NCBI GenBank assembly: GCA_963971425.1
Contig: OZ020523.1
Coordinates: forward strand, 20,751,105 to 20,815,104
Length of the DNA: 64,000 nucleotides
Origin: Bryoerythrophyllum caledonicum
Taxonomy: Eukaryota > Streptophyta > Bryopsida > Pottiales > Pottiaceae
Reading direction: 5' to 3'
This document shows positions 1 to 64,000 of the stretch, in pieces. The first letter of the stretch is position 1, and each line of letters begins with the position of its first letter. Under the pieces are notes generated by a model, which had not been told where the DNA came from, did not search any database, and saw nothing but the letters and a program-made list of their open reading frames with translations. The position numbers were made by a program, and so were the translations under genes.

Positions 1-2899
1 TGTTATATTCAACTTGCTGAATAAAGGTGAGAACTTTGACTTGTCTTGGTGTGAAAATTTTACACTATGGAAGGATTTTCATTGATAGTCTCAAATAAAA
101 TAATGTAACTTACTTGTATTAAAATTCTCATATTTAACAGAAGATCATAGCAAAACAAATCGAAGTTACCTAAATTGCTTGCCCTTGGTAATTTTTAAAA
201 GATGACATAATTTTTCTATGGGTCCTGTAAGAATAAAATACATATCCTCAAAGCTATTGTCTGCTTGCATCTTTGTAAGAAAATTCAAGGACTGGAAATA
301 TAAATTGGAATCATGGGAACGTACCCAAGATTTACAAAAGTCCACCTCAGGACTTTTGGTCCTTAGGACTTAATCCTTAGTTTCCAAGTCATATTTCTCC
401 AAAACCAAGATATGTGCTGATTTTTTTCTTTGAACTAACTTTGATGGAGATAGAATGCCTAATTTTAGTATCCAACCTTACAAAATTGAACTCAACCCAT
501 GACCTAAACTTTGGGGAAAATTTCACGACATCCAGTGGTTCATGGAATAGATTATAGTGTTTAAAGCTACCGTATATTGGTTATGAAAATCGTGGATTTT
601 GGAGGGTATACTTTGGAGCTTTATGCATCGATTGACTTTTGCAAGAATTTTAGTATTTTGAATTAAAAAAAGGTTACATTTACACCAAATTGATAGCTTT
701 GCATCGACATATCATACTTGAAGAAAAGATTCATACATGATTGTTGATGATTTTTTTACTTTTGTCCACTTGATTGTGTACAAAAATGTTCCAAACTCAT
801 ACAAATTAAAACGGAAGATTTATATGCAATGAGAGAGATCAACAATCTCAAAACAATGAAGAAGCTCTTGAAGACAAATTTCAATCAAAATTTAAGACCA
901 AAATCATCTTCAAGCATGTGTATGAAATACAACATAGTATGCAACATGGTATTCATTGTACTTTTGGGTATTTGGTGTATTTTGTGTTGTATTCCTAGCT
1001 TTTCCATGAGTTCTACAACTCCAAATCATGATTTGATTTTTAGAGAGTGTTCATGTAATGTGTGCGCAAATCTAAACTTTACATTTCACAACCTAATTCC
1101 TTATGGATTTCATGTAAATTGAGGTTTAACACCTCGAGAGTCCCATTTTGGGTCTTCTGGGCACCAAAGGGTTAAGGGCCTTGTTCCATGTCCTTTCTAT
1201 GAAATGACAAGGTTAAGAATTTTGACATTGTGTACACTGATTGTCCGCTTCTTGATTTTAATACATGGCTGTCCAATATTCAATTTGCTGAAATCTTAAT
1301 TGACCTGCACATATTTACAAAATTATTTTGTTGTGCCTTTTACAACATTAGCGCCTAAGTATCAACCGGGTATTATAGTTTATCAAACTAATATCATATA
1401 GATAATAGACGAGAAGTGTACATTATGCATGTTGCTATTTGGTTTGAGATTAGCAACACCTCAATAAGGTGAAGAATGTTGATGAACCCACTTACATTAG
1501 AAGAGAATAGACCTTGAGTTCCTCCTCAGCTTCTAGACATCTGCTTAGAGATTTGCACTTCATTGATAAACCTTAATATTTGTAAATATTGCTTTTTATA
1601 TTCATTTGCTCATTTAAAGTGAAAAGGTGGGATCCGCATACCTCTTCGGACTTGAACTAATTTAACGTCTTAACCTTAGAGTTCCTTCAAGACAACCAAA
1701 ACTTGTTGGCAACCATTGGAAAATAAGCCCATCATAATTTGTGACACACTAGTCCAATGGGTATACCAACTACAGTAGGTATAGTATAGGGTGTGGCTTG
1801 ATATTTATTGTCACTTACTTCACTTTGTAGCTCATTCTAAATGTTATCAAACTGAAGTTTAAAGTGTGTTACATAGTGAGGTAAATAGCAGTAAATGCCT
1901 TGAGATGTGGAGAAACCTTACACTAGAAAGACACATATAACTTTTTTTCTACTTCAAAAATTTACTAAATTTGACAAGTGGAGATTTAGAACATTCAATA
2001 ACAAGTAATGATATTTTCACACATTGTATGTGAACCAAGAGTGATAATTGTTGATAAAGAAATACAATACATGGATCCATTCAATTAATGGTATACAAAC
2101 AGAAATACATACATTATTGGGTCCCACCTTGAGTGTACACATGAGACAACGTCAATGTAAAATCACAGTTCACAATTTTTTGAAATGACAACTTGTTCGA
2201 TAAAATTACAATATTTGGCATCTTCCATGTTTAAATTCTCAAAAATCAAACTATAGATTACATAGGTAGGTTCAATTCTTTTAAAGAACAAATTACAAAA
2301 CTGTATTTGTGATATTCATAGACAATATTTTGGTATTTGAAATGCAATTTAATACTACAATATTTAATAGAATTGCAATTTATAAATAATGTAAATAATA
2401 TTAATGATCATTATCTTGTATCTCAATATTATTTAGCAAGCCTAGACAAGTTCAGATACCTACACTCACTAATGCCCAAGGATTTCTAAGACCACTTCAT
2501 GTGCTATATGGTAAATCCTAAAATTTAAATAGTACTAAAATAGGAAGTCTCCAATCCCTTACTTAACATTTATTTCAATTTTCACTTGAAGGACCATGAC
2601 TGTGTTGATAAAATATAAACTTCAAAACTACTATCCGACTGGTGCAAATTTAAAACTTTCACAAGTAATGATATTTTTCTACTTTACATCATAGGATCTT
2701 ATTGAATCTACTATTAGAAGAAGACACGAGTTTTTTCTTCTACAGTATAATTGACCACAAAAATTAGAGACTATAGCATCTCTTGCGATTCATTATTTTT
2801 TTGACACTAATTTAATAGGGTCAACGTACTAATTGACTTCATTAAATTTAGCTTTCACATTGTGCAAATTTGACATGTGCTACAATCTATATGATGTAA
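1..2899. other. Non-coding flank, no gene seen
   Basis: AT-rich DNA shared with 36500-39219. A 97-codon open frame at 829-1122 has a counterpart at 37313-37615, but the two differ mostly by amino-acid-changing substitutions and belong to no family I recognise, so I read this as non-coding. Around 1127-1170 and 37619-37665 there is a short stretch ending in 'caccaaagggtt' that resembles the ends of dispersed repeats elsewhere in the window. Confidence 0.6.
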
Positions 2900-3442
2900 G
2901 GTTGAGGCACCCAATTCTAATTGGCCACCCAATTCCGATCAATAGAGTATGCATGGCATGGTGCATGAAAATGGCAAATGCATGAAATGGTGCATGAAGT
3001 GATCCAAAACCGAAAACTCAAAATCCGAAAACACCAGTCATCATCGGCATTGGGTCATGAAGTGTGTAATTTTGGGTTGCTCCACCTCAATTAAACTTTC
3101 ATTGGTGGCATTGCCTCGAAAGTTGAACAAGGCTGATCGGTATTGGGTACCCTCCATGAGTTGGTTATCCATGGCATGTCTTCTCTCTTTTACTCACTCT
3201 CACTTGTTGGCATTGGACAAAAGAGGGCACTAAATCTCACCTATTCTATAGTTTGATTATGGGCTATGGTAGTTTTTGGGCTTTTAAATTCTATTTCAAT
3301 TCCAAATCTTTGAGATTAAATTTGAAAATTTTTTTGATCATTTTCATATCTAATTCCGCATCTTTCTAAATAATTTTTTTTCATGTAGAATGTCATTTGA
3401 GTCCGCAGCTGGCTTAAGTGATTGGAATTGGGTGCCTCTACC
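2900..3442. mobile_element. MITE with GGTAGAGGCACCCAATTCC-type ends
   Basis: The left end reads ggttgaggcacccaattc. The right end, reverse-complemented, reads ggtagaggcacccaattcc, which is a terminal inverted repeat of about 20 bases. The interior has no coding sequence but contains short tandem 'ggcaaatgcatgaaatggtgc' type repeats. The same element is at 39220-39808, so it inserted before the segmental duplication. A second copy of the terminal motif follows at 3443-3457. The superfamily is not clear because no clean target duplication can be read. Confidence 0.65.
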
Positions 3443-4084
3443 TCATGTGCCTCTACCTATACATAAGTATGCACAAATTTAAAGTACATCAGAATTATTA
3501 GGCATATTCAAAATAATCTTGATCAATAAGGGATCCAAAATCTAATAATATATTTGTTGTTGTTTTGAAATCCAAAACGAAATCATAAATCAAAGACTAA
3601 AGAAGGAGATTTTATTTGGAAGTAGAGAGGAAAAACTAGCAAAATCTCAAAGTTTAGTATCTATGAATTTAAAAGACCAACAAATATTTTCTTGATGCCC
3701 AAAAACTTTGACTCTTCTTGGAGTGAAGTTTTTGGAAGTTTCTATTTATTTGTTTATTTGTAAAATCTAAGAGAACATTGTATTAGATAAGTGCATATAA
3801 AATCTAAAAAGATATATGAGTAACTTGATATAAGTGCTTGAAAAGTTGCTTTAGATAGCACAATATCTTCATTAGATGACAGTTTAATGAAAATTTAGAC
3901 TCCCATGAATCTCCTACAATTTCTCTTCTTAATAGAATGAACCTCATTTCTTTGATGAATATTGACATCACAAGAACAAGCTTAGATTCTTATTAAGCCC
4001 ATTGTGGACACTTGGTCCTTTAGTAATGAACACGAGAAAAATTTCCTTAAAATATGAAATCACTTGATCTGAAATGAAAATCAA
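3443..4084. other. Non-coding, nothing recognised
   Basis: AT-rich sequence matched by copy B (39809-40435). No coding frame or element ends are recognised. Confidence 0.5.
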
Positions 4085-4677
4085 GTATGGATAGACAAAG
4101 TGGTAAAAGTACTTTGTTGGGCAAGGTACCAAAATTCTTCTTTTCCGCACAAAACTTAGAGATCCTTATATTTTTTTAACGTTATTTTTTCTACTATTAG
4201 AAGTGGTGAAAACCTTTGTATTGACCATTTGGCTTCTCATTTTCAATCATATTTCGTCCACAAAAAATTAAAATGTAAATTGGCAATTTTTGAACCTCCA
4301 CTCCTTGCACAACTATTTTGAATATGCTATATCCCTTCTCGACTTCTAAAAGTTGGTTCACAAGGTAATAACATCAAGGTTAACATGATGGTAACATTCT
4401 TAAACCTTGTGTAGTGCAAAAAGTTGACACCAAGTGAAGTCAAAGTCCTCTCAATGCAGGGAAGGAAATGAACCATATTCTCTACTTCAAATACTATAAT
4501 TTCGATCAATGCGGTCAAAGTTTATAAGATTTTGTGAGGACATTACTAAACAAGTACTCATTGAGATCCTGCATTTAGATGTAGAGATAAAAGTTTTAAA
4601 TTCCCTCCTTACTCATTGCACCAGAGCGAGCAATTTTGAAGTGTTTCTGGTGTGAAAATGCCTTGAGCCTTTAGGGG
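4085..4677 (-). mobile_element. R1 dispersed repeat, reverse orientation, partial
   Basis: Member of the window's commonest repeat family, here called R1. Its hallmarks, read in reverse here, are 'accgtaggatct', 'cacggattgaaagat' and 'gttgagtggatcaac', with ends of the type CCCCTAA/TTAGGGG. This copy ends in 'tttagggg' at 4677. The opposite end is not clear. The matching copy-B sequence is 40436-41030, so the insertion predates the duplication. No protein is encoded. Confidence 0.6.
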
Positions 4678-5039
4678 CTAAGAAAGTTAGTATGTGGCTA
4701 GTGGAGATATCATGATTTTAAAACTATTATTCTACTGGAAATAGGTTTAAAGGAGGACACTTGTTTCTTCAAGAGTTGTTTTGTACAAACTTGGTACAAG
4801 CTTATTAAATGAGGTTTATTCATACCTAAATTTTAAGATATACATAACATTCTAAAACCAATGCTAGGTCGGCCTTGCATATAGGAATCAAATACAAGAA
4901 TGATTCTAAAACTTCATATGAACTATTTCAAACCAAAATGGAAGAGGTTAATGAAAATAAAGCAAGTGGCCACCAAAGGAAAGAATTAGATGTGTGTTAC
5001 TAAAGGAGTGTGCATGGCCCATAAGAAAATAAATTAAAG

Positions 5040-6060
5040 GCTCTTTAGACTCAATGATGATTTCATAAACTCAAGAGGCCACCTTAACATTGGTGCTTGA
5101 ATGTTGTGTAGGCTTATCTATTTCTAATCACTCATGAAATCAAAACTTGGTACTCTTGAAATCAAAAACAAATATATATAATATTACTTTGAAATCAATA
5201 ATGCTTGTATCTTTTAGTTAGATTTATCAAAAAAAATTGATTACAATTAAAGATAGTGGGTAGTGCAATTTATTATAAATAGGCAATTTAGTTGGAGATA
5301 GGACAATTTGATTAGAAGTAGAGAGGTGATAATATTTCTTGTTGAGCAAGTTTAGAGAAGATTTGAGAAGCAATGTGCACATGAAATACATCAAGGAAGG
5401 AATTGCATTTGGAAAATATGTATGATGGCAAATGAAAACAAAGCATACCGTAGATGAACCTCTAGTTTAGCACCTCCATGCCGTTAATTAATTAAAGTGA
5501 GTAAAGGCCATTCGGCATCCAAAATATTAAAAAAATAATTTTTGGCAAACAATCACATGTTACTGTATTTAGCACTTTTGACGACCGTGGGGTTTGAATC
5601 CAAGACCTTGGGGTTTGAAATCAAAGCCTCCATGCATGCACTACCTAGAAGGGAGGCTTTTTCAAGCCCTACTCCCCTTTGATGTCTTCCAATGGAACAA
5701 GATTTATAAATATATAGTTTTTTTTAGTTTTGGCAATTTCATTAAACATTTTTCCACTTAACTTGGCAAGCATTTTTCTAATTAATGAAAGCCAAACTAG
5801 AGGTTCACCTACGGTATATTGAAGAAGCATACAAACTTAATGCATTACCACATGAAAACAAATTTCACTGCTTCTTCAAGATAAAGACCAACTTTTGCAC
5901 TTGGCATGATGACAATTCACATAACTTTTCTCAAAAACAAAGAGTTATCAGAGTTATCAAGTCACGTAAGATTGTCCAAAACTTGCATGCTTTGTCATCA
6001 CATATGTCATGCATTTTGTAAAGGTTGCATATATCATAGCAAGGTAGTATGCTCTAGAGT
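5040..6060 (-). pseudogene. Old duplicate of the ankyrin gene's 3' flank
   Basis: This segment resembles the DNA just beyond the 3' end of the ankyrin genes: 'gaaatcaat..cttttagttagattt' and '..aacttgcatgc-ttgtcatcaca..catgcatttt..atcatagcaag' recur at 7740-9130 and again in copy B (41400-42060). It appears to be what is left of an older tandem unit of the ankyrin array after loss of its gene. An open plus-strand frame here (5785-6021; longer counterpart at 41671-42027) has no recognisable product and is probably chance. Confidence 0.5.
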
Positions 6061-6104
6061 CGTCCACAACTAACACCTAATTAAGTGGGTTTAATGTTTA
6101 GAAA

Positions 6105-7070
6105 ATACTCTCAACCCCGACAGTTCCTTGACAATTTCACACCAAAAACACTTCAAAACTATTGATTCCAATGCAAATAGTGGAGAAGAAAATGAAAACA
6201 TTTTATTATAATTCTAACCATAGGATCTTAATAAAGACTTCTTGAATAGGTTCATGCTCACAAAATTTTATAAACTTTGAGCGCACGGATTGAAAGATTA
6301 AATTTCATTTTCTTCCATGCATCGGGAGGATCAACAGACTTTGACTGCAGTTGGTGTCAATTTGTTGCACTTCACAACGTCTAAATATCATACCACCATG
6401 TTAAACATGATAATAGCTCCTTGGGCACCAATTTAAAGAGGTAAAAAAAGGGTGAAGCATGTTGCAAAATACTCCCTCTGTTTCACAATAAAACCGTGGT
6501 TTCTATTTCAGAGCGGGATTAAGAACAGTGACCAGTTTTTCACCGCAATGCGCTTTTTAACCTCATAACGCGCTTTTCAAACGCTTTTCAAGCCGTGAAT
6601 GATAGGCATGAGTAGTGGTAATAACGAAACCATGGTTTTATTCTGGCACAGAGTTTATGCAGAAACCATGGTTTTATTGTGAAACAGAGGGAGTATTGTG
6701 CAAAGAGTGGAGGTTCAAAAAATGTAATTCCACATTTAAGTTTTTTGTAAATTAAATATGTGCTAGACTAAGAATTCAAATAATCAAAAATACATTTTAC
6801 ACAACATCTTGAAGTAGGAAAAAGATAAGTAAAAAAATACTTAGATCTCTAGTTTCAATAGGGAGAATAAAAAGTGTTTTTGGTACCTGCCCAACAAAGT
6901 GTGAAAATGTTTGACTTAGGTTAGAATGAATGGTTTTCTACACGATAGACAAGAATTTGAAAAAAATATACATATATCAAAGAAAATTATTATTCATTCA
7001 TACAAAAAATATTAATGCCAATAGAAACTTATGGCAAATTTTTTGGAGTTGCCCAGAGTCCTCAATTTTG
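6105..7070 (+). mobile_element. R1 dispersed repeat, forward, with a nested MITE
   Basis: Contains the R1 landmarks in order: 'agttccttgacaatttcac', 'taggatcttaataaagac', 'cacggattgaaagatta' and 'ggtacctgcccaacaaagtg'. It is non-coding. A 222-bp Stowaway-like MITE (6472-6693) sits inside it. The copy-B counterpart (42115-42850) lacks the MITE. Confidence 0.65.
6472..6693. mobile_element. Stowaway-like (Tc1/mariner) MITE
   Basis: A 222-bp element whose ends are perfect inverted repeats of CTCCCTCTGTTTCACAATAA. It is flanked by the dinucleotide TA on both sides (6470-6471 and 6694-6695). The CTCCCTC start and TA target duplication are the hallmarks of Stowaway MITEs, which are mobilised by Tc1/mariner transposases. 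The unoccupied site, with a single TA, is present in copy B near 42484. It has no coding capacity. Confidence 0.92.
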
Positions 7071-7499
7071 CATCTTGAATAGCATTTTTATTCTCTAAAG
7101 GTCTGTTGTGAAAAATAAAATAAAATAAAATAAAATAATAAATATATATACTTCTGTAAAGCTACTATTATGTTGCATCTTTGTAAAAAGTTTCACTAGT
7201 TCAGGATCAAAATTGAGCTAACAAGAACTTGCCCAAAATAGAAAATTGTTCCCTTGGCAAAAATGGTTCTTTAGAGATTAATTTTGATTTTCTAGCCACA
7301 ACTCAAGACGAAGCACATTACTTCTATCAATAATTACTAAACTAGAATGATCAAGTGGTCAAGGTTGTGCAAAAGATATACACAATACAAGATAATTGAG
7401 ACTTTTCATTTACTGCAACCAACTTGTTTGAGGTTTGAGGCCCGAAGGAAAGCCAATCCAATAGGAGTATAAAAAACATAGAAAAGAATAGATATGAAA

Positions 7500-7790
7500 A
7501 TCACTTACTGTTTTTCATTGTTGTATGACTTTTTGGTCATCAAGCACTTTACATTCCTCTAACATTCTTAGAGAATCGGCATTGTCTACAAGTCAATATG
7601 CAGTCTTAAGCAAATACATGTCATCTACAACTCTTCTTTCCAGGAATGATATCTTAGAACAAAGAAATGCTAGGCATGCCAAAATCAAGGCTATCAAAAG
7701 ACAAACTAAAAGAACAAGAGGTATGATTATCATCCAAAGACATTTTGCCAAATTGAAATTTACCACTCTTGAGGCTCAATGATGATTCCG
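7500..7790 (-). pseudogene. Relic of an ankyrin/PGG gene C-terminal exon (copy A)
   Basis: Reading the minus strand, this stretch encodes a hydrophobic segment ending in ISFLERR, which aligns with the last membrane segment and IPLLRR of the complete genes at 9152-9400 and 44537-44800. After it comes a tail (DDMYLLKTAY, then LVDNADSLRM) unlike that of the intact genes, and in this copy an in-frame TGA interrupts the tail. No upstream exons are attached. It is the remnant of another member of the tandem family; copy B has the same relic, split by a SINE. Confidence 0.6.
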
Positions 7791-8153
7791 AAAAGCCCTA
7801 AGCACTGGTGCTAAAGTGTTATGTAGCCTCATCCATTTATGATCAATCATAATATCAAGACTTGGTTTTGTTCTTATTGAAAAATAGTTTGTAGAATATC
7901 ACATTGAAATCAATCATGTTAATATCTTTTAGTTAGATTTTTGAAAAATATAAATTACAACTACAAGTAGTCTGAGGACTTGAAATAGGGAAATTGAATT
8001 GGAAATAGGACAATTTAATTGGAAATAGAGAGGCAATTAGAAATTGTTTGTTAACCAAGTTGAGAGAAGATTCGATAAGCTGATCTTGCAATGTGCACAT
8101 GCTCAAGTACATTAAGATTGATATTGAATGTTAACTGCACTAATTGATTTATA

Positions 8154-8280
8154 AATGCTATAAGTTTTACTCATGATGAGAATTTTTACCAACTATGTTT
8201 ACAATGAACCCCCTCTTTGAATTGTATGGATTGTTGCACTCTTAGTAAAAAATTCATCAAGAGTAAAAACTTATAGCATT
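8154..8280. mobile_element. Small foldback element
   Basis: Inverted arms AATGCTATAAGTTTTACTC (from 8154) and gagtaaaaacttatagcatt (to 8280) enclose about 88 bases. The same arm sequence occurs inside the CACTA-like element at 51972-52212, so the two are related. Copy B keeps only the right arm (about 44374-44400). Confidence 0.6.
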
Positions 8281-8293
8281 AATAAATGAACTA

Positions 8294-9011
8294 CACTAAA
8301 GATGGCATTTAGTTTAGTGGACACTAAATACGAACCCATACACTAATCGTAAAGTTTACAATTAGTGTAGTGACAAAACAATACACTAAATTTCAACTAC
8401 TACACTAAATGTCTATTCTAGTAAACAGTGGAATGTAAGGTTTTTAACTTGTGGACATTTAGTGTATGCAACCTAGAAAATAATTATGTGTACATTTCTT
8501 GCTTCAAAGAAATAAAGATTTGAGTACATTTAGAAAAACAAGAATTTGCATGAGAAAGGTTGGATAAAATACAACGTAGATATGGAACAAAAGGAAAATC
8601 TAAAAAATTTGACAAAGTAGAATTTACATATGGAAGGAAAATGGAACTGCAAAAGTAAGATTGAAAAATAAGAATTAGAAGGAAAGTGAAGATAGAAAGG
8701 AATATTGGAGAAGGAAAAAAACATAAATATACAATATGTAAATAAATATACATTACATATTCATTAGTTATTCATTAAATATGCATTAAATATTCTTTAA
8801 AAATCCTTAAAAATTTCATTAGTATTCAAATACACATTAAATATACATTAGAAATTTATTTTAAATCCATTTAATATTCATGAAATATATATTAAATTGA
8901 CAGATAATATTCATGACAATGGCGGCTAACACTAATTGCCAACTTGTTAACAAATAGTGTACTAGGATAATTACACTATTTGTACCATTACACTAAAAGC
9001 CATCTTTAGTG
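8294..9011. mobile_element. CACTA-like non-autonomous element
   Basis: A 718-bp element starting CACTAAAGATGGC and ending GCCATCTTTAGTG, flanked on both sides by TA. 'ACACTAAA' and 'TTAGTGTA' motifs recur near both ends, as the subterminal repeats of En/Spm (CACTA) elements do. Copy B lacks it. There is no transposase. The TA flank would be a 2-bp target duplication, short for the 3 bp usual in CACTA, so the superfamily call is tentative. Confidence 0.68.
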
Positions 9012-9151
9012 TAGTGTGGTTAACACAATATATCAATTATAGGGTATAAGAGTGTAAGTCAAAACTTGCATGCCTTGTCATCACAAATTTCATGCATTTT
9101 AAATATCATGCATGTCATAGCAAGATAAAATGCTTATTTCAACGAAGAAGT

Positions 9152-12100
9152 TTACATTCCTCTCACATCCCTAATAGCGTGGGAAATCTCTTCAAGTCTG
9201 TCACTAATACTATCAAAATCAATTCTTCTAAGCAATGGTATCTTAGAGCTCAAAAAATTTAGGCCTTCAAAAATAAAGCCTAAAACATAGATACCCCCCA
9301 TACAAACTAAAAGAAAAGGACGCCCTATCATCAACCATAGATATTTTGGAATATTCTTGCTGAAACAAAATTGATAAATGTTACGGACCACTGGATTCTT
9401 GTAAAATACAAGTCTTGCCAATCGAATGAGGAATCCACCAATTCCAAGGAGACAAAAGAACCACCCTATGATAGATGGGCTAAAAAGAAGATCAGATGGA
9501 TGAAACATGTTTTCATTTTGAATTGCCACTATGGAGGCCGTTGCATATGAGATGATGATTGATCCAATTGCAACTTGCAGGAGACATAAGGACAATGATA
9601 TCACATGCTTGGCTCGATTGAGCTCACTTATTACTCCCTCTTGAGGCATGGGAAGGGATGATACCACCGCAAACATCACAGAGGCCATGGCAAGATAAAA
9701 TGCCACAGAATTGCTCACCATGAACACCTTTATAAGTGGCTCGTTTGTTCTCACAAATCCAGAGACACCATAGCTCAAAGGAGGTTGCAAAGGTCCAACA
9801 TACGATGTGGCAGCCACCAATGTTCCCACTACAGAAAGCGCATTGCCTCCTTGACCCAATGCAAGTTTTTTATCTGTTGAATCTTTCACCACCGTGTCAT
9901 ACCACCAACTTTGATAAGTTGCATCAATAGTTGGACCAATAGTTGGTACCTTATTGTCTTTGTCGGTTTGTCCCAAGTCAACACCAGCTTGTAGTAACAT
10001 CAACATACATGCTTTCCTATCCACATTAGATCTTTCATTTGATGAAATGTCTAGATAGTTGCCATTCAAGGCATACGTGTCATTGGAGTTGTTTTGTTGC
10101 ACAATGTTAGAGCCCTTGAGATTTTCACCACAAGTGGATGATGAAGGATGTGGTCTATTAATTGAATAACTCCCTATCAATTTCATTCTTACATCAATAA
10201 CATCTTCGACCGCTAAAGAACAATATCCAAGGAGTTGAGACAACAATATTGTTGGATCTGCAGCATGATGGAGCAATGATCTTCCATTTGAGTCGGTAAT
10301 CATAGGATCATGGTTTATCTCCAACAATGATTGCAAGCATGTTTGATTTCCAGTTGATGCAGAAAGGAAGATCATTGAGTTGAATGCATCGTGGTCTCTT
10401 TTCATCACATTTGATAAATCTTTCAGTAAAACATGATTCATGTAAAATTGAATAATAACCAATCCTAAATAGAGAAGCCTCAAGTAAGTTAAACAATGTG
10501 TAATGTAGAAACTTGTATATTGAATACAAAAAGATTTCATTAGAAATGTTAGTCAACATCAAAAACTCTAAGAACCTATATCAAAACTATTTGTACATTG
10601 TCATACTAGTCACAAACTTCATATGTCTGAATTCCAATGAAAATCAACATGGTGCTATATGACATTGTTTTCATAATTAATTATTCTTGTACTTAATTAA
10701 AAATATTGCATATTTTCAAAATGACTAAGTTTATATTTTTAGAATTCAACATTTTTGTAAGATACCAAAGCACAAATGATGACATAGATTCATACAACTC
10801 CAAAAATCTAGTGTGGAATGAAGAATTCAAAATGCAAACCTTATCATAAATTTCTATAAAAAGTGTTACAAAATAAACAATTATTAAAAATCATATTTCT
10901 TGAAATGATTATCAAATTTCACCCGCTTATCTTCATGCACGTCTAACATGTACTATTATTTTATTATTATATCTCCTCAATAATTATTCGTATACAAATG
11001 AAATGCATTATGATGATTGAAATTTTGGCCTTTCAATGAAAACACATATACCAAAAATACGAATGAACTTGAGTGCGTGAAAAACATTATAGAAAAAAGA
11101 AGGACCAAATATACTTCACAAACATACCTTTTCAACAAATTTAGACCATATCTCCTCAACCATAACCTTTTGCTTCAAAAGATATGCAACCTGATAATAT
11201 AAGAAATTTGATACTTCTGAGCATTCAAACTTCTCATATTCGAAGTTGACTTTGAAATAAGTCCACGGATGAAGAATGATATTGTGTTGTAAAAAGTTTC
11301 TTGTGAGAATTGTGTCAATAATTCTTTTCCCTCTTGGATTTTCAACAATTTGAATCCACTCTTTGAAGAATTCATGATTGAAAATCTGCAAAGAAATCAA
11401 TTGGAACATGATATGAACAAATGATATGAACAATAATTTGCTTCATTAACCTTTCAAGCACATTAATGTTTTGTCACTTCAACATCAAAGGAAATGATTT
11501 ACCACGTTTGGAAACTATCATAAATGGACACTTCTATGATACAATCAACAAGTTTAAATATATAATTATAATCTTTCAACTGAATACAAAAGATTATAGA
11601 AAGAGGCTTGACAAATGATTCAAAAGACGCATCAAAGGATAAAGTCATATACCTCATTAAAAGGCCATCCTGGGACCTTGTCATCATTGTAGTGATCCAT
11701 CAATATATGGAAAGGGGTTCGTCCCTTTCCATCCCATGTTTGAAGTAATTTAGGAGCATCATACGGATGTTGCACTATATAAAGTGCCATCTCATGCAAA
11801 AAATCTTTGAACTTAAGAGGATCTTTACAAGCAAAGTGAAATCCCAACCAAGCCTTTCGTGATGAATCTTCAAAATTGAAATCCACATCTTCCTGAAGAT
11901 CTTCATCAAGTGTCAACGTCCAATTCTTTGCAAAAAAGTTACCCAACCATGAAGGCATGGTTGTATTGGCTTCATTTGGGGTTTTATACTTTTCATCTGT
12001 AGTCATGACCGTTGCGTAATAACCTTCTTGTGCTTTTGTAAATTCATTTGAAATTTCTTCACGTTCAAATATTTCTACCATACTCGGTAATGAATTTTCC

Positions 12101-14630
12101 TTCCTTTCTAGCTGTTTTAACATACTTCTAGTTTGTTGCACAACGAAATCACCTTTGATTGATGAGGCTTGCCAATGTTTCAACAAAACATCGTGATCAA
12201 TTTTGCGAATCGCCCACTTCATGTCACTCAAAGAGAGCTCCTCAGGATAATGTGACTTTCCCCAATAAATAACTGGAGAGCCATACTTGTTTTTGATGCA
12301 AAATAGCTTGAGCACTGCCTTGACCAAGTCCAAATCATCCCATAAAATGGCAACATGCAAGACCGTGAGGCCGTGGCACGTCTCAAGTACCAACCGGCTA
12401 TTCCCTTTCACAAGCTTTTTCAATTCCCTTGTATCTCCTTTCTCAAGTGCCTTGTACCAACGTGTCCCAGGATATGCATCGAAGGATATCAACTCATTGA
12501 AGCCTCTTCTTATCAGATGGTCGTCGTTTTCTACATTCAAATGTAGCGTTCGCTCCAAATTGTCCTTACGAGCATACCATTTATAGTAGGCCTTAATAAG
12601 TTCAGCAATGCATCTGTTGCCGATAATATCATTTGCCATCTCAAAGGCCGTTAAACCAGATACCTCATCTCTAGCCAAAATGTACTCGTCAACATCACTT
12701 GAAAGATACCATACTCTCTAAAGCATCAATAGGGCGAGCTGTAAGCAACCCTGCATGGCAGCTGTCTGTAATGCAGTCTGACGCCCTCCCTTTCCATTCT
12801 TCATTTCAACTTTTACCAACTCCTTCTTCAATTTCTTCGTCAATTTCTTTTCCACATCCGAAGCATCACTCCAATCGTCATTGGGCCAAATTTGTAGAAG
12901 GGCAAGACAATCCTTTTTCTTAATCGCATCATTCCATTTCAAGATCTCTGCCGGGGCACGATTGCCTGAAGAAACAGTGCTTGTTCTATTCCACTTCTTA
13001 TCATACTCACGTCGTTCGTTTTTGTTGGCAATATAGTCACGTATTTTGCTCTTGATTGCAGCATGCTTATTCCCTTCCGCGACCACGAGAGCTGTATTAC
13101 CCTGTGCATCTGTTTCCACCTCCGCATACCAGTCTATGTCGAGTGTCCTATCCGAGAAACGCATATCAAGGTCGCCTGCCTCCTCAGCCCAAGACAACAT
13201 GACAAGGATATGTTCCGCAAGCCCGACGTCATTTCGTGCGGCTGCAGCGTGCAAAGCAGTACCGACCTCATTCTTCTTTTCGTACTTCCAAAAATATGTA
13301 GCATCCTTTGCAAGAAGCATTTTTAGTGTATCACAATCCAGCTCCGCTACTGCTCTGCTCCACGAGATCTCATCCGCGTCGGCATTCACGGCTGTTGGTG
13401 GGGCAGTACTGCGAGGATCTCCATTCTGGTCATCCGCTTGAGAAGCACCGTTCTGTTCTATCTCAACTATTTCATACTCTTCAACCCTGCCAGGCCTCTG
13501 GACTGCTCCATCAGCAGGTTCGCCGTCCGCTCCAATTGCAATATCATCAGGTTCGTCATCCACTCCATGAGAATCATCAGTAAGGTTCCCAGCCACAGGA
13601 GAAACATTCTCAAGGTTCGGAGCCAATACATGCCCAGTATCAACTGGATTCACAGGTGATCCAAGCACAACATTGCGAGAGTTCTCAACCCATCCAAGAG
13701 CAATATCACTAGGGCATGGCACCGCTTCAGAAGCATCGTCGTTGGGATTCTCAACCGCTTCAAAGATTACATCATCAAGGTTCCCCGCCACGTCGGGAGC
13801 AGCATCGTCTGGGTTCAAAACATCCGCTCCAAGAGCAATGTTGTTGAGATTCTGGACGACTCCAAGAGCACCATCGTCCAAGTTCTCGGCCATTCCAGGA
13901 GCAACATTACCAGAGTTCCGCACCGCTGGAGCAACATCGTCAGGGTTCGAAATCGCTGCAGGACCAAGACCACCCGAGCTGGAAACCGCTCCAGGAGAAA
14001 CATCGATAGCTGGGATCCCGACCACTCCAGCCTCAGCAACATCATTTCGATTTAAAATCACTTCAGGAGCAACATTGCTAGGGCTCTGGACCACTTCAGC
14101 AGTAACACCACCAGGATTCCCATCCACTAGAGCAACACCATCAGAGACGATTGAAACCGGGTCATGTGAGCGGCTCTCTTGCGGGACCGCCTCAGGGTGA
14201 TAGGGACCTTGATCGACTGTTTCGCCAGGAGAACCCAGGTCGGGTTCAGCATCTGCGAGAGCTGGGTCATGGAGGCCGTCCTTCTAGACAAGTACACCCA
14301 CGATATCTCTAATCACGTTTTTGAACTTGGCAAGCGAGAAACATCATTCATGATATCGTATCAGAAACGTCACATGCATATGAATTCGAGATAGTCTTGT
14401 GCAGAGTGTGTCACCTGAAACCTTTGACTCTACCTGGTTCAGAAAACCTAACGAAGGAGCCTGTCTCAACGTAAGAAATTGCGTTGAAGAATATCACAAC
14501 AAGAAAACCAACAAGAATAGGACAGTGAGACCGCCATGCATAATCTGACAGAAGCCACAAAGCTAACCTCCTTCACAGTAGGACCACTTGGCACCCGTGA
14601 TCCACCACCCTCGTCCAGCCGATCGCCCAT
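9152..14630 (-). pseudogene. Ankyrin-repeat/PGG-domain membrane protein, copy A (probable pseudogene)
   Basis: Counterpart of gene B. Exons by alignment are 14568-14630 (21 codons, ATG at 14630), 11653-14283, 11128-11385 (86 codons) and a last exon corresponding to 9152-10423. The product would be an acidic repeat-rich N-terminus, ankyrin repeats, and a membrane domain with the PGG block (NALSVVGTLVAATSYVGPL..QPP..VSNSVAFYLAMASVMFAV). Two lesions are visible. A TAG at 12718-12720 replaces the AAC codon of gene B within the ankyrin region, and the acceptor before the last exon reads ACTG where B has GCAG. Gene A also lacks the extra N-terminal exon found in B. Without either lesion the frame is open throughout, so decay is recent. 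A rescued shorter product by alternative splicing cannot be excluded. Confidence 0.82.
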
Positions 14631-16036
14631 CCTCAAAACTCGTGAACTCAGAATATGTATATATTCGCAACCCCGAAGTAAAAAACCCAAGCTCGGGAGC
14701 TTGAGCAGAAAATCAACACCTGACGACATGCAATAACTTGGTTCAATAATCAGCGTTGTCAAAAATTACGTTCTATGGTCTATCAAAATAAGCCCTCCAC
14801 CCTGCGCCGTAATATAGTCCAGCAACTGGGATGAGCAATGGCAAGAAGCATACCAACTAGAATGGCCGACGTGAGATGATGATAGGGAAAATCTGTTCAA
14901 TTCAAGAATGTACTCCTGGTAGAGTTCAGAAAATATCTAGTCAAAACTTCATCTTTTCTTGGTCATAACCCGCAGTCAGGTGAAAGCCGAATAACAAAGA
15001 ACATGGCGGTTAAAAACAAAAGCCTCCAAGAGCTGGTTTCCAACGAGGTCACACAATGTTACGACAACTCAGACGATAAATATTGGCTCAGATAGTTCTC
15101 GTGTAGCAACAGAGAAGTCTAACGCGAGCACTGGAGAATGCAAGTCACACGAAAATCTGAGCGATCCACCCAACAGTGAATCCGAAGACGACCCTGCTCC
15201 CAGAAAAACCTGCAGTTCAGAGCTACAAACGGGTCAGTTTACAGTAGAGCACTCGGTTAACCCAAATCCTGAGATCATCCTTTCTACTTCAGAAGATCAG
15301 CACCGGCCTTTGCAGGTCTCGTGAACATGTACAATCAAAACACAACTCATATCCAACTACTAATCATCTGAAGGCGCAGATCCCACCTCTTCCGAGTCCG
15401 CAGCGACTTCTGGAGGTCCACAGCAACTCGCTGATGAGCTAGATGCAACAGCTGCAAACTGATCCCTACCGCGATCGTTGAACACTGAGGAATGCAAGTG
15501 ACACGAAACTCTGAACGATCCACCCCAACAGTGAAGCCATAAACGCAACTGCTCCCAGAAGAAACTGCAAAAGGGCTACTAGCAGGTGAACTTTCAGTAG
15601 AGCATTCCATCGGTGAGCCCAGATCCTCACCTCATCATTTCCACTTCAGAAAAACCAAATCACTGTAAGCAGCACCGTTTCGAGGTTCGTAAAAATGTAC
15701 AACCCAAACACAACTCGTATCCAACTAGTTATCAATTTGAATGCACAGATCTCACCTCTTCCTAGTCTTCAGCGACTTCTGGAGGTCCACAGCAACTCGC
15801 TAATGAGCTAGAAGCAACAGCTGCAAACTGATATCGAAACAACAATACTGGGACCTGATCGGAGAATGGGAAGAGACAAGAGACGAGAAGTGGATGCCAG
15901 TAATTGTTAGACTGGCGCATGGGCAGGCTGGCTCATGCAGGCGGCCATGAAGACCATGTGCCTGGTTAGCTTTTTATGTGTGATCATTGCTCAGATTTTT
16001 ATGCTTGACCAGGCCAGGCACATAGTCTTCAAGGCC
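14631..16036. repeat. Upstream region of gene A with about 370-bp tandem units
   Basis: Two diverged units, about 15110-15480 and 15480-15850, each contain 'cagtgaa.cc..aacgc', 'gcccagatcct', 'caaacacaactc.tatccaacta' and 'gacttctggaggtccacagc'. On the minus strand the end of each unit reads QFAAVASSSSASCCGPPE and then a possible GT donor (gtggga or gtgaga), so it could be a 5' exon of the ankyrin gene; I see no ATG that secures this. Gene B's upstream region has the same unit at 51050-51420 and again at 52213-54660. Confidence 0.55.
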
Positions 16037-16182
16037 TTCAAGCATAAAAAGCTGACAATGGGCCCGGATCTACTGACCGTGTGTGTGGCCCCAATGCTCA
16101 CTCGAGTTTGCGAGTCAGTGCTTTGATATTCACATGTGGGAGGGACTGGCATCTGCACATAGCTCAGCTTTTTATGCTTGAA
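16037..16182. repeat. Inverted repeat
   Basis: A perfect 19-base inverted pair: ttcaagcataaaaagctga at 16037-16055 and its complement at 16164-16182, with weaker similarity beyond. A third related 'agctttttatg' lies near 15968. There is no coding sequence, and I see no target duplication. Confidence 0.6.
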
Positions 16183-16267
16183 TGGCATCTGGTTGAATGT
16201 TGGCTTTCGTTCCACGGTGCTGCACAGACTTTTAGGATTCTATGGATCAACAATTAACCGTACATTG

Positions 16268-16312
16268 AAGAAAAAGAACTCGGTCTCCTTTGGTGGCCGG
16301 CATGAATAAAGT
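16268..16312 (-). mobile_element. SINE/LINE 3' tail fragment
   Basis: Short minus-strand match to the 3' end shared by the window's SINE and LINEs: 'ggccggcatgaataaagtgt' next to a 'gaagaaaaagaa' tract, which on the sense strand is the TTC-rich end. It is heavily 5'-truncated. Copy B lacks it at the equivalent place (near 51745). Confidence 0.55.
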
Positions 16313-17029
16313 GTTCCAACCGTACATTGACTTGGTTGGTAGGCGAGAGTGTCGTTTTCTTGCCTTGTCACCTTGATGATGATTCTGGATTTGTGATTCT
16401 TTCTTCCTCATTCAAGCCAAAACCCAGTGATTCAAGGGCCAACGGAAATGACATATAATGCGTAGCAAAACATAGTTGGACAGTGACACCCTGATCTACA
16501 AAATCAAGTAGCAATCCTACATATGTTAACATAAAATTGTGCAAACTTTAACATAAGATCACATTGTTGCAACAAACATATTGCACAACATACATGATAA
16601 AATTTGTCAGTAAAAAAATTGACCAGAAATGAAACACATGATATGCCTGTACGACATGATATGAAACACATGATATACCTGATATGCATGATGCCTAGGT
16701 GATACCCATTAGTCCAAAGTCACCCTTTGAAGAAAAAATAAATATTTGGAAGAGGTCTACCGAATTTGACCCCTACTTACGGTATTATTGAAATGACAAT
16801 GAATCCAAAGCCCTTGATCTGGGGAGGTGGAAAGATCCACCGTGTACCGGAGAAGGCGGAGAAAGCAAAATTCTGGAAGCGGCCAGGAATAGAGCATCAC
16901 TTGTAAACTCGGAGCGCTGGCCAATACCTCTATTGTCTTTTGCATCACCTTCTAAAACATTTAAAAATCATATATCCAAAACAAATCCAAAAGGACCGTG
17001 ACTATGTTTCAACAAAACCACTCCAAAAT

Positions 17030-17245
17030 TGCCCCTTTAACTCCTAAAGTTCCTTGACAATTTTACAACAAAAACACTTCAAAACTGTTGATTTTAGTGT
17101 AAGTAGTGGAGAAGGAAAAAAAAACATCTTTCTCCAAATTTAACCGTAGGATCTTAATTAAGACTTATTAGGTAACATACTCACAAAATTTCATAAACTT
17201 GACCGTACAAATAGAAAGATTACAATGTTTGAGAAAGAGAGAGAG
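17030..17245 (+). mobile_element. R1 dispersed repeat, first half
   Basis: Carries the R1 landmarks 'cctaaagttccttgacaatt', 'accgtaggatcttaatt' and 'agaaagattacaatgtttga', then breaks off at a short GA run. The next part of R1 (from 'ggttcattttcttct') appears at 29136. One R1 copy therefore seems to be split by about 11.9 kb of later DNA. Confidence 0.6.
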
Positions 17246-17689
17246 AGAGCACCTTTTTTTGTTTGTCACCCCATTTCTGGGCACATTCTGTACGCGTCTA
17301 GACAGTGTGTGATATCACTGTAGCAGTATTGTTGCAACTTCATGCATCACTGTAGCTATGTCACCAAATCATTTTGACAGTGCAGCTGGGAACTAGAGCT
17401 GATATATCTAGACACAGAACATATAGAAAAAATCTATATAGAAAAAAATCCGTACTCAGATGAGTCATTTCTCTTAAACTCGTAAGGAATTCTAAAGTTC
17501 TTTTTGGAAGATCATGAATGTGCTGTATTAGCAGTAATGATGTATCCCTGAACATCTCAGGAAGAACAAAAAAGTAGTACGCAGTGAGTGATTTTTTAGC
17601 ATATTGATCGTACTGGTAGTTATGAAAACTTCAGCAAAAAAGTACTAGTAAACGACAATACGGAGTTGAGGTGAAGTCGGATTAAATTA

Positions 17690-17820
17690 AATCCATATCT
17701 GAGGTCGCCACGCGTCACCTGCGCCCATAACAACCAACAGACATGACATTTGTTAGCAATTGTACGCAAGGTGTCTTCAGCATGGCAACTGCTTGTTATC
17801 ACTGTCGCAGATATCAATTA
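17690..17820. repeat. Diverged direct repeat, left copy
   Basis: Shares 'cacctgcgcccataacaa', 'gtacgc.aggtgtct' and 'caacatggcaa.tacttgttatc' with 19825-19960, same orientation, about 2.1 kb apart. Similarity may extend weakly to the right to 'aagaacctgt'. It could be the ends of an old element or a small tandem duplication. Confidence 0.6.
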
Positions 17821-19370
17821 ATCGTCACGCAAAATCACGTTTTATCAATGCGTAAATTTACAAGTTCATCAACAATCGAGACCACAAACTTTCATATCAG
17901 CATATTTGTTACTCATATCTCATTACTGTCCAAAGAACCTGTATTGCCGGGTTGGTGTCCTCGACCTCGGTGATGGTCGGAGCCATCACTCAGTTACGAA
18001 AAAATAGGTCGCGGCAGTACGTTAACAGGCTGCGGTTCGTCGGGTCACTGTAAAAACACCGTGAGTGAGTCCATGCATGACTTACTCACACACTGTGAAT
18101 ACACACAGGTGCAGAGGTGCTAATACAAGCCACGTTCCTGTTTGACAGTATCAACGTAGCAGTAGGAACGAAGTAAGTACTCATTCGCCGTTTAACCAAC
18201 ATCGTTTCTGTATGCATGCATAATATTACATGCGGAAAAGACGAATACAGACACAAGCACAAGCACACGACCATCCACAGATCGTGGCTCCAACATAGTT
18301 TCTACTCGTGCGTCATCCCAAACTACGTTGTCAGACGCTTTGCACTCGTCATGAGCAAAAGGTCTTGTACAGACCTGCAAAAAGCGTATCAGATAGTTTG
18401 TTTGGACAACAACTTGTGCAGGGCACGACCTTTTTGTCACTCGTTGGTTAGCTGGGCTTAAACAGCATATCGACCGTCGTTCCTGAGATTCGGCATTCCT
18501 GATCCGCTACAGTGTTTGTGAATACCCAGCGTTTATCGGCGAATCCGAACCAACTGAGTGAAAAAAACTCCCGAATAAGAAACTGCTTATCAGGGCGTGA
18601 TCTCTATGCTAACTTGATATCCTGTCCTAAACCAGAATTACCTCGTGACTTCCATGAGAACCTACAGCGATTCTGGTTACATGCAAGCATTACAACGTGA
18701 ACTCAGACTTGGCTTGCAACAAACCCTCAAACAGAAGTGAGTAGGACTTGCCCATAAGTTCATGTAGTGCTTGTGAGCACAACCAAACTCTCTGGAATGA
18801 AAGCTGAGATCAACTTTGAGATCGAGGTTGACGTACCAGTCTCCCATAATATTCATTGAAGCCAGTTTCAATGCAGACCAGATTTCTTGGAAGAAGAAAA
18901 TCACTGGCTTTGGGCGTCCTTTGACGGTCCATAAAATGGAACAGTGTGCCCATGTGTTGTGGTAGTACAAGTATAGTAGGTGATCTATCAACAATCATCA
19001 AGAACCAAATTCTTTGCAGATTTGGTGGTATTAGTATAGTTGGGTGAGCTAGAACTCCTCTTAATAGAGAGGTTATTTGTCTTTTCCGTTTTGTATTCCA
19101 AGTATATGGATATTTGCGTGTGGAAAACACAATAGAATAAAAAAACCCGCTTTTGCATGCTTTGTATTAACTGTTGGTACGTGTTTTAAACCTGGTCTAT
19201 ATCCAATCCAGGTCGCATGTACCCGGCCGTGTCCCTCTATTGTCGGTGGTAATTACGTTGTAGTAATATCGTATGATAATACATGTAAAAAATACCGGGA
19301 TGATGGAGGGTGGCGAATGCTTTTCATTAAATATCACGTGATATTTGAGTATTTAGCAATTTCTCTTGGA

Positions 19371-19377
19371 CAGAGAT

Positions 19378-19411
<34 letters not shown>

Positions 19412-19433
19412 GGAGAGAGAGAGAGAGAGAGAT

Positions 19434-19474
<41 letters not shown>

Positions 19475-19485
19475 GAGAGAGAGAT
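19371..19485. repeat. GA microsatellite
   Basis: About 115 bases of (GA)n interrupted three times by 'ta'. There is no SINE tail sequence directly beside it, unlike the larger GA tract at 21243. Confidence 0.9.
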
Positions 19486-19824
19486 TCTTTTTCTCATGAC
19501 ATCCCACAATTGGGCAGTTTCTATACGTGACTGTACTGGTTAGGACTTGGTCATACAGTACGAGGCCATAAACTAGTGTGTTAACGGAACAGGTTAGTGT
19601 GTATCAAACCATAGTATTTATATGGTAGGTCTGGACGCACTGGATTAGAAAACTTATGCTCGTTAGAAGAGCAACAGTTTTAGGTGCTCTAATGTGAGAA
19701 CACCAAACGCACGCATTTTGATCATTTTGATCACAGAGTCACTAAATAAGTTCCACTAGTTGAAACTTTAACCAAACATGTTGAGGGAAGAAGATACTAG
19801 TTTATAGTGATGGAGGGTTGTAAT

Positions 19825-19960
19825 GTCCCAATCTGAGGATGCCACGCCTCACCTGCGCCCATAACAAAAAACAGACAAGTAGTGTGTGAATTGTTGTACG
19901 CGAGGTGTCTACAACATGGCAAATACTTGTTATCGTTGTCACAGATTACACATTACATCG
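19825..19960. repeat. Diverged direct repeat, right copy
   Basis: Partner of 17690-17820; see that entry for the shared blocks. Confidence 0.6.
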
Positions 19961-21240
19961 ACATTCAAAACAATATCATACTACTAAATAGCTCTCTAGT
20001 CATAACAGTACAAGAAGAACCTGTTCAGTCATGTTGCCAACAAAGTTGGTATTCCTGACTATGACGTGTGTGGTTTTGGCGTTTAGTAAAAGCTAGTACG
20101 CCTCAATGTCAGTTTTGTATTACTCCCTCTACGCTGTGTGGCAGTAAACAGTATGATCACTTCTGATGTGACACGAGTATGTCCTGGTCCATCATGACAA
20201 CCAGTTTAGTAGTCAGTAAGTAGATGAAAACCGAAATGATGTAAGCTACCGCCTACACACGAGGCACTGATCAGTGCCAAGCCTGTTCTGCGGTGTGTAT
20301 TCCTGCATGGTGATGTCGCAGTGACTGTGTGCTATAGTGACTGCTCACTACAGTTACTACTCAATACGGTGACTGTTCGCTATCGTGACCGTCAGCGAGT
20401 GAATGATCAACATCAGGTCTGTTAGCCTTGTTCTGAGGTGCATATTGTTCGTGTATGCTACACATGAGTGAATGATCAACGTGCCGCCTGTTCTGAGGTG
20501 TGTGATTTATGCATGGTAATGCCGCAATGATAAATCGCTACGGTGCTTAGCCTCAACATTGACATGCATCCATATTGACGTGCATAAAAAACGACTTGTG
20601 TACCTGTGTTACTGCATTGCAATTTCCAGGTTGTGCCGCACTCAGCTTGGTATGTCGCAGCTATCACAGCGTAAGTTGACACCACTGTCTTGAGAGGAAC
20701 TCAATCGCCAGCAGCAACTTTCTGCAAGCTGTGTGCTTATAGTGGTTATGTGAACGTACTAGTAGTAAGTTCGGGTGGCGGCTGCAGTGAGAATGATCTT
20801 GTTGTTCATCAGAAGATATGTCGCCGTTGTAGGTACGTGTGTACTAACTGTGGTTTTAAAACACGACAGCCATGCGTACTCTAGGTGTCACTAAATTGTC
20901 TTTTTTGTGGAAGGAATGGGAATGTATGCCATTCTTTGCAAGTACACTTGATGGTAATTCCAGTATGATTCATGTGGTGGGATGACCATGTATCCCATCA
21001 TACTTAAGTATATGGTGTTTTTGGTCATTCCTTCTCTATCCTTGTGTGGTATATGTATATGTATATGTATCCCTTGATACGTATCGCAAGGTCACATCGT
21101 GAAAATACTGGTATTGACAGTGTGTCAGTATGGATTGGTGTAGATAGATAGGTAGGTTCCATGTAGTTGTTTTGATGACAAGTAAATTGTCGTTAATTGA
21201 CTAAAGTCTAGGTTTGATGTAAAATCACAACCCTGGACGT

Positions 21241-21820
<580 letters not shown>

Positions 21821-22531
21821 CTATGGGGGGTCTAATGTTTCGGGTAGTGGTTGATGGTTTTCTATTCTTCTTTTATGGAGGAGGATAGACATGGCATATT
21901 GTATGGTGATAGTATTTATGTTTTTAAAGGCATTTTTAATGGTAGGCATAGGTATTTTGAAGTTTTCTTCAAATGATTTCATTGATGGAATGTGTGCAGT
22001 GGCTCTGGCGCTTGCTGTAGTGACAATCAGGGGGTTGACTTTCCATCCTTGAGCAATAATACTCGCGATTAATGGTCTGTATTTGTTAGATTTGGCTTCA
22101 AGTGTTTCTGGAGAGAATCTGTCATTGCAATATGTGAATTCAATCAATTGTATGGTAAGATTGGGGTCTATTTCTGTAGGGGGGTCGCTTTGGTATGGTA
22201 AGCCTTTGACACAGAGAATGTCTGGTCTAAATCTTAAGTTGCAATGGCATCTTTGTGCACCGCATGTGCAAGGAAGTAGCCAATTAGGAACGGTATTTTT
22301 TGGTGGTTTATCATTGAAGGTGCCAGCGTTCATGAGAATAAAACAACGAGATTTTTCGGATGAGATTAGTAATTTTCTAATTTCCCAAACTGCTTTGTTG
22401 TGTCTTTTGACGCGAAGTGAATGTATATGTTGTTGTTGGCATGTGAGTAATACATGTAACCATGTATCTGGCTCATGTGAGTTGCAGATGGGGCATGTAA
22501 TAGATGGAAATCTTTGTCTTCCGAAGAACAT
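21821..22531 (-). pseudogene. LINE CCHC knuckle and restriction-like endonuclease region
   Basis: 236 open codons to the element's stop. Residues 13-31 form a C-x2-C-x9-H-x4-C knuckle (CPICNSHEPDTWLHVLLTC), and RHN follows at 43-45. Residues 102-104 are RPD, 129-133 LIEFT, and 145-151 EAKSNKY, then GWKVNPLIV. This order of CCHC, RHN, PD, (D/E)-x-T and K-x-x-KY is that of the restriction-like endonuclease of R2-type LINEs, with Glu131 in the usual Asp place. A cysteine-rich insert, CTCGAQRCHC (88-97), lies between CCHC and PD and is conserved in the second LINE copy. The call rests on motif order, not on a search. Confidence 0.7.
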
Positions 22532-22614
22532 TGTTTTCTAGCATGGCCCATATAAGTTCCCGTACGGAATTTGATGAGGCATGATTTTTGTTTGTCAGTG
22601 ATAGTTGGGTTGTT

Positions 22615-23758
22615 CTAGAATTCATTAGAGAGTTCATTGTCTATGTCTACATTTCCCGTCCATTTGCAAATGTTGGGGGTTTGTATGGCCATGATTTCTA
22701 AATTATTTTCTCTATCAAATTTTTTGATTTGTTTTTCTAGAATTCTAACTGGTCCTTTGTCTGGAACATCCATCATCGATGGCCAATCGTCTTTTTGGTA
22801 GTAGTATGGGGTGGCATGGGCATGTTCGTATGAATGTTGAGCATTTCTATGTGCTAGGAGTAGCCCTTCTTTTGCTAATTTATCTGCTTCTTCGTTGCCG
22901 TCGATGTTAATGTGTGCTCTGACTTTGTATAGTGTAATTGATTGTGTTCTTTTTTGGAGTAGTTCTACCATGGAGGCAAGTGTGACTTGATTTGGGTGGA
23001 CCGTGGCTATTATGCAGTGTGGAGTGTTTTATTTGTGTGTTGAGTAAGTATAATACGTTTAGACAATCGGTAAATATATATGCGGGTTCGTTGGGGTATT
23101 GTGTGTTGATAATTCTTAGTGTTTTATGTATTGCTATCATTTCTGCACGTAGTATATTTTGGTGTCCGTGGAGTCTTTTGGGGATATTAAGGCCTTTGGG
23201 GCTGTAAATACCGTATCTAGCTCTTTCTCTTAGCCATTCGCCGGGGCCGATTTCTTTGGGGGGTTTAAAGGAGCCATCAGTGTAGTAGCTGAATTGAGGG
23301 TGGAATTTTAGTGGTAGGTTTGTTTGGTAATTTGGGAGTTGTGGGATAGGAGTTTGGTTGTTTGTGGATGTAGGTGGATAATTTAGTTTAGACCATTTTT
23401 TACTGGGATTAACAGGGGTATTTAAAGGAGTAGGGGGTGCAATTTGTGTGTGGATTTGTAATATTCGGAGATTGTTTATTATGTGAGTGACTTGATTCAT
23501 TTGTTCGTAGTTACCTATGTTGTTATTCTGGTGATGGATACAAAGTATATGGAGCGTAGATAGTTCTTTCCTTTCGATTTTAAGTTCAGGGGAAATTGAG
23601 GGTTCTTCGTATGTAATGGTGTCTGCGGCAAAGTGGGCAATAATGTGTGTCAGGGAATGGGCCGGTGTATGGGTTAAAGTTTTGGTACCAGTTAGTATCC
23701 GGAGAGATGAGTATAGTGATAGTATTTGGGTCATTTTTTTTCCGCAAGGCGAGCCCAA
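22615..23758 (-). pseudogene. LINE RNase H region
   Basis: Two stretches in different frames (22907-23758 and 22615-22971). The first carries SYYTDGSFKPP (first catalytic Asp), NILRAEMIAIHKTL (Glu) and AYIFTDCLNVLYLL (second Asp). The second carries LYKVRAHINIDGNEEADKLA, the His/Asp block that completes the RNase H active site. RNase H removes the RNA template after first-strand synthesis. It is found in the I, R1 and related clades and in Dualen/RandI. The same residues recur in the second LINE copy (56296-56688). Confidence 0.85.
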
Positions 23759-24060
23759 TGAATGGCTTGATGTAAGTCGGTTTCATTATGGGGGTGGGCG
23801 TAGCCAATTCCTATCCATTTGCGGTCAAATGCTTTCCCTAGGGAGCCAAATATTATATCTCGTGAAAATGGTGAATAGAATTGGGTAAATTGTGTGGGGC
23901 ATGTGATTGGGGATGAGAAATACGAATGGTTGATGTTGAAATTTGTAATTAGGAAGTCTAATATTTGAGTTGATATTGTGTATTGAGCACATTTAAGTGG
24001 GTCGTTTTTTGGGATGCGATATTTATATCTTTGATATAGCCATACAATTTCAGTTTCAAA

Positions 24061-25705
24061 TCATTGGGTAGGTGGCTCAAGGCCGTGTGGGGTATTTTTC
24101 GCATGTTGATATTGTTTCCATAACCATAGTAATCTAGTTTTTGGGATGGTGATGAGGTGCCGGCCATTGTCTTCGTATATATGTGCGACGTCGTATTGTG
24201 TTTGGATGGTGTACGAATTTGTTTCGATGTCATTTTCTGGGTTGCATTCATTAATAGAGACATGTGCTAATGGGATAATTGTGGCCGGGGAAACGTATCT
24301 TGTATCTCTTTGTTGTTCTGTAGAGAAGTGTGCTTTGATGACATTTGAAAAGTGTTTATGTAGGTGTTTCGTATAGTATTGGATAAGTAGTTCGGTATTG
24401 TGGTGACAAGTGGTGGCATCATTCCAAGGGAATAATTCTCTTTGAGTGCGCCATTTGATGTATGTATTATTATCTAGCGTGGTCCATTGGCATAGATATA
24501 TTGTGTCTTTACATTTTATCCCATTTGGATCGTTGATTTTTCGTTTTTTGTGATCTAATACTGTGTGTATGGGAAATTGTCGGAGATATTTAAGCATATT
24601 GTTGGGAGGGGGGGGTTGGGGAATAGGGGGGTTTGGAGGGTGTATGGGGAGGGTTGGCTCTTGTGGTAGGATGTTGTGGTTTATTATTGTGTTGTCATTT
24701 TTTAGAGTTCGTGGGGGGAGATGAAATTGGCATGGTAGTTGGCATCTTTGGTGGCAAGAAGGGTGACAAAATAGTTGGTTAGCAATATTTAGCGCACTTT
24801 TTATGAGTTTAGTGGGGTTGGAGTGGTATATTTTTAAGTCGTCTGGATTCGTTAGGGTGATACCGTTAGGCATGATTATTTGTTCTAATTTTATTATATT
24901 ATGTAATAGTAGTTTTTGTAGTAGTTGAAGGGAAGTCTTAGGATTTAGGCCATGTAAATTTTGCGCTTCTCTCATCCATGCGGTTTCGAGTGAGGATGGA
25001 TTTAATAGAAAACTTTCTATTGTACTTTTGAGATGGACACCGGCTTCATGTTTAAGAAGAAATAGTGTTCTAGTGATAGGTGATCTCACACAATGTTGGT
25101 ATTTAATGCGGGATATTTCTTCGGAGCCTCCAAATTTTGCAAGTATAAATTGTACCAAGCCATATTTTACCAAGTCTACCTTTATCATTGAGGGCATTTT
25201 GTAGTTGTTCTCCGATACAGCGTAGATAGGCATTTTTTAATGAAAAGCCTTCGATTCCGAATAAATCGTATGGAAGTTGTGTAGCGATATTGGATGTGCA
25301 TTTTGGTAGTCCGCATATTGTTTTGTGGAGTGCTATGATCTTTTTGTCAAGTTTTCTAATAGCCGGCATAGAGTATGGTACTGCGTAGAAGCTGTATGCA
25401 ATTCCAGCACATATGACTGTATCGGCCATATTGATTTTTTGTTTCATGGTGGCTGGGCAGGCCACTAGGGCTTGGCATTGTTTAACAACTTTAGCTGTAG
25501 TGGTGTTTATTTGTGTTTTCCATTTAAGTGATGGTGCAAGATTTATTCCGAGATATGTGTATGGATCGTGTTGGTCTAAAACTGGTAATGATTGGTTTCT
25601 GCAATTTATACTGGTGGCTTGAATCTGTGCTTTGAATGCTATGGGGTTCATTTTGGATTTATTTGGGCATCCAGTCACTGCACACTTGGATATTCCGAGG
25701 TCCAT
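24061..25705 (-). pseudogene. LINE post-RT region with cysteine-rich linker
   Basis: Two overlapping open stretches (25103-25705 and 24061-25233) in different frames. The first continues the RT thumb (CAVTGCPNKSKMNP, PYTYLGINLAPSLKWK). The second is an RT-RNase H linker with an unusual block FCHPSCHQRCQLPCQFH, that is C-x3-C-x3-C-x3-C-x2-H, then a proline run and a long unrecognised region rich in W, H and Y. The cysteine block may bind metal; I cannot match it to a named zinc finger. A 3' part of this region is present in the second LINE copy near 57200-57358. Confidence 0.7.
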
Positions 25706-25758
25706 TCCAGCCCATTTGCAGAATTTGTCTAATTTATTTAGTTGTGTTTGTAATGATT

Positions 25759-27370
25759 CTAATTTGTTAGCAATTGCTGCTGATCGTCAGCATATGCTGC
25801 AGATGAAATTTTAACTTTGGATGTACCGAAGGTATACCCATTATCACCTTGTTGTAACCATCTAAGAAGGGGTTCTAAGAATATTATAAATAGGTAAAGG
25901 CTAAGAGTATCTCCTTGTATTGTTCCTCTTTGAATGGGGATAGGTAGGGTTTTACCAAAATGTTCTCCAGAAAATATAGTAGAGGATTTCGAGTATATGT
26001 TTCCTATGAGGTTTATGGCATCGGTTGGGTATCCAAGATCTTTCATTATGGCTAAGAGTCTTGCATGGTCAATGGAGCCAAAAGCATTTTTAAAGTCAAT
26101 GTAGAGGATAAATATATCTTGATTTGTAAATCTTGCATCTTCTAACGCTGCTATGAGTAATTGAAGTTGTCTGGACGTTCCTCTTTCTGCTCGAAATCCT
26201 TCTTGGCTATCGTGCAGAATTTGATGTCTTTCACCGTAAGCGGAGAGGGTGGAGGTTAATGTGCTGGTACAGAGTTTGTATATGGTGTTAGCTAGTGCGA
26301 TAGGTCTATGGTTCGTAAGTTGTGATGGATCGCCTTTTTTATATAGTAAGACAATTAGACTTGTTTTCCATGATGCAGGTATTTGTTTTTGTTTGTAGCA
26401 GTGTTTGAAAAATAGAAAAAGTAGTTTGTGGAATCGTGGGGGCATATTTTTTAGAATAGAATTAGGTATTTTGTCTGGGCCTGGGGCTTTGTTATTTCCT
26501 AGATTTTTGAGGCATAAATCGTAGGTTTCTTGATCAAAATATGTGTGTAGGGGGGTTTGGGGTTCTCCGCGTTTATCAATTGTGAATCCATCTAAGTCAT
26601 GCCATGGGTATTGTCTGATGCTACATGTGCATTGTGGGGGGTGTGTGGTTTGATGGTGGCATGTAGGCACTGTTGACCGGTTGCTAATGGATTGTTGGAT
26701 GTATATTTCTTGAGCAATATCTTCAAGGCTAGTTAAGATGTTATTTTGTCTATCAATTATGGAGTCAAGGGGTGAGGTTTCGGAGTTTTTGAAGACTTTC
26801 CCATTTACTTTTTTGGGGCTTTTTTCATAAAGTTGTCGGTATTTTGATATGACTTTACGGATACAATCTTTAGAGTATTTTGTGGTTATTTTCGTGGCTT
26901 CTTCATTGGCGGTTTTTGCAATAGCAGCTATAGCATCGATCCATTCATTCGGTACAGTGTGCATTACTGGAGGATGTGGGATTTGTACATGTTAGTGATT
27001 CCGTATTTCGTTTAAGATGGGATGTGTTTGCCATTGTGGATTGTTTTTTGCAATGTATATAGTTTTTCTAATAAGATGATATGTGGCAAGGTGTTTTTTC
27101 CATTCTTTGGCTAGTTTTCGAGGCAGAAAGCCGCCTTGTTGCGTTGTTCTAGTTGTGAGATGTGGTAGTGGGGCTGCTTTACAAGTATTTTCAATGGTTT
27201 CTGAGATTTTTTCCACAATGTTGTCTAGAGATATACAGGCTTCTTGCCATAAGTCGGGGGTGAGATGATCGTTATTTTCTAGTAGTCTGGTTAGTTTGTT
27301 TATTTGCGTAGAATTTCTTTCAAAAAATTCAATATTAAATTTTTCTAAGTTTTCTAGGGTATTGGATTTA
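25759..27370 (-). pseudogene. LINE reverse transcriptase region
   Basis: The frame begins within the APE-RT linker, is broken by one TAA (26992-26994), then runs 401 codons from 26964. RT landmarks in order: NKAPGPDKIP, LIVLLYKKGDPSQ, NHRPIAL, SQEGFRAERG, YIDFKNAFGSIDH (motif A, catalytic Asp), GTIQGDTLSLYLF (motif B) and AAYADD (motif C). A frame change immediately after YADD puts the continuing sequence (AIANKLESLQ, then KWAGMDLGISK) in another frame. This is a classical non-LTR RT palm with intact catalytic aspartates. Confidence 0.88.
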
Positions 27371-28658
27371 ATATTCTAATTGTTGGGATGTTAATAGGGG
27401 TCGGGGGTCTGGCTATTAATAGATTTTGTGGGATGTGTAAGGTGACTGGATAGTGGTCTGAGTTTAAATTCATATTGGTGTTTGTCGTGGAGGTGAATCT
27501 AGTATTGTCTGGGGATTTTATGTAGAAACCATCTATTAGGCTGGTTGATGTATAGTTATAGACGCCTTGTTTGGAGAATGTTGTATTTGTTGGAATGTAT
27601 TCTAGATTTAGTGAGTTGGTAAAGTTTTTCCATTGAATATCTTCTTCTTGTGGCGGAGTATTGATATTGTTATTTTGTCTTCCATTTGGTGCGATGTCAC
27701 GGTTAAAGTCTCCGCACATAATGTATATATGGTTAGGGTGAGCAGTGATTTGGCTTGTGATCGCAGTTTGAATATAAGGGATGAGGCGGATGTCTTCTAT
27801 GTGTGTAGGCATATATATGTGTAAGATTAGCCATGGTTGTAGCGGATGATTGTTAATTTTTATTATTTGTAAATATGGGGAAATGTTTGCTGGTGTAGGG
27901 ATTTTGGTGACGTTTCCAGGAAAACCATATTTATTATGTATTAGCGTGAGTAGACCTCCTCTTCCGGGAGTGTAGGGCATTCTTTGTTGTATACATCTTG
28001 TGACGGCGTGTGTGTTATTAAAAATGAGTTTATATTCAGGGAATAGGTTTTGTATAAATTTAGTGGATTTGGTTGCTGTGAGTTTTGTTTCGTTGATGTT
28101 TAGGATTGTTGTATTTGTTAAGGAGTTGTTAATGAGGCTTTGTAGGTTTGGTAGAGCCGTATTAAGTGATGATGCATTCCAAGTTATTATGTTTGTTTCA
28201 TAATTAGTGTTGATGTTTATTCTTGGTGTGGGTGTTGGGATATTTGGAAGGGGTGGTGGATGTGAGTATTCATTTAGACTTTCAAAACACCGTAATGCTT
28301 CAGTTATTAGTTTATTTGGTATAAAAGGAAATTTTCTTTGGAGTGTGGTTGGTGTTGGTGGTGTATCTTGGTTGTGGATAAATTTATATAGTTCATTATG
28401 GATAGAGTTTTTAGGGGATATTAGATCTTGGTTATTTTCAATGAATTTGGTGTATGGGTGTTGTGTGAGGATGTGTCTTTCGGGAGGGTTATTGAGGTTA
28501 GCTAGTCTAATTATTAGCGTATTAGTCCATATATTATTAAAGTAGTGAATATGGGGTTGGGCTAGTATATCATTGCATTTATTTACTAATGGATGAATAG
28601 TAACGACTAATGCATATAATATGTGGGGAAGTGGAGATTGGATTTGCGTTTGTATGTA
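27354..28658 (-). pseudogene. LINE APE-type endonuclease region
   Basis: 435 uninterrupted codons. After a proline-rich spacer the domain begins NIITWNASSL (APE motif with the active-site Asn), then ILNINETKL (catalytic Glu), CGDFNRD (catalytic Asp/Asn), SLIDGFYIKS and NSDHYPV (catalytic Asp-His). All canonical metal-binding and catalytic positions of the apurinic-endonuclease-like fold are present, so this domain appears undamaged. It nicks target DNA for target-primed reverse transcription. The frame is lost at about 27360, where coding continues in another frame (TLENLEKFNIEFFERNS). Confidence 0.85.
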
Positions 28659-29039
28659 CTAGTGTAAATGTGGAAATTCAATGATTGCTTGTTGATGTAG
28701 GTGGTGGTTATTTTTTAAAATTGGGGCAAATGAGTTTGCAATGTGTTGGTATTCTGGATGTAATTTAATTGTATTGGGGATGAAGTATGTTTTAGCTATT
28801 TTCTTCTGTGCGGCTAGATGTGTTCTTAATATGTTAGGCATTGGCCCTGGATTTGATTCAATATCCCCGCATTGAAGTAGGATTAATTTGTTTATAAAAT
28901 AATATCCGTGGTAAATGACTGATTTAGGGTTTTTATTGTTTATTTTATAGTGTTTAATAGTTGTGAATCTAGTTGTTGTAAAGAGGTTAGGTATTGCGTG
29001 TATTATGTTTTTGATTTGTATTGGTAAATAATGTGACAT
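28659..29039 (-). pseudogene. LINE leader region with 2A peptide
   Basis: The frame is open from 29156, but the two most upstream ATGs (29156, 29144) lie in flanking R1 sequence, so the ATG at 29039 (MSHYLPIQIKN) is the likely element start. About 57 residues later comes KLILLQCGDIESNPGP, matching the 2A consensus D-(V/I)-E-x-N-P-G-P with the usual hydrophobic and Gly context before it. In 2A the ribosome skips the final Gly-Pro bond, here releasing a leader of about 65 residues from the downstream polyprotein. A TAG at 28659-28661 ends this stretch; the same frame is then open for 435 codons through the endonuclease, so the stop looks like decay or a read-through site. Confidence 0.78.
28842..28886 (-). 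other. 2A-like ribosome-skipping motif
   Basis: Fifteen codons reading LILLQCGDIESNPGP. Every invariant residue of the 2A signature (D, E, N, P, G, P) is present, and the upstream LLL-x-x-G context fits known active 2A sequences. Family knowledge: 2A-like sequences are known in picornaviruses, trypanosome LINEs (L1Tc, ingi) and several invertebrate APE-type LINEs. I do not know of one in a land-plant LINE. Confidence 0.88.
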
Positions 29040-29135
29040 TGTGGTGGCTTCTGTTGTGTGTTCTGTGATTTTGTTAGAGTACCAGTTGAATATGTTTTGG
29101 TATGTGTTTTTATTACAATGTTTGAAGTATAATAA

Positions 29136-29360
29136 ATGGTTCATTTTCTTCTCCACGTTGAGTGGATCAACAAACTTTGACTTTACTTGCTGTCAAATTC
29201 TTTTACTACACAAGGTCTAAATACATTACCATCATGTTAAGCATAATATTAGTTTCTTGTACACCAATTTTTGAAGTAGAGAAGGGGTGTAGCATATTCA
29301 AAACAATTGTGCAAGGCACCAATTTAGCATAGAAGGCACCAATTAAGAAGTTACAAAGAC
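29136..29360 (+). mobile_element. R1 dispersed repeat, second half
   Basis: Starts with 'ggttcattttcttct' and 'gttgagtggatcaac' and runs to 'agaaggggtgtagcatatt', the R1 blocks missing from 17030-17245. It borders the LINE 5' end. Confidence 0.6.
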
Positions 29361-30758
29361 AAGTTAATTATTGCCTTGTATCCTCATCTACTACAAATGT
29401 AGAACAGGGAAGATGTAGGTTTAAGTACCAACGTGCATTGCCCAATTAATTACAAGAATTGTAGGTTTAGAAGTGACCATTGTTGTAGCTTATTGAACCT
29501 TGAATCAATTAGTGGGACCTTCTCAAAATGGGTTGAATTGTATACCAATATTAATGGTTAAAAAAGTCTGTAGAGGTAGTTTGATATATATAGTAAAGTT
29601 TTGAGTTTTATGTACAAAGATTTATATTAGTGACATTTTGTGTTAGATTGAAGAAATAAAATTTGATTGCTTCATTCATTCTCCAAGTTTGGATGTTTGT
29701 AGAAGGTCCTTTCTTTTATGTCCACAATCCTTCTCTAATTATGTATTTTTTTTCTAAAATAATAGCATTTTAATCCTTAAGTGATTTTGGTACAAAAGTT
29801 TCTATTGCATGACTTATTATACTTAAATTTTTTAAACACTTCTTAAAATGATCAACTTGCTTATCAATGTAAAGCTTTTTTAATTTCATTAATTTTTTAA
29901 AAAAAATTGGCACACAGGAGTTGTTATGTTGGCAACTTGCAGCGGTCCCGTCAAGTGAAAGAAGATTTTACAGCCACGGATTGAGCCAACAACCACATGT
30001 CTTTGGGTATCTCTCATTATCACCCGGGTAGTTTAGGGTCATCTTGGACCGTATAGAAGAAATTTACATTGTACATTAAGATGCAATTTGGTTGTGAAGT
30101 GTTATTTTATTTTATGTGTGAGAGGTTTCAAAGATTCTATTTTCAATCTCAATTTAAAATCTTCAAGACTAATTTTCAAATTATTTCATTTTTAAAGAAA
30201 AATCATTTTTGTTTCAGATTTATTTTATGTGTGTTTGAAGTTTATTTTCCATTAACACCAACCTTATTGTTTTGTCATATTCTATAAGAATGTTTGAAAA
30301 CTAGATGTTAAATAAATATGTCATATCATCTCTATGTGTTACAAAATATTACTATATACTCGTTGAAGCTAAAACTTAGGTGATACTCGGACAAGGTATC
30401 ACGCCAAGACATGGTTTTGCATTCAGACATGTTTTCGCAGAGAGTGCTACCCACAACTCTATGTCTTGCCACATCATCAAGACTCACAAAACTTCTGATA
30501 TCAAAAGTAGACTACATTTGTTACAAGTTTGAAACAATTAAATTAGAATGTAGAAAGTAACGTAAGCTTACAATCTGACTACCATACATTTGTTAACCCT
30601 TTAAGACCAAATGACCACGTATGGGTCATTTTGGCACAAGAACCTTTAGAGCAAGCGCTAAAAGCTACCTGAAAGAAAAAACCTAATTAATATTTACATT
30701 AATTTACTGTTATTCAACCATATTGGTGAAATCACACTTTTTGACGTTACTGTATTAC
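29361..30758. other. Non-coding, nothing recognised
   Basis: AT-rich DNA without a convincing gene. It lies downstream of the AP5Z1-like exons and could be intronic to that gene. Confidence 0.45.
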
Positions 30759-30808
30759 TGCAGATTGTTTTGGATATGTCAAACAAAACATATCCAAAAC
30801 AATCTGCA
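30759..30808. repeat. Perfect 21-bp hairpin
   Basis: Arms 30759-30779 and 30788-30808 are exact reverse complements (tgcagattgttttggatatg then t), separated by an 8-base loop, caaacaaa. It lies about 240 bases past the last recognised AP5Z1-like exon. It could be an RNA stem, a foldback-element remnant or a palindrome formed during repair. Confidence 0.85.
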
Positions 30809-31045
30809 ATCGTAGGTCTTACGTGCTGCTCCCCCACGCCACCACTTGCAAGAGGAGAGGAAAGTACTGCAAACGCACAAACCCAAAATCAGTCCTTATC
30901 ATGCATAATAAGTATGGTATAAAAGCTTGTACATAAATTATGCTTGTGCTCGTGTCAAAAGAATGAAAGTTATATATGCTTGCACATTAAAACTTGCTGG
31001 TATTCAAGAAAAAAAGAAAGAATATGTCCTTGTACATATAATTAC

Positions 31046-31798
31046 CTGTGGAAGTAAAGCAGGGTGTGCAATCATCAGCTTTGCCTTGTTCTGGTTCAGA
31101 AACTTTAACGTCGCAGCGGCCACAGTCTCATCCGCATATTGCCTAAAAAAGATGCGATCAGATCAATAAATTTGCTAAACCATCCCAATGATTCTCAAGC
31201 TCATGAGAAGCACTTTCAAGGAAAAAGGTTTTCTGATCTCACAACAAGGTAGAGATTTGAAACTATGGAAAGTCATTCTCACCGGCTCAAGCGGAAGAAG
31301 GTGTGCAAACTAGGGTCAGCATCGTGTAACACCGCCTCACCAAAGTCAAGAAAAAACTGCAAAATAACCTGTTTTCCGAAACAAAAATAGGTGATTATAT
31401 GATCATAAGGCCAGATTTGCAAAGTGAAGATAAACCTACAAACAATGGCCTGTTTCTGAAGCCTTACCAAGAGAAGCAATCCGGTGCTGATTTTCTGCGA
31501 CGACGACGCAGCAGTGCCCCGGTTGAAGATCTTCACCAGGTGCGGGTACACCCGGCCCACCAGATCGCCGTTCTGCTCGCCCTTGGAGCACAATTGGTGC
31601 AAATTCCTCACCTGAACGACATGACAATGAAGATGAGAATCCCTGAGGTTATGGATATCCGCAAAACAACAAGGCGGTTGCACTTACGACTTGGAGGATG
31701 GTGGAGTCGTCAGCGGACGCGGATCCGGCAGTGTCGCGAACGGAGTGCGAGAGCTGGCGCAGCCAAATCGACCAGTTGCGCTCCTCGCTCTCCGCCAT
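31046..31798 (-). CDS. AP5Z1: AP-5 adaptor complex zeta subunit-like, first four exons
   Basis: Four exons with clean GT/AG borders: 31688-31798 (37 codons, ATG at 31798), 31468-31611 (48), 31283-31368 (28 plus 2 bases) and 31046-31142 (1 base plus 32 codons). The joined frame runs 146 residues: MAESEERNWSIWLRQLSHSV..LHQLCSKGEQNGDLVGRVYP..TGLLLL, then LQFFLDFGEAVLHDADPSL..TVAAATLKFLNQNKAKL. From memory this matches the N-terminus of plant AP-5 zeta subunits (Arabidopsis At3g15160 type), an alpha-solenoid component of a coat-like complex acting at late endosomes. The last exon ends at a good donor (CAG|GTAATT), so the transcript must continue. I found no exon 5 in 29361-31045; the LINE lies further along the same strand. 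Either an intron holds the LINE or this is a gene fragment. Confidence 0.8.
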
Positions 31799-31803
31799 CG
31801 CTG

Positions 31804-32245
31804 TTAAACCCTAAAACTCAGCTTCTTCAATCCTGAACCTCTCGTTCTCGCTCTCACCTCTTCTCAAAACTTAAAATCTATCCTCAACATGATGTTCCAG
31901 TGCTCTGTTTCTCTCGATCCTACTTAGAAACCCTGAAACTCAGCTTCTTCAATCCTGATGCTCTGTTTTTCTCGCTCAAACTACGTCTCACTTCTCTCAC
32001 CTCAAATCTATCTTCAGCAGCGAGTTCCAGTGCTCTGTTTCTCTCTCATTTCTCTCGATCCTTCTTGTAAACCCTAAAACTCAGCTTCATCAATCCTAAC
32101 TCGCACTCACTAATTCTCACTTCTCTCACCTCTTCTCAAAACCTCAAATCTATCTCCAGTGCTCTGTCTCTCACTCATTTCGCTCGATTCTTCTAATAAA
32201 GTGTAACCTATCTTCAACATTGAGTTCCACTGCTTTGTTTCTCTC
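31804..32245. repeat. Tandem repeat in the AP5Z1-like upstream region
   Basis: Imperfect units of about 120-140 bp containing 'actcagcttc.tcaatcct', 'ctcacctc..caaatctat' and 'ttccagtgctctgtttctct'. The block 'actcagcttc' occurs at 31816, 31938 and 32079, with a partial further unit to about 32245. It starts immediately upstream of the ATG, so it duplicates leader or promoter sequence. Confidence 0.8.
31806..31814 (-). promoter_or_regulatory. Telo-box in the AP5Z1-like 5' leader
   Basis: TTAGGGTTT on the minus strand, eight bases before the ATG. Telo-box motifs are common in plant promoters and 5' leaders. A second copy is at 32069-32077, carried by the tandem repeat unit. Confidence 0.6.
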
Positions 32246-32420
32246 TCTCTCTCTCGCATTTCTTCCTCATGAGACTTCGGACTTATCTTCGATTCTTCGC
32301 ATAGATTGCGCTCTCTCTCTCTCTCTCTCTCTCTCAATCGTGTGCAGGTGCTCCATCTCCGAATGCGTCATGTTGCATTGCTTGCTTCATCTCAGCTTCT
32401 TCACCTTCTTCGTCTCCATC

Positions 32421-32915
32421 TTTGGATGTTGCTTTCCCTTTTCAATCCAATACGCACTGCTTTCTCTTCTCTACTTTTTCTACTTTTTCTTTCTCTCGTC
32501 TCTGTTTCTTTTTCGTATCTACTTTATTCCTTGATTTCTTTGTCTCCCACTTTGGATGTTGGCTTCTTCTTTCAATCCAATACGCACAGCTTTTTCGCCT
32601 TTACTTTTTCTACTTTTTCTTTCCCTCAGTTTACTTTCTTTTTCTTATCAACTTTTTCCTTGATTTCTTTGTCTCCCTCTTTGGATGTTGGCTTCTTCTT
32701 GTAATCCAATGCGCACAGCGTTTTCGTCTTCCTTATTCCTTATTCTTCTTTATCTTTCTCAATTATGTCCTTCTCTTCTCTACCTTTCTTTTATTTTCTA
32801 CTTTTTATCTTATTTACTTTTCTTTTTCTGTTCTCTTTTTCTTTTCTTTGTATTTCTTTCTCTTCTTTACTTTTTATCTTTCCTTTTCTTTCTCTTTGTT
32901 CTTTTCTTCAATCCG
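32421..32915. repeat. CT-rich 130-bp tandem repeat
   Basis: 'tttggatgttg.ctt' followed by 'tcaatccaatacgcac' occurs at 32421, 32551 and 32680, spacing 130 and 129. The units are joined by pyrimidine-rich runs (ctactttttctactttttcttt). Beyond 32750 the pattern degrades into plain CT-rich sequence to about 32915. Long Phe/Ser/Leu frames on the plus strand are products of this composition. Confidence 0.85.
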
Positions 32916-32919
32916 TAAA

Positions 32920-33190
32920 GGACGGTGACTATGATATGCTCCATAACTCCAAAACCACTACAAAATTGCCCCTCTTAAGATGAGATGCTATGAAATTCAT
33001 TCAAATGTCTTTTAACTAATTTCAACCGTAGGATCTTTAAGTTGACTTCCAACATTGAACGATCCAATAGTTAGTCTAAAATCACCTAAATTGAAAGGAC
33101 AAATCATTGAATCGCTTTAGTTGGTAGAAACAAACAGATACTTTGTTCACGTTGGTCTTCTTCGGATACCGGAGTTCTTTTTTTAAAATC
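32920..33190 (+). mobile_element. R1 fragment and SINE-tail fragment
   Basis: 32920-33060 has R1-like blocks ('actccaaaaccact.caaaattgcccct', 'aaccgtaggatct'). About 33125-33182 has a plus-strand SINE-tail match ('atactttgttcacgttggtc', then 'ccggagttctttttt'). Both are short and diverged. Confidence 0.45.
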
Positions 33191-33938
33191 AATGTTATGA
33201 AGACACTTTATTCATGTTGGTCAAAAATTCTTTGACACGTTGAGAAGAGGTTTATTGGCCAACTTAAAATCAATGTTACTCTTCTCAATGTGTCAAAGAA
33301 AGTTTTTTTTTACGCAATCAACGACGCAAGGTTTAACCACGCAGTCAACCCTGCAGCAAATCATGTTAGCTTTTTTTATTGACAATTTGTAATAAAAAAA
33401 ACTACATTAAAATGGTTGGACTAATGCGTTGCAAAGCAAGCACCAATTTTAACTACATAGAATATACACTTCATTTAAAAAAAATCCCAATGGACCATGT
33501 CAAAGGGTCTCGGGACCTTTTCACACTCAGCTTGGGGCTATCAATTTTCAAGACATGGGACATCAAAAGATAATAATCTTTAGCAAAAGGATGATAGTCA
33601 AGTATAATAATTGGGAGATTTGATTAATCATAGTTAAAGGCTATAATACATGAGCTAAGTTTTTGAAAATTCATAGAATATTGAAAACCAAATTCAACAA
33701 ATATGAAAAGAAAAAGGTGTATAAACCAATGAAGCATACGTTGAAAACAATTTTGCATTGTTAAGAAGTTCCCGCAAAATGAAAAGTGTCTTTGTTTCCA
33801 AACTTTCTTTGGTGTTCATGATTTTCAAAGGACTAGAAAAAGGTATGAAAAAGCTTGCAGGTCATGACCAGCTCCTTACAACCCAAGAGCTTTCACTTCT
33901 AATGATTTTTTTATAAAAAATAATTAATGGCTTCTTAA
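33191..33938. other. Non-coding, nothing recognised
   Basis: Contains a short inverted pair around 33225-33300 ('tctttgacacgttgagaaga' and 'tcttctcaatgtgtcaaaga', imperfect). No gene is seen. Confidence 0.5.
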
Positions 33939-35049
33939 CCTCTAGAAGACTAGAGTCCCCTCGGGGGACACTTTGAATTTCAATTGAGTCTCTCAATCTC
34001 AAATTTTTGCATGATTTCTTGAGATTTTTCATTGAATAGGCAAAATGTTTGTAACTTTTGAGATTTTTCATTGAATAGCTTTCTGCTACCATGATTTTTA
34101 GAAATTCGACTTACGGTTCAAAAGTTACAAACATTTTAAATAACATATACAAATAAATAGGGCAGCGGTTTAGTGTGCCATATAACAAATAGTGTAGCAA
34201 AACTCCAATTAATTCTTAATTCAATAGAAATTCTAAATTTGAGTTTTTGTCCATTCAAAAAATAAGAAAAAATTCTTCTTTCATGAAACCACAGTGAGAC
34301 AAAAAGGGCCACCACCACAATTTGTAAACACCTAATGCACACCCTTTACCTCATGCCTCGAAAATTGCACATGTCATTTCTTAAATTCTCCATTTTTCCC
34401 TGCCATTAAATTTCCAACCATGCTACATAATCTACCATAATATTCACTTCCAGAAATATTTTCAACAGCAGAAAACAATGGTCTTAGGTCCATAGCATCT
34501 AGCCTTGCAGTTTCAGTAAATCCTATGATACATGTATTGACAGAAATATGAAATCATGCACGGAATTTTGTGAACTTTATCCACAGCCATATGTCTTATT
34601 TTACTAAATTTAGACAAATGTATTTAACTCTCTTTCTTTTATTTCTCATCAACTACACAAAAATTTGAATTCTGGGGCTTACGGCTCACTGCTTTAGGCA
34701 AGCAATATAACGAGCTCCACACAAGGTACAACAGAAAGGGAATGGAAATCTTTGCATATACCATATAGATTTTTGAATTTCAACAATATGAGAAGGATAT
34801 GATATATGCAAAACTTGTTAGTGAATTGTTAACTTTCAGCACGTAGTTGCATTGCATGATTTTGAAGGACATCTTCTACCACTCTTCTACTTCTGAAATA
34901 TGGTGCACATGTGCCTAACATGATCCTTATTTGAGTTTAAATTAGAAAATCACTGCCCACAGTGCAAAACTATTGCCATAGAAGGTGGTCAAAGTTTGTT
35001 GAAGGTGTTCAATAAGTTTGGATGCTAAAACGTCACGATCCTGTAGGGG
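33939..35049. mobile_element. R2 dispersed repeat, copy 1
   Basis: Ends read cctctagaagac and ..tcctgtagggg, with TTAA directly outside both. Shared internal blocks with 60525-61341: 'cttacggttcaaaagttaca', 'cacatagttgcattgca' type, 'cttctacttct.aaa.ttggtgcaca' and 'gtcaaagtttgttgaaggtg'. Its ends resemble those of R1, so R2 is probably another non-autonomous DNA element of the same broad group. Non-coding. Confidence 0.6.
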
Positions 35050-35346
35050 TTAACCATATTGTGCAATTTATATACTTTTCCTATCCAATTAAAGGTCTAA
35101 AGGTATTTGTCTACATCCAAGCTCCCAAGCATTGTTGTTTTTTACCACTTTTAGAAGCTATGGGGTGTTGTCTATAAGCCAAGAAGCCTTTTCAATCTTA
35201 TTTTGCAATTTGATTGATTGTAATTTATGGCTAATAAGGTCTTTCTTCATTTTTGGTTTGAAGCCACATTTACAACATACCATTTTTCATTGTAGCTAGA
35301 GTAACAATATGAAACTTTTTTATGTACAATTTATAAATTCATTTAA

Positions 35347-36207
35347 CCCCTAAAGTCCCAAGGCATTTTCACTTCAAAAGCACTTCAAAAGTGCTCTATC
35401 TAGTGCAATGAGTACAAAAGGAAACAAAAACTTGTATTTCTACATTTAACCGTAGGATCTCAATAAAGACATATTATGTAACATACTCACAAAATTTCAT
35501 CAATGTTGAATGCACGGATTGAAAGATTATAGTGTCTGAATTAGAGCAAACGGTTCATTCTTCCATGGGTTGAGTGGATCAACATAATTTGACTTCACTT
35601 CTTGTCAAATTTCTGCACTACAAAAGGACTAAATTCATTACCATTATGTTAAACATGGTGTTAGTTCCTTGTATACTAATTTTTAGAGGTAGAGAAGGGG
35701 TGTAGCATATTTAAAACAATTGAGCAAGGTGTGAAGGTTCAAAGTTTGCTAATTCACATTTTAATTTTTGTGAGCTTGATATGTTTTAGAATAAGAATGC
35801 AAGCTGTCAAAAAGAAGGTTGACACCACCTCTTGTAGTAGAAAAAAATAAAAGTAAAAGTATAAAGATCTCTAAGTTTCATGTGGAAAAGAAGAGGTTTC
35901 TTTGGTACCTTTCTGGACAATGTGTGACAATGTGAGAAAATGTTTGACTTGGGTTAATGTGCTATTTTCACTAAAAAAAATGATTTCTTCTTGGCATTAT
36001 GAAAGGAAATTATATTATTTGCTAGTATTGATAATCTCACATTTGTTGAGTGTTCTATCAAAGGTTTTGGAGTTGCTCAAGGTGCCCGCTCTCGGGACGT
36101 TTTCTTTAAGATGGCATAACTTTAAAGAAATATGTTATAAATTGACACCATAGAAACCTGCCCAAACCTTCAAGAGTCCCATGATAGGACTCTTGGGAAT
36201 TTAGGGG
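35347..36207 (+). mobile_element. R1 dispersed repeat, apparently end to end
   Basis: Begins cccctaaagtcccaagg and ends gaatttagggg, 861 bp. It has the R1 landmarks in order: 'accgtaggatctcaataaag', 'cacggattgaaagattata', 'gttgagtggatcaaca', 'ggtacctttctggacaatg' and 'ctcaaggtgcccgctctcg'. There is no protein. Target duplication is not clean here. Confidence 0.65.
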
Positions 36208-36499
36208 AATAATCCTGGACCATGTGCTACATTTTTCAAATTTTGATCCAAAATTGTTGCATAGTTTGCCTACGAATCTTGAAAACACATCAAATTTGTT
36301 GTCAAATATTCAAAAATCTGAAAGAACATTTAATCATTCTAACTACAAATCACCAAAAAAGGGATTGTGGCTTCTTGACCCACAAAAGGGATTTGTTTCA
36401 GATGATCAATTATAAAAACCAAAATTTGTATAAGATTTCCACCATTATAAGAAAAACATTATAATGAGATCTCTTATTTTAATGAGGAAATGAAATTTG

Positions 36500-39219
36500 T
36501 TTTGTTCAACTTGCTGAAAAAAGGTGAGAACTTTGACTTGTCTTGGTGTGAAAATTTTACACTATGGAAGGATTTTCATTGACAGTCTCAAATAAAATAA
36601 TGTAACTTACTTGTATTAAAATTCTCATATTTAACAAAAGATCATAGCAAAACAAATCGAAGTTACCTAAATTGCTTGCCTTTGGTAATTTTTAAAAAGA
36701 TGACATAATTTTTCTATGGGTCTATAAGAAGATAGTACATATCCTCAACGCTATTGTCTGCTTGCATCTTTGTGAGAAAATTCAAGCATTGGAAATATAA
36801 ATTGCAATCATAGGAACGTACCCAAGATTTACAAAAGTCCACCTCAAGACTTTTGGTCCTTACGACTTAACCCTTAGTTCCCAGGTCATGTTTCTCCAAA
36901 ACCAAGATATGTGCTGATTTTCTTCTTTGAACTAACTTTGATGGAGATAGAATGCCTAATTTTAGTATCCAACCTTACAAAATTGAACTCAACCCATGGC
37001 CTAAACTTTGGGGAAAACTTGCACAACATCCAATGGTTAATGGAATAGATTATAGTGTTTAAAGCTACCGTATATTTGTTATGCAAATCGTGGATTTTGG
37101 AGGGTATACTTTTGAGCTTTATGCATCAACAGACTTTTGCAAGAATTTTAGTATTTTGAACAAAAAGAGGTTCACATGTGCACCGGGTTCATAGCTTTGC
37201 ATTGACATATCATACTTGAAGAAAAGATTTATACATGATTACTGATGATTTTCTTACTTTTGTCCACTTGATTGTATACAAAAATGTTCCAAACTCATTC
37301 GAATGAGAAGATTTGTATGCAATGAGAGAGATCAACAATCACAAAACAATGAAGAAGCTCTTAAAGACAAATTTCAATCAAAATTTAAGACCAAAATCAT
37401 CTTCAAGCATGTGTATGAAATACAACATAGTTTTCAGCATGGTATTCATTGTACTTTTGGGTATTTGGTGTATTTTGTGTTGTATTCCTAGCTTTTCCAT
37501 GAGTTCTATAACTCCAAATCATGATTTGATTTTTGGAGAGTGTTCATGTAATGTGTGTGCAAATCTGAACTTGATATTTCACAACCTAATTCCTCATGGA
37601 TTTCATGCAAATTGAGGTTTAACACCTCCAGAGTCCCATTTTGGGTCTTTTGGGCACCAAAGGGTTCCATGTCCTTTGTATGAAATGACGAGGTTAAGAA
37701 TTTTGACATTGTGTACAACATCGTCCGCTTCTTGATTTTAATACATGGTTGTCCAATATTCAATTTGAAGAAATCTTAATCGACCTACACATATTTACAA
37801 AATTATTTTGTTGTGCCTTTTACAACATTAGCGCCTAAGTATCAACCGGGTATTATAGTTTATCAAACTAATATCATATAGATAATAGACGAGAAGTGTA
37901 CATTATGCATGTTGCTATTTGGTTTGAGATTAGCAACACCTCAATAAGGTGAAGAATGTTGATGAACCCACTTACATTAAAAGAGAATAGACCTTGAGTT
38001 CCTCCTCAGCTTCTAGACATCTTCTTAGAGATTTGCACTTCATTGTTAAACCTTTATATTTGAAAATATTGCTTTTTATATTCATTTGCTCATTTAAAGT
38101 GAAAAAGGTGGGATCCGCATACCTCTTCGGACTCAAATAAGGTTTCAGCTTATTTAACGTCTTAACCTTAGAGTTCTTTTAAGACAACCAAAACTTCTTG
38201 GCAACCATCACAAAATAAGCCCAATATAATTTGCGACGCACTAGTCCAATGGGTATACCAACTATGGTAGGTATAGTATAGGGTGTGGCTTGATATTTAT
38301 TGTCACTTGCTTCACTTTGTAGCTCATTCTAAATGTTAAAAAACTGAGGTGTGAAGAAACCTTACACTAGAAAGACACATGTAACTTTTTTTCTACTTCA
38401 AAAATTTACTAAATTTGACAAGTGGAGATTTAGAACATTCATTAACAAGTAATAATATTTTCACACATTGTATGTGAACCAAGAGTGATAATTGTTGATA
38501 AAGAAAAACAATACATTGATCCATTTAATTAACGATACACAAACGGAAATACAGACATTATTGGGTGCCACCTTGAGTGTACACATGAGACAACGTCAAT
38601 GTCAAAGCATCGTTCACAATTTTTTGGAATGACAACTTGTTTGAATAAAATAACATTATTTGGCATCTTCCATGTATAAATTCTCATAAATCAAATTATA
38701 GATTACATAGATAGGTTCAATTCTTTTAAAGAACAAATGAAAAAAAATCTATTTGTGATATTTATAGACAATATTTTGGTATTTGAAATGCAATTTAACA
38801 CTACAATATTTTATAGAAGTGCAATTTATAAATACTATAAATAATAATAATGATCATTATCTTGTATTTCAACATTATTTAGCAAGCCTAGTCAAGTTCG
38901 GATACCTACACTTACTAATGTCCAAGGATTTCTAAGACCACTCTATTGCTATATGGTAAATCCTAAAATTTAAATAGTATTGAAATAGGAAGTCTTCAAT
39001 CCCTTATTTAACATTTATTTCTATTATCACTTGAAGGACCATGACTATGTTGATAAAATATAAACTTCAAAACTACTATCTGATTGGTGCAAATTTAAAA
39101 CTTTCACAAGTAATGATATTTTTCTACTTTACATCATAGGATCTTATTGAATCTATTATTAGAAGAAGACACAAGTTTTTTCTTACATAATATACTTGAC
39201 TACAATCTATATGATGTCA
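36500..39219. other. Non-coding flank, copy B
   Basis: Counterpart of 1-2899; no gene seen. Confidence 0.55.
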
Positions 39220-39808
39220 GGTAGAGGCACCCAATTCCAATTGGCCACCCAATTCCAATTGGCCATCCAATTCGGATCAGTAGAATATGTATGACATGGT
39301 GCATGAAAACGGCAAATGCATGAAATGGTGCATGAAAATGGCAAATGCATGAAATGGTGCATGAAGTGACCCAAAATCGATAACTCAAAATCTGAAAACA
39401 CCAGTCATTATTGGCATTGGGTCATGATGTGTGCAATTCTGGGTTGCTCCACCTCAATTAAGCTCTCATTGGTGGCATTGCCTCGAAAGTCAAACAAGGC
39501 CGATCGGCATTGGATACCCTCCATGAGTTGGTCATCCATAGCATGTCTTCTCTCTTTTACTCACTCTCACTTGTTGGCATTGGACAAAAGAGGGCACTAA
39601 ATCTCACCTACTCTACAGTTTGATTAAGGGCTATGGTGGTTTATGGGCTTTTAAATTCTATTTCAATTCCAAATCTTTGATATTAAATTTGATTTTTTTT
39701 TGTTGAGTTTCATATCTAATTCCGCATCTTTCTAAATAACTTTTTTTGACATAGAATGTCATTTGAGTCCCCAACTGGCTTAAGTGATCGAAATTGGATG
39801 CCTCTACC
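39220..39808. mobile_element. MITE with GGTAGAGGCACCCAATTCC ends, copy B
   Basis: Same insertion as 2900-3442. Here the 'gcatgaaa..ggcaaatgcat' block and the 'aattggccacccaattcc' end block are each present in an extra tandem copy, so the element grew by local duplication after the segments separated. Confidence 0.65.
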
Positions 39809-40435
39809 TTAATTTAAGTATGCACAAATTTAAGTACATCAAAATTATTAGGCATATTCAAAATAATCAAGATCAATAAGGGATCCAAAATCTAATAAAA
39901 TATTTGTTGTTGTTTTGAAATCCAAAACGAAATCATAAATCAAAGACTATAGAAGACGATTTTTTTTGGAAGTAGAGAGGGAAAAGAAGCAAAATCTCAA
40001 AGTTTAGTATCTATGAATTTAAAAGACCAAAAAATATTTGCTTGATGCCCAAAAACTTTGACTCTTCTTGGAGTGAAGTTTTTGGAAGTTTCTATTTATT
40101 TGTTTATTTGTAAAATCTAAGAGAACATTGTATTAGATAAGTGCATATAAAATCTAAAAAGATATGTGAGTAACTTGGTATAACTACTTGAGAAGTTGCT
40201 TTAGATAGCACAATATCTTCATCGAATGTCAGTTTTATGAAAATTTAGACTCCCATGAATCTCCTACAATTTCTCTTCTTTAATAAAAATAACCTCATTT
40301 CTTTGTTGAATATGGACATCACAAGAACGAGCCTAGATTCTCATTAAGCCCATTGTGAACACTTGGTCCTCTAGCAATGAACTTGAAAAAAAATTCCTCA
40401 AAATATGAAATCACCAAATCTGAAATAGAAATCAG

Positions 40436-41030
40436 GTATGGATAGACAAAGTGGTAAAAGTACTTTGTCGAGCAAGGTACCAAAATTCTTCTTTTCCGCA
40501 CAAAACTTAGAGGTCCTTATATTTTTTTGACTTTATTTTTTCTACTACAAGAAGTAGTGTAAACCTTCGTATTGACCATTTGGATTCTCATTCTCAATCA
40601 TATTTCGTCTACAAAAAATTAAAACGTAAATTGGCAGTTTTTGAACCTCCATTCCTTGCACAACTGTTTTGAATATGCTACATCCGTTATTTACTTCTAA
40701 AATTTGGTGTACAAGACAACAACATCAAGATTAACATGATGGTAACGTTCTTAGACCTTGTGTAGTGCAAAAACTTGACACCAAGTGAAGTCAAAGTCAG
40801 ATGATCCTCTCAACGCAGAGACGGAAATGAACCGTATTCTCTACTTCAAATACTATAATATTTCAATCCGTGCAATCAAAGTTTATAAGATTTTGTGAGG
40901 ACATTACTAAACAAGTACTCATTGAGATCCTGCGGTTAGATGTAAAGATAGAAGTTTTAAACTCCCTCCTTACTCATTGCACCAGAGCGAGCAATTTTGA
41001 AGTGTTTTTGGTGTGAAAACGCCTTTAGGA
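40436..41030 (-). mobile_element. R1 dispersed repeat, reverse, copy B
   Basis: Counterpart of 4085-4677 with the same landmarks; the CCCCTAA-type end is degraded here ('gcctttaggag'). Confidence 0.55.
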
Positions 41031-41399
41031 GTTAAGGAAGTTAGTATGTGGGTAGTGGAGATATTATGGTTTTTAAACTATTATTCTACTGGAAATAGGT
41101 TTAAAGGAGGACACTTGTTTCTTCAAGAGTTGTTTTGTACAAACTTGGTTCAAGCTTATTAAATGAGGTTTATTCATACCTAAATTTTAAGATATACATA
41201 ACATTCTAAAACCAATGCTAGGTCGGCCTCGCATATAGGAATCAAATACAAGAATGATTCTAAAATTTCATATGAACCATTACAAACCAAAATAGAAGAG
41301 GTTACTGAAAATGAAGCAAGTGGCCATCAAAGGAAAGAATTAGATGTGTGTTACTAAAGGAGTGTGCATGGCCCATAAGAAAATAAATTAAAGGCTCTT

Positions 41400-42060
41400 C
41401 AGACTCAATGATGATTTCATAAACTCAAGAGGCCACCGGAACATTGGTGCTAGAATGTTGTGTAGGCTTATCTATTTCTAATCACTCACGAAATCAAAAC
41501 TTGGTACTGTTGTAATTAAAATAAAATCTATAGAATATTGTTGTACATTGAAATCAATAATCTTTGTATCTTTTAGTTAGATATAGCACAAAATATTGAT
41601 TACAATTAAAGTGAGTGAGGAATAGTGCAATTTGATTATAAATAGGCAATTCACTTGGAGATAGGACAATTTGATTAGAAGTAGAGAGGTGATAATATTT
41701 CTTGTCGAGCAAGTTCAGAGAAGATTTGAGAAGCAATGTGCACATGAAATATGCCAAGGAATCAATTGCATTTGGAAAATGTGTACGATGGCAAATGAAA
41801 ACAAATCATACATTGAAGAAGCATACAAACTTAATGCATTACCACATGAAAACAAATTTCATTGCTTCTTCAAGATAAAGACCAACAACTTTTGCACTTG
41901 GCATGATGACTATTCACATAATTTTCTCAAGAACAAAGAGCTATCAATGGTTATCAGAGTTATCAAGTCACGTGAGATTGTCCAAAACTTGCATGCTTTG
42001 TCATCACATATGTTATGCATTTTGTGAACGTCCCATATATCATAGCAAGGTAATATGCTC
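41400..42060 (-). pseudogene. Old duplicate of the ankyrin gene's 3' flank, copy B
   Basis: Counterpart of 5040-6060. A plus-strand frame (41671-42027, 118 codons) is open here but is longer than and differs from its copy-A partner, so conservation of a protein is not supported. Confidence 0.45.
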
Positions 42061-42114
42061 TAGAATTGTCGACAATTAACACCTAATTTAGTGGGTATAA
42101 TGTTTAGAAAATAC

Positions 42115-42850
42115 TCTGAACTCCTACAGTTCCTTGACAATTTCATTCCAAAAACACTTCAAAACTATTGATTCCAATGCAAATAGTGGAGAAGAAAATG
42201 AAAACATTTAATCATAATTCTAACTGTAGGATCTTTGTAAAAACTTCTTGAAAAAGTTCATGCTCACAAAATTTTATAAACTTTGAGCGCACGGATTGAA
42301 AGATTATAGTATGTAAATTTCATTTTCTTCCTTGCATCGGGAGGATCAACTGACTTTGATTGCACTTGGTGTCAATTATTTGCACTTCACAAGGTCTAAA
42401 TTCCTTACCACCATGTTAAACATGATAAAAGCTCCTTGGGCACCAATTTATAGAGGTAAGAAAAGGGTGTAGCATATTGCAAAATATTGTGCAAGGAGTG
42501 GAGGTTCAAAAAATGTCGTTCCACATTTTATTTTGTTGTAAATAAAATATGTGCTAGACTTATAATTCAAATAATCAAAAAAACATTTTTCACAACATCT
42601 TGAAGTAAAATAGATAAGTAAAAAAATACATAGATCTTTAGTTTCATTGGAGAGAAGAAAAAGCGTTTTTGGTACCTGCCCAACAAAGTGTGGAAATATT
42701 TGACTTAGGTTAAAATGCTTTTCTACATTAAAGACAATAATTTGGAAAAAAAAAATATCAAAGAAAACTATTATTCATCTATACAAAATTTTTTAATGCC
42801 AATAGAAACTTGTAGCAAAATTTTTGAAGTTGCCTAGAGTCCTCAATTTT
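42115..42850 (+). mobile_element. R1 dispersed repeat, forward, copy B (no MITE)
   Basis: Counterpart of 6105-7070 without the Stowaway-like insertion; the unoccupied target reads 'gcaaaatattgtgcaa' near 42480. Confidence 0.65.
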
Positions 42851-43269
42851 GCATCTTGGATAGCATTTTTTTTTCTAAAAGTATGTCGTGAAAAATAAAA
42901 TAAAATAGAATAGAATAATAAAATATATATACTTTCATAAAGCTACTACAATGTTGCATCTTTGTAAAAGTTTGAGAAATTGAGGATCAAAATTGAGCAG
43001 ACAAGAACTTGCCCAAAATGGGAAACGGTTCTCTTAGCAAAAATGGTCCTTTAGGGATTAATTTTGATTTTCTAGCCACAACTCAAGACAAAGCACATTA
43101 CTTCTATCAATAATTACTAAACTAGAATGCTCAAGTAGTCAAGGTTGTGCAAAAGATATACACAATACAAGATAATTGAGACTTTTCATTTGCTACAACC
43201 AACTTGTTTGAAGTTTGAGGCCCGAAGGAAAGCCAAGCCAATAGGAGTACAAAAAACATTGAAAAGAAA

Positions 43270-43925
43270 AGATATGACATTCACTTTCTATTTTCATTGT
43301 TGTTTGACTTTTGGTCATCAAGCACTTTACATTCTTCTGATATTCTTAAAGAATCGGCATTGTCTACAAGTCGATATGCAATTTTAAACAAATATAAAGG
43401 CACCACGGCCTTGGTGTAGTGGTTTGGGTCATGGCACACCGGTGAGGTAGTTGTGAGTTCAAGTCCTATTGCCGGCATGGTGCCTACCACCATAGTCCAC
43501 CCAATTATGTTGGGGGGTCCCAAGGCCGCGTTGTGTGCAGACCCACAAAGCCCTTGGGGGAGATGACATGTCGGTTGTCTCTAAGGCAATTAGTATAGGG
43601 AAGCACTTAGTGTAGAAAAGTGTTTATCCTCGAGAGGGGGGAGTAGTTCTATTCCACTAGCCTATGTCCCGTGGCCATATGCATAGTGAAGAAAATAAAC
43701 AAGCACTATATTCACGCCGGTCTCCTCTGGAGATTGGAGTTCTTCTTCTTCTTAAATAAATACATGTCATCTACATCTCTTCTTTCCAGGAATGATATCT
43801 TAAAACAAAGAATTGCTAGGCATGCCAAAATCAAGGCTATCAGAAGATAGACTAAAAGAACAAGAGGTATTATTATCATCCAAAGACATTTTGCCAAATT
43901 GAAATATACCACTCTTGAGGCTCAA
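43270..43925 (-). pseudogene. Relic of an ankyrin/PGG C-terminal exon, copy B, split by a SINE
   Basis: Counterpart of 7500-7790. The hydrophobic part (IPLVLLVYLLIALILACLA, then ISFLERR) is at 43758-43915 and the tail (AYRLVDNADSLRI) at 43270-43394, with the SINE between. Here the tail codon is CGA where copy A has TGA. Confidence 0.6.
43395..43757 (+). mobile_element. tRNA-derived SINE
   Basis: 363 bp, plus strand. The tRNA-like head runs from GGCACCA (43399-43405) to TGGTGCC (43478-43484), which still pair as a 7-bp acceptor-like stem. The A box TGGTGTAGTGG is at 43412-43422 and the B box GAGTTCAAGTCC at 43455-43466; together they form an internal RNA polymerase III promoter. The 3' half matches the LINE 3' UTRs in this window and ends in TTCTTCTTCTTCTT. 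It is flanked by AAATA on both sides (43390-43394 and 43758-43762). The empty site exists in copy A ('gcaaatacatgtcatc', near 7612). Confidence 0.92.
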
Positions 43926-43975
43926 TAGTGATTCCGAAAAGCCCTAAGCACTGGTGCTAAAGTGTTATGTAGCTT

Positions 43976-44085
43976 CATCCATTTATGTTCAATTTATGAT
44001 CATGATCCATTTATAATCCATTTATGATCCATTTATGATCAATTTATGATCATGATCCATTTATGATCCATTTATAATCATGACC
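43976..44085. repeat. Minisatellite 'atgatccatttat'
   Basis: About seven imperfect units of 'atccatttatgatc' type, present only in copy B. Copy A has one or two units (near 7838). Confidence 0.8.
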
Positions 44086-44536
44086 TCAAAACTTGGTTTT
44101 GTTCTTATTGAAAAATAGTTTGTAGAATATCACATTGAAATCAATCATGTTATTATCTTTTAGTTAGACTTTTCAATTATATATTTAACAATTACAGGTA
44201 GTCTAAGAACTTGAAATAGAGAAATTGAATTGGAAATACAACAATTTGATTGGAAACAGAGAGGCAATTAGAAATTGTTTGTAAACCAAGTTGAGAGAAG
44301 ATTTGATAAACTAATCTTGCAATGTGCACATGCTCAAGTACACTAAGATTGATATTGAATGTTAACTGCACTAATCAAGAGTAAAAACTTATAGCATTAA
44401 TAAATTAACACAATATATCAATTATAGGGTATAAGAGTGTAAGTCAAAACTTGCATGCCTTATCATCAGAGATTTCATGCATTTTATATATCATGCATGT
44501 CATAGCAAGATAAAATGTATATCTCAACGAAGAAGT

Positions 44537-47500
44537 TTACATTCCTCTCACATCCCTAATAGCCTCAAAAATCTCGTTAAGTCTGTCACTAATAAGTCCA
44601 TCAAAATCAACTCTTCTAAACAATGGTATCTTAGAGCACAACAATTCTAGGCATGTAAAAATCAAGACTAAAACAAAGCAACCCCCCATACAAACTAAAA
44701 GAAAAGGACGCCCTATCATCGACCATAGACATTTCGGAATATTCTTGCTGAAACTAAATTGATAAATATTACGAACTATTTGATTCTTGTAAAATACAAG
44801 TCTCGCCAATCGAATGAGGAATCCACTAATTCCAAGGAGGCAAAAGAACCACCCTATGATAGATGGGCTGAAAAGAAGATCAGACCCATCAAACGAATGC
44901 TCATTCTGAATTGCCACAATGGAAGCCATTGCATATGAGATGATGATTGATCCAATTGCAATTTGCAGGAGACATAAGGACAATGATATCACATGCTTAG
45001 CTCGATTGAGCTCACTTATTACTCCCTCTTGAGGCATGGGAAGGGATGATACCACCGCAAACATCACAGAGGCCATGGCAAGATAAAATGCCACAGAATT
45101 GCTCACCATGAACACCTTAATAAGTGGCTCGTTTGTTTTCACAAATCCTGTTTTGTCATCAAAGCTCAAAGGAGGTTGCAAAGGTCCAACATATGATGTG
45201 GCGGCCACCAATGTTCCCACTACAGAAAGCGCATTGCCTGCTTGACCCAACGCAAGTTTTTTATCTGTAGAGTCTTTCACCACCGTGTCATACCACCAAC
45301 TTTGATAAGTTGCATCAATAGTTGGACCAATAGTTGGTACCTTATTGTCATTGTCGGTTTGTCCCAAGTCAACACCAGCTTGTATTAACATCAATATACA
45401 TGCTTTCCTTTCCACATTAGACCTTTCATTTGATGAAATGTCTAGGATATTGCCACTCGAAGCATGCGTGTCATTGGAGCTGTTTGTTTGCACAATGTTA
45501 GCGCCCTTGAGATTTTCACCACAAGTGGATGATGAAGGATGTGGTCTATTAATTGAATAACTCCCTATCAATTTCATTCTTACATCAATAACATCTTCGA
45601 CCGCTAAAGAACAATATCCAAGGAGTTGAGACAACAATATTGTTGGATCTGCAGCATGATGGAGCAATGATCTTCCATTTGAGTCGGTAATCATAGGATC
45701 ATGGTTTATCTCCAACAATGATTGCAAGCATGTTTGATTTCCAGTTGATGCAGCAAGGAAGAGCATTGAGTTGAATGCATCGTGGTCTCTTTTCATCACA
45801 TTTGATAAATCTTTCTGCAAAACATGATACATGTAAAAATGAATGACAAACAATTCGAAGTAGAAAAGCCTCAAGTCAGTTAAACAATGTGTAATGTAGA
45901 ACCTTGTATATTGAATACAAAAAGATTTCATTAGAAATGTTAGTCAACATCAAAAACTGTAAGTATCAATATCAAAACTATTAGACCATTGTCATACTAG
46001 TCACAAACTTCATGTGTGTGAGTTCCAATGAAAATCAACATGGTGCTATATGACAAATTGTTCCTATAATAAGTTAAACTTGTACTTAAATTAAAATATT
46101 GCGTACGTCCAAGATGACTAAGTTTACATTTATAGAATTCAACTTTTTTGTAAGATACCAAGGCACTAATGATGAAATAGATTCATATAACTTAAAAAAT
46201 CTAGTGTGAAATTATGAATACAAAATGTAAACCTTATCATAATTTTCTATAATTAATGTTACAAAATAAACAATCATTTAAAATCAAATTTCTTGACATG
46301 ACTATCTGGTTTCACCTACTTATCTCCATGCAAGTCTAACATGTACTATTATTTGATTATTATATCTCCCCAATAATAATTCCTATACAAATGAATAGAA
46401 TTATGATGATTGAAATTTTGGCCTTTCAATGTATACATATATACCGAAAATACGTGAAAAACAAAATAGAAAGAAAAAAAGACCAAATATACTTCACAAA
46501 CATACCTTTTCAAGAAATTTAGACCATATTTCTTGAACAATAACCTTTTGCTTCAAAAGATATGCAACTTGATAATATAAGAAATTTGATACTTCCGAGG
46601 ATTCAAATTTCTCATATTCGAAGTTGACTGTGAAATAAGTCCACGGATGAAGTATGATATTGTGTTGTAAAAAGTTTCTTGTGAGAATTGTGTCAATAAT
46701 TCTTTTTCCTCTTGGATTTTCTACAATTTGAATCCACTCTTTGAAGCATTCATGATTGAAAATCTGATAAGACATCAATTGGGTCATGATATGAACAAAT
46801 GTCGGGAACAAAAATTTGCTTCATTAACCTTTATAGAATATTAACAGACACTAAGGCATCCTGAAGGCTTGATGATTTGTCAATAGAAATGATTTTCCAC
46901 GTTTGTAAACTATCACAAACAAGTACTTCTATCATACAATCAACAAATTTAATAAATAATGATAATCTTTCAACTAAATACAAAAGATTACAAAATGAGG
47001 CTTGACAAATGATTCAAAAGATATCAAAGGATATAGTCATATACCTCATTAAAAGGCCATCCTGGGACCATGTCATCATTGTAGTGATTCATCAGTATAT
47101 GAAAAGGGGTTCGTCCCTTTCCATCCCATGTTTGAAGTAATTTGGGAGCATCATACGGATGTTGCACTATATAAAGTGCCATCTTCTGCAAAAAATCTTT
47201 GAACTTAAGAGGATTTTTACAAGCATAGTGAAATCTCAACCAAGCCTTTCGTGATGAATCTTCAAAACTGAAATCCACATCTTCCTGAAATTCTTTATCA
47301 AGTGCCGGCGTCCAATTCTTTGCAAAAAAGTAACTCATCCGTGAAGGCATGGTTGTATTGGCATTAATTGGGATTCCGTACTCTTCATCTAAAATCATGG
47401 TCTCAACATAACGACCCATAAGAGCTCTTGTACATTCATCCGAAAGCTCTCCACGTGCAAATATTTCTACCATGCTCTCTAATGAATTTCCCTTCCGTTC

Positions 47501-50500
47501 TAGTTGTTTTAACAAACTTCTAGTACGTCGTACTACTGAATCACCTTTGCTTGATGAGGCTTGCCAATGTTTCAAAACAACATCATGATCAACTTTACGA
47601 ACCGCCTGCATCATGTGACGCAAAGAGAGCTTCCTCGGGAAATACGATTGTTCCCAATATATACTTGGCTCCCAATATTCGTCTCTATTGCGAAATAGCT
47701 TGAGCACTGCCTTGACCAAGTTCAAATCATTCCATAAGATGGCAACATGCAAGACCGTGAGGCCGTGCCATGTCTCAAGTACCAATCGCCTATTCACTTG
47801 CACAAGCTTTTTCAATTCCTTTGTATCTCCTTTCTCAAGTGACTTGTACCAACGTGTCCCAGGATATGCATCAAAGGAACACAACATATTCTTTCTTATC
47901 AGATGGTTGTCATTTTCTAGATTCAAATAAAGTTTCCGCTCAAAATTGTCATTACGAGCATACTTTTTATAGTAGACCTTCATAAGTTCAGCGATGGATC
48001 TATTGCCGATAACATCATTTGCCATCTCAAAGGCCGTTAAACCAGATAACTCATCTCTTGCCAACATGTACTCGACAACATCATTTGAAAGATGCTGTAC
48101 TGTGTTAACCATCAATTGGGCGAGCTGGTAACAACCCTGCATGGCAGCTGTTTGTAATGCAGTCCGACACCCTCCCTTTCCATTCTTCACTTCAACTTTT
48201 ACCAACTCCTCCATCAAATTCTTTTCCACATCTGAAACATAACTCCAAGAGACATTGGGACAAATTTGTAGAAGGGCAAGACAATCCTTTTTCTGAATCG
48301 CATCATTCCATTTCAAAATCTCCGCCGGGGCACGATTCCCTGAAGAAACAGTGCTTGTTCGATTCCTCTTCTTATCATACTCACGTCGTTTGTTTTTGTT
48401 GGCAATATAGTCACGTATTAAACTCTCAGTTGCAGCATGCTTCTTCTTTTCGGCGACCACGAGAGCTGTATTACCCTCTGCATTTGTTTCCACCTCCGCA
48501 TAGCTGTCTATGTCGAATGTCCTATCCGAGAAACGCATATCAAGGTCGCCTGTCTCCTCAGCCCAAGACAACATGATAAGGATATGTTCCGCAAGCCCGA
48601 CGTCTTTTTGTGCGGCTGCAGCGTGCAAAGCAGTACCGACCTCATTCTTCTTTTCGTACTTCCAAAAATACGTAGCATCCTTTGCAAGAAGCATTGTCAG
48701 TGAATCACAATCCTGCACCGCTACTGCTCTGCTCCACAAAATCTCATCCGAGTCGACATTCACGGTCGTGGGTGGGGCACTACTGCAAGGATCTCCATTA
48801 TGGTCATCCGCTTGAGAAGCACTGTTCTGTTCCATCTCAACAATTTCATACTCTTCAACCCTGCCAGGCCACTGGACTGCTCCATCAGCAGGTTCGCCAT
48901 CCACTCCATGAGAATCATCAGTAAGGTTCCCAGCCACAGGAGCAACATTCTCAAGGTTCGGAGCCAATACATGCTCAATATCAACTGGATTCAAAAGTGA
49001 TCCAAGCACAACATTGCGAAAGTTCTCAACCCATCTAGGAGCAAGATCACTAGGGCATGGCACCGTTTCAGAAGCATCCTCATTGGGGTTCTCAACCGCT
49101 TCAAGTGCTACATCATCAAGGTTTCCCGCCTCATCGGGAGCAGCATCGTCAGGGTTCAAAACATCCGCTCCAAGAGCAATGTTGTCGAGATTCTGGACGG
49201 CTCGAAGAGCACCATCGTCCAAGTTCTCGGCCATTCCAGGAGCAACATTACCAGAGTTCTGCACCGCTGGAGCAACATCGTCAGGGTTCGAAATCGCTGC
49301 AGGACCAAGATCACCCGAGCTGGAAACCACTCCAGGAGAAACATCGATAGCTGGGATCCCGACCACTCCAGCCTCAGCAACATCATTACGGTTTGAAATC
49401 ACTTCGAGAGCAACATTACTAGCCTGACTCTGGACCACTTCAGCAGTAGCACCGCCAGGATTCCCATCCACTGGAGCAACAACATCAGAGACCCTTGAAA
49501 CCGCATCAGCACCAATATCACCGGAATTCAAACTCGATCGACGCGCGAGGTCGTCAGGTTTACCAAACACTCCAGCAGCGCCATCGCTGCGGTTCTGGTC
49601 CACGCCATGAGAGCACTTCTCTCCCGGGTCCGCCTCAGAATGATTGGGACCTTGATCTACTGTTTCGCTAACCGGAGAACCCAGGTCAAGTCCAGCATCT
49701 ACGGAAGCTGCGTCATCAAAGCCGTCCTTCCAGACGAGTACACTCACAATATCACTAATGACACTTTAATTTTGAACGTTGCTAGTTAGTCGCAATCATT
49801 CATAACACCGTAACAAAAATTTCACAAGCATATGGATTCTAGAAAGTTAGGAGCAAAGCGTGTCACCTGAAAACTACCGCAATACATAATTCAGAAAACC
49901 TAATGTTTGAGCCTGTTTCAACGTAATAAATTGCATTGGAGCATAACACGACAAGAATACGTCCAACAAGAAAAGAAAAGTGAGAACTTCACGAATAACC
50001 TGATAGATCCTACAAAACTAACCTTCTTTGCCGTAGTATCACCGGAATTCGAACCCGATTGAGGCGCAACATCGTCAGGATCACCAGACACTCCAAGAGC
50101 ACCATCGTTACGGCTCTGGTGCACGCCATGAAGGCGGCTCTCTTCCGGAACCGCCTTCGGAAGATCGGGACCTCGATCAACTGCTTCACCGGGAGAATTC
50201 AGGTCGGGTCCAGCATCTGCGAGAGCTGGGTCGTCGAGGCCGTCCTTCTAGACAAGTGCACCCACAATAATTCTAATCACCTTTCTGAACGTCGGTAGCG
50301 AGACATAATCGTTTATGACAACTTAACAGAAATTTTACATACATATGATAAAAGGAAAGCCACGTGTAGTACAGTGTCACCTGAAACCTACCGCTTAATC
50401 TGGTACAGAGAACCTGATCTCATGTGCCTGATCATCGTGCATTATTACAATGGACTATCACACAACGAGAACAGCAACAAGAGTTGGACAGTCAGACCAT

Positions 50501-50596
50501 CATGTACAATCTGATACAAGCTACAAAACTAACCTTCTTTGCCGTAGGACGACTTGGCACCCGTGATCCACCATCCTCGTCCAGCGGCTCCTCCAT
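44537..50596 (-). CDS. Ankyrin-repeat/PGG-domain membrane protein, copy B (apparently intact)
   Basis: Five exons: 50534-50596 (ATG at 50596), 50023-50247, 47045-49726, 46506-46763 and 44537-45814, all phase 0, totalling 1501 residues. The N-terminal 420 or so residues are acidic, with a degenerate 11-residue repeat (NPDDVAP, NLDDGAL, NLDNIAL). Ankyrin repeats follow, e.g. GTALHAAAAQKDVGLAEHIL (about 460), GNTALVVAEKKKH, RTALQTAAMQGCYQLAQLM, GLTVLHVAILWNDLNLVKAV, GRTPFHILMNH and GRSLLHHAADP. The C-terminus has the PGG-type block (NALSVVGTLVAATSYVGPL..NSVAFYLAMASVMFAV) and about five hydrophobic helices. Relatives (ACD6, ITN1) are membrane proteins linked to defence and salt signalling; this gene's role is unknown. 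Exon 2 and the start of exon 3 are duplicates. The acceptor of exon 3 is the least certain border: B has tctggaag where the sister exons have tctagaag. Confidence 0.82.
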
Positions 50597-51869
50597 CTTC
50601 GATATTCGTGAATTCAGAATATGTATATATTCTCAACGCCCCGAAGTAAAAACCCAAGCTCTGGCAACTTGAGCTGAAAGAGACACCTGAAGACATACGA
50701 ACCACGATGAAATCCAACTTGGTTCAATAATCAGCATTGTTAAACATTACGTTCTACGATCTTTCAGAATAAGCCCTGGATCTGAGGTAACCGTAGCACG
50801 TCTACTGAGAGGAACAAGGGCAAGAAGAGAACCAACCAAAATAGCCGGCGTGAGATGATGCTTCACTGAATAAAGTATGTACTCCACGTAGACTTCAGAT
50901 AATATCTGTCAAACCATGTTAGTAACCGCAGTCAGGTGAAAGTCGAAACAACAAACAATATGGGGGTTAAGTATAAAAGCCTTCAACAGTTCGTTTGGTC
51001 GAGGTCCTACAATGTAACCACGACCCAGCCGATAATTCTGGCTCGGATTGATCACGAAGAGCAACAGAAAAGTCTACCGCGATCGTTGAACACTAAAGAA
51101 CGCAAGTGACACAAACATCTGAGCGATCCACCCAACAGTGAAGCCGCAAACGCCACTGCTCCCAGAAGAAACTGCAAAAGGGCTACAAGCAGGTGAACTT
51201 TCAGTACACCATTCCATCGGTGAGTCCAGATCCTCAGATCATCCTTTCCACTCCAAAAAAACCAAATTATAAAGCAGCAAACACAACTCGTACCCAACTA
51301 GTATTCAATTTGAATGCGCAGGTCTCACCTCTTCCGACACTTCAGCGGCTTCTGGAGGTCCACAGCAACTCGCTGATGAGCTAGAAGCAACAGCTGCAAA
51401 CTGATCCCGGGATGGCAACAGTAGGACCTGATCAGAGAAGTTAAAGAGAAGACGAAGAGGTCAAGCGTGGAGGTCTACTGAAGCTTGGCAGTCAATGATA
51501 TAGTGGGAAGGAACGGCATCAGAAAAGGAATCATATTTTTGTGACGACGTTGAACGGCATCTCGTTGATAATAGTAATGCATGTGGACTTATCCTCCACC
51601 ATGCTGTACAGGTTTAAAATAATTTCGCCATCTACCATATAAGATTAGATGGTATTTAAATTTAATAGTACAAACTACCATATAACCGAAATTTATTCAT
51701 TCTATGATATATAAATCTACCATTTATTCAGGATTCCATTCACCTCCCCTAAATGAGGTCCATTGACTTTGTTGGCAGGCGAGAGTCACGTTTCCTCGAA
51801 TGTTTTGACAGCTTGATGATGATTCTGGATTATTCATCCCTCAGTCAAATTAAAACTCAATAATTCAAG
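50597..51869. repeat. Upstream region of gene B
   Basis: Counterpart of 14631-16438 but with a single 370-bp unit (about 51050-51420). The minus strand contains the possible 5' exon reading QFAAVASSSSASCCGPPE before a gtgaga donor (near 51330-51410). The stretch 51420-51869 carries the unoccupied target sites for three insertions found in its duplicate at 52213-54660. Confidence 0.5.
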
Positions 51870-51971
51870 CTCATTTGGCACATCAGAAGATACCAGGTAA
51901 AACTCACTGTAAGCAGCACCGTTTCGAGGTTCGTAAAAATGTACAACCCAAACACAACTCGTATCCAACTA

Positions 51972-52212
51972 CACTGATTTTGATGTTTAGTGTCATGGGC
52001 AGTAAATGAATTGTAAATGCAGTAAATGAATTGTAAATGCTGTAACTTTTTACTTTTGATATAAATTTTTACTAAGAGCACCACAATTTATACTTCGGCA
52101 CTCAAAGAGGGGATCATAGTGGACATGGTCGGTTAAAATACTCATCAAGGGTGAAAACTTATAGCATTTACAAGCCATTTAGTGCCCATGGCGCTAAACA
52201 TCAAAAATAGTG
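51972..52212. mobile_element. CACTG-ended (CACTA-like) MITE
   Basis: 241 bp, starts CACTGATTTTGATGTTTAG and ends with its inverted form (..TAAACATCAAAAATAGTG), flanked by TA on each side. The empty site with a single TA is at 15726-15727 in copy A ('ccaactagttatc'). Its interior shares the foldback arms of 8154-8280. Confidence 0.78.
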
Positions 52213-52271
52213 TAGTTATCCACTTGAATGCACAGATCTCACCTCTTCCAAGTCTTCAGCAACTTCTGGAG

Positions 52272-52549
52272 GGCGAGGGAGAATTGACCCCTTGCTCGTC
52301 CTTACCCAAGGCGGGCCCCCGTCTTAATTGCGTGGGATCATTTTTTTGGCCTTCTTATTTTGGAGGACGAAAGGCTTTTTCTGGAATTTTTTTGACAAAT
52401 TTGGGGTCTACGGGCATTGTTTACCTCGGAGGTCGCTCTCTTGCTATAAATAGGGCCCCATCCAAAAACAAAATAGGGGCCAGGTTTGGCCCCACCACCT
52501 CGTGGCCCCCACGGGTAAGGACGAGCGAGGGAGTCAATTCTCCCTGGCC
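52272..52549. mobile_element. Mutator-like MITE, copy 1
   Basis: 278 bp with terminal inverted repeats of about 37 bases beginning GGCSAGGGAGAATTGAC. It is flanked by the exact 9-bp duplication CTTCTGGAG (52263-52271 and 52550-52558). The unoccupied site with one CTTCTGGAG is near 51350. A 9-bp target duplication with long inverted ends is typical of Mutator elements. Non-coding. Confidence 0.88.
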
Positions 52550-52716
52550 CTTCTGGAGGTCCACCGCAACTCGCTGATGAACTAGAAGCAATAGCTACAA
52601 GCTCATCCAGGGATGACAACAGTAGGACCTGATCAGAGAACGGAAAGAGAAGACGATGAGGTCAAGCGTGGAGGTCCGTTTTAACTTGGCTGTCAATGAT
52701 ATTGGTGGGAAGAAAC

Positions 52717-52994
52717 GGCCAGGGAGAATTGACCCCCTCGCTTGTCCTTACCCGAGGGGGCCACGAGGTGATGGGGCCAAACCTGGCCCCTATTTTGTTT
52801 TTGGATGGGGACCTATATATAGCAAGAGAGGGTTCTTTGAGTAAACATTGGCCATAGCCTCCAAATTTGTCTTAAAAAATCCAAAAAAATCCTCTGGACC
52901 CCCCAAAATAAGAGGGCCAGAAAAATGACCCATAGCAGTCAAGATTGGGCCCACCTCGGATATGGACGAGTGAGGGGGTCAATTCTCCCTGGCC
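52717..52994. mobile_element. Mutator-like MITE, copy 2
   Basis: Also 278 bp, with ends like copy 1 (GGCCAGGGAGAATTGACCCC) but an interior in opposite orientation. It is flanked by GGGAAGAAAC (52707-52716) and GGGAAGGAAC (52995-53004), a 10-bp duplication with one mismatch. The unoccupied site is at 51505-51514. Confidence 0.88.
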
Positions 52995-53128
52995 GGGAAG
53001 GAACAACATCTTCAGAAAAGGAATCATATTTTTCTGACAAGGTTGAACGGCATTGTATTTGTAATAGTAATGCACCTGGGCTTTACCTTCACCATTGCCT
53101 CTTGGTTCAAAATAATTTAGCAATCTAA

Positions 53129-54458
53129 CCCCTAAAAGACCAAGCGTAAAAAATGGGCTTTTTGAAAGTTCGGTCAGGTTCCTATGGTGTCGATTTCCAA
53201 CATTCCTCTTTGAAATTTTTACTATAGAAAGGCATTACCAAGACCTTAGTAGGAAAACAATTTTTTTTCTAAATTGGACATTTGATGAAAAAGTTTTAGG
53301 GTTTTGAATTTCAAATGGGGAGAGCGGGCACCTCGGGCACCTCCAAAAACATTTGCTAGAACACTCTATTGAATGTGAGATTTTCAATACTCGCAAGTAA
53401 TATTGGATCCCTTCATGTTGTCAAAAAAAAGTTGTCTTTAGTGAAAAATAGCATACCAATATTTCACTCTTTGTCACTCATTGTCACTCATTGTCAGGCG
53501 AGGTACCAAAAAAACTTTGTCTTTTCCACATAAAACCTAGATAACTTTATATTTTCACTTTTTATTTTTTCCACAACAAAAATGTGGTGTAAACCTTTTT
53601 ATTGACCATTTGGATCATCAATCTAAACCATATCAAGTTCTCAAAAAATTAAAGTGTGAATTGGCAAATTTCGAGCCTTGCACAGTTGTTTTGAATATGC
53701 TACACCCGTCCTCTACCTCTTAAAATTGGTGTACAAGGAACTAACATCATGCCTAACAAGATGGTAATGGATTTTGACCTTGTGTGGTGCAAAAATTTGA
53801 AACCAAGTGAAGTCTAAGGGGGGTTTTACACTATGGTGGAGAACTCCACCGGCCGGTCAAGAAGTCTCGGCCAAGACATGGTTATTTGAGGCCAGCGGTG
53901 GATGTTGGACAAGACAAAAAAAGAATAAAGTAATGCATGAAGAAGTTGCTCTCCTCCGGTGGTTTGGTTTCTTGTCCGGGGGTTTGAGGCCGGACAAGAA
54001 ACGAGCCTACCGGAGAAGAACTCTTCAAAAAAGTTTTGCCACATAGGCGGCCATGTCATTTTTTCATCCATGCTTGAAGTTCTCCACCGGTCAAGTCTTG
54101 GCCGTAGTGTAAACCCAATCCGGTGAAGAACAATTTTTTCTCCAATCATATTGCTCCATTTCCCTTGAATTCTTGACCGGTGAACTTCTCCACCATAGTG
54201 TAAAGCGGCCCTAAGTCTGCTGATTGAGTGAACGTAGGGAAGAAAATGAACCATTTGCTTGACTTCAAACACTATAATCTTTCAATCCATGCGGTCAAAG
54301 TTAATGAAATTTTGTAAATAGATTACTTAATAAGTCTTATTTGAGATCGTATGGTCAGAACTAGAATTCAAAGTTTTTGTTTCCTTCTTTGTTCATTGCA
54401 CTAGAATCCAACAATTTTGAAGTGTTCTTTGTGTAAAACTGTCACGGTACCTTAGGGG
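53129..54458 (-). mobile_element. R1 element with TAA target duplication and a nested MITE
   Basis: Begins CCCCTAAAAGACCAAG and ends CGGTACCTTAGGGG, flanked by TAA on both sides. The duplicate region at 51630-51660 has no insertion here, which fixes both ends. Without its 394-bp passenger it would be about 936 bp, near the 861 bp of the copy at 35347. Non-coding. CCCC/GGGG termini and a TAA target suggest a PIF/Harbinger-like non-autonomous element. Confidence 0.8.
53818..54211. mobile_element. PIF/Harbinger-like (Tourist) MITE nested in R1
   Basis: 394 bp. The left end GGGGGGTTTTACACTATGG and the right end read in reverse, GGGCCGCTTTACACTATGG, both continue TGGAGAA..CCACCGG/TTCACCGG, giving inverted repeats of about 35 bases. 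It is flanked by TAA at 53815-53817 and 54212-54214, the standard PIF/Harbinger target. It is richer in G+C than its host. A 148-codon minus-strand frame across it is spurious. Confidence 0.88.
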
Positions 54459-54795
54459 TAAAAATATAAGATTAAATTTCTATTATAAAATTCCATACAA
54501 TCGAAATTTATAATATAATATCATGTGATAGTCTACCATATTAGTGCAGGATTCCATTCGCCGCCCTGGTTGTCATTGAGTATCTTAACCACACTGACTT
54601 GGTAAGCAGGCGAGAGTATCGCGTCACTGGATTCCTGACTCGTCAAGAGTCAAGCACAGTTTTGTTCAGAATGATGTAGAATGAATACCCGTCGATCTGG
54701 GGAACTTGGGAACGTGGTCGGGAACAGAGCGTCACTTGTGAACTCTTCTTCTCGAGTTGTTCCCCCGCACCTTGTTGGGAACGACCTCTCGTGAC

Positions 54796-54867
54796 TAGAA
54801 GAAGAAGAAGAACTCTGGTCCCAATTAGTGGGCCGGCGTGAATAAAGTGTCTGTCCGTTCCACCACC
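54796..54867 (-). mobile_element. Truncated SINE/LINE tail
   Basis: Minus-strand tail of about 70 bases ('gggccggcgtgaataaagtg' next to an 'agaagaagaagaagaa' tract), abutting the next, longer tail at 54868. It is a 5'-truncated insertion next to, or at, the end of another retroelement tail. Confidence 0.65.
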
Positions 54868-57358
54868 AAGAAGAAGAAGAGGACGAAGAACTTCAGTCTC
54901 CAGCGGAGGCCGGCATGAATAAAGTGTCTGTTCTTTTAGAATCCGAGATCCATGTAGGAACTTGGACACCACCACCAAGTCTATGTCCACCAGACATGGG
55001 TTAGTAGTATGAACTACTCCCTCCTCTTGAGGGTAGAGACTTTGTACCACGTAACATGTAACCTAGAGCAATGAGCCCGTGACGCCGAGGGGGTTGATGT
55101 GATGAAGTGTGTGGTAGTTTGTCATGGGGGGTCGAGCGTGTTTGGGATGGGTTGGTTGTTTTTGAGTTTTCTTTTGTGAAGGAGTATGGACATAGCATGT
55201 TGGATTGCAATAGTGTTAATATTTGTGAAGGTGGTCTTCATTGAGGACATGGGAATTTTGAATGTTTCTTCAAGGGTTGTCATTGAGGGGATTAGGTGGT
55301 GGCTCTAGCACCCGCAGTGATGACAATGATGGGGTCTACTTTCCATCAAAGTGACTGAATATCATTGAGGAGTGGTTGATATTTATTTGTTTTGTTTTCA
55401 ATAGCTTCCAGTTATAATCTATTATTACAATATTTGAATTCAATAAATTGAATGGTGAGATTTGGGTCAATGTGGGTTCGTGGGGAGTCTTTGTATGGCA
55501 GCCCTCTAACACATAATATGACTCGTTTAAATCTGGCACTACAATGACATCTTTGTGTACCGCATGTGTATGGTAAGAACCATGGGGGAACCGTATTTTC
55601 TTTTGGGTTGTCAATAAAGGTTCTGGCATTCATGAGGATGAAACAACGAGATTGGTTCGATGACACAATTAATTTATGGATTGCCCACACCGTTTGTTGT
55701 GGCGTTTAACAATTAAGGCATGTATATGAAGGTTATGGCATTTGAGTAAAACATGTAGCCATGTATCCGGGTTCGTAGTGTTGCATATTGAACATGTTAT
55801 GGAGGGAAATCTTTCTATGCCAAAGGAACTGTATACGGGCGTTTCCCATATATTGTCCGATGCGGAATTCGACTAGGCATGTGATTTGTGAATCCTTGAT
55901 AATGGGGTTTTTCCAAAAATTGGTGGAGTTCTTTGTCAATGTTTGTATTACCAATTCATTTATCAATATTAGGAAATTTTTACATGAGTATTTCCAAACT
56001 ATTTTTTAGGTCGTGTTTTTTGAGGTATTTATCGAAGAATCTTATGGGGCCTTTATCGGAGGTCTCGCCCATAGAGGGCCATTCATATCTATGAAAGTAG
56101 TATGGGGTGGTGTAAGCGTGTTCATATGGGTGTTTGGCATCTTGGTAGGCTTTCTCTCAACCTTCTTTTGCTAGTTTGTCGGCTTGTTCGTTGCCATCTA
56201 TGATAGCATGGGCTCAAACCTTATGAAGTGTGGTGATTTGTGTGCGATTTTGGAGCATTTCGACCATGGATGTTAGGATAGTTTGGTCCGGATGACTATT
56301 GTGTTGAGTGAGGTGTTTTTTTGTATGTGTTTGGGAGGTATAATACATTTATGCAATCCGTGAAAATGTGGGCCGGTTCGTTGGGGTATTGCATGGTAAT
56401 TATCTTGAGGGTTTTGTGGATAGCCATCATTTGGGCTCTAAGGATATTTTGGAGTCCATGTAGTCTTTTGGCAAGTTGAATTCGTTTGGTGGGGTTGTAT
56501 ATTCCATAGCCGACTTTTTCCCGGTGCCTATAGCCCGGACTTACCTCAGTTGGTTCTTTGAAGGAATCGTAAGGGTAGTAACTAAAGTTGGGATCAAATT
56601 TTAGAGGGGTGTGAGTTTGGTATTTGGAAAGTGGGGGGGTTGGAGGGGTTAGTGGTGTGGAGCTATATGTAGGAGGGGTCTTGGCCATTTTTTTAATTGT
56701 GGTTTAGACAAATTAGTGTGGGTGTAAGTGGAGCAATTGCTATGTATACATTATTGATGTTGAGATTTTTTGCAATTAGTGTAAGTTGAGCGGGGTGTTC
56801 TAATGTGCCAATTTCTTGATTTTGATGATGTATGCATAGGACACGTAAGGTTGAGGATTCAAGTTTGGGTTTTTGTATTCTTGGTGGTATGGTGGGTTCA
56901 AAATATAACATTGAATCCGCTTCAAATAGTGCTATTATGTAGGAATCTCGAAATGGGCCCTATTGTGGATTGAAGTTTTGATATCAATTAGTGTTGGGCG
57001 TGATAATGATAGTAGTGGTATGGTTGAAATTGTTGTTTGCTGCTATGTACGCGGAATAGGTTGTTGTATTGCTTGTTGTGCTTCTTCGTCATTGTGGAGG
57101 TGTATAAGGCCTATTTGTTTCCATTTATATTCAAATGCTTTTCCAAGTGGGCCAAATATTTTATCCCATTTGAATGGAGAATAGAACTTCAAGATTTTTG
57201 TAGAACATGTGACGGGGGATGAAAAGTATGATTATCTTATTTTAAAAGATGTGATAAGGGAGTCTAGTATAGGAGCGGGTAGTCTATAATGTGCATGTTT
57301 AAGGGGGTCATTTTTGGTATGCGGTATTTGTATCTTTGATATAGCCAAACAATTTCAG
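54868..57358 (-). mobile_element. Second copy of the LINE, 5'-truncated
   Basis: Same family as 21243-29135, minus strand, covering only the 3' third. Open pieces include an RNase H part (56296-56688: FSYYPYDSF, NILRAQMMAIHKTL, AHIFTDCINVLYL) and part of the restriction-like nuclease (55412-55690: GTQRCHCSARF, LTIQFIEFKYC). It has many frame breaks. The catalytic Asp of YTDGS reads YPYDS and the Glu of RAEM reads RAQM. The 3' UTR (about 54868-55065) shows the SINE-shared tail ending in a TTC tract. It ends abruptly at 57358 at the point equivalent to 24050 in the first copy, as expected for incomplete reverse transcription. Confidence 0.85.
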
Positions 57359-57639
57359 CCAATAAGATCTCAATGAATAAAAATCCCAAATTCATGAAAC
57401 TTGTAACATGTGACTCAAGTCAAGATGCACATTCTTCCTATTTTAAAAATTAAACATTTTGACTTCTCACCAAAATTTTTTTATTTCCATAGAAATTTCA
57501 TTCAAATAAAAATGTGTCTTAAAATAGTCTATTTAAAGTGAAATTCATCATGAAGGTAGATTCCCTTATGTATTATAACATGTCCAAATTTCACTTTATA
57601 ATTTTAATTTCTCAATTTATGAGAGCAATTTTTAGGGCG
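57359..57639. other. Spacer, nothing recognised
   Basis: Short AT-rich stretch between the truncated LINE and the A/C-rich segment. Confidence 0.4.
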
Positions 57640-58740
57640 GCCAACAACTTTTGTGAGTCACTGTATGCACTGGGGGTTTGTGTTTTTGATTATTTTTGTG
57701 TTGGTAGAGATGGTGGTTGTTTTTAGTGGTTTGTTGGAATTTGTGTGTCATGACAAGTGATGTGGTTGTGGTTGTATTTATGTAAAGGGGTTTGTAGTGA
57801 GAGGTGTGGTAGCTTAGTAATTTGACTGCAGTATAGTATGTATTTAGAGTTACGGGTTTCTTAGCTTTGGTTGTATAAGAGTTGCCATTATGTCTTGGGT
57901 GGTGTGGTTGAAAGTTTTGTGTAAATATTGGAAATTTTTGTCTATTGTGTACTCTCTGGGTATGTGCGGCTGCCATGGTGACTACAGCTACGATTGGAGG
58001 GGAGTGGATTGGTTGTTGTAATTATAGGTGTATTAATGAAAGGATGAGTGGTGTGGTTTGCCTTTATGGTCATAGTTGTGTTTAAGTGTGGGCTTATAGT
58101 TCTTTGAGTGTATGTATTTGTAGGTGTGGTGGAGGTTAGCAATTTTGTATGTGTGTTTGTATTTGTTTTTAGAGTGTCTTGCCATATGTGTGTCATTGAT
58201 GTAGTTCCAAATATTGGTTTGAGTGGAATGGAAGTTGTGGTGAGGTTATACTTTGTGGTTAGGGATGTATTTATAATGATGTGATATTTTTCTTAGAGAT
58301 TTTGGGAGGTGTGTGTAAAAAGATGTATATGGGTGTATGGTGGTAAGTGGTTGTGGTATTTGAAGGTGTGTGGGAGTAAGGATAGTGTGTCGTGTGTGGA
58401 TGTATGAGGTGTGTTTTTAATGTTGGTATGCGGTAGGGGTGTGTGGGTGTTGAGTATGTGTATTCCATGTGTGTTTTTCCAAGAGATATTCATACCGTAA
58501 TGGTATACGCAGTGACAATGTTTATATATATTGCGGATTGAATCCCAAAACCAATACAAATATACACCATATGGTCTCCACGTCATGTATCTTGACATAG
58601 GTGTGTTGTAGTAGAGGTGTAGAGTGTGTCTAGAGTAGGAGGTAGCTAGGGAGAGAGGTGTGGAGACTATAGTGAGGCAAGAGTAAACTATAGATAGGGG
58701 AGTAGAGTGGCATACCACTAGTGAAAGCAAAGCCGACAGA
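57640..58740 (-). other. A/C-rich open segment, possible retroelement relic
   Basis: On the minus strand this 1.1 kb is strongly A/C-rich and open in several short frames (57632-57976, 57942-58196, 58293-58730) with Thr/His/Asn/Pro-rich products. The base composition matches the sense strand of the LINE, so it may be a leader or spacer of a related element, but I find no catalytic motif and no 2A. Confidence 0.35.
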
Positions 58741-58839
58741 GAGTATTGGTTCTAAGAGTTTACAACTACTTGGAGGGGTGTAGGGATTAATAATGCAATA
58801 AATATGATATTACAAACTTACAAAGTGTAGTGAGGAGGA

Positions 58840-60520
58840 TAGAACTCATTGAAAGAGATCACAATTTCAATGAGCAAGGGAATGCATGGAAAGAGTGGGA
58901 AAAGGTGGAGGAGAGGAATAACAAACTTGTTCACCCATGTGGTTCTAAATTGATGATATCTTCGGGCGTAGTCCTTGGTCAATCCATGTTTGAGTGGTCC
59001 TCTAGAGCTGGGATTGTTGGTGGTCGAGATCATGTAATCTGTTGCATAGCCATCAATGTAGAGGCCATGAACTCCTCAACATTTGAGAGTTTTGTCTGTA
59101 GTTCATTGGTGCGGCTGTCAGTGTAGGCCCTTGTATCCCTATTGATGTCCTCTCAAAGGGTGGAGAGCTCTTGGCGTAGTCTCTTGTTACCTGCATCTAT
59201 CATAGAGACCATTTTTGACTCGGTAATGCCTGCAGGGGTGGGGGTTGCTTGGAGGAACGCCACAATGTTTATGAGTGCTTTCTTGATGTCATTGAAACCC
59301 CATTTCTCCAACAAGACAGTCGAGAGTGAGTCATCACCGTCTAAGCTGCGGCGGTGGGGAGAAATCTCCACTTGATGTCGTCCTATAGTGAAGGTCTTGT
59401 GTAGGAATTGACAGTAGACTATGGGATTAGGAGATTGCACATTGGCACTACCATTGTGTTTTCCACCCTGCTGCCTATGAAACCATATAGAGATTACATT
59501 CTTAGCATCGAAGATTTGGTGAATAGCAGCCGTGGTTTTTGCCACGCTCATAAGGATGGAAAGCTGGGAATGCATTACCGTCAGAGCGTCCTTCTTGGCT
59601 CTATCAGCAGGGGAGAGGCTTCCAGAGCTGTTGGTGCACGCTGGTATCACCTCATGTTATGTGGAAATCTAGTGGAGCTCAAATATTTTGGTTTGTTGGG
59701 GGGTTGGGGCAACAATGCAGGCGTGTGACTCCTCCTATACCTTCTACACATCTGTAGTCTCAAATTCCAAGTTTCTTGAGAACTTGTTTGCGACCACATC
59801 GCGGAAGAGGGTGTGAGCAGCAACACCTTGGAGAGTCTCACTTTTGATTTGCATTGATAAATTCTTCCGTGCCACTGCGTGGAAAGTTTTGCACACTTTT
59901 CCTAGGGAGGCCTGTCTTATGGGATCCAAGAATAAAATGAAGTAGCAGGTGCCTCGAATGAAAGCAATAGCATCCACCTACGGCTTGAGAAGATGTAATT
60001 CGATAATACCTCACCAAACACACTTTTGTCCCTTTTTTTGACTTCTTTGCATAAAACTGCAATGGGGTCCATTAGATTAGTGCCTAATGGCATTTTCATG
60101 CATTTGATTCTAGCTAGAGCAAGTTTTTTTACATCATCATGGTACATGGGGTGCTGTGGCAATTTGAAATGAATTGCCACATGATAGTCATAAGGATGTC
60201 CAGTGACAGGGTTCGTAGGAATATCAAAAGGTACCTGGGTAAGATTGTAATGTTGGCCCTCAATGTTGTCGCTGCGCACTAAAGAATATAGAAGTTGTAG
60301 GATCCTAGGATAGGCCACAACAACACCCAAGGCCTCCTCTGTTTCTTCTTTGGGTACTCCACGGGTGTTCATTTTTTTAACACTCTCCCCACTAAACAAA
60401 AGCTCTTGCCCCACATCCATGGCAAATTTTTCCATAGTAGAGAAGCCTAACCAAATTTGAAATGAGGAGAGGTTAGGGACAGAAACTTGGATGGGGGTAG
60501 GAGAATTAGCTTTGGCTTTT
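58840..60520 (-). pseudogene. Decayed, unrecognised coding relic
   Basis: Several minus-strand open stretches (60588-59917, 59977-59744, 59650-59153 and a short one below) share similar, non-AT-biased codon composition and lie in collinear order, so they probably come from one gene. Visible features are a globular part with hydrophobic helices and, at the downstream end, a heptad-like polar stretch suggesting a coiled coil. I cannot assign a family. It has several breaks and no reverse transcriptase or protease motif. A virus-derived or mobile-element origin is possible, as is a host pseudogene; treat it as a fossil. An R2 element lies immediately upstream. Confidence 0.4.
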
Positions 60521-60524
60521 TTAA

Positions 60525-61341
60525 CCCCTAAAGAACCAAAGTCTCCTCGAGGGACATTTTGAGTTTGGGTAAGATACCACGTTCTCAATTGTAGGCATTA
60601 TTTTCTGAGATTTTTTATTGAACAGACAACTTTTGATTAACTTTGCGTAGACACAAATTTCATAGAATTCCGACTTACGGTTCAAAAGTTACAATTTATT
60701 TTCACTTATATATACAAATAGTGCAACAATTTACTGTGACATATCAGAAATATTGTCACTAAACTCTAATAACTTCTAAATTCAATAGAAATTCGAGTTT
60801 TTGTCCATTTAAAAGAAAAAAAATGTCCTCTTAGAAAGGAAATTGATATCTTTGCATCTATCATACGGATTTGTGAATTTTTTTAAAAATTGAGAAGGAT
60901 ATGATACATGCAAAATATAAAGTGTATTGTTGATTCTCTCACAGCACATAGTTGCATTGCAGGATTTTTTAAGACATCTTCTACACCTCTTCTACTTCTA
61001 AAAATTGGTGCACATATGCCTAACATGATCTTTTTTAAGTTAACATAATAAATTCACGGCTCATAGTGCAAAAAGTTGAAGGTGGTCGAAGTTTGTTGAA
61101 GGTGTTTAGTTTGACCTCAAAAAGAGATTATGTCTCACTTCAAAGGCTGATATCTTTCATTCCGTGCGGTCAAACTTACCAAATTTTTCACCACACACTT
61201 TCATACAACTCTAGTACAAGATCCTGCCATTAAATTTTCAAAATAAAACATTTTGTATCATTTTGTGTTGAATGCGCTGAAAATTGCAGTTTTGGAGTGA
61301 TTTTGAGGGGGAAATGTCTTGGTTCTTTCGGGTTTAAGGGG
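60525..61341. mobile_element. R2 dispersed repeat, copy 2
   Basis: Starts cccctaaagaaccaaagtc and ends with the inverted form (ggttctttcgggtttaagggg). The interior blocks match 33939-35049. It abuts the relic at 58840-60520 and supplies the first codons of its longest frame, so that start is not original. Confidence 0.7.
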
Positions 61342-61890
61342 TTCGGACCTTCACTTGCCACTAAGACTGAATCTTCAGTCTGTATGATCTTTGTAAGGCC
61401 TGGAGGAGAGTTCTCTATGTCCATGGCATCCATCTTGGCTTTGGGTCGGGGGTGAGGCATGTCTTTGCTTTGTTTTATGTTTTGCTTTGTATCTTGAGGC
61501 GGCTCCAGGCACGTAGTTCCAGGCGGATGAGATTGGGTAGGTCGCTAAGTTGGGGAGACAGGTCGTTGGAGGTAGTACACTGTTCCGTGAATATAGTGTA
61601 GACCAGGTTGTTTGAAGTTTCCTACACTAATTGAAAATTTACATGCAATCGTTGACTGACACACAGTTGCTTGAGAATAAATACCCAATCAGGACTAGGC
61701 ATGCACATGCTTTGATGGAAATTAGTGTGAGTGATCTACATCAATAATCTCTCTACACTATATTCAGTGTTTGGTGTAGTCGATCGCTTGGCTAGAGAAT
61801 CGTTGAGGATAGAGTAGGATGGTAGGCAAAAAAAAAAAAAGGGAAGGTCGCTAGAGGGGTGGGGTCACCTAGGTCTGTTTGACTACTCGC
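61342..61890. other. Non-coding, nothing recognised
   Basis: Includes a 13-base A run near 61830. The minus strand just after the R2 end reads MPHPRPKAKMDAMDIEN, which could be the separated N-terminus of the relic to the left, but this is too short to support. Confidence 0.35.
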
Positions 61891-62170
61891 GGTCGTTGGT
61901 TGCTGAACTCTCGTTCTCGCGTTCGAGTTCTTCTCAGGTTGCTGGTACAAGGAAGGAGGTCGGTAGTTCAAACAGGTCGTTGGTACTAGCAGGTCGTTGG
62001 ATTTTGCACGTCATTGATTCTTGCATGTCACTAGTTCTCGCAGGTTGTTGGTTCTTGCAGGTTGCTCTGGTTCAAGTCGCTGGTTTTGCACGGTGTTCTT
62101 GCAGGTCGTTGGTTATTGACTCGGAATCTGTGGTTGAACTCGGGCTCTGTGGTTGAACTCGGGCTTAGTT
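61891..62170. repeat. Short tandem repeats, 'cttgcaggtcgttggtt' type
   Basis: About ten degenerate units of 17-19 bases (caggtcgttggta, caggtcgttggatttt, caggttgttggttcttg) from about 61910 to 62120, followed by two units of 'ctgtggttgaactcgggct' at about 62127-62166. Confidence 0.75.
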
Positions 62171-64000
62171 CTTAGGCGTGGTGTTGTTTCTCTCAGTGTT
62201 GAAGAGTGCCAGTAGTGCTCGTCCTTGGGCAGGGTTGTACACCTCTTCCAACCATTGCCAAGATGGCTCTTGCTCGTGGTTAAGGTGTAATCTTGTACAC
62301 CTAGGATTGAGGATGTTGTTGAATCTTGATGTTGATGTGATTGCTAGGGCTGGTTGTTGTTAAGTGTTTAGTTGGTGTTGATGGATTGTTGGTATTGTCT
62401 TAGTATTGCAAAGTGAGGTCGCAGATAATATCTTTGTATCTCAAGGTCAGTTTTGGAGTTGTGTGTGAGGTAGCTGTTGTTGGCCTCGTTTTAAATTCAT
62501 CTAGGAATTTGAATTGAAAACTCATAGAAAATATTGTAAATTGAGATGTAGTTTGTGAGCATGCTTCTAAATACAATAATTTCAAACAACTTCAAACAAT
62601 ATTAAAGATTTGGGCCAAAAGTTGACATTCTATTTATTTAAAAATTGAGCCTTTGTAGATAAACAAAGATGTAGATTTTTTTTAAAAACCATTCTCCAAC
62701 CTCAATTATGTAATGCACATTATTGGAATCACTTGTAAATTGAAGCAATTGAAACATCTGACTTAAATATACCACGATACCATCTACTACCATATTCAAT
62801 GTCCATATCATTATTGTTAGGTTGTGATTAAGATATGAAACTTGTGTAATACAAGATGGCTGAGTAAGGAGCTCCGAGTTATGTGGTGAGGGAGAGGTTG
62901 GACTTAGCTCCTAGGGAGAAGACTGCAAGCATCGAGAAGTGGCTGAACTCGTTGGGAGCCCTTGTATGTCTTAGATCTAGGAGAAGGAGGTTTTTCAAGG
63001 AGCAGAGAGTTGTTGGAATAGGCTCAAACGTCGAGATCTGGAAGGTGCAAGCTGCTGAATGAGGGAGTATAGTCCAGATCTATGTAGAAAGAGTGTCCTG
63101 AAAGCGAGCTGCTTAGTGTTGGTATAGAGATCTTGCTTGCTCCATCACTCGCAACTCTAGCCGATCAGATCTAGACTAGAAGGTTCAGATCTGCTCAAAA
63201 CCTCCATTAAGCCCTCCTCTCGCACGACCCACACACTCAAACAAGTCAAGATTGCGGCCAAGAACACAACAATACTGTCCAGCAGCGACCAACGACTCTT
63301 CCAGGCTATACCTAAAACTCTCTCCACATACATTTACTCTCATATTTCAGTATTTACAAAGTTTTCTATCATTCAACGCATTTGCATTACTTGTTCAGAT
63401 TGTGCTATCAGTACTATACAGAGACAGGGAAAAACCGAACCGCACCAAACAAGAGAGAACAACCAAGTCAAGCCAAGATCAACAAAAGACATACAACGCA
63501 TACACTATCAGGTTAGCCTTCACCTAGCCCAATATTGCATAACATCAACAACACTTCTCATTAATTTTGCAGTAAGCCAAGAGTTACAAGTACAAGTACA
63601 AGGCTGCAGCACGAGGCTCATACAAAGTAACACCCTAAATCAGGTCAGATCCCCACACCCGCCCAATCTCTCTCTCCTTCTTCATACTGCATGTGGTAGC
63701 TATTGGTGCATATACAACAGGTACCACCTCAAGGCCGAAAGAAGACCTCACCAAACAAGATCCAACCGCACCTGCACAAGGAAGAACACACAACATCAGA
63801 AGACGAACAAGACAAGGACCAGATCACAAAGGGGGGCCATAACGACTGCTGCAAGGGTTAAAAATGAGACACAAGTAGTCATTACTACTTGCGAAAATAT
63901 CGACAACCTCAGAAGGTGCGACAAAGTTAATGTGGGCGGAGAAACTCAAGCAGAGCACTCAAAAAAATTGCACAAGACTCTGTTACACAGAAGACACTCG
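62171..64000. other. No gene recognised
   Basis: The left part is AT-rich. From about 62850 the sequence becomes less AT-rich ('gagaaggaggtttttcaagg', 'gatctggaaggtgcaagctg'), and near 63480-63640 it has possible splice-like borders, but no frame encodes anything I recognise. It could hold exons of a gene continuing outside the window. Confidence 0.35.

Follow-up and report, generated by a model that had tools for sequence, protein, structure and literature searches.

Many RNA viruses use natural 2A (StopGo) sequences, whereas cellular genes seldom do, and the part of PMC12846837 drawn on here records no natural use found in plant viruses. Among the cellular cases already published are 2A-bearing LINEs of trypanosomes and animals (L1Tc of Trypanosoma cruzi; elements of sea urchin and other animals), and in sea urchin NLR proteins a 2A that skips incompletely acts as a signal or targeting sequence (PMC4981915). 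Dualen/RandI LINEs, known from Chlamydomonas and cryptophytes, combine an APE-type endonuclease with a restriction-like endonuclease (RLE) in one element (PMC4640811). Further context is given elsewhere (PMC12747079, PMC11512398, PMC5009743, PMC8226300, PMC3747384); all these publications are cited from excerpts. Our full-text literature search, in which records were judged mostly by title and the start of the abstract, yielded no report that we recognised of a 2A in a plant LINE. Rao 2025 is said to survey 2A sequences of eukaryotes, and plants could already be among its entries.

The locus compared here with these systems lies in a 64 kb stretch of DNA, called the window, and encodes the motif LILLQCGDIESNPGP (28842..28886). 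Judging from its sequence and that of its relatives, we consider it probable that this motif is a functional 2A site, conserved in ORF2 of a large group of LINEs, some of whose copies in the genome are very young. Minus-strand positions 28886-28842 translate to LILLQCGDIESNPGP, a product that the plus strand does not give, and this is the sole D-x-E-x-N-P-G-P in the six-frame translation of the window. A degenerate DNA pattern for the motif matched the window once and none of 100 dinucleotide shuffles. The hexapeptide ILLQCG, which precedes DIESNPGP, is L-rich and ends in CG; such an L-rich hexapeptide ending in G is also a feature of published motifs 2 and 6, together with G at p11 and D at p12 (PMC12846837, in the part cited). 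The original prediction of a textbook 2A was borne out in this respect, since the context is canonical, with the core octapeptide D(V/I)ExNPGP and a suitable hexapeptide with G at p11 and D at p12. The minus-strand frame that contains the motif (29192-28659) is closed by a TAG (28659..28661), and the same frame resumes as 28658-27354 with an APE match. The predicted arrangement, in frame with the APE and separated from it by one TAG, therefore stands, to which the strand, left unstated, and further frameshifts and stops downstream have to be added. The window also contains a pair of similar genes with ankyrin and PGG domains, both on the minus strand and approximately 35 kb apart (9152-14283 and 44537-49765); these domains, PGG being taken as a plant domain, are the basis on which we read the host as a likely land plant.

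The motif belongs to a 5'-truncated, decayed LINE copy on the minus strand (21244..29112, including a (CT)n tail at 21244-21402), which was delimited by homology to the sister copy L002/L036 and by the AG/CT tract. The two copies share 93% protein identity, and at the DNA level 96.7% over 29112-21812 and 95.1% over 21573-21390; homology thus spans 29112 to 21390, and the (CT)n tract then extends to 21244. Approximately 240 bases near the 3' end of the window copy (21574-21811) are absent from L036. The window copy consists of eight frame segments with four internal stops and is a dead relic. Because L036 continues upstream into ORF1-like sequence, the window copy must be regarded as 5'-truncated, and Met 29039, proposed earlier as a plausible start about 57 codons before the motif, is not an established start: homology to the sister begins at 29112. 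This Met, which opens the remaining leader (28887..29039, minus strand), is shared by the three window-type copies that were read, L001-L003; in alignment A1 it aligns in P0012 and is absent from P0013, P0014, P0015, and P0022. The short leader of the original prediction is likewise not native; it results from truncation near 29112, and long-frame copies have 264-492 open codons before NPGP.

Downstream of the motif, all on the minus strand, follow an open frame comprising a linker and an APE-type endonuclease (27354..28658; Exo_endo_phos_2 7.6e-6, Exo_endo_phos 6.5e-4, both slightly under the Pfam curated cut-offs, at 26.2 vs 27.4 and 20 vs 24.5 bits, in this decayed copy), a reverse transcriptase (RT) segment (25762..26991; RVT_1 3.7e-19), a PCIF1-like segment (23734..24060; PF12237 8.4e-10, 38.9 bits against a cut-off of 31.1), and an RNase H interrupted near 23017 by a frameshift (22618..23617; RNase_H 4.9e-5 and 5.7e-4 on two pieces, each alone under the curated cut-off). 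The last segment (21824..22537) carries a CCHC motif and a possible restriction-like endonuclease, suggested by invariant CCHC and PD..E..K..KY residues and weak fold neighbours; a Pfam search of this segment matched no family. The window holds another member of this LINE group, recognised by homology (54793..60497, minus strand); it comprises ORF1, a partial leader, an internal gap, and a C-terminal part, and the six-frame scan found no 2A in it. On the plus strand, a lone piece resembling the LINE 3' end (43617-43733) may be a truncated copy or a SINE with a common tail.

Across the genome to which the window belongs (437,360,962 bases, 894 contigs), a GDIExNPGP codon pattern had 1,599 matches (811 + 788), compared with none for the reversed pattern. 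Of 5,482 candidates from the protein search, 78 places were scored, which is a lower bound, and 30 of these 78 were made into loci. The 2A is intact in 27 of these 30 family loci, the exceptions being L003 (DIKSNLGP), L004 (a stop replaces Gly), and L028 (DIKTNPRP). It is kept in all 23 loci with open frames longer than 1,000 aa, L002 being counted among them though a stop falls 11 codons past its 2A, and in four of the other seven; the Fisher p of 0.009 for this difference is only a guide, because the copies are related and the counts non-independent. A second set, formed by the first 30 of the 1,599 pattern matches by position on one contig, has MPN after the motif in every case, and 25 of the 30 match the LINE group over at least 150 following residues; L063, L064, and L052 match it over shorter stretches, while in L048 and L050 the frame is lost too early for a match. 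The 57 genomic motifs read comprise 30 distinct DNA versions, in which only p15 is free (T 38, K 17, S 2); G occupies p11 in all 57, as the search pattern demanded. Some copies are near-identical, L032 and L033 differing at 8 of 12,363 bases. The 3' ends of L032, L033, and L034 carry a G+C-rich hairpin, its loop of the TTCG type, followed by TTC/CT repeats.

The motif is also retained in relatives found elsewhere. Among the best 120 of 196 protein matches to a query consisting of leader, 2A, and APE, 49 span the eight core columns, with identity down to 39%, and 40 of these 49 keep the core (39 as D(V/I)ExNPGP and one as DSEVNPGP). The remaining nine have one core change each (NLGP in four; NPDP, NPEP, NPRP, HIES, and DVHP in one each), and the other 71 listed relatives stop short of the motif site, a number of them beginning at the Met directly after it. 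In a 27-row alignment of the window with 26 chosen matches, the leaders of different subfamilies do not align; within the core, D, N, and the final P never vary, conservation is 96% for I, E, and G, and it falls to 89% for the first P. G at p11 occurs in most but not all relatives (exceptions include ADVH in P0066 and RDIE in P0050). P0066 carries GDIHTNPGP and ADVHPNPGP, a tandem pair of 2A-like sequences that each have H at p14, a variant reported to be active in vitro (PMC12846837, in the part cited), and P0003, a distant APE-RT LINE protein of 1544 aa, has QDVESNPGP just ahead of the endonuclease region. Taken from genome and relatives together, 64 2A-bearing sequences fall into 13 groups under 70% identity. 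The original prediction was to stand or fall with relatives that lack the core or place it out of frame; the motif proved to be kept in frame across divergent copies. That it recurs in many genome copies and in distant relatives makes the signal look functional rather than a fluke. The decay of the window copy would fit a chance match or a relic confined to that copy, which we nevertheless regard as extremely improbable in view of the shuffles, and which the genome-wide count and the conservation in relatives refute.

Changes within the motif are mostly synonymous. The dN/dS ratio was 0.06-0.37 over the 15-codon 2A block in six pairs, with few changes, 0.08-0.12 from the APE to the end (six pairs), and 0.13-0.22 just after the 2A in the four computable pairs; that of the 23 codons preceding the block was erratic.

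The region upstream of the 2A is less uniform. Five long-frame copies (L031-L035) have a continuous frame on both sides, with 264-492 open codons before the 2A and approximately 2,340 after it, and the leaders of such copies are variable and of low complexity. Over the approximately 600 bases ahead of the 2A, many leaders in L005-L030 have an extreme A/C content (A up to 0.6, C 0.36; G 0.02) and encode poly-Q or poly-N. Several observations count against a working 2A: the open frame before it lacks an AUG in 11 loci out of 28 (first set) and in 14 out of 30 (second set), the core is altered in 3 of 30 loci and 9 of 49 relatives, and the L032/L034 leader shows no clear coding selection, with a dN/dS of 0.66 (0.49-0.93) compared with 0.72 and 0.80 in the other frames. 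The missing AUGs, the A/C-rich, low-complexity leaders, and, also counting against a working 2A, the Met that directly follows NPGP in each of the 57 genomic motifs examined would suit an ORF2 that begins at this AUG, with the 2A codons lying in an upstream stretch rarely or never translated. Such a start leaves unexplained why the core is retained through synonymous change with only p15 free, and divergent relatives without that Met (NPGPKLNLLL, NPGPITNLLL, NPGPLTNILT) still keep the core. In addition, the upstream frame is open, and the longest of the three, in 25 of 28 loci, and the L032/L034 leader has no stops in this frame vs 23 and 24 in the others; we therefore judge a start after NPGP to be unlikely.

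It is also conceivable that the motif is translated and conserved mainly for another role, e.g. as a targeting or signal sequence that skips incompletely, as described for sea urchin NLR proteins in the cited part of PMC4981915. Its position toward the N-terminal side and the hydrophobic LLLLxG stretch ahead of the core would agree with such a role, but in long-frame copies 264-492 residues of the frame precede the motif and it is not N-terminal, which makes this explanation quite improbable. If the motif works as a 2A, as we favour, a ribosome translating the leader would reach D-I-E-x-N-P-G, free the leader without a stop codon, and resume from the next Pro, giving a separate enzyme polyprotein of approximately 2,340 residues (APE, RT, PCIF1-like domain, RNase H, and possible RLE). 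Were such skipping to take place in the host, the enzyme half would presumably be the target of selection, and the leader could vary freely because it is cut off. L031 and L032 are 93.7% identical only from approximately 85 bases before NPGP onward, their leaders being unrelated, as if the leader had been exchanged or had diverged past recognition.

The region after the 2A in long-frame copies encodes an APE, an R2-like RT, a PCIF1-like domain, an RNase H, and a possible restriction-like nuclease. In L033, Exo_endo_phos lies upstream of RVT_1 and scores above its cut-off, and RNase_H reaches 3.4e-12 (Pfam). The RT, for which the best 120 of 394 protein matches were listed, matched PDB chains of R2 at 6e-23 and of LINE-1 at 6e-11, a comparison limited to solved structures. 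The PCIF1-like domain (PF12237) stands between RT and RNase H and is above the cut-off in the window copy, in L033:5403-8588, and in L034:6000-7100. The catalytic motif of PCIF1 is NPPF, in place of which HPHN seems to stand here. The Chlamydomonas Dualen contains a cysteine protease; in L033/L038, Pfam detected none in the leader, in the pieces of ORF2, or over 440 residues of ORF1. Of the plant APE LINE originally predicted, the APE is confirmed, but with its R2-nearest RT, RNase H, PCIF1-like domain, and possible second endonuclease the element is not an ordinary APE LINE.

We tentatively propose, as a possibility that may well need revision, that an expanded and recently active dual-endonuclease LINE lineage of a land plant has StopGo fixed in ORF2, the 2A separating a leader that changes quickly and can be exchanged, on one side, from an unchanging enzyme module with the PCIF1-like domain, on the other. 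If so, plant ribosomes would meet natural StopGo at up to approximately 1,600 genomic sites, and leaders would be swappable between lineages (cf. L031 and L032), because the 2A frees the enzyme from the leader. A plant LINE group with approximately 1,600 codings would add a land-plant setting for StopGo and offer plant biotechnology a large natural series of 2A variants, and the use of 2A by a LINE to part leader from enzyme would become testable.

With the viral StopGo motifs 2 and 6, as far as they are described in the part of PMC12846837 used here, this LINE group shares the core D(V/I)ExNPGP, G at p11, and an L-rich hexapeptide, many of these ending in (A/S/C)G. Here, in contrast, the carrier is a chromosomal LINE, many copies have GG before the core, and in most of the genomic copies read p15 is T or K, whereas the same source ties motifs 2, 4, and 6 to S. 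The 2A-bearing APE-type LINEs (L1Tc, sea urchin, and other animal elements), as excerpted, likewise have D(V/I)ExNPGP in frame with APE and RT; the group described here differs in its likely land-plant host, its long variable leader, its R2-like RT, its RNase H, its PCIF1-like domain, and its possible second endonuclease. Dualen/RandI elements resemble it in the APE upstream of RT and the RNase H, and may do so in an RLE-like C-terminus (a candidate here) and in the RT, which branches between the R2-type and APE groups in those elements and is nearer R2 than L1 among solved structures here, but the portion of PMC4640811 cited mentions neither a 2A nor a PCIF1-like domain for them, and this LINE group has both.
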